Source: Limonium bicolor (Eukaryota > Streptophyta > Magnoliopsida > Caryophyllales > Plumbaginaceae). Taken from it: a stretch of 64,000 nt of DNA. Under the pieces are notes generated by a model. It was given only the letters and a program-made list of their open reading frames with translations. It ran no database searches and was not told the DNA's origin. The stretch is taken from assembly GCA_023374045.1 (NCBI GenBank), contig CM041782.1, forward strand, positions 251,433,810-251,497,809, read 5' to 3'. Below are positions 1-64,000 of this stretch, piece by piece. Both the position numbers and the translations under genes were made by a program. Position 1 is the first letter of the stretch, and the number at the start of each line of letters is the position of its first letter.

Positions 1-14
1 AATAGGTCAGAAGA

Positions 15-118
15 CCTCAGATAGCAGAACGGGTTTGAGGACCCCAGATAGCAGAATGAGTCCGTCGACTCCAGATACAGAATGAGTCCTCGACTCCAGA
101 TAACAGAACGGGGGATGC
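15..118. repeat. Short tandem repeat, about 27-bp unit, four copies
   Basis: Four imperfect copies of a unit built around CCAGATAGCAGAA follow each other, with variable tails (ACGGG or ATGAGTCC). An open frame crosses it on the minus strand, but the periodicity explains that and I see no protein family in it. Confidence 0.6.
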
Positions 119-119
119 C

Positions 120-2394
120 CGTGATACAGATACAGACAAGGACGCAGTCGCGACTGACGCTACGGGATAACTCGACCCCGTCATCCACGGCTCAGAAAGC
201 AATAAACTAGGTCCCAAAATAAATTATTTCGCAAAACCAAATCACAAAGTTCATATCCCTAAACCAAAATTAAAACGTGCTAGTAAATAAACACTCAGCT
301 AACAAAAGTATATATATACGAAGTGAAAATCATTTGTAAATTAAGAAAACACTATTGAATAAATTATTAAATATAGTCATTGAAAAAGTAATTACAAATG
401 AACTAATTATCGGAACACGAATCAAATATATACGATCAACCCTTAATTAAAAGAAATTGAGTAGTAATGTAAACTAAGGATACATGTCATTCCGTGGAAT
501 AATACATATAAGTATGAAAGAACTTCATCATTGATGAACATTGTAGAAAAATATTAATAAAAAGTCACCGAAAGAGGAATCACTTAAGAAATTATAAAAA
601 CGGAATCCAATCTCACGTATTCATTCACAACCGTTTGACGTTAAACTCAAATATAATATAATTAGTATATTACTAAGGGTAGACCTGTCAATCCCGTGGC
701 GTATAAAGATATATCAAATTAATGACAGGATACTAGGAATACAATACTACAAATCGAAGACTGGGTTGGAAATAAAAAAAGTTTACGTTGTTGGCAAATA
801 TGGCCGGGAAAAATAAAACGGAACCGTGGCCGCAATCTTTCTTATTGAACATACTCTAAAATTAGTATAGTATATTTATAACATATATCTATATACACAC
901 GTAATTAGTAAACATAAAATTAGTCAGTAGCAAAGTAAGCAAATAATCATAGTCCGATCCTTATGAGCAACCATTTCTTCTAGTCTCGTAGCTAACACAT
1001 TATCAAAAGTAGTAACCAAGATTTTTCAGAAATAAAAATAGTAATAATCATGGTTTCCTGAAAATAAAATAATAGTACCCACGGGTACAACACAACAAGT
1101 AAAAATCAGTAGATAACCCATAAATCCAAACAGAGTAAAAGGTTTTATGACTACGAGATTAAATCATTAGTAATCGATAACAGAAAATATCTATGTATAT
1201 ATTAACTTGACAAGAAAAGATGTTGATAAAAAAAGAAATACCACATGGTATCATACATACGATTCAAACAGTGTATTACATATTTAATCAGACTCGGAAG
1301 TAAATAGCAACCGTATATGAAAATTAAAGAAAACCAGAAGTGGGGTTCAAGGAAATACGATTATGGCTAATAGATAAGTAATAAGTTGGGTGAACGAACC
1401 CAAATTGTCTCAAACTATCACTTACGCTAGTTTTCAATCGAAAAAACATTTATTTATAAATATATATGTATATGACGTACTAACATCGACAGAAAACAAA
1501 ATCAGAACGAGAATTTAGCAATCCACAATATCAAAAACATACTCCGCCGAATTAAGAGTACTAGTTTGTCAAAAATATAATTAACATATCACTTTCCATA
1601 TCAAAGTAGGCAATAAACACAATACCATGGGGTTTAAGCGGAGGGACAACATAAATCAAAATCAATCCAGATTCACATCGAAATCAAAATATCAAAGCAA
1701 AGAATCTAGAATCCCCATGGGTGACACACCCATACCGAATCCATCTACCACCTACCTCACATCCGACGCAAAGCAAATATCTTCTACAACTCCACACATC
1801 ACTCTCTCTTCGAATCCCTTCTCAAACACGAACTCTCGACTGAATAATCCCATAATTCCCAAAATCAAAATTAGAAAAGGAGATAGAAGAACTCAACAAG
1901 AAACATAATGGAAATACACATCTACAAACCTCGAAGACCATTGACTGACGAACGGATCACAAGAAAATATTCCAACAATTTAGACTTGAGAGAGATTGGA
2001 TGAGAAGGATGCAAAGGGAGGAAACTTTACTTGGAAAGAAACAAGAGAAGGAGGGATTGAGTGTGTAAACTGTCGCCACTTCTGGTCAAAGAGGAAGGGG
2101 AGGAAAATAAAATAAAAACTAGGTACTCCTTCCTTAACTTTAAATAAATAAGATAAAAGAAAGAAGTAGAATAATTAATTTAGATAGGGAAGGGAAGGAA
2201 AAGAAAGTTAGTAATTCTTTTACTAACATAAATAGAATCCAAACAGAAGATCCTTCTACCCGAAGCTAATATAATAACAATTAGAATTGTCATAAATTCC
2301 CTTTTTAAATCAAAAATAAAAGAAAAAAAAATTGGGGCACAACAATAGTCTTATTACACGTGGGCTGGTCTTTATTGTTGGGCTTAATACTCCG
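120..2394. other. Unassigned AT-rich intergenic or decayed repeat DNA
   Basis: No recognisable gene, RNA or domain. The sequence is AT-rich with many short A/T runs. A 93-codon open frame at 1627-1908 is Ser/Thr/Asn-rich and has no motif I recognise. The segment lies just downstream (minus strand) of the copia RNase H fragment and could include that element's decayed 3' LTR, but I found no clear LTR ends or polypurine tract. Confidence 0.4.
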
Positions 2395-3575
2395 TTCCAA
2401 ATGACAAGAGGCAGAGTTTGGAGCACAAGTCAACGAATCTGGCACTGGGTAAGAGTTTTGTCAGTGCATCGACAGTCTGGTCCCAAGTGTGCATGAAGTG
2501 AACAGTTAAACCGTCATTAATTAGCAATCCTCTCCCGTACAAAATGAAAGTCAACTTCTATATGCTTCGCTCGTGAGTAAAATACGCGGTTAGAGGCGAG
2601 ATATGTAGCCCCAAGGTTGTCACACCAGAGAGTCGGTGGCGTTCACAAGTACACCCCCAGTTCAGCGAGCAACTGTTGGAGCCAGATGACCTCACAAGTG
2701 GCCTGTGCCAACACACGGTACTCTGTTTCTGTCGTGGTTTGGCGACAGTCGCTTGCTTCTTCGACTGCCACGACAACAAATTGTGCCAAAGAAAAATGAA
2801 AAAACCTGTTGGGGATCTACGGTCGTCCATGCAACCGGTCCAGTCAGCGTCAACAAAGGTTGAAATTTGAAGCGAGGAGCTAGCCGAGAGAAAGAATCGA
2901 AGATGGCGAGTGGAGTTCAGGTATCTTAGAACCCTCGTTAGCCCTTTCAGTGATTATCTATGGGATTATGCATATACTGACACAATTTGTTCACTGAGAA
3001 ACTTATATCCGGTCATGTTAATGATAGATATTGTAATCCCCCAAGTAAACTGCGAAATAGAGTAGGATCTGTGAACATGGATGAATTTGTTGTAGAAAGA
3101 CTGTTGTTTGTGGCTAGAGGTGTTGAAACTGGGCGAGAGTTTGTAAGCTTAGCTCGAGCAACTAGGCCAGAAGTGTAGCGCTCTTGGGATAAAAACACGC
3201 CTTGAGAGGTCTTTTCAACTTGAATGCCCAGAAAATAATGGAGTAGACCGAGGTTTTTGACCGGAAAATAGGATGAGAGTTTAGAGATGAACTGAGAGAT
3301 TATCTTGGGGGAGTGGCCTTTCAAAACAATATCATCCACATAGATTAATGCAAATAGGGTTTCTGGGCCAGAGGAGTAAATGAATAGATAGGAGTCTGCC
3401 TTAGTCACACGAAAACCTAGAGAGATGAAAGTGGAGCTAAGCTTAGAGAACCAGGCTCTAGAAGCCTGTTTTAGGGTGTAGATTGATTTGTGGAGGTGGC
3501 AGACATGGTTGGGGTACAGTGGGTGTGTAAAACCTGGGGGTTGACTCATGAAAACATTCTCCTGTAAGTCCCTTT
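2395..3575 (-). pseudogene. Ty1/copia reverse transcriptase-RNase H fragment (broken)
   Basis: The best open part (3013-3549, 178 codons) carries copia RT (RVT_2) hallmarks: IYTLKQASRAWF, the catalytic IYVDD, and YFLGIQV. After a frame change the minus strand continues into copia RNase H, with DRRSPTGF and LSWQSKKQATVA at 2558-2830. A tail resembling the end of copia polyprotein (LTKLLPSARF) lies near 2400-2470. Only the last third of pol remains: no integrase, protease or gag is visible upstream, where element E1's LTR begins at 3682. Disabled by frame changes and truncation. Family assignment is firm; lineage is not determined. Confidence 0.85.
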
Positions 3576-3681
3576 TAGAAGGAATTTGCTAACTTTGATG
3601 TGAAGAATGATTATATTAATTGCCTTCTTGCGACTGATGTACAGTGTGTTACATATATATAGTAGGGTTTTAGTGTAAAAC

Positions 3682-6600
3682 TGTAACACCCCTGCCGCTA
3701 ATCCAACCATTAACCCCTAACCCGTCTCAATTACCATCGTCAAGCAGTGGAAATCAAAACTACCAACGGTGGGTATTACAATGCCGTTAGTCACCCACGT
3801 AACTAACAAGGACAAACCAAACTCAAATACAACAAACAAATACAATATCGGTCTGATGGGTCTTATACCGAGTACTACAACAACTATACAAATGCCATTT
3901 CCTTATTCAATTCTCAAACCAAATACAACCTTCAATTTCAATATATACAAATACAATCTTAAATATGTTCTATACCGAGTATCTACAATTCCCAAGTCCA
4001 TTAACGACCTTTTGGTCTTACGATTCCGTAATACAACAAATACAATTATTAAACAACTACCCATGCTTAATCACAACCCCGTCCTACTCTCGAACGGTGA
4101 TCATCTTCAATGTTCCTGTAAAAAAATAAAAACGATGCCCTAGGGGCTCAGCAAAATTGCTGCATATGACTTTCGCATACCCCGCGTACTAGCGAGGGTA
4201 CGCCAACTATTTGGCCGAGAGCATGCGATTCATTTTATTTCAAACAACATGCAAGGCACCAATACATTATATATGTTTTTTAACACAATCAAGGTTCAAT
4301 GAAGAACACAAACTCTAACACACATCAAGAGGTTAGTTTAGTTTGTTATATACCTAGGCTTGAGGGTTTCTACCTCTCTATGCCTTACTCAATTACTCAT
4401 TGCTTTACCCACTCTCTTGGGTATTCTTACTCAAATTTTCTTACATACAGCGGCACACTTGTACACAAGGTGCAATTCATACACTGAGGGTTAATTCACA
4501 AGTCAACCGAGGTCTTGAGATGCACCCCTCAAGTTCTCACCTCAACCACTTGGTTAGTTACTCATCCGGGTTAATTCTCTTATAACCCAACAATTCCCAG
4601 CTTATCACTTTAGATGGATAAGCTCTGCCAGTCTCACTCCAGTCGGGCACCACTATGTGGCACACGGCCCCGTAGGGCACCACTATGTGGCACACGGCCC
4701 GGTAACAAGGGAGTTCGACCATGGACTAGGAAACAAACGCTCTATTGTTTCCTTATTCTTGCACGCGTGACTCACAATCCCCCTAACCCAACTCTCGGGT
4801 TAGTAATAATTTCTAGCTAGTGAGTTAGTCAACATTCAACTCTCTCACCATTCACACCTGAGACAGGGTGCTCTCATGTTCGGGGCATTGCTCATTTTAG
4901 TCGGTTCCTCTCATTGGGGTTCGACTATCTTTCTAAGGGGTTTGGTGATCCCCTACCATACTTTATTTCTCTCAAGGTTCAGGTTTGAACACTCATCAAT
5001 CCTCTAAATAGAGGTTACTTAAATACTTCCACTGTTGATTATCTTGTGGATTAAGTCAATTCGGTTCTCTAACCGTTACCGGGGGTTTTACTAATTCCCT
5101 TACAATTCTCTCACATTCTAGTGAGTTATAGATTTGCGTTATCGTTTCTTGGTTCGATAGTTGGGTGTGTTTCCATCTTTTATTATTTAGCACTTGACTC
5201 TTCCTACGAGTCACTACTCAAACAAGATTCAACTATGAGTCGCACTATAGTGCCCAATCACACTCAAGCAATTCATCCACAAACATATGTTTCATGAATT
5301 ATACAAACTTTAGTTTAGTCAACAAACCAACCACAAGCAATACAATACAAACACAAGAGAGTACAAACAATCCGATTCGTACATTTATCTTGTTAGATGA
5401 TCACTCAATCAAACAAGCACACAAATCGGGGTAACCAAGTTAGGATACAGAGCATGAGGAAATCATACCTTTCACCTGGGTTAACTTTACCGGGTGTTCT
5501 CATGTTCCTTGGCTCACACTTGTTCCTCGAATCTTATTCTTGAACCACTAATTACATGTCATACGGTTCAATTAATATTAAGGCGTTACACTACGTACAT
5601 AAATGCTACTCCCGTACTTACCCCGTTATCCCGTTATCTCGGTTTACTTAAGTGTTCTTAAACTCACAACTTTCTCCACCACTTATCAAACTTTTTTACA
5701 CTTGTTAGGACCTTTAAAGGTCACTAAACAACTCCTAAACATCATCTAAAACCAATACCGTTCAACCCCCCATGTTTAGAACCCTTAAAAACACTTTCTG
5801 TGCAATTCTGGGGGTGGTCCGGGACCTGGTCCGTACCCAAGGTCCCGGACCAATGTTTCAGCGAACTCTCAGCCTATTTTTGCTTGTGGTCCGGGACTTC
5901 GTCCTAGACCTAGGTCCCGGACCAATGTCAATTTTCAGTCTCGACCATTTTTTTGATGCGGTCCGGGACTTGGTACATATCCTAAGTCCCGGACCCTGCT
6001 TAAAACTGCTATTAAGGTACTTTTTAAGCCCCAAATCCACCCTTAAACCACACTCAAACTTTCCCTAATCTTTCCACAAGTTTTCTACATAATTAAACAC
6101 CTTAAAACATGCACTAAATCACTCCAAATCAATGGTTAAATCCACTACCCAATTCTTGCTCAAATTCAACAAATTCAATTTCCGCATTCTTGCATTTTGC
6201 ACACTTGTGCATTTCTACTTCTTTTTGGTAGTTCCTACCTCTTACCAACCTTACCAAATCACCTAATGACCATTCCTAATCATTCTCATACCTTTGCACT
6301 TCTAAAACCCAAGTCCAACTCTCATTTCTTAAGCCTTGCACACTAGCTCTTTTTCCTAGTTTTTCAATGCATTTCAATACCTATTTGCTACAGATTTTTA
6401 CCTCCTTCCCTCTAGTTCTCCAAATGCCATTTCAAGGCTATCACTCAACTCTAAACAACACTACAAACACCTAGGTTCTCCAATACACTAAGTCATCTTT
6501 AAACACTTGTTTTTCTACCAAAGGTTTGCCATAACCTCCCCATAAACCTTACATGTCCAAACACATATTTTTCACCATTTTCAATCCTAAACTAGCCACA

Positions 6601-7020
6601 CCCTTACAAGGGTCCTACCAGCACATAAGCTCAACCAAAAATTCACCACATTAACAATATAGCTCCAAATCTCAAATGCAATGGCACTTAGGCCTTTAAT
6701 TGCACAATTTCACAATTCTCTCTCATATCATCCAAACACATAACTAACACAATTTTTTGGTTTCATTTCGTTAATTACCCATCCCAAGTTCTAAAATAAT
6801 CAAAATAAGCATTAAGGTGAGTTTCTTACCTTAAGCTCACAAATTCTCCTTTTCTTTTCCAATCTCCTCCTTCTCTCTTTCTTGATCAAAATCGGTCAAA
6901 TGGCAATGGAGCTGCCCAACTCCATGCCAACACCCAAGGAACACAAAATTCAACATAATTAAAATTCTAAACCTTTGGGAACACACTAATTCAATGAAAG
7001 ACTTGAAACACCATAGTTAG
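3682..7020 (-). repeat. Element E1 3' LTR, first part
   Basis: Starts TGTAACACCCC, the plus-strand reading of a minus-strand LTR end. It is cut at 7020 by solo LTR A, whose GTTAG duplication lies at 7016-7020 and 35189-35193, and resumes at 35194-36331. The joined length is about 4.48 kb. It contains a GC-rich dyad array (5816-5996) and the conserved CCCTAGGGG hairpin near 4138. Short open frames inside are not gene-like. The partner LTR is not in the window, so I could not check E1's own target duplication. Confidence 0.8.
5816..5996. repeat. GC-rich dyad array in E1 LTR (3 units)
   Basis: Three units of the form GGTCCGGGAC, about 15 bases, GTCCCGGACC, spaced about 70 bp apart in AT-rich DNA. 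Each unit is an inverted repeat able to form a strong hairpin or to bind a dimeric protein. The same unit occurs in the solo LTR at 19989-23561. Confidence 0.85.
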
Positions 7021-8211
7021 TGAAATACCTCAAACCTAAGTAAGTTAAGTAAACATCAATTTATGATGTAATAAGGCTAAAATAGGCCTTAGAAAGATTG
7101 GTAGACAATTTAGGCCATAGGAAACACAAGGAAACACCTTAAGAGCGATTTAAGCAAAAACATGCTCTAAGCTTGGAGTAACTTTGGGTAACACCCAAAT
7201 ATCAATCTTAGACCATGGTAACATGCTAATGGACATGTTAAATCAATTACCAAAGAAAACCAAGCTCAAAAACAAGCTTAAACACAAATTGTGCTTTAAG
7301 GACTCTTAAAGCACATTTTTGAAAAATTGTCTTAGAAAGGGGTTTTGAGTGGCTAAATGCCTATGATTATATCTTAATAAACATCTGTACTAATTTGTAT
7401 CACATTAGGAAGCCTAAATTAATGGTAAATCAAAAATTTCACAAATATGTGCACTAATTTGTGAATAGTGCTTAAATAGTGCTAGTTTAGCATTAAGTCA
7501 ACATAAGTCAATTAATTGGTCAACGAAGACCATAACTAGCCTTATTTAACAAGGGGGGGGGGGGGTTTCTAAGGGTTGTGAGTCACCACAACATGCTAGC
7601 CAAGTTGGAAAAGAAGAAGGAAATAAAGTAAGGTAACAATTCACCTTTTAAGGAAAATATCTCATATTAGCTTACCTCTCTCCTCTTCTTTCTTCATTTC
7701 TTCTTCTTCCACCGATTTCTCTTCTTCTCTCTATTCCAAAACCATGAGTGCTGCTCCTCCATGGTTCTCCATCTCCAATCACTTACCAAATACACAATAT
7801 TGCTCCAAATAAAAAACAAACCTTATATTATTCTTAGTTGGAGCAAGACCTCCATTTCTATCTTTTCAAATATTCAAAAGCTCAAGTTTGGTGCCATGGA
7901 GAAACTCCATTGAAGGGGGAAAATCAAGTTTGAAGAGCTCATTTGGTTCTTCATTCATCCTAGGTAATGAAAGTGAAAGACAAAATCAACCTTCCACCCA
8001 TTTTAGTCATTACCGAAAATTTATTTCTCATGAGAGTCTTGTCTTGCCATTGTTCTAGCTTGATTCTATTCTCCATGGACTAGAGGAGGTCCTCTTTGAT
8101 TCATATCCAAGCCTATTTTCAGACTTCAAAGGTAAACATTCATTTTAGTACCTTAAAACACATTTTTAACCTAAGATTGGATTCCATGAGTTTAGGCATG
8201 ATGCTTAGTAC
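7021..8211 (+). repeat. Solo LTR A, part 1
   Basis: Begins TGAAATACC. LTR A continues at 26128-26247 and 31871-35188, where it ends in GGTGTTACA. Flanks GTTAG (7016-7020) and GTTAG (35189-35193) are a perfect 5-bp target duplication, and no internal coding region is left, so this is a solo LTR of about 4.6 kb. Element M is inserted after 8211. A run of 13 G lies at 7553-7565. Confidence 0.85.
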
Positions 8212-8598
8212 TGTAACACCCCTACTACGCACATAACACTACTTGAAATCGCAGCGGAATTTAAACAACTAAACAGTAACTAAACGAATGGTGCTACAAC
8301 GCCGTCAACCACCCACGTGGTTAACAAGGCTGAATAAATACAATTGTACCGGTCTGATGATCAGACTCCCGAGCATAGAACTAATAACCATATATACATT
8401 AAACAAAATACCGAGTGTTTACATACATCCTTCACTGTTAAACATCACTGTAACCCGTTCATAACCAATATATACCGCCACGGGAGCACAGGCGCATCCC
8501 GGGCCAACATCCAAAAGTAATCAAAAGTAAACCTGCATCCTAGGATCTAAAGCCACTCCGCTTCTTCGATCTCATCCTGCAGTATAAGAAATATGGAT

Positions 8599-8610
8599 CC
8601 CCCGAGGGGG
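8599..8610 (-). promoter_or_regulatory. Conserved perfect hairpin in LTR
   Basis: CCCCCGAGGGGG followed by TCAGCA. Equivalent hairpins lie at 18989-19000, 23169-23180, 34803-34814 and about 47065-47076, near the same end of each LTR and beside a splice-acceptor-like TTNCAG|GT. The function is unknown; a structured leader or a terminator-like element is possible. Confidence 0.55.
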
Positions 8611-9562
8611 TCAGCAACCCTTGGCTGGTATGGTTAACGCGCAGCCCATCGGCTACCGGGATACGCGCAACTAATTGTCATGATAACATGGCATTCATTT
8701 TTATACATAACATAACATAACATAATATGTGGCATAGCATCAATAGTGCACAGCACAACATCACATACACAGTGGATCTTCGTTCCACAATAACAAACCA
8801 CGAAGGTCAAATAACATAAGAGCCTAGAGAATGATTCACCCTCATGTTAAGCTCGTTACACACACTCATTACCGTTCTGTTATTCGAACGAGTAACTTAA
8901 GTCACAGATGGTTCGGATATAGTGACCCGAACACACCACACAAACACATGTTCCCACTAAACCGATCATAAGTCAGAATAGGTAAGCTTTGGAGGAAGCT
9001 AGCGGGAGATCGAACGCCAAATTAAGGAGAACAATCTTAACAACATAAGAGTCGAATCTGATTCAGATATCTACTCTTAACTTACATGCATGACCGGAAA
9101 ACCGGATTCCTCACTTCCCAGTTAACACTTGTTAGAAGTTCATGGTGGAACTTAACAACCAATACACAATAGGTGGTAAGTCATGTTAGACACACACAAG
9201 GGAAATGAGTCACATCATAACATCACAATAATATGAACAACTGTAAACTCATTACATGTTTAGATCTTATAACGTCATAAACACACAGAAAAACATACAA
9301 CACACAAGCCGGTGTAAACCGGTAGGCAACAGACTGCAAGAAAACCATACCTTGGTCCTTGCCTTAATTGATTTCCTCCGTAGGTCACTCCTATACATGA
9401 TTAATAATGTCGGTTAATTATTTATTTAACTTCAAACTTACTAAATGTTTAACATGATCGTATGACATGTTTTTAATGTCCAACTTACTCTAGGTTACCT
9501 TCATTATACCCTAGGGTTAATTACATAAGTCACATTCTTTTCTGTTTTTTTTTACAAGTTTT

Positions 9563-9893
9563 GGTCCGACCGACCTTACCGACCGACCTTGCACAAGGTC
9601 GGTCCATTCCAGAACATATTTCCGTCAAAAGTTTCTACTCCGACCGACCTTGTAAGTTCGGTCGCATGTTCGGTCCATTCCCGAGAGTTTCTTCCCTTTG
9701 AAAATTCAGCCCGACCGAACTTGCCAAGTCTGGTCCCATGTTCGGTCAATTCCAGTAACTTAATCCGTACACAAAATACAAGCCCGACCGACCTTGCAAG
9801 TCCGGTCCCCAAGGTCGGTCCATTCCAGAAGCCAATTCTCGCAGGGTAAACTGGGCTCGACCGAACTTGCAAGTTCGGTCGCAAGTTCGGTCT
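9563..9893. repeat. GC-rich dyad array in M 3' LTR (5 units)
   Basis: Five units pairing CCGACCGACCTTG or CCGACCGAACTTG with AAGGTCGGTC or AAGTTCGGTC, each followed by CCATTCC-like spacer, period about 65-75 bp. Several units contain ACCGAC, the core of plant DRE/CRT sites bound by CBF/DREB factors. Binding is inferred only. Confidence 0.85.
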
Positions 9894-12158
9894 GCCCCAG
9901 ACCCTTGTTTTCCTTTTCTCATTCAACTCCAAACTTCACCCCATGTATCCTAGTACACCCTAATCTTATTTGGGCACTTCAAACACACCTTAAGACATCC
10001 TTAAACACTCATAAAACTCCTTTTCTAATTCCTTAAGCCTTTACTCATTTCTTCCCAAAATTCCTAACACTTATGCTATTTCCTCCTTAGTTTCTCAAGT
10101 GATGTTTCATACTTATAATAACTACTATCCCAAAATGCTTTCTCCTCATTTTAACATCATCTCCCAAGCATCACTTCTTACCATCAACTCCTTATGTCAT
10201 TTCTGGAAATCCTTTTTCAAGTTTACACTTTCTCCTTGTTCACCAAAGTTTGCCCAATCCTAACACAAGTCCAAATGACTCTAGTGTATCCCAAAACATT
10301 CCTTACATTTAAAATCCTCTAGAACATTGCCTAAGCCCTTCTCACATCTTAAATCACCTTAATGCATGTTTCTTTCACAAGGAAGGCACCTAACCATTCT
10401 AAACACTTCTTAACTTATCAAACTCATTTTAAACCCTTAGAACTTCTTGTTTATTACCTAAATTTCGACATAGGTTCTCCTAGAACATTACTAAACCAAA
10501 ACATATTGTTTTCACCAACAAACAACCAAGAACACTAAAAATCCATCAAGCACTTTCTTATACACAAACTTCACTCATATAGCACTACATCACAATATAG
10601 TGCATAATTTAAATTGCATGGCACTTAGGCCCTTAAATGACATGGCTCTTAGGCCCTTAAGATGCATAAATCATAAACACTGAATTTCCACAATATATTT
10701 GCCTTTGACCTGCAAATACACTCAACAACACATATGCCTTTTACTAGTCTCTTGAGAACACTTTACTAAGTCATTCACCATTTGCTCTTTAGGTAGTTTT
10801 AACAAGCATTATAAGCTCATTTCTCCTAAGGCATTAAACAACATTAGGTTAGTATATTTACCTCTTTTCCAAACAACTTCTTTCTTGTTTCCTTATAAAA
10901 CCGGTAAGGTATTTGATTCCTTGTCAAGTTCTAAACAATATACAAACATCATAATGAGTATTCAAGCTTTAAGCTTCATCTCATTGTAAACCCTAATTTT
11001 ACATTGTTTCAAAAACATTAATGTAGTTGTTTTACCTTGATCTTTGAAGAGAGTTTGAATATCTATGAAGAGAGGAATCCACCTAGTCCATGAAAGGTTG
11101 GAATGAAGCTAGAACAAAGTCACACAAAGAGCACCATTAATGTGCATTTTCGGTCAAGGTAAAAACATGGAAGAAACTTGATTTTTCTTTGAGATTCCTT
11201 ACCTAGAAGCAAAGGAGATCAATAATATGTAGAAACACAAGCTCAAGCTCCTTCAATGGTGGAACTCCATGGCACCTAAATGGGGCTCTTGAAGTTTTGA
11301 GAAGATAGGAATGAAGAGCTTGATGAGAGGAAGAGATTGGTGGTGTTTGTTTTTGATTTGGACAAGTGAGCTAGATTTTACAAGAGGTCAAAGCTTGAGT
11401 TTAATGGTGGTGGTGAGTATTACCGTGAGAGAACAAGAAGAAGAGAGGTTGAAGAAGAGTTGAACCGTGTGAAATGAGAAAGAAATGAGAGAATGAAGAT
11501 AAACTTTGCTTTTTGAAGATATTTGTTCTTATAAAGCAAATAGTACATTAATTAGTCATTCTTTCTTTTCTTAGTAAATTAACAAGAGAGTGGTGAGTCA
11601 CACACTTAAGAAAACCGGCCCCCATTAGTACTTAGGGGTAATATAGTCTTTATTTGTCAATTTAATTACTTATACAAACATATGTTACAAAATAGCTTAT
11701 TAAAATCACTATTCATAAAAACAAGGCACATAGAAGTGAAATTTTTGATTTCCCATTGATATAGACTTCCAAATGTGATACTATATAGTACACATGTTAA
11801 TTAAAGAGTAATGATGGACATTTAGCCATTCAAAACTCATTTACAAGACAATTTTTCAAAAATGTGCTTTAAGACTCCTTAAAGCACATTTTGTGTTTTA
11901 ACTTGTTTCCAAGCTTGGTTTTCTTTGGTAATTGGTTTAATATGTTCATTAGCATATAATTAAGATCTTGGTAAGTTCATTAGGTCTTAGCCAAGCTTAT
12001 CCCTAGCTTAGAGCACATTTTGGCCTTTATTGACCTTAAAGCACAATTTGTGTTTTCTGTTGTTTAAATTTGTTTACTAATGTTTCTAAGACTCTTTTTA
12101 GTCTTAATATACCATATTTAGGTGTTTAAACAATATACTAAGGTTTGGGGTATTTCAA

Positions 12159-12174
12159 TCTACCCCCCTTAAAA
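12159..12174 (-). promoter_or_regulatory. Element M 3' polypurine tract
   Basis: Plus strand TCTACCCCCCTTAAAA, which reads as a purine tract on the element's sense strand, directly adjoins the LTR end at 12157. This is the expected plus-strand primer site. Confidence 0.85.
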
Positions 12175-12489
12175 TAACTTTGTCCTCAAAGTTCACACTT
12201 CAATATATCCTAAATATTAGAACACGGGAATACTTATAAACAATACTTCCATACATCATTAACAACACACTCACATAATACCGGACACAAGGTCCATACA
12301 ACATAACATCGGGTACATAACATTGGACGCAAGGTCCATACAACATATACAACATCATTCAGACACAACGGTCTGTAATATGACAATATAGCGTAGACGA
12401 TGTATTTAAATACACGTCGTACTCACATAACCGAAACGGCTCTACCCCCCTTAAAAAGGGGTACGCCCCGTACCCTATACACATAAGCA
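12175..12489 (-). other. Element M 3' untranslated region with a second polypurine tract
   Basis: Non-coding stretch between the chromodomain stop and the PPT. It has two copies of CAAGGTCCATACAACATA near 12287 and 12335. At 12441-12456 it has a second, identical 16-base copy of the PPT (TCTACCCCCCTTAAAA), 282 bp upstream of the LTR-proximal one. Confidence 0.7.
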
Positions 12490-12726
12490 CTAAGAAGTAA
12501 ACAATGACGGGTACTTCGCCCTCATCTTGTCTTCCAGCTCCCAAGTGGCCTCCTCAACGTCCTGGTTAGACCAAAGAACTTTCACCAGTCTCACAGACTT
12601 ATGGCAAGTGTCTTGAGTCTTAGTATCCAAAACCCGTACCGGAGTCTCCACTGATCGCATGGTCGGCTCTAAGGTTAGCCTTTCAGGCTGAAGCACATGA
12701 GACGGATGAGACATATACTTCTTCAA
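12490..12726 (-). CDS. Integrase C-terminal tail with chromodomain-like end
   Basis: Continues the integrase frame after a TAG stop at the codon preceding LKKY. Related elements read HVSQLKKY, so the stop probably replaced a Gln codon. The 78-codon piece ends VRLVKVLWSNQDVEEATWELE, the C-terminal motif of Tekay/Del-type chromoviruses. Such tails are thought to steer integration towards particular chromatin. Without readthrough of the stop this part would not be made. Confidence 0.85.
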   Translation of the reverse strand: MKKYMSHPSHVLQPERLTLEPTMRSVETPVRVLDTKTQDTCHKSVRLVKVLWSNQDVEEATWELEDKMRAKYPSLFTS

Positions 12727-13998
12727 CTAGGACACATGAAATACATTATGTACCTTGCCCAGCTCGGCGGGTAGATCAAGTCTGTAAGCTACCGGGCCGA
12801 TCCGCTTCGTCACAACATAAAGCCCCACATATCTTGGGCTCAACTTGCCTTTCTGGCCAAAACGAAATACTCCCTTCATGGGGGATACTCTCAAAAATAC
12901 CTGATCGCCCACGGCGAACTCCAGGTCACGTCTGCGCACATCTGCGTACGACTTTTGTCTATCCTGAGCTGCCTTCATGTTAGCCCGGATCTGGTGAACT
13001 TCTGCCTGAACTTGTTCAAGATACTCTGGTCCTATAATGACCATCTCACTTGACTCATCCCAGCATAATGGCGTGCGGCATGGTCTACCGTACAAGGCCT
13101 GGAAGGGAGACATCTTGATCGATGCATGATAACTGTTGTTGTAACTAAACTCGATCAGATGTAACTTATCAATCCAGCTGGTCTGAAAGTCAAGTGCACA
13201 TGCACGTAGCATATCCTCAAGTGTTTGAATGGTGCGCTCACTCTGACCATCGGTCTGTGGGTGAAACGCTGTACTCAATTTCAGTTCGGTACCCAATGCT
13301 TCTCGTGTAGACTTCCAATACCTCGATAAGAATCTAGTATCTCTGTCAGATACAATTGTTTTCGGTACCCCATGATGTCTTACAATTTCTCTATCAAAGA
13401 GTTCTGCCAGTTTTGCCACTTTCCAGGTGTCCTTCATCGGGATGAATCGGGCCACCTTGGTCAGTCGGTCAACAACAACCCATATCATATTTAGACCTCC
13501 CCTTGTAGGCGGAAGCCCTACTACGAAGTCCATGGAAATATCATGGAACTTCCACTCAGGCACTGGCATTGGCTGTACCATACCACCAGGCCGTCGGTGC
13601 TCAAACTTGACCTTCTGGCAAGTGAGACACCTCAACACATAATCACTTACATCTTTTTTCATTCCAGTCCACCAAAAATATCTTTTCATACTCTTATACA
13701 TCTTTGAAGCTCCGGGGTGAATCGAAGTAGTAGAACAATGGGATTCACTCAATATGCGCTCCTTCAACTCAGCGCTACTCCTAGGTATACACAATCGGCC
13801 ATTAAGCCTAATCAGGTCATCATCGTGGAGTCTGAAGTCGTACTTCTGACCCTCAAATGTGCCATCAATAAGCTTCTGCCGGATCTCCACCATATACTGA
13901 TCCGTCATCTGAGCACTCCGCACCTCTTCAACCAAGCCAGTATGAGAGACTAGCGAATGGAGAGAGTGTGCTCGGCGACTCAACGCGTCAGCTACCAC
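12727..13998 (-). CDS. Ty3/gypsy integrase
   Basis: The first residues (VVADALSRR) are the usual end of gypsy RNase H. Zinc-binding HHCC is present at about residues 87, 94, 124 and 127. The catalytic core keeps D157 (SMDF), D218 (VSDRD) and E254 (GQSERT), with exact D-35-E spacing. The C-terminal GPY/F-like motif reads KLSPRYVGLYVV and is slightly altered. It ends at a TAG in the VFHVS(Q) context. Integrase inserts the cDNA into host chromatin. The frame is offset from the upstream RT frame by a one-base deletion in a T run (plus strand 14061-14065), so pol was one polyprotein originally. Catalytically it looks intact. Confidence 0.95.
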   Translation of the reverse strand: MVADALSRRAHSLHSLVSHTGLVEEVRSAQMTDQYMVEIRQKLIDGTFEGQKYDFRLHDDDLIRLNGRLCIPRSSAELKERILSESHCSTTSIHPGASKMYKSMKRYFWWTGMKKDVSDYVLRCLTCQKVKFEHRRPGGMVQPMPVPEWKFHDISMDFVVGLPPTRGGLNMIWVVVDRLTKVARFIPMKDTWKVAKLAELFDREIVRHHGVPKTIVSDRDTRFLSRYWKSTREALGTELKLSTAFHPQTDGQSERTIQTLEDMLRACALDFQTSWIDKLHLIEFSYNNSYHASIKMSPFQALYGRPCRTPLCWDESSEMVIIGPEYLEQVQAEVHQIRANMKAAQDRQKSYADVRRRDLEFAVGDQVFLRVSPMKGVFRFGQKGKLSPRYVGLYVVTKRIGPVAYRLDLPAELGKVHNVFHVS

Positions 13999-14042
13999 AT
14001 TTGCCTTACCCTCTTTATATTGCAGATTAATATCGTAGTCAT

Positions 14043-15867
14043 TCAGAAATTCAACCCACCTTTTTGTCTCATGTTCAACTCCTTCTGAGTGAACAAGTAC
14101 TTTAAACTTTCGTGGTCAGAATAGATTGTCACACTTACCCCATACAAATAATGTCGCCATATCTTCAATGCGAAGACAATGGCACCCAATTCTAAGTCGT
14201 GGGTAGGGTAGTTCTCCTCATGCTTCTTCAGCTGTCGGGAGGCGTATGCTACGACCTTCCCGTGTTGCATCAATACACAACCCATACCTCTACCTGATGC
14301 GTCGCAGTAGACCTCAAAACCATCTGGACCGCCTGGTATAGTCAGGACTGGTGCAGATGTCAGAGCATCCTTGAGACTCGTGAAAGAACTCTTACAGTCG
14401 ACTGTCCACTCGAATGGTGCATCCTTCTTCATTAAGGAAGTCATCGGCTTCGAGACACTGGAGAAGTCCTTCACAAACCTCCTATAATAACCTGCCAGGC
14501 CGAGGAAGCTCCTGATATTGGTAACTGTCTTCGGCCTTGGCCAGGTGCGCACAGCATCAATCTTTGCCGGATCAACAGCGATCCTGGCCTCAGAAATCAC
14601 ATGTCCAAGAAAGGATACTTGGTTCAACCAAAATTCACATTTCGAAAACTTTGCATACAACTGATTCCTCCTCAATGTTTGTAACACATTTCTCAGGTGG
14701 CTTTCGTGCTCACCTCTCGATTTTGAGTACACAAGAATATCATCGATGAAGACTACCACAGACTTGTCCAACTGATCTTGGAACAAGCGGTTCATTAAGT
14801 CCATGAACTTAGCTGGTGCATTTGATAAGCCAAACGGCATAACTGTGAACTCATAATGCCCATACCTAGTTCTGAATGCTGTCTTTTCGATATCACTGTC
14901 ACGGATGGCAATCTGATGGTATCCGGATCGTAGGTCTATCTTGGAGAATACTGATGCTCCCCTCAGATGATCAAATAGATCGTCGATGCGTGGTAAAGGG
15001 TAACGGTTCTTCACCGTAAATGCATTCAGCTCCCGATAGTCAATACACAGGCGGAGGCTACCGTCCTTCTTCTTCACGAAGAGGACCGGCGCTCCCCATG
15101 GTGAAACGCTAGGGCGGATGAACCCCTTGTCGAGTAGGTCTCTCAGCTGCTCCTTGAGCTCTGTCATCTCTGATGGAGCCATACGATAGGGCGCCTTCGC
15201 AATTGGCCCGGTACCCGGAACCAAATCAATCTCAAACTCCACTTCCCGTGCTGGCGGCATGCCCGACAGTTCCTTAGGAAATACATCAGGAAACTCCGAC
15301 ACTACCGGCACATCTGGGCTAAACTCTGGATCTCTCTCTATGTCCTGGACATAGCAGAGGTATACATCACTCCCTCGTCGTAGTTCACGACACATAGCCA
15401 TGGCGGTGATGATCTGAGTCGAAGGCTCCTTGGGCCTCTGGCGATAAGATATAGTAACCCCAGATGGACTCCGAAGAAGCAGTCGATGCTCGGCACATAG
15501 GATTCTGCCCTTGTACCGCTCCAACCAGTTCATCCCGACAATCACATCAAATCCAAGTCCGTCGAACTCTATCAAGTCGATCGGAAACTCTTCATCTCTG
15601 ATTCTTACAACAGCATCTCGGTGGTAGCGGGTGCACCTGATCCGCTCTTTCGACGGGAGAGTGACTAGAAAGTCTGGCATCTCACCACCGTCTAACCCCA
15701 GCCTCTTCGCAAAATATAGCGAAATAAATGTGTGCGAGGCTCCGGAGTCGAACAAGATCGAAGCGTCCACGCCATTGACTGGAAAGGTACCGGTGAGGAT
15801 TGTGCCGCTCTTGCCGGCTTCTGCCTCATTGCAGACACTAGTGTACCTCCCGTTCCGAGTGCACAGC
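14043..15867 (-). CDS. Protease, reverse transcriptase and RNase H of element M
   Basis: The open frame of 575 codons from 15770 is preceded in frame by about 30 codons back to a predicted splice acceptor at 15868. An aspartic protease motif, [10 protein letters not shown], lies at residues 6-15 counted from 15770. RT has D279 in [12 protein letters not shown] and FIDD at 341-344. RNase H has D490 (VYCDASG), E527 and D552. The frame stops at 14043 because an A run lost one base (plus T run 14061-14065); the next frame continues ETKRWVEFL into the integrase reading frame. Family: Ty3/gypsy chromovirus, order PR-RT-RH-IN. No ATG-dependent start is implied; pol is expected to be made as a fusion with the AlkB exon. 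Confidence 0.95.
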
Positions 15868-16058
15868 CTAATTCATTGGCAAACTAATAAGTATTGGGTA
15901 ACAACACGGTTGATATACTTCAATAACTCCACTTTATTCATTAACACATTCCCCTTACAACATTGTTGGTTTACACGGTTGACATAACTTAACACATACA
16001 TAACTTCCTTAACATATACTGGCTTAACATATTACATAGTTATACAAGGCTTTAAAAC
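15868..16058 (-). other. Predicted intron 4 between AlkB and protease (191 bp)
   Basis: AT-rich, stop-dense interval. On the sense strand a CA|GTTTTA donor follows the AlkB LTFR motif, and an AATTAG|GC acceptor precedes the protease exon. Splicing there would keep the reading frame (phase 2 to phase 2) and fuse AlkB to pol. The donor is weak, so the exact site is uncertain. Confidence 0.5.
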
Positions 16059-16390
16059 TGTCTGAAGGTCAAATTCAAACGTCCAGGTTTCATGTGTGTG
16101 GCATTGATCACTGCCGACGGTGCGGTATTCAGTTTGATCTTTCTGATGCCATGATATAGCATCCTTGATTGCCCACCCATGATTAACACATCTCCTGACT
16201 TTAGTATTAACTTCCTTGCGAGATCAGCACGCTTCTGCTCGCCATACACAAACACTGCGGTATCACCAATGGACCAAGACACCACGGGTACTCCCTTACT
16301 TAGAGACTCGGGTGACTCGTCCTTATCTTGGTGTAAACCTAATCGTCCACCTTTCTGGTAGAAGTTCACAATACACAAATCTGCTTTCAC
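16052..16390 (-). CDS. AlkB-type Fe(II)/2-oxoglutarate dioxygenase, catalytic half
   Basis: This intact 112-codon stretch is the catalytic half of an AlkB domain. Counting from 16390: iron ligands H20 and D22 in LHQDKDE, distal H80 in LYHGI, and 2-oxoglutarate-binding R104 and R110 in GRLNLTFR. Family enzymes oxidatively remove methyl groups from nucleic-acid bases (m1A, m3C, in some members m6A). It resembles cellular bacterial AlkB and plant ALKBH1-type proteins more than the AlkB domains I know of in plant RNA viruses. It lies between gag and protease of element M on the same strand. The first codon is GTG, so this is an exon, not a stand-alone gene; the upstream half is in other frames. 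A role in repairing or demethylating element RNA or cDNA is inference. Confidence 0.92.
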   Translation of the reverse strand: MKADLCIVNFYQKGGRLGLHQDKDESPESLSKGVPVVSWSIGDTAVFVYGEQKRADLARKLILKSGDVLIMGGQSRMLYHGIRKIKLNTAPSAVINATHMKPGRLNLTFRQF

Positions 16391-16743
16391 ATCTGGAATT
16401 GAATCCGTTTCAACTGTTGAGCAATTCCCACGGCGTGGTTAACGACCGCACGAAACTCCTCGGGTATACTTGATACTGTTGCTCCGTCTTCAGCTCGCAC
16501 TTCTTGATATGTCTTGGTGTAAGGGTTCCAGTCCTTACCCATGCACATCATCTTCAATTGCATTCTTGATCCGTTCGGGTATTCGGGGTGTGTAGAAACC
16601 TCCAGGTCTTGCTCCTAGTTCATCGCATCGTCTGATGATATGGGATTTGTGCTTCCGGTGTCAGGTATCCATTTAAGAGTATCATACCTGGCTGGAACCT
16701 GACATTGCTCCATTGGAAAGTCGGTGATGTGTGATGGTGGTTT
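16391..16743 (-). pseudogene. AlkB domain, N-terminal half, frameshifted
   Basis: Translating all minus-strand frames gives a continuous AlkB N-terminal half: a PGMILLNGYLTPE segment, then CDELGARPGGFY, then LKMMCMGKDWNP. These match the substrate-lid and core of ALKBH1-type proteins. The frame changes three times, near 16641-16644 (C run), 16585-16593 (C and CA run) and 16395-16425. Each is consistent with a single small indel at a short repeat. Either this copy has decayed recently or the assembly carries indel errors. An intact sister copy would show which. Confidence 0.8.
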
Positions 16744-16934
16744 CTTCAGGGTTTGGTGTGGGTGGGATTGGATAACATATAGTGAGGTTCCTTTAAGTTT
16801 AGAATTATCTAATTAGGTGACTTTCATACTATACTTTAACTCTTCACTCACATGATGACACATTGGACTCACTAGTACACACATGCATGAAATGCGGTAT
16901 GCAATCATATTACATTCAACAGTTTAGGCGGTAC
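16744..16934 (-). other. Predicted intron 3 between zinc knuckles and AlkB
   Basis: AT-rich, stop-rich interval of about 190 bp separating GC-richer coding segments. The sense donor is AGACCAG|GTACCG at 16934 and the most likely acceptor is CTGAAG near 16744. The acceptor choice is tentative and other AGs lie nearby. Confidence 0.4.
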
Positions 16935-17271
16935 CTGGTCTAGAAGAGGGCCCTGGCGCCTCAGACCGGTCCACATTCAGGGCGGCCTGCTAGGTCCCGA
17001 CCCCTTCCCCTTCTGGGAATCAGTGTGTCTATGATCTGTGGGTGGCTGGTTAGCCGTCTTCGGGCCATCAATTGCTGCTATGGCCTTACCCTTCCACTGC
17101 CCCTTGGGCTTGTTGACTCTGCTGTTGGGGTTCCGGTAACACTCGTAGTCACGGGACCCCCACTTCTCGCAGTAACGGCACTGTACTTCATTTCCCGCAG
17201 TCCTTGCCGGGGTGGTCTCCATTGCACCCTACAGTAATAGTGGCGCTCCGGTCCAGAGCCCGTGCTAGCTG
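16935..17271 (-). CDS. Gag exon 3: two CCHC zinc knuckles (damaged)
   Basis: Nucleocapsid part of gag. The first knuckle begins HYYC and continues, after a frameshift, as NGDHPGKDC. The second is CRYCEKWGSRDYEC, where the usual His is Ser. A basic, Lys/Pro-rich tail follows (PKGQWKGKA). Retroelement knuckles bind and package genomic RNA. E2 carries the homologous exon at 51130-51347 with a perfect second knuckle. The exon is bounded by predicted introns 2 and 3, and the intron 2 join restores frame. Confidence 0.8.
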
Positions 17272-17351
17272 CTATCACAATACACATTCAATACTTGTTT
17301 CACAACTTATCAACATACACTTCAACTTATCACACATAATTAGATAATTAC
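17272..17351 (-). other. Predicted intron 2 in gag (80 bp)
   Basis: Sense CCTAAGG|GTAATT to TGTGATAG|CAGC. AT-rich and stop-containing. Splicing joins a phase-1 codon cleanly. E2 has an 83-bp intron at the same codon (CCTAAGG|GTGAGA to CCATTAG|GCACC), also frame-preserving, with little similarity inside the intron. Confidence 0.75.
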
Positions 17352-17607
17352 CCTTAGGTGGGTAAGAGCGTAGGGGTTCCGCATAAGCATATGTGAGCTT
17401 CAATGGCTCCTCAGCTGTGGTGGTTAGAGGCTTGGGCCTTGTCACCCTGGTGCTGACTCTTTTGGGGCTGGGATAAGGTTTCTTCTTCTCTTCCTCCCCC
17501 GTACCCTGCGGACTCTGGCCCTCACTCGTGGCCTTGCGCTTGTGCGCATTCTCCTCGTCCCTCAGACGGACGGTGATCTCCACCTTAGCAGCGGCATGAT
17601 AGCACTC
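17352..17607 (-). CDS. Gag exon 2: charged linker
   Basis: The exon begins with ECYHAAAKVE immediately after predicted intron 1 and runs about 85 codons of charged, Ser/Thr/Pro-rich sequence (EEEKKKPYPSPKR) to predicted intron 2. E2 starts its exon with ECYDAASRTE, showing homology across the splice junction. This part connects capsid-like gag to the zinc knuckles. No catalytic motif. Confidence 0.75.
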
Positions 17608-17706
17608 CTGAATTTAGGATGTCAGTCATGCCCCGCAAAACATACTCACAAATTCACATTAATACTCACTTATAGACTACACATTTTCACATCACTTTTA
17701 AATTAC
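17608..17706 (-). other. Predicted intron 1 in gag (99 bp)
   Basis: Sense CTTGCAG|GTAATT to CTAAATTCAG|GAGTGC: strong donor and acceptor, AT-rich, with stops in frame. Phase 0 on both sides. E2 has a 79-bp intron at the identical codon (CATCCAG|GTATTA to GATTCCAG|GAGTGT). Conserved position with diverged sequence is the best evidence that these are real introns. Confidence 0.82.
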
Positions 17707-18386
17707 CTGCAAGGTAGTATACTCAGCTGGCCCCATCCCATAGCGAAGACGGTGGCTGAGACCGTTGTAAAAACGGTTTACCAGCCCCGGTTCGAGTACC
17801 CCAGGTCCGGTAACAGGTGGATAAGGCCGGTGAATGCAGTGTAATACTCATCAACCGACACCTTGTCCCCCTGCCTCAGACTATCCAGCTCCAGGCGCTT
17901 GGCCTCTTGAACATGCACAGGGTAGTATTTGGCTCGCAGTAGAGCCGTGTACTCCCTCCATCCAAACTGAGGATCCGCCATCCGGTCCTCTCTCACAAGC
18001 TTCCACCAACTCTGTGCCGAACCCTTCAGGTAGTAAGCGGCAAGACGGACCTTAGCCTCTGCAGGTACAGCCAAGGTCTCGTAGGCGGTCTCCAACTCGG
18101 AGATGTACGCCTCCAGCTTACGTGGGTCGGTCTCCCCATGAAATGAAGGGGGTCTCAAGTCTGCCAATGCCTTGACCCAGTTGGTCTCTCGTGGTGTGTG
18201 GGGTGGCGGTGGTGGTTGAACTTCGGGGTGTTGCCCCTGTTGAATTGCAGCTACTAGTTGTGGTACCATTTGGGCTACGGCGGCCGCTACAGCTTCGGCC
18301 ATGACCTGGGCCGTAGTATTCTCGCCCTAGTCATCCGTACCTCCAGTACCGCTTCCGCGGCCCCTACCTCGCGGTCTACCTGACAT
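17707..18386 (-). CDS. Gag exon 1: capsid-like retrotransposon gag
   Basis: The start at 18386 (MSGRPRGRGRG) matches E2's MSGGTRGRGTG. A TAG at codon 20 (18327-18329) interrupts it, and the frame then stays open from 18302. The gag core has LKGSAQSWWKLV, AKYYPVHVQEAKRLELDSLRQG and VDEYYTAF, typical of the Ty3/gypsy gag domain (PF03732). A one-base frameshift follows LIHLLPDL, after which RFYNGLSHRLRYGM leads to the TLQ end at predicted intron 1. Gag forms the virus-like particle. The early stop and frameshift make this copy unlikely to give full-length gag. Confidence 0.9.
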
Positions 18387-18586
18387 CTGAATTCACATGA
18401 ACATTATTAGCATTATGCTTACACACTTATCGGTTCCAACGGTTGAAACGTTTCCCGACAACAAGGTATCTCCACACTTGGTTAGCGGTTAACCTTTCCA
18501 TAACATGATCACTTAGGTAACTGTAGTTAGGTTTCCTAACTCGGTATATTCCTAAGCTCGGTATCTAGTCATCAGAGCGATACTTC
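18387..18586 (-). other. Element M leader between PBS and gag
   Basis: About 200 bp of untranslated leader with no open frame of interest. Packaging signals would be expected here but none is identifiable by eye. Confidence 0.5.
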
Positions 18587-18598
18587 GCTCTGATACCA
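18587..18598 (-). promoter_or_regulatory. Primer-binding site (initiator Met tRNA)
   Basis: The sense strand reads TGGTATCAGAGC, complementary to the 3' end of plant initiator Met tRNA, four bases from the 5' LTR. It fixes element orientation and the 5' LTR boundary. Confidence 0.93.
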
Positions 18599-19988
18599 CT
18601 TTTGTAACACCCCTACTACACATAACACTACTTGAAATCGCAGCGGAATTTAAACAACTAAACAGTAACTAAACGAATGGTGTACAACGCCGTCAACCAC
18701 CCACGTGGTTAACAAGGCTGAATAAATACAATTGTACCGGTCTGATGATCAGACTCCAAGAGCATAGAACTAATAACCATATTATACATTAACAAAATAC
18801 CGAGTGTTTACATACATCCTTCACTGTTAAACATCACTATAACCCGTTCATAACCAATATATACCGCCACGGGAGCACAGGCGCATCCCGGGCCAACATC
18901 CAAAAGTAATCAAAAGTAAACCTGCATCCTAGGATCTAAAGCCACTCCGCTTCTTCGATCCTCATCCTGCAGTATAAGAAATATGGATCCCCCGAGGGGG
19001 TCAGCAACCCTTGGCTGGTATGGTTAACGCGCAGCCCATCGGCTACCGGGATACGCGCAACTAATTGTCATGATAACATGGCATTCATTTTTATACATAA
19101 CATAACATAATATGTGGCATAGCATCAATAGTGCACAGCACAACATCACATACACAGTGGATCTTCGTTCCACAATAACAAACCACGAAGGTCAAATAAC
19201 ATAAGAGCCTAGAGAATGATTCACCCTCATGTTAAGCTCGTTACACACACTCATTACCGTTCTGTTATTCGAACGAGTAACTTAAGTCACAGATGGTTCG
19301 GATATAGTGACCCGAACACACCACACAAACACATGTTCCCACTAAACCGATCATAAGTCAGAATAGGTAAGCTTTGGAGGAAGCTAGCGGGAGATCGAAC
19401 GCCAAATTAAGGAGAACAATCTTAACAACATAAGAGTCGAATCTGATTCAGATATCTACTCTTAACTTACATGCATGACCGGACAACCGGATTCCTCACT
19501 TCCCAGTTAACACTTGTTAGAAGTTCATGGTGGAACTTAACAACCAATACACAATAGGTGGTAAGTCATGTTAGACACACACAAGGGAAATGAGTCACAT
19601 CATAACATCACAATAATATGAACAACTGTAAACTCATTACATGTTTAGATCTTATAACGTCATAAACACACAGAAAAACATACAACACACAAGCCGGTGT
19701 AAACCGGTAGGCAACAGACTGCAAGAAAACCATACCTTGGTCCTTGCCTCGATTGATTTCCTCCGTAGGTCACTCCTATACATGATTAATAACGTCGGTT
19801 AATTATTTATTTAACTTCAACTTACTAAATGTTTAACATGATTGTATGACATGTTTTTAATGTCTAACTTACCCTAGGTTACCTTCATTATACCCTAGGG
19901 TTAATTACATAAGTCACATTCTTTTCTGTTTTTTTTTTACAAGTTTTGGTCCGACCGACCTTACCGACCGACCTTGCACAAGGTCGGT

Positions 19989-22900
19989 TGAAATACCCCC
20001 AAACTTGGTATGTTGTTTAAACGTTAAATAATAAATTATTAAGACTAAAAAGAGTCCTTAGTAATATTGGTAAACAATTTAAAAGATAAGTAAATACAGT
20101 TAAATGCCTTAAAGGCAATAAAGGCGAAATATGCTCTAAACTTGGGGGTCTTGATTAAGACTTAATAAACTTACCAAGACCTTACTTATTTATTAATGAG
20201 CCTATTAAATCAATTACCAAAGAAAACCGAGCTTGAAAACAAGTTAAAACACAGATGTGCTTAAAGGAGTCATAAAGCACGTTTTTGAAAATTGTCTTGT
20301 AAATGAGTTTTGAATGGCTAAATGTCCATCATTACTCTTTAATTAATATGTGTACTATTTAGTATCACATTTGGAAGTTTAAATTAATGGGGAAGTAAGA
20401 TTACGTTTCTACGTGTCTTGTTTTAGTGAATAGTAACTAAAATAAGCTAGTTTGTAACTTATGTCAATATAAGTAATTTAATTGATCAATAATGACTAAG
20501 TAACCCCTTATATTTAGATGGGGGCCGGTTTGCATGTGGTGAGACGTCACCCTTGCTGTGAATGAACAAATAAGTGAGCAAATCAGTGAGTAATGAAAAA
20601 ACACTATTTGCTTTATGTATTAAATATCCCCAAAAGCAAATTCTATCTTCATTTCTCCTTTCCTCCTTCATCCTTCTTCACAACGGCTGCATCCTCTCTT
20701 CTATCTTCTTCTTCCTTTTCCATCGGATATGCTACAGCTCCAGCACCATCTTCAAGCTTTGACCACATGTAACTCCTAGCTCCATGGTCCAAATTCAATT
20801 TCGAGACCACCGTTCTTCTAGTTGGAGCAAGCTCTTCAACTTAGTCCTTTCAAATCTTCAAGCTCCACTTTGGTGCCAAGAGGAATCTCCATGGAAGGAG
20901 CTTGAGTTCATCTTCTTACGTATTATTTTTCTCCTTTGCTTCAAGGTAAGGAAACTCAAAGAAAAATGGTGTTTCCTCTATGTTTTATGTTAACCAAAGG
21001 TAGCTTAAAATTCCTTTGGAAAATGAACGTACGCTGTGTATTGAAACTACCTAAAGAGCCAATGGTAATGACTTAGGAAAATGTTCTCAAAAGACTAGTA
21101 AGGACCGTATGCTGTTTGTATTTGCAGGTCAAAGGCAATATACTTGTGGAAATTCAGTGTTTAAGGTTTATGTTATTTAAGGGCCTAAGTGCCAAGCAAT
21201 TTAAGTTATGCACTATATTGTGTTTGTGGTGTAATTTGGTGAAGGTTTGTGTGTGATGGTGTTCTTGATGGATTTAGGAGATTTTGAATGTTTATGGTGA
21301 AAACTATGAGTTTTGGAATGGTGATATGCTAAAGAACCCATGGCGAAAATTTGTAAAATGTATAAGAAAATTGGGTAACAAGTTGGACAATGTTTTAAGG
21401 TGAATCGAAGTGGTATTTTGGCATTAGAATATACCTAAGATCATATGGTAAGTTTATACAATTAATGGAGTGGAGAACTAAGGCAACAACACTTGAAAAA
21501 TGCAATTTTAACAATTCTGTAGGTTTGGTCCGGGACCTAGGTTATGGTTCAAGTCCCGGACTATGCATGAAAATAGCCGAGAGTGCCCACTGGTTTTGGT
21601 CCGGGACTTGGGTGAGTACAAGGTCCCGGACCACCCTATGAAATACGCCGAAGATTTTAAGTAAGTGCTGTCCGGGACTTAGGGTATGGGACCAAGTCCC
21701 GGACCACTCTAAAATTGTTGTTTAAGGTTGGAAAATGGTGTCTAATGATGGGGATTGATGGATAATGATGTTGTAAGGTTATTAAGGGCATGTTTGGTGA
21801 GTTATAGTGACCAATTTGGTGGGTGGGAAGTTGGAATAAAATGTGAGGGTAAATCAAGTTAAAGTGTTAAGTCATTTAACTAGTTAACGGGGATAACTAC
21901 GGTCATTCGACGTTACACAACATGTTACCCCAATGTTAATGAAAACAACTTTAATGTACCAGTTGTTCGAGAATTGTTCGAGGAATGTAAGTGGACATGG
22001 TGGAGTGGACTCCGGAGACAGGTATGGTTTTCTTGCAACCTGTGTCCTACCGGATTACACCGGCTTGTGTGCCAATGTGTTTTTCTGTGTGTTTGCCACC
22101 TTGTAAGATAAAACATGAAATGAGTTTATAGTAATTCATTTGTGTGGCGAATCTGGTCACCAATACCGTTTAAACCTCAAATAGGTGTTAAACCTTAGCT
22201 AACCAAATCTAGGTACACATGAGATATCGGTATTCGGAGTTAACGGCCCAAACCTTGGGAACGTTCTAACCACGGCTATGCGTGCGTTAGTGGTGTATGG
22301 TTATTGTTTGCAGGTGTGAACCTCCCTTACATGCTTAACACGGTTGTGATACCGAATGGGTGTGGATGTGATAGGTTCCATAATGGAGCCTTAATTACTT
22401 AACTATAAGTATATGTGTACTAATGGGGGGTGAGGAGTCCGGTCATGTTCCGGCCACGCGTGGATGGACGGGAGTCGATGTCATACCCGGTTCGACTCTC
22501 TTGGTGTATGTTAGGTTGTTTACTCATTGGGTTTCCAATCTTCTTCCCTTTAGCTTAGCCAAGCTTATGTTACTGACTCACGTCGGTTTTCTGGGCATAC
22601 AATGGTTGTTCGGTGTGCTTGGTTTACTGTACCCGACGCACCTTGGTGTTAAGTTACTGTTCATTTAAAAAGAAACGGTAGCAAGTTATGGAACGAGCTT
22701 ATCATGAGTTTGGCAACATTCTCTAGCTCTAAAGTGAACTAATTATGGTTGGGTTGGTTCCTTAAGAGAACCGTACCCGTTGTATTATGTGTTATGGATG
22801 TATTGCAATTCCTATTCGTGTGAAGTTATATGTGGTAAATTGTGGAATGTGGATTATGGTTACGAATTCAGGTTTATAATAAGAAGCGTTTAAGGATAAC

Positions 22901-23561
22901 CCGATTAATGGGTAGATGTCGTCTGTTAAGGAAGTAACTCCATTAAGAGAGAGTCACTCTAGGGTTAAGGGAAACAATGTTGATTTGTTATGTGGGATGT
23001 ATGGATGTGTTGGGTTTGTTGAGCCCTATAGCTGGGCGTATGCAATGTGTTGTGTGTTTATGGTTTACATGCAGGATTTAAATGTATCAACAGCATGCTA
23101 AGACGACAATTAGTTGTGCGTGCCCGTGCATGCGGGCTGCGGGATTACCATACCAGCAAAGGTGCTGACCCCCTTGGGGGCCACCCTTTTTCTCCTTTTT
23201 CTATTTCAGGTACAGGAGCTGGAAGCCGTTCGAGAGTAGGACGGGGTAGATGTTTACATTGGTAGCCTTTAATGGTGTATGTATTATAGGTGTAGTAAGA
23301 CCGAATTTGTTTATCGGCTTGGTTAATGAATACTCGGTACAGTGGGGGATGTAATATGTAAATAATTGTTGGAAATGGAATCAGGATTGTATGGTGTAGT
23401 TGCTCGGGAATCTAGTCCCATCACCGATATAATATGTATGTATTAGCCTTGTTAGCCACGTGGGTGGTTAACGGCGTGTAACACCACGGATTAAGTAATG
23501 TGATGGTTTATGTTTCCGCTGCAGATGGTTATAAAGTGCGACGTGGTGGATGGGGTTTACA
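19989..23561 (+). repeat. Nested solo LTR, opposite orientation
   Basis: TGAAATACCCCC to GGGGTTTACA, 3573 bp, flanked by TCGGT (19984-19988) and TCGAT (23562-23566), a near-perfect target duplication. No internal region, so a solo LTR. It shares the dyad type (GGTCCGGGAC) with E1, and has a CCCCCTTGGGGG hairpin at 23169-23180 and splice-like sites TTCAAG|GTAAGG (20945) and TTTGCAG|GT (21127). Confidence 0.9.
21527..21705. repeat. GC-rich dyad array in nested LTR (3 units)
   Basis: Three GGTCCGGGAC...GTCCCGGACC inverted repeats, about 70 bp apart, in AT-rich flanks. Same layout as E1's array. Confidence 0.85.
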
Positions 23562-26127
23562 TCGATCGTCCATACCAGAACATATTTCCGTCAAAATTTT
23601 CTACTCCGACGACCTTGTAGTTTCGGTCGCATGTTCTGAGTCCATTCCCGAGAGTTTCTTCCCTTTTGAAAATTCAGCCCGACCGAACTTGCCAAGTCCG
23701 GTCCCATGTTCGGTCTGATTCTCACAAAACTCCTAATAAGCTCAATCCTGACTCTACAGGTAACCTCCGGAACCTTGCAAGCCGGTCCCCAAGGTCGGTC
23801 CATTCCAGAAGCCAATTCTCCAGGGTAAACTGGGCTCGACCGAACTTGCAAGTTCGGTCTGCCCCAGACCCTTGTTTTCCTTTTCCATTCAACTCCAAAC
23901 TTCACCCCATATATCCTAGTACACCCTAATCTCATTTGGGCACTTCAAACACACCTTAAGACATCCTTAAACACTCATAAAACTCCTTTTCTAATTCCTT
24001 AAGCCTTTACTCATTTCTTCCCAAAATTCCTAACACTTATGCTATTTCCTCCTTAGTTTCTCAAGAGATGTTTCATACTTATAATAACTACTATCCCAAA
24101 ATGCTTTCTCCTCATTTTAACATCATCTCCCAAGCATCACTTCTTACCATCAACTCCTTATGTCATTTCTGGAAATCCTTTTTCAAGTTTACACTTTCTC
24201 CTTGTTCACCAAAGTTTGCCCAATCCTAACACAAGTCCAAATGACTCTAGTGTATCCCAAAACATTCCTTACATTATAAAATCCTCTAGAACATTGCCTA
24301 AGCCCTTCTCACATCTTAAATCACCTTAATGCATGTTTCTTTCACAAGGAAGGCACCTAACCATTCTAAACATTTCTTAACTTATCAAACTCATTTTAAA
24401 CCCTTAGAACTTCTTGTTTATTACCTAAATTTCGACATAGGTTCTCCTAGAACATTACTAAACCAAAACATATTGTTTTCACCAACAAACAACCAAGAAC
24501 ACTAAAAATCCATCAAGCACTTTCTATACACAAACTTCACTCATATAGCACTACATCACAATATAGTGCATAATTTAAATTGCATGGCACTTAGGCCCTT
24601 AAATGACATGGCTCTTAGGCCCTTAAGATGCATAAATCATAAACACTGAATTTCCACAATATATTTGCCTTTGACCTGCAAATACACTCAACAACACATA
24701 TGCCTTTTACTAGTCTCTTGAGAACACTTTACTAAGTCATTCACCATTTGCTCTTTAGGTAGTTTTAACAAGCATTATAAGCTCATTTCTCCTAAGGCAT
24801 TAAACAACATTAGGTTAGTATATTTACCTCTTTTCCAAACAACTTCTTTCTTGTTTCCTTATAAAACCGGTAAGGTATTTGATTCCTTGTCAAGTTCTAA
24901 ACAATATACAAACATCATAATGAGTATTCAAGCTTTAAGCTTCATCTCATTGTAAACCCTAATTTTACATTGTTTCAAAAACATTAATGTAGTTGTTTTA
25001 CCTTGATCTTTGAAGAGAGTTTGAATATTGATGAAGAGAGGACTCCACCTAGTCCATGAAAGGTTGGAATGAAGCTAGAACAAAGTCACACAAAGAGCAC
25101 CATTAATGTGCATTTTCGGTCAAGGTAAAAACATGGAAGAAACTTGATTTTTCTTTGAGATTCCTTACCTAGAAGCAAAGGAGATCAATAATATGTAGAA
25201 ACACAAGCTCAAGCTCCTTCAATGGTGGAACTCCATGGCACCGAAATGGGGCTCTTGAAGTTTTGAGAAGATAGGAATGAAGAGCTTGATGAGAGGAAGA
25301 GATTGGTGGTGTTTGTTTTTGATTTGGACAAGTGAGCTAGATTTTACAAGAGGTCAAAGCTTGAGTTTAATGGTGGTGGTGAGTATTACCGTGAGAGAAC
25401 AAGAAGAAGAGAGGTTGAAGAAGAGTGGAACCGTGTGAAATGAGAAAGAAATGAGAGAATGAAGATAAACTTTGCTTTTTGAAGATATTTGTTCTTATAA
25501 AGCAAATAGTACATTAATTAGTCATTCTTTCTTTTCTTAGTAAATTAACAAGAGAGTGGTGAGTCACACACTTAAGAAAACCGGCCCCCATTAGTACTTA
25601 GGGGTAATATAGTCTTTATTTGTCAATTTAATTACTTATACAAACATATGTTACAAAATAGCTTATTAAAATCACTATTCATAAAAACAAGGCACATAGA
25701 AGTGAAATTTTTGATTTCCCATTGATATAGACTTCCAAATGTGATACTATATAGTACACATGTTAATTAAAGAGTAATGATGGACATTTATCCATTCAAA
25801 ACTCATTTACAAGACAATTTTTCAAAAATGTGCTTTAAGACTCCTTAAAGCACATTTTGTGTTTTAACTTGTTTCCAAGCTTGGTTTTCTTTGGTAATTG
25901 GTTTAATATGTTCATTAGCATATACTTAAGATCTTGGTAAGTTCATTAGGTCTTAGCCAAGCTTATCCCAAGCTTAGAGCACATTTTGGCCTTTATTGAC
26001 CTTAAAGCACATTTTGTGTTTTCTTTTGTTTAAATTTGTTTACTAATGTTTCTAAGACTCTTTTAGTCTTAATATACCATATTTAGGTGTTTAAACAATA
26101 TACTAAGGTTTGGGGTATTTCAAGTAC

Positions 26128-26247
26128 TCATTAGATTATTTGAATGTGGATTAGAACATTGGCAAGAGGTTTAAAGCCCTTGGCCGGTTTTCCATCAAGA
26201 AAACCAAATGAGGAAAGTAAGAGAAGCTTGAGAAAAATAAGGTAAAT
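26128..26247 (+). repeat. Solo LTR A, part 2
   Basis: The 120-bp continuation of LTR A between element M (AGTAC duplication at 26123-26127) and solo LTR B. It ends in TAAAT, duplicated at 31866-31870. Confidence 0.8.
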
Positions 26248-29200
26248 TGAAATAACCCAAAATAATAAAATATGGATTAAATATCTAATCACATTAATTA
26301 AGGCCTAAACATGCCTTAAAAGTCAACTGAGAACAACAGTGGTCAACACAAAACAAGATGTTGCACCCTTTGACTGTTTAGGGTAAATAAATACCCAAAT
26401 GAACTACTTAGGACCTAAAAATTTGTCCTAATCATATTAACACATTACTAAACATATTACAATTGTTGGACAACACTCCAACACAAAGAAAAAGCACTTT
26501 CATGCTTCAAGGTCAAGTAGAGCAAAAATGTGCTCTAAGAATACCTTAAAGGTCTAATGACCTCTAAATGATATAAAATTGGATACCATGATCAAATATC
26601 ATGTAAGGAACACAACAAAACCGTTGTCAAAGAAAACCAAGCTCAGAAACACCTTGCGACACAAAATGTGCACTAAAACTCCTTAAAGCACATTTTTGTG
26701 TAATTACCTTCTAAATTGATTTTAAATGGGCTAAAAGGTCATAATTACCCTTAAATATGATAATATATCATTATATATCATATTAGGAATTTAATTCCAG
26801 AAATTTACAAATTTTTACAAATTTAATATTAAAATATTAATAAAACCCTAAAATGGGGCCCGTTTGGGTCAACATTGACTAAGTTGGTCAATGTTGACCA
26901 TTGACCACGAATTGGACCTCTTAAAATTGGTTCATTAAGTCTCCTAACAGACCATGTGACAATACCCATGTGACAATTAAATATACCACCTTACTTTTAC
27001 ATAAAATAAGGAAAAGCAAACTTTAACATATTAAAACACAAAAGTAGCTTACCACTTGCTTACCCATGTGAATGCAGCCGATTGAGGAGCCTTCCTTCTC
27101 CTCATAATACGGTGGCTCCAAGCAAGAACAAGACAATGCTTGGTGACTCACCTTTGACTAGCTTATTAAATGACATTATTACTCCATAATTGAATCAATT
27201 ATGTACAAATGATTCACCCACTACTCCAATCATGGCCGGCTGCCTCCTTGCTTTGTCTCCACCGATTATACAACTTCAAATAATCAGCAATGAGTCATCA
27301 AAACAATAAAGACATAAAATAAGTAAAAAATGTGTTTTAAGGCAAATTTAGCCTACCTCTTTCATTAGTCTCCATTCAGCCGTGAGACTCCTGCCTTGAG
27401 CTCTCTTTGGCTCCTCCTTGACCGTAGGTAAGTTTCCAAGCTCCATTGGTGAGAGCTCTTGCTCTAGGTAAGCTTCTAAGGCATAAAAATGCCTATTTTC
27501 TTCATCTTTCTTTCCTTTTTCCTTTGATCTAGACTCCAACCATTTCTATACATTTATGTAGAGTGTTTTGGAGGTTAAAGGAAGGATAAATTTCGGCCAT
27601 AACAAGATCTAAGGAGTAAAGTTCAAGTCTTGACCATTTAAGGTAAAAATGTGCTCTAAGCACATATCTCTTCTTCCTTGTGCATTTTGGTTGTAAACCT
27701 TGGTTCCCTAGCCTTATTTTCTTCTCCTTTTCATGTGGATTCAGTTGGTATACCAAGATCTACAAGGAGAAGCTAGATCCAAGCCAAAAACACCATTTTG
27801 GCATCTTAAACAAGGTAAATCTTAGCTATCTTCCAAGCTAGTTACCCACGGTTTTATACCTTGTTTTTAAGAGTTTTTCGATACTCTTTCTCTACTGTAA
27901 AAATAGGGCCGAGGTAGATCTCTAACAAGCTTGAAGATCTAAGGTAAAAATCCTTGATTTTCATGGCTTAAATTACTTCTCATGGTTTGCTCATGTTTGG
28001 AATTTAATCATGTCTTGTTTTCTACATGAAGACAAGTAAATCAAGCTGTGGAGAAATTCTCCTTAAGGTGGCCGAACCAAACAAGGCTTTACCTAAGCTA
28101 AATCAAGGTATAAATCACTTAAATCTACACTTGGTATATTAATATGTGTTTATACATATTTATACACATATGCCGTGAGTGAAGAGTACATTAAGGTCTT
28201 ATTTTAACCTTAGGTGATTTAGGAATGGTTTAATAAATTTTATAACTAATTAAACAAGCATAATTGTCAAATTTAAGACATTATGTGGAAGTTTGGTAAT
28301 TAAATGAAAATTACATGGTGAGGCCGAGACTTATAAGTATTTTTGGGACATTTATGTGTAATTTATTTTGTAAGCCAATGTTTGTAATAAGGCCATGTAC
28401 TTTAGGCCATTTTATTTATGCATTTATAAGCTTTTAATTAAGTTTAAGTGGTGAAAATGCATTACTGAAAAGAAATGGGGTATTAGGTGTAATTAAATTA
28501 AATTTAGGGGCTTTATAATAATAAGGCCGAAAATTGGGAGTTAAAAAGGATTTAAAATAAAGTTTATAAGATTATATAAAGTTTTGGGGTTAAATGATGA
28601 TTTCTAGAAAGTAAGGGTGCAAACCGTAATTGTTAGGAATTAATGGTCAAGGAAATATTTAGGAGGTCAACCTTGACCATATGGTAGGTTTTGACCAAAT
28701 TAGATGAGATAGATAACTTATTTAAGGCTTTATAATAAGATAAGTACTTAATGGTAATATTTTTATAACATATGTGGTAAATATGTTATTACCGAAAATT
28801 AAGGGTGTATAATGGTATTATAAACACCCATGGGCTATTAGGAATTTTTAGGAATTTATTGGATTGATTTTGGAATTAAAATAAACTATATATGTATAAT
28901 ATATAATTATTATGTCATTATGACACTTTGGAGAAATATAGGTGGTGGAAATGTGAATACCGAAATATATGGGTTAATAAGGATATTTATAACCCTTTGG
29001 TGAAATTTGGAGATTTTTAGAATTATATAAGAGTATTTATTAAGATATATGTATAATATATAGTTTTAATGATATGGTAAAACTATATGTTATAAATAGG
29101 GCCAAATGGCAATTATAGAATAGCACAAGGGCTGTTCGGAATTTACAAAAAATAACCATAGGTTATACTCTTTTATAAGTTAGAAATGTTATATTAAATG

Positions 29201-31865
29201 GTATATATAACATGGTAAAAAGAAAGGGGTGATTTTGTAAATAAAGGAAACTATGGTTTATGGAAAAGAATAAGGTTTAATATATATGCCTATGCGGCAA
29301 TATAAAATAGTTTTGTATAAAAACTATGGGTTATAAGTTAAAGGAAATAAAAATATCATATCAAATGATATTAGAATATGGTATAACATTACATAATGTT
29401 ATGTGGTCAAAACGGAATTTAAATAAATTCAAGGGCTGTACCGAATTAATAAGAGTTGGAAAATGAATTTTAGACTAAGGTCTATAATGTTATAAATGTT
29501 ATAACAATTATATGGTATTAAGGTGGTTTAATGGGATTAAGATAAGTAAGGATATTCACATTAAAGAATGTGACAAACTATAAATAAATAGGATTTATAA
29601 ACTAAGGTATTTATTGAATAAACCTTAGGAGTTGTAAATATACAACATAAAAGGTTACATAATATTAGGATAACAATCTTAATACAAGTTGTATAACATA
29701 ATACAACTAATGGGAATAATCATCTAACATAAGATGATAAAATGTAACATAAAATATAAGAGTTTATTAAACTCATGAAACATACCTACGTGGTAAATAT
29801 ATATTCATACACAAGAATAATGTATATAAGGTGGGTATATGTTATGGTTGGAAACCATATAACATAATGGTGGTGGTTGTTTTAAAAAAATAGTTACGAA
29901 CTATAAGTTATGAGTTTTTGGATGCAAATATTATTTGCTAAAGATAAATGGATTATATAATACGTTGTATTAAAATGGATGGTGGGAGAATGATACAATA
30001 TAATAAATGATACAATACAAAAAAAATATAATAGAATATAATCATGCATGCATACATGCAACTATAGGTTATGTACCTAAACTAGATGGTGGATAAGGTT
30101 AAAAGAAATATAAGGAATTAAACTTAGCAGTTGGAATATTATGACGTACGAGTTTTAAAGCAACAAAGTCGACCGGTTTAGAGAAACCCGTAACAAATAA
30201 CTGTAGAAAACAGGGGTGAACTGTCGGGGTTGCTTATTATTCGGAAATACCGGATGTAGTTAGTCATGGAGACTGACTTATAGTTTTATTACCATTTAGA
30301 GTATACTTCTGACAAGACGCTTGACGAGCTAGTGGACTACACGGAGCGTAGGATCTTGCTGATTCATACTCCACCGTAATATGATCAGGGTGAACGGTAT
30401 GTAAAGGGGTTTGATCTGAGTTGTCCTAAGGATGCTCCTTGGGCTCAGATTTGGTTGATATAACTTGTGTGTTATGTGTGTGGATACTTGTATGTGCCTA
30501 AGTGTTACTGCATTTATTATCATGCACGAACGTCCTACGGGACTAACACTACGTCGACTATAGATCGACTTATATAAACATACATATACGTTTATGTGAT
30601 AACATGACGGTTACTTGATATAATACCATAGTATTAATATTAAGTATATGGTAACCTAAGTAAAACACTTAGGGACGAGTCACGACATTGTCGGTCTCTA
30701 GAGCATGGATCTCGAACTTGAATATAACCTAGATTACTTCTAGGTATGCGTGAGACCCATTGGGCAGCTAATTAATAAATATATTCTCCATAAGACTAAG
30801 AGCATATCTTAAACATTATGAGAGAGAGATGATATGAGTTGAGGTGAGGAATCCCGGTGGTTTACGAACTACTTGGTTGCGCATTTGTGATCACTGAGGG
30901 GTTTCCTAATTGGATTCCGCTCCAGGTTATATCCAACGAGCCCAAACTGGATCGTGGATCAGGTGGCTACGGCCTTTTTATGGACGTCTTACGAGACATA
31001 AGAGAGTCAGGGGCCTCCGGACCTCTGGCGAAATGAGCACCTTTGTGTGTACGGGAGGACTACTGTCCATGGTGAGGATATCGGGTTGTCCTAACATGAC
31101 GCCCAACTGGTATTAATTAAACATGGTTGGATGGAGCCTACAAGGCTAAGGTAAATTAAATATGAAAACTGTACGCCACGGCGAATGTACATTGTACATA
31201 TGGATGGGGCCTTGAAGGCCAAGTTAAATTGAATTAATAAAGGATAGTATACGCTACAACGATTGTACATTGTACATCATATTGTTATTACTCGATACGT
31301 TCGATATACGAATGTTGTTTGTGTTATTAAATGAATGTTTGGATGGATGATTATGTATATTATACATGTTTATTACAGTATTGATTATAACTGTAAAATG
31401 GTAAAGCATGAAACCGATCTAATAACAAAATGGTTAAAAAGACAAGTGACCAATAGGGTCCAGGCCCGGCATACTCAGCGTCTATCGCTGATACTACACC
31501 ATTACAGGTTGTTGATTATTGTCGAAGCCAAAGAGCAGGAACAGGGTAATTGGAGTTTGTCTACGTGGCAGTAAAGAAGTGGATTGTATTATGGTAAGGA
31601 TATGTATTTACAGGTTTGGGTAGATGCTCACTTGTCGATGTTTATGGTTTATAGACTTAGTATGATGTATAGGAGTTTCTCGTTATCACGGCGGTTAGCA
31701 ATTTGTTTATGTTGGAAGTTGGATGTAGTTGGCTTCGTTGCTCGCATGGGCGAGTAATGGCCGGTGACACCCGAGTGAGTATTGCTATTGTATTTATTTT
31801 CCGCTGCGAGACATTTTATTTATTGCTACGTGAGAGATTATTGCGTGTTTGTGGAGAGTGTTACA
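26248..31865 (+). repeat. Solo LTR B (5.6 kb)
   Basis: TGAAATAACCC to GAGTGTTACA, 5618 bp, with perfect TAAAT flanks (26243-26247, 31866-31870). Clearly the same family as E2's LTR (57758-63166) in opposite orientation: the ends match well, for example GCGAGTAATGGCCGGTGACA near 31750. It contains long AT-rich, degenerate repeats carrying a CTGTTCGG motif (29133, 29434). No coding region. Confidence 0.9.
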
Positions 31866-31870
31866 TAAAT

Positions 31871-34800
31871 TGCTTACCTAATGGTGGTTTATGGTTTTAA
31901 GGGATGAGATTTAGATAGGTGCTAAATGTAGCTTAAAGCCTACATTCGGTAATGGGTTATATAACCTAATAAAAAGGAATTTAAACAAGCTTGTGAACTT
32001 GTGACTAAGGAGCCAAGGAAAATGAGTTAGTAAGATAAGCTAAGATGGATTTTAAGAGCATTATAACTACTATGAGATTGATGGGTGTATTTGCAGGTTG
32101 AAACCTTTTATATGTGGGAAATTCAGTGTTTAAGTTTAAGTCATTTAAGGGCCTAAGAGCCATGTCATTTAAGAGCCTTAGTGTTATGCAATTTAAGATT
32201 ATTGCACTATATTGAGTTTGTTATGAATGGGTTGACTTGAGTGAGAAAATAAGATGAGAAAGGATTTAATGTGTGTGAGATGATTGAATGTGAGAAACAA
32301 TGCATATGGGCATGATAATATACTAGAGGAGCTATGGCAAAATTTGAGTGGAAAACAAAGTGTTTAAGTGGTGGTTGTGAATTAATAGGACCTAGGATTT
32401 ACTAGGAATCATTTAAAAAGGAATTTGAGTGGGGATAAGTTAACAATGGTGTTCTTGAGGATTAAAAAGGACCTAGAGCCTTCTAGGAGGAATTAGAGGT
32501 TAGGAGGGTGTTTTAAACACACCAAAACCATAATAAGAGAGGTTGTGAGACTTGTGCAAAAATTTGAAGGAAATGATATATAATGTCTTATGATGATTTG
32601 GGAGTGAACTTAGAGAATTTTAGGTGGCTTGTGTAAGGAAATATAGAATACTAGTAGTGGGTTGATAAGGCTAAAGTTTGGATGGTAATGAGTGGACTTG
32701 GGTGATGGAGGTGAGAAACTGTAAGAGAATGTAGTAAGTTGTCAAGAGGATGGCTAGGAATGTATAAGAGTGTAAGATCATGAGAATGGTGAGTAAATTG
32801 AGTAAAGGAGATGAAAATGTCTAAGGAGGGTGTAGCATGGTCAAGGAAAATGAAGAACAAAGTTAAGGTGTTAACGGGATGGAAAGAAATGTGTAGGTAT
32901 GTTCAAGTTTAGGAGTTTTGAGTAACAAATGGAAAGAAGAGAAAATAGTGCATGGGATGCAAGGTAACCTTTGGGAGTTTGGCAAAAGAAAGATGGTTGA
33001 ATAAAGATGTTTGAGGAGTGGTTACATTGATGGAAAGGAAATATTTTGTTAGTTGAAGTCTTAGGTGAATTACTTGTTGGGAATATAAGGAATTAAGTAA
33101 CAAGTGTTAGGAGTTTCTTGTAAGGATTGAGTAAATGGTTAAAGAGGTTTTAGTGGATGTTTTAAGGTGAGTTTAAGTGCCTATATGGTATTAAGACATA
33201 TTGGGGAACTTGTGGAAGAGTTTGGGAGCAATTAGACAAATTTTGGGAAGAGTCTGCACTAGACAGACCCTGGGACCGACCCTATCTGGGTCGGTCGGAC
33301 TGTAAATCACTGGGCGGAAATGTTTCTGGAATCAACCGACCCAAGGGGTTGGGTCGGTCGGGCAAAATTTAGCGAAGAAAAATGTTTCTGGAACAGACCG
33401 ACCCAGAGGGTCTTGGGTCGGTCGGGCTGGCCTTGGGTCAGTCGGGTAAGTTTTAGAGAACGGGAAAAGTTACTGGGATGGACCGACCCAGGGGTTGGGT
33501 CGGTCGGTTGGTCGGTCGACCCTTAAGACATAAAAAAAGAAGAGAAACTCTAAGAATGTTAAGTGGTATTAATGGTACACCATTAAGAGGGTAATGGTGA
33601 TTAGAAAGATAAGGGCCTAAGGGATTAAGTTAAGTTAAAGCTTTAGATGTTTAAGGTTAAGTTTGTAAGGTTAAGTTGTAAGAACTTAAGAGGTGTTAAG
33701 TGGGGGTCATTAAGGGTTAAGTAAGTTGAGTAATGTAAAAGTAATTAATAATCTAAGTTGGATGGATGTTTTTGGACTTGAGAATTTGGACTTCGGAGGA
33801 GAGTAAGCAACCGAAAAACCGACGGTGTACGGTATGGTTTTCTTGTGACCTGCTTGCTAACGAGGTGTCCCTCGGCTTGTGTGCAATTTGTTTATGTGTG
33901 CCGACTAAACAAGATAAAGCATGCAACCAGAATGTTATGCTTGTTGTGTGATTGTGATGCACTAACACAACTTACCTTGAGAACTTACTAACTAATGTTT
34001 AGTAAACAATGGTGTGAGATTAAGGAACACTCCCTAGCATTGTTTATTAGTAACCGAAAGAGGCTAACTAACAAACATTGACTTTGAGGCTTCCACTAAC
34101 TTGAACTTGGGGGGGGGGGGGAGTGAGGAATCCGGAATCGTTCCGACACATGTGTATTAGGGGAGGTCGGTATCCTTATCAGGTCCCGACTTCCAAATAT
34201 GACTTGTCTTCGGACTCGTCGCCTAGAGTCGACATATAGACTCGACCTCCTCAGACTTCTTGCTTTAGGAGGGAGGCATACTGAGATGGTGTGGTGGGAT
34301 ATACCTAAATCCTAACTAACTCTAACAAATATTGTTTATGTAAACCAATGGAGCCGATAACTCATTGGTTAGGGTTACTTGGCACGACAAGATAAACAAT
34401 GAATTAAGGAACAATCATTCTAATTAAAGAACGGTTGGCTTAATTAAGATAAGAAATGAGATAAGATTTGAGATAAGGATGAGGTAAAGTACAACCGATT
34501 CTGATTAAAGAATGGTAGATACATTGAGACTGAGACAAGGACTAAGATTGAGGTAAGGTAAGAATGGATTGAGGTTAAAGGGGTATCATAATTTAAGGAG
34601 TTAAAAATACTAACTCACTTACTAAGGGAACACTTTTAAGTCGTTCGTTGTGTTTGAACTTTGATTGTTCATATGTGGCTTGTTGTTTATTGCACTTTAT
34701 ATTATATTGTGCATCTAATCAATCTCCATGCTATCGAAAATTAGTCGTCGTAGCCCCGTTAGCTTGGGGGCCATGAGAGAATCATACCAGCAAAGGTGCT

Positions 34801-35188
34801 GACCCCCTCGGGGGCTACTGTTTATTTTGCAGGTGATTAACAGAAGGCGACCGTCTGAGAGTAAGATGGGGTAGACGTATTATGGGTTTAAGTGTGACCT
34901 ACGAGTTGTGCATGTACTCTCGTAGGGTAAATTGTGATAGTAAGTTGTATAGGATGTAAGGAGGTTGTAAGATTGTTATGTAATTGGTTAAGGCTTGTAA
35001 GTACTAATGTTCGGTATATTCAGGTCCATCAGACCGTAGCTAGATCTTGGAGATTTTAGTATGCCTAGTTGGTCACGTGGGTGACTAATGGCGGTAACAC
35101 CAAATGTTGTAATAAATCCGCTGCAAGGTTAATATAAGTGAATGGTGGTTTATGAGATAAGTATGGTTTTATGATTTGGGGTGTTACA
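31871..35188 (+). repeat. Solo LTR A, part 3
   Basis: Final part of LTR A, ending GGTGTTACA. It holds a four-unit dyad array (33262-33523, arms GACCGACCC and GGGTCGGTCGG with ACCGAC cores), a 13-G run at 34109-34121, a CCCCCTCGGGGG hairpin at 34803-34814, and a duplicated GGGCCTAAGAGCCATG block near 32150. Confidence 0.85.
33262..33523. repeat. GC-rich dyad array in LTR A (4 units)
   Basis: Inverted pairs GACCGACCC...GGGTCGGTCGG, about 60-80 bp period. They contain ACCGAC (DRE/CRT core) in each unit. Confidence 0.85.
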
Positions 35189-35193
35189 GTTAG

Positions 35194-36331
35194 GGTTTAC
35201 CTTTTAGAGCTTTTTAAGAGGGGATTTCACCCATGAATCAAAGGGGAAACTCTACCACCATTGGAGGGTTGAATTGAAGCTCAAAATCAAGAAGAAAACA
35301 AGGTGTGAGAGAGGGCAAAATCGGCCAGCTCTACAAGATGGAGAAAGAATGAGTTTTTCATGAATCTTTTTACCTTAGGAGAGAGAGAAGGCTCCAAGCT
35401 ACCCATTGATGCTATTTTCTCTTCAAATGGGGAAAACCCATGGAGATGAACTTCTTCATTTTTGGATTTTGAAAAGAGAGAAGTGTAGAGAATGATGAGA
35501 GGAGTTCAAATATGTAATTTGTTTTTGATTTGGAGCTTTATCAAAGCTTGGGCATGGAGGAGAATGAAGAGAAGCCATGGAAGGAGAGGGAGAGAGATTC
35601 AAAATCGGCTGCACCAGAGGGAGAGGGGAGAAATAGCAAGGAAGGGGGGAAAAGAAGGAAAGAGAAGAGGAAAAGAAAAATAAGGAGGAGAGAGAGAGAA
35701 AAGGGTGTACTTGTACCCCTTTTTGCTTTTTGCTCTTTTGACTTAATTAATTATCTAACTAGTCAAGAGTGTGAGAGGGCTGATTATTTATTAAAACCTG
35801 GCCCCTACATATTATACAAGCTGGAGCGTTTTTCGTTTTTTTTACAGAAAACGATCATTTATTTACCCGGTTTTAGCACTATTCATTAACCGGGCCCGTT
35901 TTCCGGAATTTTCTCGTTTATTTAATTTTAATGGCTCTTAAGCTTCCATTAATGTTTATTTATAGTTATTTAATGAACTATAATTTTTCGGGTTCGTTTG
36001 ACCACTTAAAGTCATGTTTTCAGGTTTTCTCGTAAAACGTGCGCTAAAGCTTTATTAGCATTTTAATACATTATTTGGGTCCGTTCTCTTAGGAAATTGT
36101 TCCCATATATTATTTAGGCCTTATTAAGCCATTTCAAACCACCTAAGACCATTGTCGAGGTCGTATTCCTCCTACGGTCACATAACGCCTATTTTAGCAT
36201 TTTTCGCTTTTTAAGCGTTTTTCTTGTTTCTTTTGGATTTATTCTTTTTACCAAAATTCATTAGGCACTAATAGGCCCTCAATATCATATTAGAGTAATT
36301 TAATCACCCTAATTAAGTTCGGGGTATTTCA
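35194..36331 (-). repeat. Element E1 3' LTR, second part
   Basis: Resumes E1's LTR after LTR A and ends CGGGGTATTTCA, followed by a weakened polypurine tract (ACCTACACCCCTTAAAG) and internal sequence. An AG-rich stretch (35550-35700) gives a spurious Lys/Arg/Glu-rich open frame. Confidence 0.8.
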
Positions 36332-39300
36332 ACCTACACCCCTTAAAGAACTTTGCCCATAAAGTTAGTGAGTCTAAGGTTGTTAGTCACCAAGGTACTC
36401 AATGCTAAGGTTATACTCTCTCTATAACCTGTCAGACTCCAAAAGCATAACTCAACGCATACCACACATCCAAACAACATGTCAAGCATGCATAGCAACC
36501 AAAAATATCATTGTCCAATCTCTCAATGGGTGCCCATCAGCAGACAATTAGGCACTAAGTCCCCCCCATATCGAGTGATCCCTCAAGTACCGGTCACGTT
36601 TGAACACTTACGCTCTCTGGTTCACGGCCGTCATGACATTGAGCACTTACTCTTTCTGGCTCTATGGTCCTTTGGTTCTGATCAAATTCATTTGCACCTC
36701 TAGAGAATCCTCAGGCTCCAAAGTGGGTACTCTTCCATGACCGGACTACTCATATCCGGTGGCCCATGGACAAATACAAAACACACACTAAACGTTCTAC
36801 AGGTCACTTAGTACCCTTGCTCGTCCGTTGTAGTGGTTTTAAAACTATTCATCACCTCCACCGACTCACAACTAGTTTCACCTCCATGGTTCAACCGGAT
36901 ACCCGTGCCTAGTCATGGAAGATCCACTAGCGCCCGTGGAAGCGGTTTCAAAACCGATCCTCATTCTCAAGTTTGAAGAAAATCATTTGCCAAAATCATT
37001 TTGAAAATTCATTTTGAAAACTCAATGCATCTCCAAGTTCCAATTTATGTTAGTTTCACCTATTACTAGTGTGATTACTTGTGGCCACTTGTACGGAGCT
37101 TCAAGAGTCATTCAACCCCAATGTGATCAGCATTGGTGTTGAACTATCCATCCACCCCACTTTGGTATTAGGTTTCCCTTGATCGCTAGCAAACCAAGTT
37201 CTACCTCCCACCCCGATTCACCCAATCAAATAGTCAATCATTAACTTCATTTTCCATCTTCTTAATCTTTCTAGTCATAATCATACAACCATACATTTAC
37301 CAATTTCTAGAATCCATTTATTCGCTTACTACTCATCTCATCCATTATTACTTACTAGCCATCTTATCAATTATTACTCAACCTAACTTCAACTACTATA
37401 CCCAAGGATTTCAACAGCTAGTTTTCCAATTAGTTTTTCTATCCTCAAATAGTTCACAAGTCAAGTCAATTTCTATCCTCAAATTATTCATAAATACAAC
37501 CAAATCAAGTTACCTAGGGGACTCACTTCCCACTAGGTTCAACATCGGTTTCATACCGATTTATACTCCTCAAACTCCTCAAACATACTCATTTCCCAAA
37601 TTATTACCAATTGGGGTTCTCATTCCCCATGGAGTTTCTCTACTCCATTCACCTCAAATCTCTCACAATCAATACTCCTTTCCACTTCAAATCTCACAAT
37701 CAACCTTAATTACATTATGAATGGATACATATGTTTATGTAACATAAGTACCAATCATCACAACAAATTCTCTTGCGCTATGCGCATTGTAGTTTACGCC
37801 CTATCACGTAAAACATATATTTCGCGGTTTTCGCCCTACCCCCCTTAAAAAGGGATTACGCCCACGTAATCTACCATGTGTCAACATTGGACATAGGTCG
37901 AAGGCATTCAACCGTCATGGAGTGGTTCAACTTCCACGCGGTCTATTATACAATGGTCTCTGGTCAAAGGGTCTTAACCATATTATTGGTTAGTCCCTGC
38001 ACCAAGAATTCTCATTGGAGTTTGTTTAACTCTTAACCGGGTTCGGTTCTAGCATTAGAGGCTTCAAGGCATTGATAATTAGCCATTAATTCACTAGGTA
38101 TATTAGACCTTAGAATTCTGGGCCCACTAGCTTCTACTGCGCGACCCTGATAACTTGGGATAATTCGCCCTTCTCGCTATCCTTAATATGTATACAATAT
38201 CCTTTTATCCCTTTTTATCTTGGGAATTAGGTTTATTAATCAAGCGTGGTATTCTTTTACCGTACGCGAACTCAATGAGTTTTAGATTTACTATCCAACT
38301 CTTGGAAATATTTCGTACATACTGTTCGTACTCCCATGATTATTTATTGGGTTCCTCCAACTTATTGTCGGTTGAGGTTGAGCCACTACTTAGTTGTAGT
38401 GCTTCCTCTATTGTCAGTAGCTTCTGAATTATGACCTTGCATTTTCTATGCTTCAGTCCTTATGACTTCGTACGTTTCCTTCTCCCTTTTACCACAATTG
38501 TCATCTTCCCCATATTCCTAGCTATCCCACTAGATCATTACTGCACAAGTGCAATACCAAAACACTCAGTCCTACAGAGTGCAGAGGCGTAAACCCTTGG
38601 CAGTAACTCTCTCATGCGATTGCAATAGGAATGATCATTTCTGTCTGCCATCTTTATTCATCAACTCCATATAATTGTGATTTATTCACATATATTGGTC
38701 GCCTACTGCGCACCATGTTCGTATTTATTTACGACATTGGTTTCCATGGCATTCGCTATTTCATTAGCTTCCGCTCATGTATCTCTACCATTAGACAATG
38801 GTTCGCCATATACTTGGCTGATTATAGCATATGACATTCTTTTATATCTCTAAGCCCCTTGAGCGTTATTGGTTTTTACACTTCAGGTTCATACTTTACA
38901 TATTTCTTCTTAACCGATTACTTCTCGGTTTCCAATAATTCCCATCGAAGCCTATTTCACATTGCTTGGCGATAATTGTATGCTCAAGCTTCACTACATT
39001 AGTAGTTCCAAAAGAGATACATCCTCTCCTTGGAGTGTAGGTGTTTACCGCTCTCGCGGTCTCACATTAACAAGGGATATCTTTGCTCGTTAGTTATTAA
39101 ACTATTTACCGGTGTCGTTCTTGGCAACTCTTCCTATGACACAATGGTTTTGCAACCGTTGAATTTATATTGTAATGGTTCATGGCATACTAGCCACGTT
39201 GCCTAGAGCTCTGCTCATCTTAGGCTGTTCATAAACATTTGCATTACTCCGTATGCCGTCAAATGGCTTGGAGGTATTACTGGGCTCCATGGTAAGATCA

Positions 39301-40257
39301 TCGCATCACACTTCAATTTATTGTAGGTCCCTTAAGTGCTCTGGTATTGATCGGTACCATTTATTTAATTTAGGGTATCCCCTGGTAGGTGGGATCCCTT
39401 CGGTGTTCTAACCGAGTATTCGTTGTAATTCTAGTGCTCTTATCATGACACTTAATTCGGCACCCTTCAAGGATTGCTCCTGGGTGTTATCATCTTATGC
39501 CATTACCTTTGGCTAACATTTGAGTATGTTTTGTCTTCTCCGCATTGCGGTTCTGGATTTCAAGTTGTCCCGTTTAGGGTTATACGTCTCCCGTTCTTAG
39601 GGTAGACTACAATACTTTTCTTATGGTTTTAACCGGTTGGGTATTTCCTTCGGTGGTCAACGGTATCCTCCGGTACCTTAGATGATCACTCTACGTATTT
39701 ACCTCGTTCCTTGAACATTGGTGTGTTCATGTTAGGCATTTGCCTTACCAGGTTTAGACCGGGTATTCATTCCGGCTATTTCATGCTTTTGTTTCAAATT
39801 CTTGAGACATCTCCAATGTCTTTAGTCAATTACTAGTGCTTCTCGCACTTTCAGCTTTTAATCGTCCTCCTAGAATGGATCCTTGACTCCTTTAGCTTGT
39901 AACCTAATTTGGGTTCCTTCGATTATTTGAGGTATTCAACTGTTTTGGTTTGCATTTATCTTATGGTCCATAGAACGGAGTCGACTACTTCCCGTGTTTC
40001 GTACACTACATGTATACATACGTGGGGTACCATATTGGCACGTTACCACTTACCCGACTAACTCGTAAAGGGTTTGTCAGGCCCGCAAGCTCCTTCGGAG
40101 TGCGGTCGTCCCACATCCCGTATTTGGGTACACTTGTAGTGCTCGTCACACGCCTAGGTGAAGTATTCTATTGTCAACTGCTCTTGCATCATTCTATGAT
40201 ACTCACCGTGATTCTTCTGGTTTGGTTTTAAAAATCTGAGGTCTAAAAAGAAAAGTT
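36332..40257 (-). other. Element E1 internal region, non-coding
   Basis: About 3.9 kb with no open frame longer than about 80 codons and no gag or pol similarity. It is partly homologous to E2's internal DNA (48175-51129). Shared pieces are a second polypurine tract (CCTACCCCCCTTAAAA, 37835-37850), a 54-base identical island (38541-38594), and a block at about 39960-40200 that includes a GTAAGT donor-like site. It suggests a non-autonomous element whose 5' part lies beyond the Tat-like insertion or gap. Confidence 0.65.
38541..38594. other. 54-bp island identical in E1 and E2
   Basis: Identical to 49389-49442, while flanks are only loosely similar. Contains TGCACAAGTGCA and CACTC...GAGTGCAG inverted repeats. 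On the element's sense strand it ends TTGCACTTGTGCAG, which resembles a splice acceptor. Confidence 0.7.
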
Positions 40258-42053
40258 TGTTGTGAGCCTCGATTTTAAACCCTATCCTATGTGGATTAAG
40301 TTGATTAGGATCTAATCGGGTTTTAGGTCCACTTATAACCTAAGATTAATAACTATGTCATATAACAATAATTATTAAAACCTAAGCTAGCTCACTGGAA
40401 CCTATTATGAGTCGCCACCTAATTTTGACCTAGATTAAATTAGGAAAGGAGAGTTCGGGTTCAGGGGCTTGATATTCGACTTAATTAGGGTTCAATTACT
40501 TTCATTACCCTTCCTAGGTCGTTTTTCCTCTACTTGGTTTATTTACGGCTTATTACGAGTCGTTTTAACCTAAGTGCGCGAGCTTCTGTTTTTTTTGTGT
40601 TTTTAGCATTTTTTGACAGAAAACTAAAGTGGAAATTAAAATTACCTAAACTAGGGTTTCGGAGGCAGAATTAGGTCAAATTTTGTTTCCGTCCGTGGCC
40701 ACGGACCTAATGTCCGAGACCACGGACCCTAGTTAACCTATATGAAAAATAAAAGTCGAATTAAATAGAAAACAGAAAATTGTAAAGTCCGGGGCCACGG
40801 ACAGGCCGTCCGTGGGCCCGGACATTATTAGAAAAACCTAAATTTTTAAAATTTAAAAAACTCGCCGCCGTCCGTGGGCGTCCGGGCTTACGGACAAGGA
40901 GTCCGGGACCCCGGACGTGACGTCCGTGGGTGCGGACCGCCCTCGGACGGCGGCGTTAAGGCTGTTCCCGAAGGTGTTTTTGGCTCAAATTTTATGGGTG
41001 CGTAGCCTGAAAGATGTACAATACGTTAGTGGTCGAAAGTTCTCAATTTGAATTCAAATTAAGCACGAAACTTGGTAAACAAGTTTTTGGACAGAAGCTT
41101 AAACAAACATCAATACAGAAGCGTAGAGGGGTTAGTTTGAGCCCAAATTTTGAGGCAAGACAGATAATCCCGTAGAGAATTAGGGAAGTGGAGTTTCTAC
41201 CTGTTTTACCTTCGGATTCACAACGTTTCTTCACACCGGGATTCGTCGAGCGCTTCGTTGATGGCAGACCCGAAAGGATTTCGAACCGGGCTTCTGGTGG
41301 TTGGTTGTTCTTGCTGTTCTTCACGTTTTGGTGGTGTTTTGTGGGGTTTTGATGATTATTGGTGCTTTGGGAATTGGAAAACGTGTTTAGATGGTGATTT
41401 CGGGGGATTTTCGGTATGATTTGGGTGGCCGGGTGTTGGAAAACGTGAGAGAGAGAGAGGAGACTGCCTCTTTGGACTCTCTAGGGTTCTTGAGCATATG
41501 AGGTTCTGATTTTATCCAAAAACCTATCCCCTTATATAGACTTTCTTAAAGATAAAGAAAATCTAGTAAAAGTAAGATTTTTCGATATTTTAGTTAAGTG
41601 ACTTCCCAAAGGAATTTTGCTGTGAAATTTTAACCACGTGTCAAAGATGGAAATTATAAATTTTCTGAAGTGGAATCGGATTTTTTAAATGTTGGAATAT
41701 TTTTAAATTGAATTTCTTGTCAGATTCGGTCAGAAATTGCTAGAAAATTATTGGAAACTCGAAAAATCAAAATTCCAACGCCATTATGCTTAGAATGTCA
41801 TCCTCTATCATGGGCTAAAATATCAAAGCATTTCAAGCTGATTTGGGTACCCTTTGGAGGAGAGAGAAAGCTTATAGGAGGTCTCAGGAGCCTTTAAAGA
41901 TTACCAAAACGCCCCTGAAAATGACGAAGCTGCTCCTCATGCCATGGGATGTGCCGCTCGAGCCGGAATCCCTCACTGCTTGATTAAGGTGCCTCTCACA
42001 ACACCAGTACCTCGTAGTCCCTAACCAGGGGGGTCAAAATTTTGGGTATAACA
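40258..42053 (-). repeat. 3' LTR of a different, Tat/Ogre-like element
   Basis: The sense ends are TGTTATACCC and CTCACAACA, a TGTT/AACA pair, about 1.8 kb, followed by a purine tract (plus GATTGCCCCCCGTC). Ends, length and neighbouring satellites separate it from the TGAAATACC group. It carries its own dyad array. The other LTR is beyond the gap, so no duplication can be checked. Confidence 0.65.
40691..40951. repeat. GC-rich dyad array in Tat/Ogre-like LTR
   Basis: Units such as GTCCGTGGCCACGGAC and GTCCGGGACCCCGGAC, nearly perfect palindromes, in an otherwise AT-rich LTR. The core differs from the other arrays but the design is the same. Confidence 0.8.
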
Positions 42054-42169
42054 GATTGCCCCCCGTCAACTAGACTTTGTAATGAAAGTGAGAAGGCTAG
42101 TTGATGCTTGAGTGATACCCCAAAATTTCAAATGTTTCCAAGACCCTGCATGTTACCAAAAAAACTGAT
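42054..42169 (-). other. Polypurine tract and start of internal 3' region
   Basis: GATTGCCCCCCGTC adjoins the LTR (sense-strand purine tract). The rest has no coding signal. Confidence 0.5.
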
Positions 42170-42540
42170 AAATTGTGTCGAGCTATTCTAAGGCGCTGAC
42201 TACCCACAATGATGATATGATGTCAAACTATTCTAAGGCGTTGACTACCTACGAAGTAATGAGATGATGTCAAGCTATTCTAAGGCGTTGACTACCTACG
42301 AAGTAATGAGATGATGTCAAGCTATTCTAAGGCGTTGACTACCTATGAAGTAATGTGATGATGTCAAGCTATTCTAAGGCGTTGACTACCTATGAAGTAA
42401 TGTGATGATGTCAAGCTATTCTAAGGCGTTGACAACCTATGAAGTAATGTGATGAAGTCAAGCTATTCTAAGGCGTTGACAACCTAAAATGTGGAAATGA
42501 GATATTGTCAAGCGATTCTAAGGCGTTGACTGCCTATAAT
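42170..42540. repeat. 47-bp tandem repeat, about 8 copies
   Basis: The unit contains GTCAAGCTATTCTAAGGCG and TTGACTACCTATGAAG. Copies are close to identical in the middle and drift at the ends. Lies in the 3' untranslated part of the Tat/Ogre-like element. Confidence 0.9.
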
Positions 42541-42584
42541 GATGATGACTGGGTGGTATGCAAATGTAAGAATGCTGAAATGCT

Positions 42585-42695
42585 AATGACGCTAATGATG
42601 CTGATGATGTTGATGATAATGCTGATGATGCTGATGATGCTGATGATGTTGATGATGTTGATGATGCTGATGATGTTGATGATGTTGATGATGCT
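42585..42695. repeat. GATGATGCT microsatellite-like array
   Basis: Imperfect ATG/GATGATGTT repeats. They generate a Met-Leu-rich open frame that is not a gene. Confidence 0.9.
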
Positions 42696-42904
42696 CGGAT
42701 GCTTCTGGGGACCGAAACCCGTGCCAATGCTCCTGGCTGGACCCAATGTGGACTTATTGCCATCGCCCCCCAAGCCGGTGTGCAGGGATAACTCCTGGTA
42801 AAAACCTTGGGGACTTATTGCCTTCGCCCACCATTCGTTGATCCCGAAAATAAGTTGACATCGCAAAAGGAGGATTTATTGCCATCACCTCGCCAACTTT
42901 TCTG

Positions 42905-43413
42905 TCGCCAGGTCTTGTGACGCGCCTGGATAATGCAACTAGGTCTTACGACGAGCCTATATGAATGAGATGAATGCAAAGTGCTTGATAAGAGTGGGTA
43001 CGCTAAAGGGTAACGCTAGGTCTTACTACGAGCCTAAGGGAATGCAGCTAGGTCTTATGGCGAGCCTAAAAATGGTTCTAGGTCTTATGGCGAGCCTAAA
43101 AATGGTTCTCGGTCTTATGACGAGCCTAAAAATGGTTCTAGGTCTTATGACGAGCCTAAGGGATGCAACTAGGTCTTACTATGAGCCTAGGGAACGTGAC
43201 TAGGTCTTATGGCGAGCCTAAAATTGGTTCTAGGTCTTATGGCGAGCCTAAGGATGGATCTAGGTCTTACGACGAGCCTAAGGATGGATCTAGGTCTTAC
43301 GACGAGCCTAAGGATGGATCTAGGTCTTATGACGAGCCTAAGGATGGATCTAGGTCTTATGACGAGCCTAAAGGTGGGATCTAGGTCTTATGACGAGCCT
43401 AAAGGTGGGATCT
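42905..43413. repeat. 30-bp tandem repeat running into the gap
   Basis: The unit contains AGGTCTTATGACGAGCCTAA plus a ten-base spacer, about 15 copies, becoming more uniform towards the gap. The period is a multiple of 3, so it stays open in several frames and produces false proteins. Confidence 0.92.
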
Positions 43414-43913
43414 NNNNNNNNNNNNNNNNNNNNNNNNNNNNNNNNNNNNNNNNNNNNNNNNNNNNNNNNNNNNNNNNNNNNNNNNNNNNNNNNNNNNNNN
43501 NNNNNNNNNNNNNNNNNNNNNNNNNNNNNNNNNNNNNNNNNNNNNNNNNNNNNNNNNNNNNNNNNNNNNNNNNNNNNNNNNNNNNNNNNNNNNNNNNNNN
43601 NNNNNNNNNNNNNNNNNNNNNNNNNNNNNNNNNNNNNNNNNNNNNNNNNNNNNNNNNNNNNNNNNNNNNNNNNNNNNNNNNNNNNNNNNNNNNNNNNNNN
43701 NNNNNNNNNNNNNNNNNNNNNNNNNNNNNNNNNNNNNNNNNNNNNNNNNNNNNNNNNNNNNNNNNNNNNNNNNNNNNNNNNNNNNNNNNNNNNNNNNNNN
43801 NNNNNNNNNNNNNNNNNNNNNNNNNNNNNNNNNNNNNNNNNNNNNNNNNNNNNNNNNNNNNNNNNNNNNNNNNNNNNNNNNNNNNNNNNNNNNNNNNNNN
43901 NNNNNNNNNNNNN
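43414..43913. other. Assembly gap (500 N)
   Basis: Exactly 500 N, a conventional gap of unknown size. It abuts a tandem array on the left and a truncated LTR on the right, so repeat collapse is the likely cause. Confidence 0.99.
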
Positions 43914-46900
43914 TCTTGTTACTCCATCAAACATTCTCCAAAAATTATAAAAATACCACCATTGGAATCCTCTCATCAAGAGCTACATTCCTATCCTTTC
44001 AAAAATCGAAAACAACAACTTTCATCTCCATGGGTATGGAGCATTTGGAGTTTCAAGACCACCATTAGAACCACCTTCTTCTCCTTGTTCTTGTGAGGTA
44101 AAAATATTCTCAAAACTCCATCTTTTTCTAGCCCTTGTGGGCAAAACGAAATTTATAAACTAAGCTCTTGTTACTCCTTGTGTTCTAGCCGATTTTGGCC
44201 TCATTGGTGGAGTTGGAATATTGTTCTAGAGCTATTCCAAGCATTACTCATACCCTTGGAAGGTAATATAATTTCAAAACCCTAAAACCTACATTAGAAC
44301 ATACATAATGGTTAGGGTTAGATTGTGTATTAAAATGGTGTATTGAAAAGTGTATGTATATGGGCTGTAGTGTAAGATTGTTGAAGTAGCTAAAGCCAGT
44401 GGAAAGAGGAAGGAGGAAGAGAGGAGAAGCTTGTGAAATAACAAGGTAAAATATACTTGTCCTTGTGTAGTTTTGTATGTGTTTGTGTAACAGATTTTGG
44501 AAGTATAAAATGGTATTGTAAAATGGTAGTGTACTGGTGGAGTAGTGCATAAGAGAATACAAATGTTTTGAAACCTTAAAAGACATTGGAAACTTGTCAA
44601 AACAGATTTGGGAATGAGAGGTTGAGTGCAGGAATTTAAGGTTGTTTAGTATGGTATTTTGTATATGAGAATGGGTATATTGGTATTGGTTGTGAACAGG
44701 TGGTATGGATCAATAATGTGAGTGAAACCATGTGGAGAATGTTAATAATATAGGGGAGACTATGTCAAATTTTATCTAGGAATTTGAGGACTTAAGTGTT
44801 CAAGATGAGAAAACAACCGAGGTAGTGACTAGGTGTATGTGGAGAGTATAATGGGAGCGTTTAGTAGCTTGTAACAGATTTGGGTTTGATTGGTTAATGG
44901 GATGTAACTAGGAAGTGAATGGATATATTTTGGATACTAGGAGTAGCATTAGTTGAGGAAGTAATGGAGGGAATAAGAACCCAAAATCTGTAACAAGTGT
45001 ATAGAGATACATTGGAGAAGTTAGGAAGAATTAGTGTGGAAGAATTGGTGACAAGAGTGATGAACTTGGGTATAGATATTGTAGTGGCTTGGGAATGAAT
45101 TGGAGGGTAAGATAATACATTGTAGGCTTTGGAAATGGCATTAGGAGATGAGAATATGCATGGGGGAAGTAGGAACAAAAATCTGTAGCATTGGAGGATG
45201 AAAAACTGTTGTAAGTGTGAAAAGGAAGTGAGGAAATTGTGTAAGTTGATTGATGGATTGAGTAAGGAATTTGGTGGATGAACTAAGGCAATTTGGAGGG
45301 CCTAGGTAGTGTTTAAACATGTGGGATTACATGTAGAAAGATTGGAGAAACAATGGGCAAAGTATAGAACTGAAAACAGAAATAAAAATGCAAATACTGG
45401 CCGGACCGACCTTGGGACCGAACTTGCAAGGTCGGTCGAGCCCAGATTTACAAAGACGGGAAAGCTTCTGGAATGGACCGAACTTGCGACCGGACTTGCA
45501 AGTTCGGTCGGACCAGAGAAATTCTCCCGTCTGTAACCTACTGGAATGGACCGACCTTGCGACCGGACTTGCAAGGTCGGTCGACGTAAAATTTTCCGTC
45601 TTGTAACTTACTGGAATGGACCGACCTTGCGACCGGACTTGCAAGGTCGGTCGGGCTAAAATTTTCCGTCTTGTAAGCTACTGGAATGGACCGACCTTGC
45701 GACCGGACTTGCAAGGTCGGTCGGGCTAAAATTTTCCGTTAAGTAACTCACTGGAATGGACCGACCTTGGGACCGGATTTGCAAGGTCGGTCGGCCCTGG
45801 AATTTTCACCCGATGTAGCCTACTGACTTGGACCGAACTTGCAAGGTCGGTCGCAAGTTCGGTCGGGTCAAAACTTACAAAAAAAAAAAAACTATAAGAC
45901 TATGGTTAGTATATGTATGTATGTATATGTATACCCACCTATACATACGGGCATATATATGTAAGTATACCATTGTTAAGTGATGAAAAGTAAGTAAATA
46001 AAATGAAAGTATAAGAATGTGAAGACTTAGTAAGTAGGAGTTAGGAAGCGTAAGGGTAACCGAATTAAATTAATGATAGTTAGATTAATTATTCGGTTGT
46101 ATGTATATCATAGGATGTGAATTGTGAATACCGGAAGAACGTTGGGATACAAGTACAATGGTGAAAGGTATGACTTCTTCATGCCCTGTATCCTAATCTG
46201 GTTACCCCGATTTGTGTGCTTATATGACCACCTAAATAAGATAAAAGCATGAATCGAACTATATTGCACTTACTTGTGCTTGTTTACATTGTTCAAGATA
46301 TTTGTCTTGAACAATAGTTTGTATAATTCATGAAATATATGAATGATGATGATGTGTAATTGTACCTTGTAGTGTACTTGTATATTGTATTGTATTGGTA
46401 TGGATGTGTATATGAATAATGTATTGTGTATGCGGTTGGATGTTGACTTCTACTAATTCCTAACTGCCTAACTCCTAACTTAAGTGAGTACATTGGAATG
46501 AGTAGAAGTCCGATATAGTTTCGGCCACGCGTGAGGATGAGGAGACACAAGAGGTTGGATCCGATTCCTGGTTCGTAAGCTGGTCCACAGCCCAAATCCC
46601 TTAAGTGGGTAGCATCCTGGATTAGTGAACCAAGTAAAGCCCGGTGGTGGGACCGTGTAGTCCCTGCCCGGAGATCCCGACGACTTAACTTGAGTAAGAG
46701 TAAGAAAGTAAGTATGTATGAGTATGAGTATGAGTATGTATGTGTATGTATGGAGTAAACGAGTAAAAGAGTAATCTCCACCCGATTAACCCGGGTGGAC
46801 CATTGAAGCTAACAAGAACTGTACTTGTGTATGTACTGAGTATGGGTATTCGGAAGAAGGTAAGTATGTATTGGATGGTTATATTGTATTCCCTGTATGT

Positions 46901-47526
46901 AATGAAGTGTATGCATGTATGCTTGCGTAAGTATTCTTGTATTGTGTATAAGAGCATGTATGCATGTACGTTTGAATGAAATCAACCGCATGTATACGAC
47001 CAAGTGGTCGGCGTACCCTCACTAGTACGCGGGGTATGCGGTTATCATGCTCGGCGAAAGCTGACCCCTTCGGGGGACCATTTTTAGTGTGCAGGTACTT
47101 GAAGCGAATATGTTCAAGGAAGAGACCGGAGGCACACCCTTGCACATAGGAAGTAAGTAGTTGTGAGAAAATGGGTAGATGTAGACTCTTAGAGAGTATG
47201 TATAAACTTGGAAGAGACATTATAAATGTATAAGGATCCTAGTAGACTCGGTGAAGTACATTGTATTGTATGGATTGAGGAGTAGTAAGTATTGAATGGA
47301 GCATTGTTGTATTCGATTGATGAATGGAGTATGTATTATAGATGTGTAGTACTCGGGATCCCGGTCCATCAGACCGATGCTGTAAGCAGTAGTAGTAGCC
47401 TTGTTAGCCACGTGGGTGGTTAACGGCATTGTATCACCCATTGTATGTAAGTAAGTATCCGCTGCGTGTATCTGATGTGTAAGGAGATTGGACGGTAAGC
47501 ATTGTATTAATGGTAGGGGTGTTACA
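43914..47526 (+). repeat. LTR F, left end lost in the gap
   Basis: Sense (+) LTR ending GGGGTGTTACA. Right flank ATGAC (47527-47531) is also present at the homologous site of E2's other LTR (62518-62522), marking the insertion point. It holds a seven-unit dyad array, a CCCCTTCGGGG hairpin near 47066, a GTACGCGGGGTATGCGG motif shared with E1 and a TATG-rich microsatellite near 46705-46750. The TGAAATACC start is missing. Confidence 0.8.
45403..45868. repeat. GC-rich dyad array in LTR F (7 units)
   Basis: Units of GACCGACCTTGCGACCGG and ACTTGCAAGGTCGGTCG, period about 60-65 bp, middle copies almost identical, each followed by a GTAA(C/G) spacer and CTGGAATG. ACCGAC cores recur. Confidence 0.9.
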
Positions 47527-48174
47527 ATGACATTTGACCATAGTTTAAGTTAAGTAATTAAATGTTATTTTTGGGTACTATTCATCCAAAATTACCCATT
47601 TTGATTTTATTTTCAAACTTTGATTTAGACTTTATAATATATTCTATCATGTCACATTAATGTTATAAAGAATATACTCTAGTCTTTAAAATGACAAAAA
47701 GTCATTATCTTAGAGCTTTACACAAAAACGTGCTTTAAGGTGTTTTAGTGCACATTTTGTGTCACAAGGTGTTTCTGAGCTTAGTTTTCTTTGAGAAAAG
47801 TTTTGTTGTGTTCCTTACATGATATTTGATCATAGGAATCCAATTTTATATAAAATAGAGGTCATTAGACCTTTAAGGTTTCCTTAGAGCATATTTTTGC
47901 CCTACTTGACCTTGAAGCATGTAAATGCTTGTTCTTTGTGTTGGAGTGTTGTACAACGATTGTAGTATGTTTAGTTATGTGTTAATATGCTTAGGAAAAA
48001 ATCTTAGGTCCTAAGAAGTTCATTTGGGTATGTATTTACCCTAAACAGTCAAAGGGTGCAATATCTTGCTTTGTGTTGACCATCGTTGTTCTCAATTGAC
48101 TTTTAAGGCATGGTTAGGCCTTAATTAATGTGATTAGATGTTTAATCCATGTTTTATTAGGTTGGGGTATTTCA
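47527..48174 (-). repeat. Element E2 left LTR remnant
   Basis: Ends GGGGTATTTCA and aligns with 62518-63166 with only scattered differences. The rest of this LTR was displaced by the LTR F insertion and the gap. Confidence 0.9.
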
Positions 48175-48175
48175 A

Positions 48176-48191
48176 TCTACCCCCCTTAAAA
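48176..48191 (-). promoter_or_regulatory. Element E2 3' polypurine tract
   Basis: TCTACCCCCCTTAAAA on the plus strand, adjacent to the LTR end. Identical to M's PPT. Confidence 0.85.
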
Positions 48192-48636
48192 AGACTTCGT
48201 CCCGAAGTCGCTTAATCAAATAGGTATGTATATAAATTTATAACTACCCATTATTCCCATAATGTATATCTATGTGATATATCATTTTCACACATCGTAT
48301 TGTGCTTATACAGCACATAGCCATCACTTTGTGGCGTTAATTCAATCATATATGGATATAGGTGATCCATCAGCACCATCATTTCCTATCAATTCTACCA
48401 ACCCTGACAACCTCCCCGAGGTGTCCATAACATACCATCGTTCCACATTCCATGTCTAATGATTCATTTCGTATCTAGGCGATACCATATGTAATCATTC
48501 TACAAAGCAATATAAATATATATACCACATGTAGCATAAGAAAAGTACTACACACATGGGTGTATATACATCATTCAAACAGGTATCTCGTAAGATACAT
48601 ACATACAAGTGCACATCACACACAAAACAAACCAAC

Positions 48637-48786
48637 AACGTACGCCCCGCGTACCAAACATAACCAACAAAACCTCGTATGCCCCGCATACCACCAATTC
48701 ACTGTATTCCATGCATACGAAACAAACAAATAAACAAACCTTGTATGCCCCGCATACCACAAACTACTGTATGCCCCGTATACGAA
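48637..48786. repeat. Array of four GTATGCCCCGCATAC palindromes
   Basis: Near-perfect inverted repeats (variants GTACGCCCCGCGTAC and GTATGCCCCGTATAC), spaced about 30-65 bp. Confidence 0.75.
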
Positions 48787-48826
48787 ACAACATAACTTAG
48801 TGCACACACGTGCAAAGCCAAGAGGC

Positions 48827-48842
48827 TCTACCCCCCTTAAAA
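48827..48842 (-). promoter_or_regulatory. Second polypurine tract of E2
   Basis: Exact 16-base copy of the LTR-adjacent PPT (TCTACCCCCCTTAAAA), 651 bp upstream of it in the element's sense. Matches the arrangement in M. Confidence 0.6.
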
Positions 48843-49388
48843 GGGTTACGCCCCCGTACCCCACAAGTATACAACAGCCGCTCAACAAGGAGCGTTGGAT
48901 ACTTGGCTCTCGTAGAGTTCTCCAACTCGTGGATTATCCTCATATCAGAGAGACGGGTATGACTCTAGCCCTTCTGGGCTCCACAATACATAAAGGGTGA
49001 GGCACGGAACTATTTGTGCTCTCTCCCAAGTTCGTTCTAATGGGCCCACTCGCTCCGTACTGAGGTGCAGACCCGTGAACATAGGCTCAGTTTGCCTCTT
49101 TACATTACTGTGTATCCTCTTGTTGGATCACTAGCGTACATGTGTGTGTCTTCTCTCACTGATATTCAGCTTGAGATGTAATATGACATTGGCTATTGTT
49201 AGTACTTAGTGCTCTTTGCACTTGTCTTAGTAATATTAAGACGTACGAGCCTACATGTCCACGGAGATAAAGCTTGTCATCCGTGACTCTTGGTGGTTTT
49301 GTTCCGGAGTAACACACTGGTGTAGTTCTTTGATACACACTCGTGTTGATATCCATTGCATCTTTCTGTATTCCCACTAGATTAATAA

Positions 49389-49442
49389 CTGCACAAGTGC
49401 AATACCAAAACACTCAGTCCTACAGAGTGCAGAGGCGTAAAC
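49389..49442. other. 54-bp island identical in E2 and E1
   Basis: Same 54 bases as 38541-38594, rich in short inverted repeats. Confidence 0.7.
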
Positions 49443-51129
49443 TCTCAACAGCTAATATCTTATGAGTCAAACAGATAAGATGAGCGAATTATCATGTGAG
49501 TGGTACATTCCAAGTCCGTTGTTCCTTGCTTATGGTATCTGCTAGTATATTAGCTTTGTCTCTCATCATTGCGTAGTCACGCGTTTATGTCCACATTAAC
49601 TGGTAGATTCCCTCTGGATTGCAAGAATTTGCTCGATCCTTATGAGGATTCTACATATTATTCATCCATAATGGGTTTCCATGTTCTTATCCTTAGTGTT
49701 TACATCCTTAAAAGGTCTCCTTGTCTTCATTGTATACTGTCTACTGCTCTGTGTTGAAGGTTCTTGATTTCTCTAGCCCGTTGTTTTAACTACGGCTCTT
49801 CTCGACCATCTTCGAGGTAATCTGTCTTACTGTCCTTAGTATGGAGTTGACTACTTCTCATGTTCCTAACACTACTTGTCTACATGCATGGGGTACCATA
49901 CTGATACATTACTACTTACCTGACCAACTCATAAATAAGTCTGTCAGGCCCACATGCTCCTATCGAAGTGCAGTCGTCCCATGTCTCGTTTAGTAAACTG
50001 GTAATGTCTGTCACACGGGTATTGTGAAGTACTCTGTTGTCAATCTCCCTTTTGATGGATGTCCTTTAGTATTATTAGTTCCTGTTATCGGTTATCTTGT
50101 TGTAAGTGCTATTGCCTAGTGGCATCGGTGGTAATTCGTGCCATAAGCCGGCGTTATTCAGCTCGGTGTAAGTAAAATTCGTGCTATATTTAGCAAACTT
50201 GGTCCTCCTATCTCGATCTCATTGAGTACAACACATATTCCTTTCCTCCCTGTCTATCATGATCATATCTCATCCATAGTTCATATTTGTTCCCTCATCC
50301 GTTTAACTGGATGTATTGCAGATTGCATAATAGCTTGAGCAACTTGGCTCTTCACTTCCCAACCATCCTCACTGACGGCGGTGCATCTACAAAGGGTATG
50401 GTTGTCCATAAGGACTAAACATTTATCACTAGTAGTGATTAGCATTAAATGCGGGTATTCACTGATGGTGTTTGGCTAAAAAGCCATGTCTGAAAATTCT
50501 CGAACAATTTAAACTGGTGGGGTTTACAATCACAGTGGTTGTATAGTTTCCTCAGTTGTAGTGGTCGGACTAACGGTCTTCCCAAGGTTGCATAGGTTTC
50601 TAATCTTAAGGTTTTATACGGAAAATATGAAAAAAAAAAATTTGGTATATATATAATAAAAGTTTAAAAATTAGTAGTAGTTGTAGTTGCAGTTGCTGCA
50701 CTTGCTCTGTCAAGTGCGCAAGGCAGATGGAAATTTCAGTGGTTTACTTGTCATAGCGCTTGCAATAGCAAGTGCGCCATGCAGGTGGAAATATTGGTTC
50801 AGCAATCTCCGGTCTCATTGACTCCGCGTCGTTGAGTATAGGCTACATGATAGTGTAAGCATTAACATCCTGTTCATATATATAATCCGTCAAGGTTCCA
50901 AGGTTACTCATATCGAGTCCACAAAACTAGTCCCAAAAGTCACACAAAAAAGGCGAGTGGTCAATGACACACTCCCACATATTCATAACATACTGTCTAA
51001 CATCCAGGGTAAGTACATAACAAAGTAAGCAAAAGTCTTCCACCAGCGGTCTCATGGAGTTCAGGGTACTCATGCCCTATCTACTCCCTTCCCTTTCTAG
51101 GCTCCAGCATCAGTAGATGTCTGGCCCTC

Positions 51130-51347
51130 CTAACCGCCTCGTGGTACTCTAGATCCTCCAACTGAGGTCTTCTGAGTATTCCTTGGTGGCCTGTAGTTAC
51201 GGCTCTCAGGGTTCATCCAGCACTCGAACTCCCGATGGCCTTCTTTCTTGCAGCACCGACACTCAACTTTGCGTCCATTGTAGTCGACCCCAAGATGGTC
51301 CTTCCCACAACGCTTGCAATAGAAATGGCGATGGGGCTGTCCGGTGC
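51130..51347 (-). CDS. E2 gag exon with zinc knuckles
   Basis: The sense strand reads HFYCKRCGKDHLG and then CRCCKKEGHREFEC, a perfect C-x2-C-x4-H-x4-C knuckle; the first knuckle lacks its last Cys. A basic tail leads to a stop at 51130. Homologous to M's exon 3. Predicted intron 51348-51430 (83 bp) upstream joins in frame. Confidence 0.85.
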
Positions 51348-51430
51348 CTAATGGTGGTATTTAGTTTAAGTTACAATCTGATGATATAAAGGTTAAGGTT
51401 ACAATTGATTTAAGAGGTAGGTGTTCTCAC
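51348..51430 (-). other. E2 intron at the same gag position as M intron 2 (83 bp)
   Basis: CCTAAGG|GTGAGA to CCATTAG|GCACC on the sense strand, phase 1, frame restored on joining. The equivalent in M is 17272-17351. Confidence 0.75.
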
Positions 51431-51548
51431 CCTTAGGAGGTGCAGATCTCAGAGGCTGAGCATCTATAACTGGGCCGGTCAACCGAAGGACGGGCTCTTT
51501 CCCCTTCGCTCCCTGGTGATCCTGCTGCCCTTTCTCTGAAAGAATTTC
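51431..51548 (-). CDS. E2 gag linker exon
   Basis: Open in the frame that reads EKGQQDHQGAKGKEP and ends LRSAPPKG, equivalent to LRSYPPKG in M. It is separated from the upstream exon by an intron that M lacks. The upstream junction phase does not fit perfectly, so its acceptor (CTCAAACAG|GAAATT) is provisional. Confidence 0.6.
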
Positions 51549-54500
51549 CTGTTTGAGGTTTCGGGTCAGCATTCATAAGGTATTTAATATGGTAAACAAT
51601 CTAGAATGGGATAAGTTGAAATACCCCTAACCTTTAAAATATAATTAAATGATCTATTAATGATCTAAAATGATTAATAAACATCTAATTACTATTGGGA
51701 ACAATCTAAAAGATCTCAACAAGGCAAAACACGCCTTAAGATCGGTAAAGCCAAAAATGTGCTTTAAGACACCATAAAGATTGTATGACCTCAAATAGGA
51801 TCCAAAGTGGATTCCTAAGTATTATAATGAAGCAAGGAACACAATAAAACCGTTCTCAAGGAGAACTAAGCTCAGGAACACCCTGTGACACAAAAATGTG
51901 CGCTAAAACTCCTTAAAGCACGTTTTTGTGAGATTGCCTTTTAAATTGATTTTTAATGGGCTTAAAAATTATAATTATCCTTAAATATGATATTTTATCA
52001 TATTGTATCATATTAGGAATTTAATTCCAGAAATTTACGAATTTTTACAAATTAATATTAAAATATTAATAAAACCCTAAAGTGGGGCCCGCATGAGTCA
52101 ATATTGACCAAGTATGGTCAATGGTCAATTAAATGACCCATTTAACCCCTTGGAAATCGGCTGGCAAGAGGGAGGAGACAGCCTACAATCATTATGGGAC
52201 AAACTATACCTAATACCAATTACTTTTGAAAATTAAGTTACTTTTTCAATTATTTCAAAACTTACCCATTCCTTCCTTCCTCCTTGTCCGATTCCAGTCC
52301 TGTCAACCGAGCTCTCCCTTCCTCTCAAGCTCTCAAAGCTTTCTCTTGAACATGGAAGGCAAACCTAGCTCTTAAGTCCTTAAGGTAAGTGTTTTAATGT
52401 CATTTTTAGCCCTTTTTCTTCATCTCTTCACTACCAACACCTAAATTTCGTGGCTCATCAATTCCTATGGCTTATTCTCAGTGTTATAAGGTTAGAACAA
52501 GAGCTAAACTCGGTTGAGACCAGTAGAGGGACCAAGGTTATTCAAATCTACATTTTAAGGTAAAAATGTGCTTTAAGCTCATAACTTTTGATTCCCTTCG
52601 AGTTTGGCTGTGAAACTTTGGTCATAGCCTCATCTTCTTCTCCTTTTCATTTGGAACCTGTTGGTTAGCCATTTGGAGCAAGGGTGGCCGAGATCCAAGA
52701 GAAATACTCTCTTTTAAGGCATTTTTCCAAGGTAAAACCTAATAACAAGGTAGTATTTCGAGATCTAATTATTTCCTATGTCAATATGGTGGATCTAACA
52801 CCTTGTGGTGTGTTTGGTTCAGGTCGAAAATACCTAGAACTTCCCTTGCATTTTTAAGGTGATTTTTGCCTTAAATCTTACACTAATTATCCCTTATGGT
52901 TAAGCTCAAGCTTGGAGGGTAACCATATCTTGTTTTTGTGTATTAAACATGTCTAAATCAAGTGGTGATTTTTCCTACAAGTGGCCGAAAGCATACAAGG
53001 CTTAATCAAGGTATAAACACCTTAAACTTATGGTTTTTGTAATTTTTAAGCATATACATATATATGGCCGAGAGTGAATATATATATAGGTCATATTGAC
53101 CTAAAAATGGAAAAAAATGGCTAAGATAAATTAAGCTAGTCATTTAAGGGATTTAATTAACATGATGGTCAAATTATGACATTATGTGGAAAAATAATTA
53201 AACCTAAGTGAGGCCGAATATATATGCTATATTTTGAGACATTTATTGTGTAATTTATTTTGCAAGTTCAAGGTTGTAATAAGGCCATGTCATTAGGCCA
53301 TTTTATTTTAAGTTTATAAGCTTATTTAGTTTTATTTATGCTTATAATTAAAATTGGGGCCAATTCGTAATTACTAGGAATTTAGAAAGCCGTGGGCTTA
53401 ATTTAGAGCAATTTAGGCTTTTTAAATAAATTTAATAAAAATTATAACATTTTATAAAGTTTTGGGTCAAAACTGTAAAAATAGAAAAGTATGGGGTATT
53501 GTTGGTAATTACCGAAAGTTTGAGTCCCAATTGGTATTAGAAGTCAAAGTTGACTATATAGGAGACTTTGACCAACTTTGGAGAATTTTAGAAATTAAAA
53601 TACTACCTTATAATAAGATACTTATTAAATTGTAAAAGATTTATAAGACTTGGGGTGGTATTGTGATTTCCGAAAACTTGGGGGTACTAAAAGGAGTTTA
53701 GTACAAACCTTAGGTTATTAGGAATTTTTAGGAATTGATTTGGTTAAATTTGGAGTTAATATGAATTAAATAAGTATAAATAAGGTATTTCATAATATTG
53801 TTACAAATGGGTAACATATGTGGTAAAATCGAGATTTAGAGAAAGTATAAGGTTAGGAATAAGGTTTATAACCTTTTGGTATAGTTTGGTGATTTTTGGA
53901 ATTATATACAAGGTTTTATAAGGACATATGTATAATATATGATTTTAATGGAATTAGGAAACTATATGTTATAAAGAGGGGAAATTGGTGAATATAGAAA
54001 GTTAAGTGGTGGAAAAATAATTTAAATAGACCATGGGGTCTGTTCGGTTATTTTGAGAAAATATAACCATGGGTTATAAGTATATTAAGGAATAAGGATT
54101 ATAATATAAGGTATATACTATAAGTGTAACAAGGAAATATAATTTGGGGTTGAGTTGTAAATTATGGAAGTTTTGGTGGGAATTAATTAATACCGAGAGT
54201 TTTAAGGGCTGTTTGGTATCTATTAACAATATATAACTATAAGTTATAATTGTTTTAATGACATAGTTGTCAAAATATGTTATATAACTATAATATAACA
54301 TGGTATAAATTATGTGGAGGATTTTGTAAATAATTAAGGAACATAGGTGCTGTTCGGAAATATTAATATTTTTGAATGAACTTTATAATATGGTTTTAAT
54401 GTTATAAGAATTATAACATTTGTAATATAAGAGGTATTCATTAAAAAGGATGAATATATATTATAAGAATTGCCATATAAGAAATAGTTCCATAAATACA

Positions 54501-56680
54501 TACACATAAATAAATATGTGTTGTGGTGGAAAATATAATATGGTTTAATGACCATATATTTTCATAATTAAAATGACATATGATAAAGGGAAAAGAATTA
54601 CAAACATTGGATATGGAATGTTAGGACTGTACATGTGATAATAAGGATTGATAATGCAAAGTATTGTTTACCACATTGAATTTGGAAAAAAGAAAAAAAA
54701 GAGAGAAACAAACCTTAGAAAAATAAATACTAAGGTGAAATGTATGGTGTATGACAAGAATCATACATACAATATAGAAACAAGCTATATGATGTACAAA
54801 CATACATTAGGTTACATGCGATAACAAAAGCTCAACTATAAAGTATATTAATATACGAGACAAGACTACGCTTGTAATATAACACTTTTCCAATCTCGAG
54901 TTAAACCTAAAACCCGACAAACATTGACAGTTAATAACGGGGGTTAACCGGGAGGTATTAGTGACGGTACGGGGTACCGTAGAATTTTGTGTTGTTATAC
55001 AGTATGCTAATCAGTAGCATTATGTATTGTATAGACTGCTAGAGACGACGCACGGAGCATAGGATCTTGCTGATTCATACTCCACCGTAATACTCTCAGG
55101 GTGAACGGTATGTTATTTATGTGGCTTGATTGTCTCTGAGGATTTCCTCAGTTCAGACATTGTGTGAAAATCTGTGATAAGATTGAATGTCTGCTAGTGT
55201 GAATTAATATGCTTGAGTTGTGTATTAATGCTGCCTTATTATTACTGTTGTGCGATAACAGTACTGTTCGTATATATGAACATATTATAAAACGAACTAG
55301 CGGCAATGAAGCTATCTTATATGTGTAATATAAGGAACGTAAGTAAAACGTTGTAGCATTAGGATAATAAGATATATAAAATATCTGAGACTTATATACG
55401 GAGCATTGGCCTCTTTAACGCCGCTCTCGTATCTAGCACTGGATCCCGAGTCGACATACTCAGGATTGGACTACAACCTTGGTCTGCAGTGTTAGAAAAA
55501 AAAAGAATAGTAAAGCGATGCGATGGTATAGATAAGTTTATCAAGGATGTGGCTCTTGCTGTGAACTGTGATCCATTAACGATACTAGGACACCGTGTGG
55601 TAGCCGTAAGTATCTGGATAAATTTCCAATGAACTACAGATTGTTCGTAGGACGAAGACTCTACCGCTGGAGTGGCTATTGCCGTGGGTGACCCGTCATA
55701 AGAGATGGGTAACTTAGAGACACGTCGTTCTAACGAGACGTTGTCATTAGACATGATTGAACAATTACGAACGACTATATTAACTCGTACATTAGGCGAA
55801 CATTATTTGGGCTTGCATGCCAAAGACGAGAGTTCATACTCGTTTATAATTCTCGTTACTTCGCTTTTTTCGCCTTGTTGTTCATTGGTTGCTTTGTGGT
55901 CATGTGTGGTATGTTGGTGGATTTGTTTGAACAAGCCATTGTGCTCATATTGTGTGTTGTGAACTGGTTGTGTCGAGTCACCGTACTCATGTGTGGATTG
56001 TGGTTGGGTGTCTGGTCGAGTGAGTCGCCGAACTCAATTATGAATTATTAAGTGTTTGTTAGAGTGGAGTCTCTGTACTCATATAAGCGCTGTAAACGCT
56101 TTCAGTGGTTTATTACGATGCGATGTGTGAAGTCGGGGGCTTGTTTGTTATTTGAGATTACTGCAATATATATTGTTGCTTTACAGCTTCAACATTGAAC
56201 TATTTGTATGGAAACGAATTGCATACTCTCGACCAAATAACTGAATGGTCCGAGGGTGCATGACAGTCAGGTAATAACATACTCAGCAGGGGCTGATTCC
56301 ATACCACAAACTACCATTTTTGCAGGTATGCAACTTCCGGTGTCGGCAAAGAGAGTGACGCGCTGGGTAGTTTGATTACAGTTAATTAAACATGCACTGT
56401 TGTATTTTAATACGAACCTAGAAACATGTATAGGTTTTGGATACGTAGAAAGCTCACTGTGAATGTATTTTATATTGGTTTCGGGAGTTTAGATCTATCT
56501 CTTGTTGTCACTGCGAGAAAATGTTTCGTATTTAAGAGCTTATCAGGAAGCACGTTATTACTCGTATAGGCGAGCAGGAACGGTGACCAGTAGGCAATTG
56601 TTGAGATTACCGCTGCGATTATATTGTTAAGTAAGATGATTAGGAGCCGAATAGAGTAGGGGTGTTACATAAGTCCTTAC
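51549..56680 (-). other. E2 extra gag intron, interrupted by solo LTR G
   Basis: Sense donor AAA|GTAAGG at 56680 and acceptor CTCAAACAG at 51549. Without the 5.05-kb LTR and one duplication copy the native intron would be about 74 bp. The LTR sits only six bases past the donor GT. Confidence 0.5.
51617..56669 (+). repeat. Solo LTR G (5.05 kb)
   Basis: TGAAATACCCC to GGGTGTTACA with perfect TAAGT flanks (51612-51616, 56670-56674). Related to LTR B and E2's LTR: shared ends, AT-rich repeats with CTGTTCGG (54040, 54207, 54350) and a TTGCTGATTCATACTCCACC block near 55065. No coding region. Confidence 0.9.
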
Positions 56681-56820
56681 TTTCCCTTCTTCTGGCTATC
56701 GCCTGGAGATGCTCCTCCTCCCTCAGACTCTCCCTCAGGGTTCTTTCTCTTCTTGGCCCCGAGAGTCTCTTCCCGAGTCTGGAGCATTAGCTCCGTCCTC
56801 GAGGCAGCGTCATAACACTC
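56681..56820 (-). CDS. E2 gag exon after intron 1
   Basis: Begins ECYDAASRTELML, homologous to M's ECYHAAAKVE exon, then a Lys/Gly/Ser-rich linker. Followed by the extra intron. Confidence 0.7.
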
Positions 56821-56899
56821 CTGGAATCTCATTGGTAAGTTCTCACAAAGTTCATCGGTAATGTAGTAAGTAAAGAATTTATGGCTTTCATGTTAATAC
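56821..56899 (-). other. E2 intron at the same gag position as M intron 1 (79 bp)
   Basis: CATCCAG|GTATTA to GATTCCAG|GAGTGT on the sense strand, phase 0, with stops inside. Same codon position as 17608-17706 in M. Confidence 0.8.
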
Positions 56900-57525
56900 C
56901 TGGATGGTAGTGTAGAGGGTAGCACCCATCGCCATCTGGATGCGAAACAACAATCCCCCTGGAACTTCTCGACCTTCACGGTCTCTGAGTAATCTACTCC
57001 GGGGATAAAGTCCAGCAGACCAATGAATCGAGCATAGTACTCATCCACGGTCAGACCTCCCTAGGATAATGTCTCGAACTCATGGCGCTTCTTCTGCTTG
57101 AGATGTGCCGGATAGTACTTCCCCCTCAGCAACTCGACGAAGGCAGCCCACGAAAAGTCGGGTATAGCCAGGTGATGGTCCTTGACCAACCTCCACCAAG
57201 TGTTGGCTGCATCCTTCAGATGGAAAGCAGCAATGACGACCTTCTTGTCGGCAGGTACTTGCAAAGCTTCGTAGGCCTTCTCATGTTCAACAATGAAACA
57301 CTCTAAGGCTACGGGGTCTGGCTCCCCTGAATAAGTAGGTGGTTGGGTCTCGGTAACTGACTTCAGCCAGTTCGTTTCCCTGGGCTGTGGCGGGTGGGCT
57401 GGTGTTCCTCCAATCTGAGTACCCAGCTGTGCGAGTACGGCAGCAATCGTCTCTGCAATTCCTGGATTCACGGGGTCACCGCCTCCACCTCTACCAGTAC
57501 CACGCCCTCTAGTTCCCCCAGACAT
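56900..57525 (-). CDS. E2 gag exon 1 (one stop, one frameshift)
   Basis: Starts MSGGTRGRGTGRG at 57525. Gag core: LKDAANTWWRLV, FVELLRGKYYPAHLKQKKRHEFETLS, then a TAG (57061-57063) where M has Gln (LRQGD), then GGLTVDEYYARFIGLL. A small frameshift follows KVEKFQGG, before the TTIQ end at predicted intron 1. Apart from these lesions it is a typical Ty3/gypsy capsid-like gag. It is the only protein this element appears to encode. Confidence 0.85.
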
Positions 57526-57741
57526 CTGTAGTACAGTATGTCACATAAATACTCGATAATTTACCGTACACAACCAATAGATATTGAATTGCCTTAAAGG
57601 CTAACATTTCACGCAATTTGCGTTACTAAACACAATATCTTTTAAGACGAGTCGTCTCGTACCTCACAAACGTTTCTCGTGATTTCCCAAGTCCTAAGCT
57701 CACTGTCTTAACCTATTTCCTCGTCATCGGAGCGGTACTCC
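57526..57741 (-). other. E2 leader between PBS and gag
   Basis: About 215 bp untranslated leader. I see nothing specific in it. Confidence 0.5.
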
Positions 57742-57753
57742 GCTCTGATACCA
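57742..57753 (-). promoter_or_regulatory. E2 primer-binding site (initiator Met tRNA)
   Basis: The sense strand reads TGGTATCAGAGC, four bases from the LTR start, identical to M's PBS. Confidence 0.92.
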
Positions 57754-57757
57754 CTTT

Positions 57758-60700
57758 TGTAACACCCTTTTCCTTAAACACGTAACAACCTCTCTCGTAG
57801 CAATAAATAAAACGTCTTACAGTGGAAGAATTAATAACAATAACAATAACAATACTCACTCGGGTGTCACCGGCCATTACTCGCCCATGCGAGTAATGAA
57901 GCCAAACTATATCCAACAACCAACATAAACAAACTGCTAACCGCTGTGATAACGAGATAATTCCTGTACATCATACTAAGTCCATAAACCATAAACGTCG
58001 ACAAGTGAGCGTCTACTCAATCCCAAATATACATAACCGTACCATAATACAATTCTCCATCCACATTGTTATACAAACTAACTCCATGTGCGGTAATTAA
58101 AATAAACTCTAATTACCCTGTTCCTGCACTTCGGCTTCGACAATAATCAACAACCCGCATAATGGTGTAGTATCAGCGATAAACGCTGAGTATGCCGGGC
58201 CTGGACCCTAATGGTCACTTAGTCATTTTAACCATCTTATTATTAGATAGGTTTCATGCTTTACCATTTTACAATTATAATCAATACTGTAATAAACATG
58301 CATAATGTACATAATCATCCATCCAAACGTTCATAAACACTTAACCATCCATCCCATCCAAACATTCAATTAATATCACAAATAACAACTATATCGAACG
58401 TATCGAATCATAATACTGAATAAACGTCGTAGCGAACACCATCCTTAGTTAATTATTTTGGCCTTCAAGGCCCCATCCAAACCATGTTAATTAAATACCA
58501 GTTGAGCGTCATGTCAAGACAGCCCGATAACCTCACCATGGACAGTAGTCCTCCCGTACACACAAAGGTGCTCATTTCGCTAGAGGTCCGGAGGCCCCTG
58601 ACTATTCACTTTACCTCGTAAGGCGTCCATATAAAAGGCTGTAGCCACCTGACCCACGTTCCAAATAGGGCTCGTTGGGTATAAACCTGGAGCGGAACCC
58701 GGTCGGGAACCCCTCAGTGATCACAAATGCGCAACCAGGTAGTTCGTAAACTACGCTGGATTCCTCACCTCAACTCACACCATCTCTCTCTCATAATGTT
58801 TAAGATATGCTCTTAGTCTTATGGAGAATATAATTATTAATTAGCTGCCCAATGGGTCTCACGCATACCTAGAAGTCTCTAGGTCATATTCATGTTTCGA
58901 TCCATGCTCTAGAGACCAACAATGTCGTGACTCGTTCCTAAGTGTTTTACTTAGGTTCCCATATACTTAATATTAATACTATGGTATTATACCAAGTAAC
59001 CGTCATGTCATCAGAATAACGTATATGTATGTTTATATAAGTCGATCTATAGTCGACGTAGTGTTAGTCCCGTAGGACGCTCGTGCATAAATAGTAATGC
59101 AGTAGCACATATTCACATACACGTATACAAAACACTTAACACACAAGTGATATCAACCAAATCCGAGCCCAAGGAATTCCTTAGGACAACCCGGATCAAA
59201 CCCCTTTACATACCGTACACCTTAGACCAAGGATGCGCAGTGTAGACCACTAGCTCGTCAAGCGCCTTCGTCTGAAGTATGATCTAAACGGTAATAAAAC
59301 TATAAGTCAGTCTCCATGACTAACTACCTCCGGTATTTCCGAATAACAAGTAACCCCGACAGTTCATCCCCGGATTTCTACAGTTAATTGTTACGGGTTT
59401 CTCTAAACCAGTCGGCTTTGTTACTAAAACTCGTAGGTCATACTATTTCGACTGTTAAGTTTAACTCATTATATTTCTTTAATCTTATCCACCATTGAAC
59501 CCTATAGTTGCATGTATGCATGCATGACTTATTATATTGTATTATTTTTCCACCATCCATTATAACACATTGTATTATATAATCCATTATCTTTAGTAAA
59601 CTATATTTCCATTCAAAAACTTATAACTTATAGTTATAAGCTATTTCCATGTAATAACCTCCACCATTATATTATATGGTTTCCAACCATAATATATATT
59701 CATCCTTATATACATTATTCTCGCATATGTATATATTTACCAATATAGGTAAGTTTCATGAGTTATAAAACTCATATATTATATGTTACATTTTATCATA
59801 TTATATTAGATGATTATTACCATTAGTTGTATTATATTATACAACTTATATTAAGATTATTATCCTAATATTATGTAACAATTTATGTTGTATAATTACA
59901 ACTCCTAAGGTTTAATCAATAAATACCTTAGTTTATAAATCTTATTTATTTATAGTTCGTCACATTATTTAATGTGAATATCCTTACTTATATTAATTCC
60001 ACCTAAACCATATAATTGTTATAACATTTATAACATTGTAGACCATAGTCTAAAATTCATTTTCCAATCTCTTATAATTCGGTACAGCCCTTATATTCCT
60101 TTTAATTTCATTTTGACCACATAACATTATGTAATGTTATACCATATACTAATATCATATAATATGATATTTTTATTTCCTTTAAACTTATAACCTATAG
60201 TTTTTATACAAAACTATATTTAATGCCGCATAGGCAGATACATTTAAACCTTATTCTTTTCCATAATCCATAGTTTCCTTTATTTACAAATTCACCCCAT
60301 TATTTATACCATGTTATATATAACATATAATATAACATTTTAACTTATAAAAGGGTATAACCTATGGTTTTATTTTTTGTAAAATACCGAACAGACCATG
60401 TATGTTTATAAATTAATTTCCAACCCCTTTAACTTTCCAAATTTATAATTTGACCCCATATATAATGTTATGTAATATATATATCATATATTATAACATT
60501 TTAAACCTTAATAATTATATAACCTATGGTTATATATATTTTAAAAATTGCGAACAGACCCTAGCTGTTCTATATTATTTTTCTAACCCACCAAGTTTCT
60601 ATAATTGCCATTTGGCCCAATTTATAACATATAGTTTTATAATAACATTAAAAGTATATATTATACTTATATCTTATTAAATACTCTTATAATATCCCAA

Positions 60701-63166
60701 AAATCACCAAATTTTACCCAAGGGTTATAATTAACATTATTAACCCCTATATAATCGGTTATTACTATTCCACCACATATATTTATCCAAAGTGTCACAA
60801 TGACATAATAACTATATATTATACATATATAGTTTATTTTAATTCCAAAATCAACCCAATAAATTCCTAAAAATTCCTAATAGCCCATAAGTGTTTATAA
60901 TACCATTTTACACCCTTAACTTTCGGTAATAACATATTTACCACATATGTTATAAAATTGTTACAATTTAAATACTTATCTTATTATAAAACTTTAAATA
61001 AGTTATTTAACTTATCTAATTTGGTCAAAGCCTACCATATGGTCAAGGTTGACCACCTTAATATTTCCTTGACCATTAATCTCCATATAATACGGTTTCA
61101 TACCCATATTTTCTAGATATTACCATTTAACCCCAAAACTTTATAAAATCTTATAATCTTTATTTAAACTCATTTAAACCTCCAATTTTCAGCTTTATTA
61201 TTGTATAGCCCCCAAATTTAATTTAATTATGGTATAACCCCTAATTCCTTGTGGTAATATTATATATATATACTACCTAAACTTAAATAAAACCTTATAA
61301 ATACATAAATAAAATGGCCTAAAGTACATGGCCTTATTACAAACATTAGCTTATAAAATAAATTACACATAAATGCCCAAAAATGCTTAAACTCTCGGCC
61401 TCTCCCATATATTTTCCATATTTACCAATTTTCCACATAATGTCTTAAATTTGACAATTATGCTAGTTAATTACTTAGATAAATTTATTAAACCATTCCT
61501 TAATCACCAAAGGTAAAAATAAGACCTTAATAACCTTGTTCACTCACGGCACATTTATATACATATGTATAAACACATACTAATATACCAAGTGAAGGTT
61601 TAAGTGATTTATACCTTGTGTTTGCCTAGTTTAGGCCTTGTTTGGCCACGGCTGTTTGGAGATAAAATTTCCACAGCTTAGTTTACATGTTTTCAAACAG
61701 CAATTAAGGCATGATTAGTCTCCAAGCAAGATCTAACCATAAGAAGTGTTTAATGTCTATTTTCAAGGTAAAATTTACCTTAGAATACCAAGGTAACCAA
61801 AGGTTGTCTTCGGCCTATTTATACAGAAGATAAAGAGCATCAAAAGAGCTACTAAACCAAGCTTTAAAACTGGTATAACTCAGATTAGAAGATGGCTAAT
61901 TTTTACCTTGATTAAAATGCCAAAAATGGTGTTTTTGGCTTGGATTTGGCTATTCCTTGCAGCTCTTGATATATCAACTGAATAAGTATGTTAATATGAA
62001 GATTATAAGCCTAGGAAAGCGAGCTTTCAAACCGGAATTGAAAAGAAACAAGATATAAGTGCTTAAAGCACATTTTTATACCTTAAGAACAAGATTAGAT
62101 TCCTCCACCTCCTTCCCTTGTTACAGCTGAGAATCACCCTCCTTTTAACCTCCAAAACAACCTAGAACCATGGGTGGAAATGGTTGATGCTTAGCTCCAT
62201 GGAAAGAGGAAAGAAAAGTGAAGAGAATGAACATAAAATGGCTTAATAAGCTTACCTATGTAGCAAGGTGTTCTTCTCTGAACTTGGCATGTTCTCACGG
62301 TTTTGGAGAAGCAAAAGAGAGAATTGAGAAGCTTGGTGTCGGCTGGGAAGCAAGGCAAATGAGATAATTAAGCTAGTTTTGCTTTTAAGTTAGTTTAATG
62401 TTACTTTAGGAATAGTAAATAGGTGACTCATTAGATTGGCTAGATATTTGTTTAGAGATTGATTAATGAGTGGGTATACAGCTAATGGAGGTCGGAAATG
62501 GGGGGCTTGGTCAATGGATGACATTTGACCATAGTTTAAGTTAAGTAATTAAATGTTATTTTTGGGTACTATTCATCCAAAATTACCCATTTTGATTTTA
62601 TTTTCAAACTTTGATTTAGACTTTATAATATAGTCTATCATGTCATATTAATGTTATAAAGAATATACTCTAGTCTTTAAAATGACAAAAAGTCATTATC
62701 TTAGAGCTCATACACAAAAACGAGTTTTAAGGTGTTTTAGTGCACATTTTGTGTCACAAGATGTTTCTGAGCTTAGTTTTCTTTGAGAACAGTTTTGTTG
62801 TGTTCCTTACATGATATTTGATCATAGGAATCCAATTTTATATAAAATAGAGGTCATTAGACCTTTAAGGTTTCCTTAGAGCACATTTTTGCCCTACTTG
62901 ACCTTGAAGTATGTAAATGCTTGTTCTTTGTGTTGGAGTGTTGTACAATGATTTTAGTATGTTTATTTATGTGTTAATATGCTTAGGACAAAATCTTAGG
63001 TCCTAAGAAGTTCATTTGGGTATGTATTTACCCTAAACAGTCAAAGGGTGCAATATCTTGCTTTGTGTTGGCCATCGTTGTTCTCAATTGACTTTTAAGG
63101 CATGTTTAGGCCTTAATTAATGTGATTAGATGTTTAATCCATGTTTTATTAGTTTGGGGTATTTCA
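57758..63166 (-). repeat. Element E2 5' LTR (5.4 kb)
   Basis: TGTAACACCC to GGGGTATTTCA, about 5.41 kb. The reverse complement aligns with solo LTR B (26248-31865) over its length. The middle (about 59500-61400) is very AT-rich with degenerate repeats around CGAACAG. Open frames in it are spurious. Confidence 0.9.
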
Positions 63167-63183
63167 TCTTGCCCTTCCATGTT

Positions 63184-64000
63184 TTATAGCCTATATGATG
63201 CTTTTACTGTTTTTTGTACTACAATATATGGTCCATCCCATTGTGGTTCCAAATTTTTTGGTTGCTTTACTTCTCGTAGTACCAAATCTCCTGGGGAAAA
63301 ACATATTTCTCTAACTTTCTTCTTGAAATATTTTGTGATTTGTGTTTTGTCTTTTTTGTATCCTGACTTCCGCCTCACTCTTCTTTCTTCTAAGATATCC
63401 AGCTCATCCTAGATTTTCTGAGAATTTTCTTTCTTCTCATATAGTTTTATTCTATCTAAGGGGATTAATATCTCAACAGGTACTACAACTTCTAGTCCCT
63501 AGGCTAACCTAAAAGGTGTTTTGCCTGTTGCCATCCTGTATCCCCTTCATACTTGAGACAAAACTTCCACCCACTTCCCTTTCTTATTTTCGAGCTTTTT
63601 CCTTACTATCTAGACATTTGTGTTTTCTACTTGCCCATTTGCTTGTGGGTGAGCTATGATGCAAACCTGAGCACTATCTACTAGTCTTCACAGAACTTCC
63701 TAAAAGGAATCACAGTTAAATTGTGTGTCATTGTCCGTTATTATGGTCCATGGTAACCCTTATCTGCATACTACATTCTTTTAGATGAGTTCTTTCGATT
63801 TCTTCGTAGTGATGGATACGGTGGGTATGGCCTCTACCAATTTGGTGAAGTAGTCTACTGCTACATACATGTATTTGTATCTTCCGGGCGATGCTTCCGA
63901 AATGGTCCGACAATGTCAAGGCTCTATACCCTTTGGTATATGACTTGTGATCGATGTTAATTCTACTGAAGGAGTGTGGATCTTTGGTCCATGCTCCTGG
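63184..64000 (-). pseudogene. Tat-type Ty3/gypsy integrase fragment (broken)
   Basis: Minus-strand frames read the integrase core (YVAVDYFTKLVEAIP with the first Asp, TIITDNDTQF with the second, AHPQANGQVEN with the Glu) and the C-terminal domain (VREICFSPGDLVLREV, LEPQWDGPYIVV). The order and motifs match the non-chromodomain Tat/Athila side of Ty3/gypsy. Several in-frame stops and at least one frameshift disable it. Element E2 inserted at its C-terminal end, and the rest of the element lies beyond the window. Confidence 0.85.

What the first reader, a model, noticed from the sequence alone, without database searches (positions are those of the whole stretch)
16052..16743. AlkB dioxygenase domain carried inside a Ty3/gypsy retrotransposon, between gag and protease
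On the element's own strand, between zinc knuckles and protease, lies a near-complete AlkB domain with the iron triad (H, D, distal H) and both 2-oxoglutarate Arg residues intact. It looks like a captured cellular ALKBH1-type gene rather than the AlkB type of plant RNA viruses. AlkB domains in plant viruses are thought to reverse base methylation on viral RNA. A retrotransposon using one to protect or demethylate its RNA or cDNA (m1A, m3C or m6A) would be a new strategy. I do not recall a described Tekay/Del family with this domain, but I could not search.
Basis: partly seen in the sequence, partly recalled or inferred. Interest (0 to 1): 0.96.

Follow-up and report, generated by a model that had tools for sequence, protein, structure and literature searches.

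The report
Retrotransposon with a spliced-in demethylase gene
A plant jumping gene of the Ty3/gypsy type carries, in many copies, an open and selectively preserved AlkB gene apparently captured from a cellular ALKBH1-type gene; alternative splicing likely joins it to the element's own coat protein, and the enzyme would remove methyl marks from the element's RNA or DNA, a second and differently built case after the one published for orchids.

Summary
In detail: the window has one LTR-bounded Ty3/gypsy insertion with a broken AlkB segment between zinc knuckles and protease. In the same 2.92-Gb genome all 150 scored AlkB matches span the domain and 137 have no stop (best-scoring candidates only). 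In 50 fetched loci protease follows in 49 and gag precedes in 46. AlkB dN/dS between two element subfamilies is 0.12, protease 0.17: AlkB is a fixed, selected part of the family. Not foreseen: gag has introns, and AlkB is an exon inside the gag-pol intron. One donor has two phase-matched acceptors, and both predicted spliced junctions occur exactly in the genome, 22 and 13 times, reversed controls 0, so alternative splicing to Gag-Pol or Gag-AlkB is strongly inferred. A gypsy-borne AlkB is already published for orchids (PMC9289625: Ogre/Tat, ALKBH5-type, separate ORF); this one is ALKBH1-type, in a chromodomain-type element, splice-fused: a new variant. Against: many copies of the window's subfamily have a broken AlkB. 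Enzyme activity, substrate and RNA are untested.

The parts
8207..8211 (.). target-site duplication AGTAC (left)
   Evidence: same 5 bp at 26123-26127
8212..12157 (-). 3' LTR, TG..CA
12159..12172 (-). purine-rich tract (PPT-like)
   Evidence: sequence; name recalled
12490..12726 (-). chromodomain (Pfam E 0.0013, below the cut-off)
12727..14115 (-). integrase open frame
14043..15867 (-). PR-RT-RNase H; exon predicted to start after the acceptor AG at 15869-15868
15933..15938 (-). AATAAA between AlkB stop and PR; an AATAAA lies in this stretch in 45 of 47 measurable copies of 60 loci
   Evidence: function inferred
16052..16790 (-). AlkB exon (ALKBH1-type), ends with a stop; broken by frameshifts in this copy
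16791..16934 (-). intron 3a: donor GTACCG at 16934, acceptor AG before the AlkB exon
15868..16934 (-). intron 3 as removed for Gag-Pol (contains the AlkB exon)
16935..17268 (-). gag exon 3 with CX2C and CCHC-type zinc knuckles (the CCHC histidine is replaced in this copy)
17269..17351 (-). intron 2
   Evidence: precise loss in L117, L127, L131
17352..17607 (-). gag exon 2
17608..17706 (-). intron 1 (99 nt, GT..AG)
   Evidence: precise loss in L096 and L161, L162
17707..18326 (-). gag exon 1 (capsid; Retrotrans_gag), N-terminal limit not fixed, frame broken in this copy
18587..18598 (-). PBS TGGTATCAGAGC (initiator tRNA-Met type, recalled)
18603..26122 (-). 5' LTR interrupted by a nested insert
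19989..23561 (+). nested solo-LTR-like insert, TG..CA, flanked by TCGGT/TCGAT
26123..26127 (.). target-site duplication AGTAC (right)

Best explanation
A Ty3/gypsy element family carries an apparently captured, selectively preserved ALKBH1-type AlkB gene as a predicted exon inside its gag-pol intron, and alternative splicing most likely makes two proteins, Gag-Pol and a Gag-AlkB fusion, the latter predicted to carry the demethylase into the particle and to clear methyl marks from the element's RNA or newly made DNA. Shown: position, many copies, open frames, purifying selection, clade, conserved splice sites with matching phase, and genomic places that carry each exact spliced junction. Inferred: the capture, that the junction copies are reverse-transcribed spliced RNAs, and that the Gag-AlkB protein is made. 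Predicted and untested: catalysis, substrate (6mA or m1A in single-stranded DNA or RNA:DNA hybrid is my first choice, because rice ALKBH1 acts on 6mA in ssDNA and R-loops, PMC10469495), packaging, and benefit to the element.
For: Context: AlkB with PR downstream in 29 of 30 and gag upstream in 27 of 30 loci, 20 of 20 and 19 of 20 in a second set; both sets are among the best-scoring AlkB matches. Openness: 137 of 150 without stop (top-scoring only); in the window's own subfamily 8 of 29 other copies fully open. Selection: dN/dS 0.116 between subfamilies (200 pairs from 33 open copies out of 60 loci), 0.107 and 0.234 within; protease 0.167 between the same subfamilies, on 26 and 16 open copies. 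Catalytic residues: H118, D120, H178, R208 in 33 of 33 and R202 in 30 of 33 open copies. Fold: model of P0001, pLDDT 95.5; OsALKBH1 5xeg TM 0.93, 52% identity. Splicing: donor CCAG|GTACCG in 71, AlkB acceptor in 65 and PR acceptor in 71 of 80 loci; exon 3 leaves 1 nt in 25 of 26 cases where it is open with its knuckle (55 loci have the donor), the AlkB exon supplies 2 nt in 25 of 29, the PR exon 2 nt in 43 of 46 open cases (53 have the acceptor). The two junctions predicted from this (note) were then found 22 and 13 times exactly, reversed pattern 0 both times. Three of the 22 gag-PR places were read: two lack all three introns, one lacks introns 2 and 3. One of the 13 gag-AlkB places was read: it lacks intron 3a, with 95% identity to L118 on both sides.
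Against: No RNA or protein data. Many copies have broken AlkB: of 30 loci of the window's subfamily 8 are fully open, one (L116) is open to residue 199, 21 are broken, the window among them; at least seven (L129-L131, L134-L137) appear to break at about the same place, so a branch probably multiplied without an AlkB of its own. Copies that lost AlkB, as if by splicing, exist. 4 of 21 subfamily-A copies have the AlkB exon one base out of phase with the donor, 3 of 23 W copies the PR exon, and 1 of 21 has a stop before the core. dS between subfamilies is near saturation, and only open copies entered dN/dS. The stretch before the AlkB core is less constrained (0.256). No protein with gag or RT domains besides AlkB is in the listed best 120 of 441 hits.
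Confidence: 0.6

Rival explanations
1. The AlkB is made as a free enzyme (not fused to Gag) and acts in trans on host chromatin or host RNA, for example by countering silencing, as rice ALKBH1 impairs PRC2 binding.
For: An ATG stands at the start of the AlkB core (MILL) in P0001 and in the five element copies printed; rice ALKBH1 is nuclear and binds chromatin (PMC10469495, passages).
Against: The 35 codons before that ATG are open in 28 of 29 copies, constrained (dN/dS 0.256) and start at a phase-matched splice acceptor, with 13 genomic spliced junctions to gag.
Confidence: 0.2
2. AlkB edits the primer: the element has an initiator-tRNA-Met-type PBS, and an ALKBH1-type enzyme would remove m1A58 from that tRNA and so change the stop point of plus-strand DNA synthesis.
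For: PBS TGGTATCAGAGC; human ALKBH1 acting on m1A58 of tRNA-iMet is recalled, only search listings were seen.
Against: Nothing tested; m1A58 normally helps strand transfer (recalled), so its removal may harm.
Confidence: 0.1
3. Passenger: AlkB is neutral cargo kept by chance or by gene conversion among copies.
For: Copies with broken AlkB multiplied, and the window insertion is young.
Against: dN/dS about 0.12 across subfamilies with pS 0.65, lower than on the element's protease; catalytic residues kept; window-lineage changes avoid host-conserved columns, 7 of 73 against 17 of 40, p 8e-5.
Confidence: 0.05
4. The junction copies are not spliced RNAs but older elements that never had the introns or AlkB.
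For: An AlkB-less relative has gag and PR next to each other in one frame (P0189); only 4 of the 35 junction places were read.
Against: Junction letters are subfamily-specific; the three gag-PR places read are 81-94% identical to intron-bearing copies of their own subfamily, and one of them keeps intron 1 but lacks 2 and 3; single-intron losses at exact sites occur too.
Confidence: 0.05

Closest known systems
Phalaenopsis Gypsy_Pa_2799 family with paALKBH5-like ORF2 (PMC9289625)
   Same: Ty3/gypsy LTR element, many copies, captured plant AlkB with cofactor residues kept; proposed to erase methyl marks
   Different: There: Tat/Ogre lineage, tRNA-Arg PBS, 6.4-kb LTRs, AlkB at the C-terminus of a separate 565-aa ORF2, ALKBH5-type, in two Phalaenopsis species only of 121 genomes screened, called recent; in vitro m6A activity shown. 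Here: chromodomain-type element, tRNA-Met-type PBS, 3.9-kb LTRs, ALKBH1-type, predicted exon inside the gag-pol intron, subfamilies with dS about 1.5; activity untested
Rice OsALKBH1 and plant ALKBH1C/D-type enzymes (PDB 5xeg; PMC10469495)
   Same: Fold (TM 0.93) and 52% identity for the element-type protein P0001; by eye the exon begins at the host F[DN]IC motif and ends at the host stop
   Different: Element copies lack the long host N-terminus and form their own clade with P0001-P0005 (99/98)
Ogre elements with a partly spliced intron in the polyprotein (PMC6317226 passage)
   Same: Intron removed from part of the transcripts to join polyprotein parts
AlkB domains of Alpha- and Betaflexiviridae and Closteroviridae (named in PMC9289625)
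   Same: Parasitic element with its own AlkB
   Different: RNA viruses; this AlkB groups with plant ALKBH1 (viral sequences were not put in the tree)

Membership tests
AlkB dioxygenases, ALKBH1 type | HxD...H and R(5)R cofactor residues | tested here: met
   window piece; H, D, H and distal R in 33 of 33, first R in 30 of 33 open copies
AlkB dioxygenases, ALKBH1 type | fold and nearest relatives | tested here: met
   PF13532; OsALKBH1 top by sequence and fold; sister to 30 plant ALKBH1-type proteins
AlkB dioxygenases, ALKBH1 type | demethylase activity | not testable with these tools
   no assay
Ty3/gypsy LTR retrotransposon (chromovirus) | LTRs TG..CA, TSD, PBS, gag-PR-RT-RH-INT order | tested here: met
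   window copy; LTRs of other copies not examined
Ty3/gypsy LTR retrotransposon (chromovirus) | chromodomain after integrase | tested here: inconclusive
   Pfam Chromo E 0.0013, 19.1 bits, under the 25.1 cut-off
Tekay/Del lineage | placement of RT in a lineage tree | not tested
   resemblance recalled only
Orchid AlkB-Gypsy family (PMC9289625) | ALKBH5-type AlkB in a separate ORF2 of a Tat/Ogre element | tested here: not met
   OsALKBH1 is the top solved structure by sequence (E 4.1e-52) and ALKBH5 is not among the 21 listed; ALKBH5 fold hits rank 39 and lower; AlkB between gag and PR. RT lineage not tested
Spliceosomal introns | GT..AG, phase match, exact loss in other copies | tested here: met
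Spliceosomal introns | RNA evidence | not testable with these tools
   no RNA data held

The most novel reading that the evidence does not exclude
A retrotransposon that evolved a splicing switch to package its own nucleic-acid eraser: one donor chooses between polymerase and a Gag-AlkB fusion, so part of the coat carries an ALKBH1-type dioxygenase that strips adenine methylation from the genome RNA or nascent cDNA inside the particle. With the orchid case this would mean that gypsy elements captured erasers at least twice from different AlkB classes, pointing to adenine methylation of element RNA or cDNA as a recurrent plant defence.
Probability: 0.35. Interest if true: 0.93.

Novelty: new variant of a known kind. 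Interest (0 to 1): 0.84.

Why it matters
Whether plants mark retroelement RNA or cDNA by adenine methylation, and whether elements fight back, is open. A second AlkB-bearing gypsy family, with another AlkB class, under strong purifying selection and with a likely route into the particle, makes this testable: the enzyme can be expressed, its substrate read, and its fusion to Gag looked for. Conserved introns in gag are also unusual: a 2025 review says that plant LTR elements generally lack introns, naming Ogre and EVADE as exceptions (PMC12786077, passage).

Tried and rejected
Single-copy accident or nested retrogene: rejected. Neutral decay of all copies: rejected. Membership in the orchid family: rejected. 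A scan of viral contigs found no relative of P0001; the scan of bacterial and archaeal genomes kept 80 of 578 relatives, all bacterial by title, at 32-47%. Search for long proteins fusing this AlkB to gag or RT: none in the listed best 120 of 441. blastp of gag exon pieces against 120 pol proteins found none bridging the junction. Rfam at gathering scores: nothing in the window. A guess at the plant's family led nowhere. Not reached: total copy number, a sample of copies chosen without regard to AlkB, the host's own ALKBH1 gene, the plant's name, LTRs of the other copies.

Full report
What is in the window. On the minus strand lies one complete but decayed Ty3/gypsy insertion. Its LTRs are 8212-12157 and 18603-26122; the second is split by a nested solo-LTR-like insert (19989-23561). 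AGTAC is duplicated on both sides, the LTRs start TG and end CA, and TGGTATCAGAGC follows the 5' LTR. The LTR pair differs by 37 substitutions in 3912 aligned sites and by 25 gaps, K2P 0.0095, so the insertion is young: 0.4 to 2.4 million years for recalled rates. Pfam finds gag, PR, RT, RNase H, integrase and a sub-threshold chromodomain in the usual order. The Tekay/Del name rests on recalled resemblance and was not tested.

The AlkB segment. PF13532 is hit at E 7.7e-36 in 16052-16438. tblastn with an open relative (P0001) shows that this copy is broken over three frames. In the spinach relative P0189 the zinc-knuckle linker and protease matches are five residues apart; in the window they are 1.15 kb apart and AlkB fills the gap.

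Which AlkB. In a search of 5.8 billion proteins, limited by the tool to 70-224 residues, the best hits are five unnamed proteins, P0001-P0005 (63-74% identity); plant and bacterial AlkB follow at 49-62% in the listed 120 of 923. The listed best 120 of 441 longer hits are 44-56% identical to P0001. By a profile of six sequences the best solved structure is the rice protein 5xeg/5xoi (E 4e-52), named OsALKBH1 in its entry. A predicted model of P0001 (pLDDT 95.5) matches it at TM 0.93 and 52% identity. In a tree of 49 chosen proteins the element AlkB and P0001-P0005 form one clade (99/98), sister to 30 plant ALKBH1-type proteins (support of that group 83/89; 27 of the 30 carry a plant name, P0007 and P0016 are unnamed and P0019 has only a gene code). 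By eye the element exon begins at the host's F[DN]IC motif, lacks the long host N-terminus, and ends at the host stop. That P0001-P0005 are element-borne in other plants is likely but untested.

Many copies, in the element. The machine for whole-genome searches answered late. In the window's own 2.92-Gb genome, 150 of 150 scored places match P0001 at 73-77% over residues 1-210 or 2-210; 137 of 150 have no stop. These are the best-scoring of 50,036 first-look candidates, so the share of open frames is biased upward and the copy number is not known. In the 30 fetched loci PR lies just downstream in 29 and gag upstream in 27; the exception L107 shows chromodomain and integrase pieces in the opposite orientation where PR should be. 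Twenty further loci give 20 and 19. A DNA search with the window's own AlkB gave 40 places at 94-100%, the window included: the window subfamily ('W'), distinct from the first set ('A'). Of 29 other W loci eight are open over the whole AlkB, one is open to residue 199, and 20 are broken, at least seven at about the same point. Open copies therefore exist in the window's own subfamily, and a branch with broken AlkB seems to have multiplied too.

Selection. Among 33 open copies out of 60 loci, mean dN/dS is 0.116 between A and W (ratio of means, 200 pairs, dS 1.53), 0.107 within A (273 of 300 pairs) and 0.234 within W (27 of 28 pairs; pairs with dS 0.02 or less dropped). Between A and W the element's protease (26 and 16 open copies, 130 codons) gives 0.167; on 24 copies the AlkB core gives 0.118 and the 35 codons before it 0.256; pS is 0.65 for core and protease. 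Iron ligands and the distal Arg are in 33 of 33, the other Arg in 30 of 33. In the window lineage, changes fall on host-conserved columns in 7 of 73 and on variable ones in 17 of 40 (p 8e-5; 134 proteins taken as hosts). AlkB has thus been under selection at least since the A-W split, and both subfamilies carry it in the same place, so as part of the element.

Splicing. The gag frame is interrupted by AT-rich GT..AG stretches. A second, distant gag in the window (57540-56986) has an intron-like stretch at the same codon boundary (Q^E; 99 and 79 nt). Aligning five A and three W copies shows that exons align and intron interiors largely do not, while GT and AG stay, apart from a changed base just before intron 1 in one copy. 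The zinc-knuckle exon ends CCAG|GTACCG and leaves one base of a codon in 25 of the 26 cases that are open (55 loci have the donor). The AlkB exon (AG|GAASCTTCAA) supplies two bases in 25 of 29 cases and the PR exon (TTAG|GYYRTGSACTCGG) two bases in 43 of 46. So one donor fits two acceptors: Gag-AlkB, ending at the AlkB stop, and Gag-Pol, skipping AlkB. Before the genome was searched I wrote down both junction patterns (note). The genome holds the gag-PR junction 22 times and the gag-AlkB junction 13 times, with no match to the reversed patterns; by their letters both subfamilies are present in each. Three of the 22 gag-PR places were read: L161 and L162 lack introns 1, 2 and 3, L163 keeps intron 1; they are 81-94% identical to intron-bearing copies of their own subfamily. 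One of the 13 gag-AlkB places was read: L164 has the two exons joined with 95% identity to L118 on both sides. Among AlkB-selected loci L096 lost intron 1 and L117, L127 and L131 lost intron 2 exactly; L106 and L108 match a looser pattern that I did not check further. The simplest reading is reverse transcription of spliced RNAs. An AATAAA lies about 60-75 bases (A) or 110 bases (W) after the AlkB stop in 45 of 47 measurable copies and could end a Gag-AlkB message; this is only suggestive, and since gag-AlkB junctions were themselves copied, at least some such RNAs probably ran on to the 3' LTR.

How it would work. Gag-AlkB would join Gag in the particle through its capsid part and bind nucleic acid through its knuckles, placing the dioxygenase on genome RNA and cDNA. 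Rice ALKBH1 removes 6mA from single-stranded DNA in vitro, and its loss raises 6mA in R-loops (PMC10469495, abstract and passages); such structures resemble reverse-transcription intermediates, hence my choice of substrate. An RNA substrate is also possible: the orchid enzyme acts on m6A in RNA (PMC9289625), and a tobacco protein named ALKBH1L does too (PMC12736721, passages; the paper groups candidates with ALKBH9/10, so the name may mislead). All of this paragraph is prediction for this element.

What is known. PMC9289625 (abstract, introduction, two of three parts of the results, discussion) describes Phalaenopsis gypsy elements with an ALKBH5-type ORF2, active on m6A in vitro, in two Phalaenopsis species and in no other of 121 genomes screened. 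PMC12786077 (passages) repeats that case and says plant LTR elements generally lack introns except Ogre and EVADE. PMC6317226 and PMC7264820 (passages) mention the Ogre intron and spliced env-like ORFs. In the held open-access library the listings of searches (18, 91 and 114 cut to 20 of 103, 12 of 21 and 20 of 955) show no other paper whose title or abstract start names an AlkB-bearing LTR element; subscription papers and preprints are not held.

Verdict. A real, family-wide, selected AlkB in a gypsy element, with inferred alternative splicing to Gag: a new variant of a known kind, of high interest.

Noticed in passing
window 57540-56821: A second, distant gag (43-49% identical over 170 and 106 residues) has a GT..AG intron-like stretch at the same codon boundary as the main element, so the gag intron is probably older than both families; its downstream part is cut off by other sequence.
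   Followed up: partly
window 19989-23561: Solo-LTR-like insert of a related family nested in the 5' LTR in opposite orientation, TG..CA, TCGGT/TCGAT flanks.
   Followed up: partly
window 2558-3588: Ty1/copia reverse transcriptase fragment on the minus strand (RVT_2, E 2.9e-34, in 3013-3588).
   Followed up: no
window 42176-43413 and 45403-45867: Tandem-repeat arrays near a 500-base run of N (43414-43913).
   Followed up: no
L129-L131, L134-L137: Copies of the window subfamily appear to share one break in AlkB and yet multiplied, as if helped in trans or not needing their own AlkB.
   Followed up: partly
G000 C2:353436699 and 353445879; C7:199518922 and 199528128; C2:386603605 and 386613674: Some spliced-junction places occur in pairs 9-10 kb apart, possibly tandem or duplicated elements.
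   Followed up: no
P0201 and P0214: Plant-like gypsy pol proteins filed under Labilibacter sediminis and Corynebacterium sp. MC-10; probably plant DNA in bacterial records.
   Followed up: no
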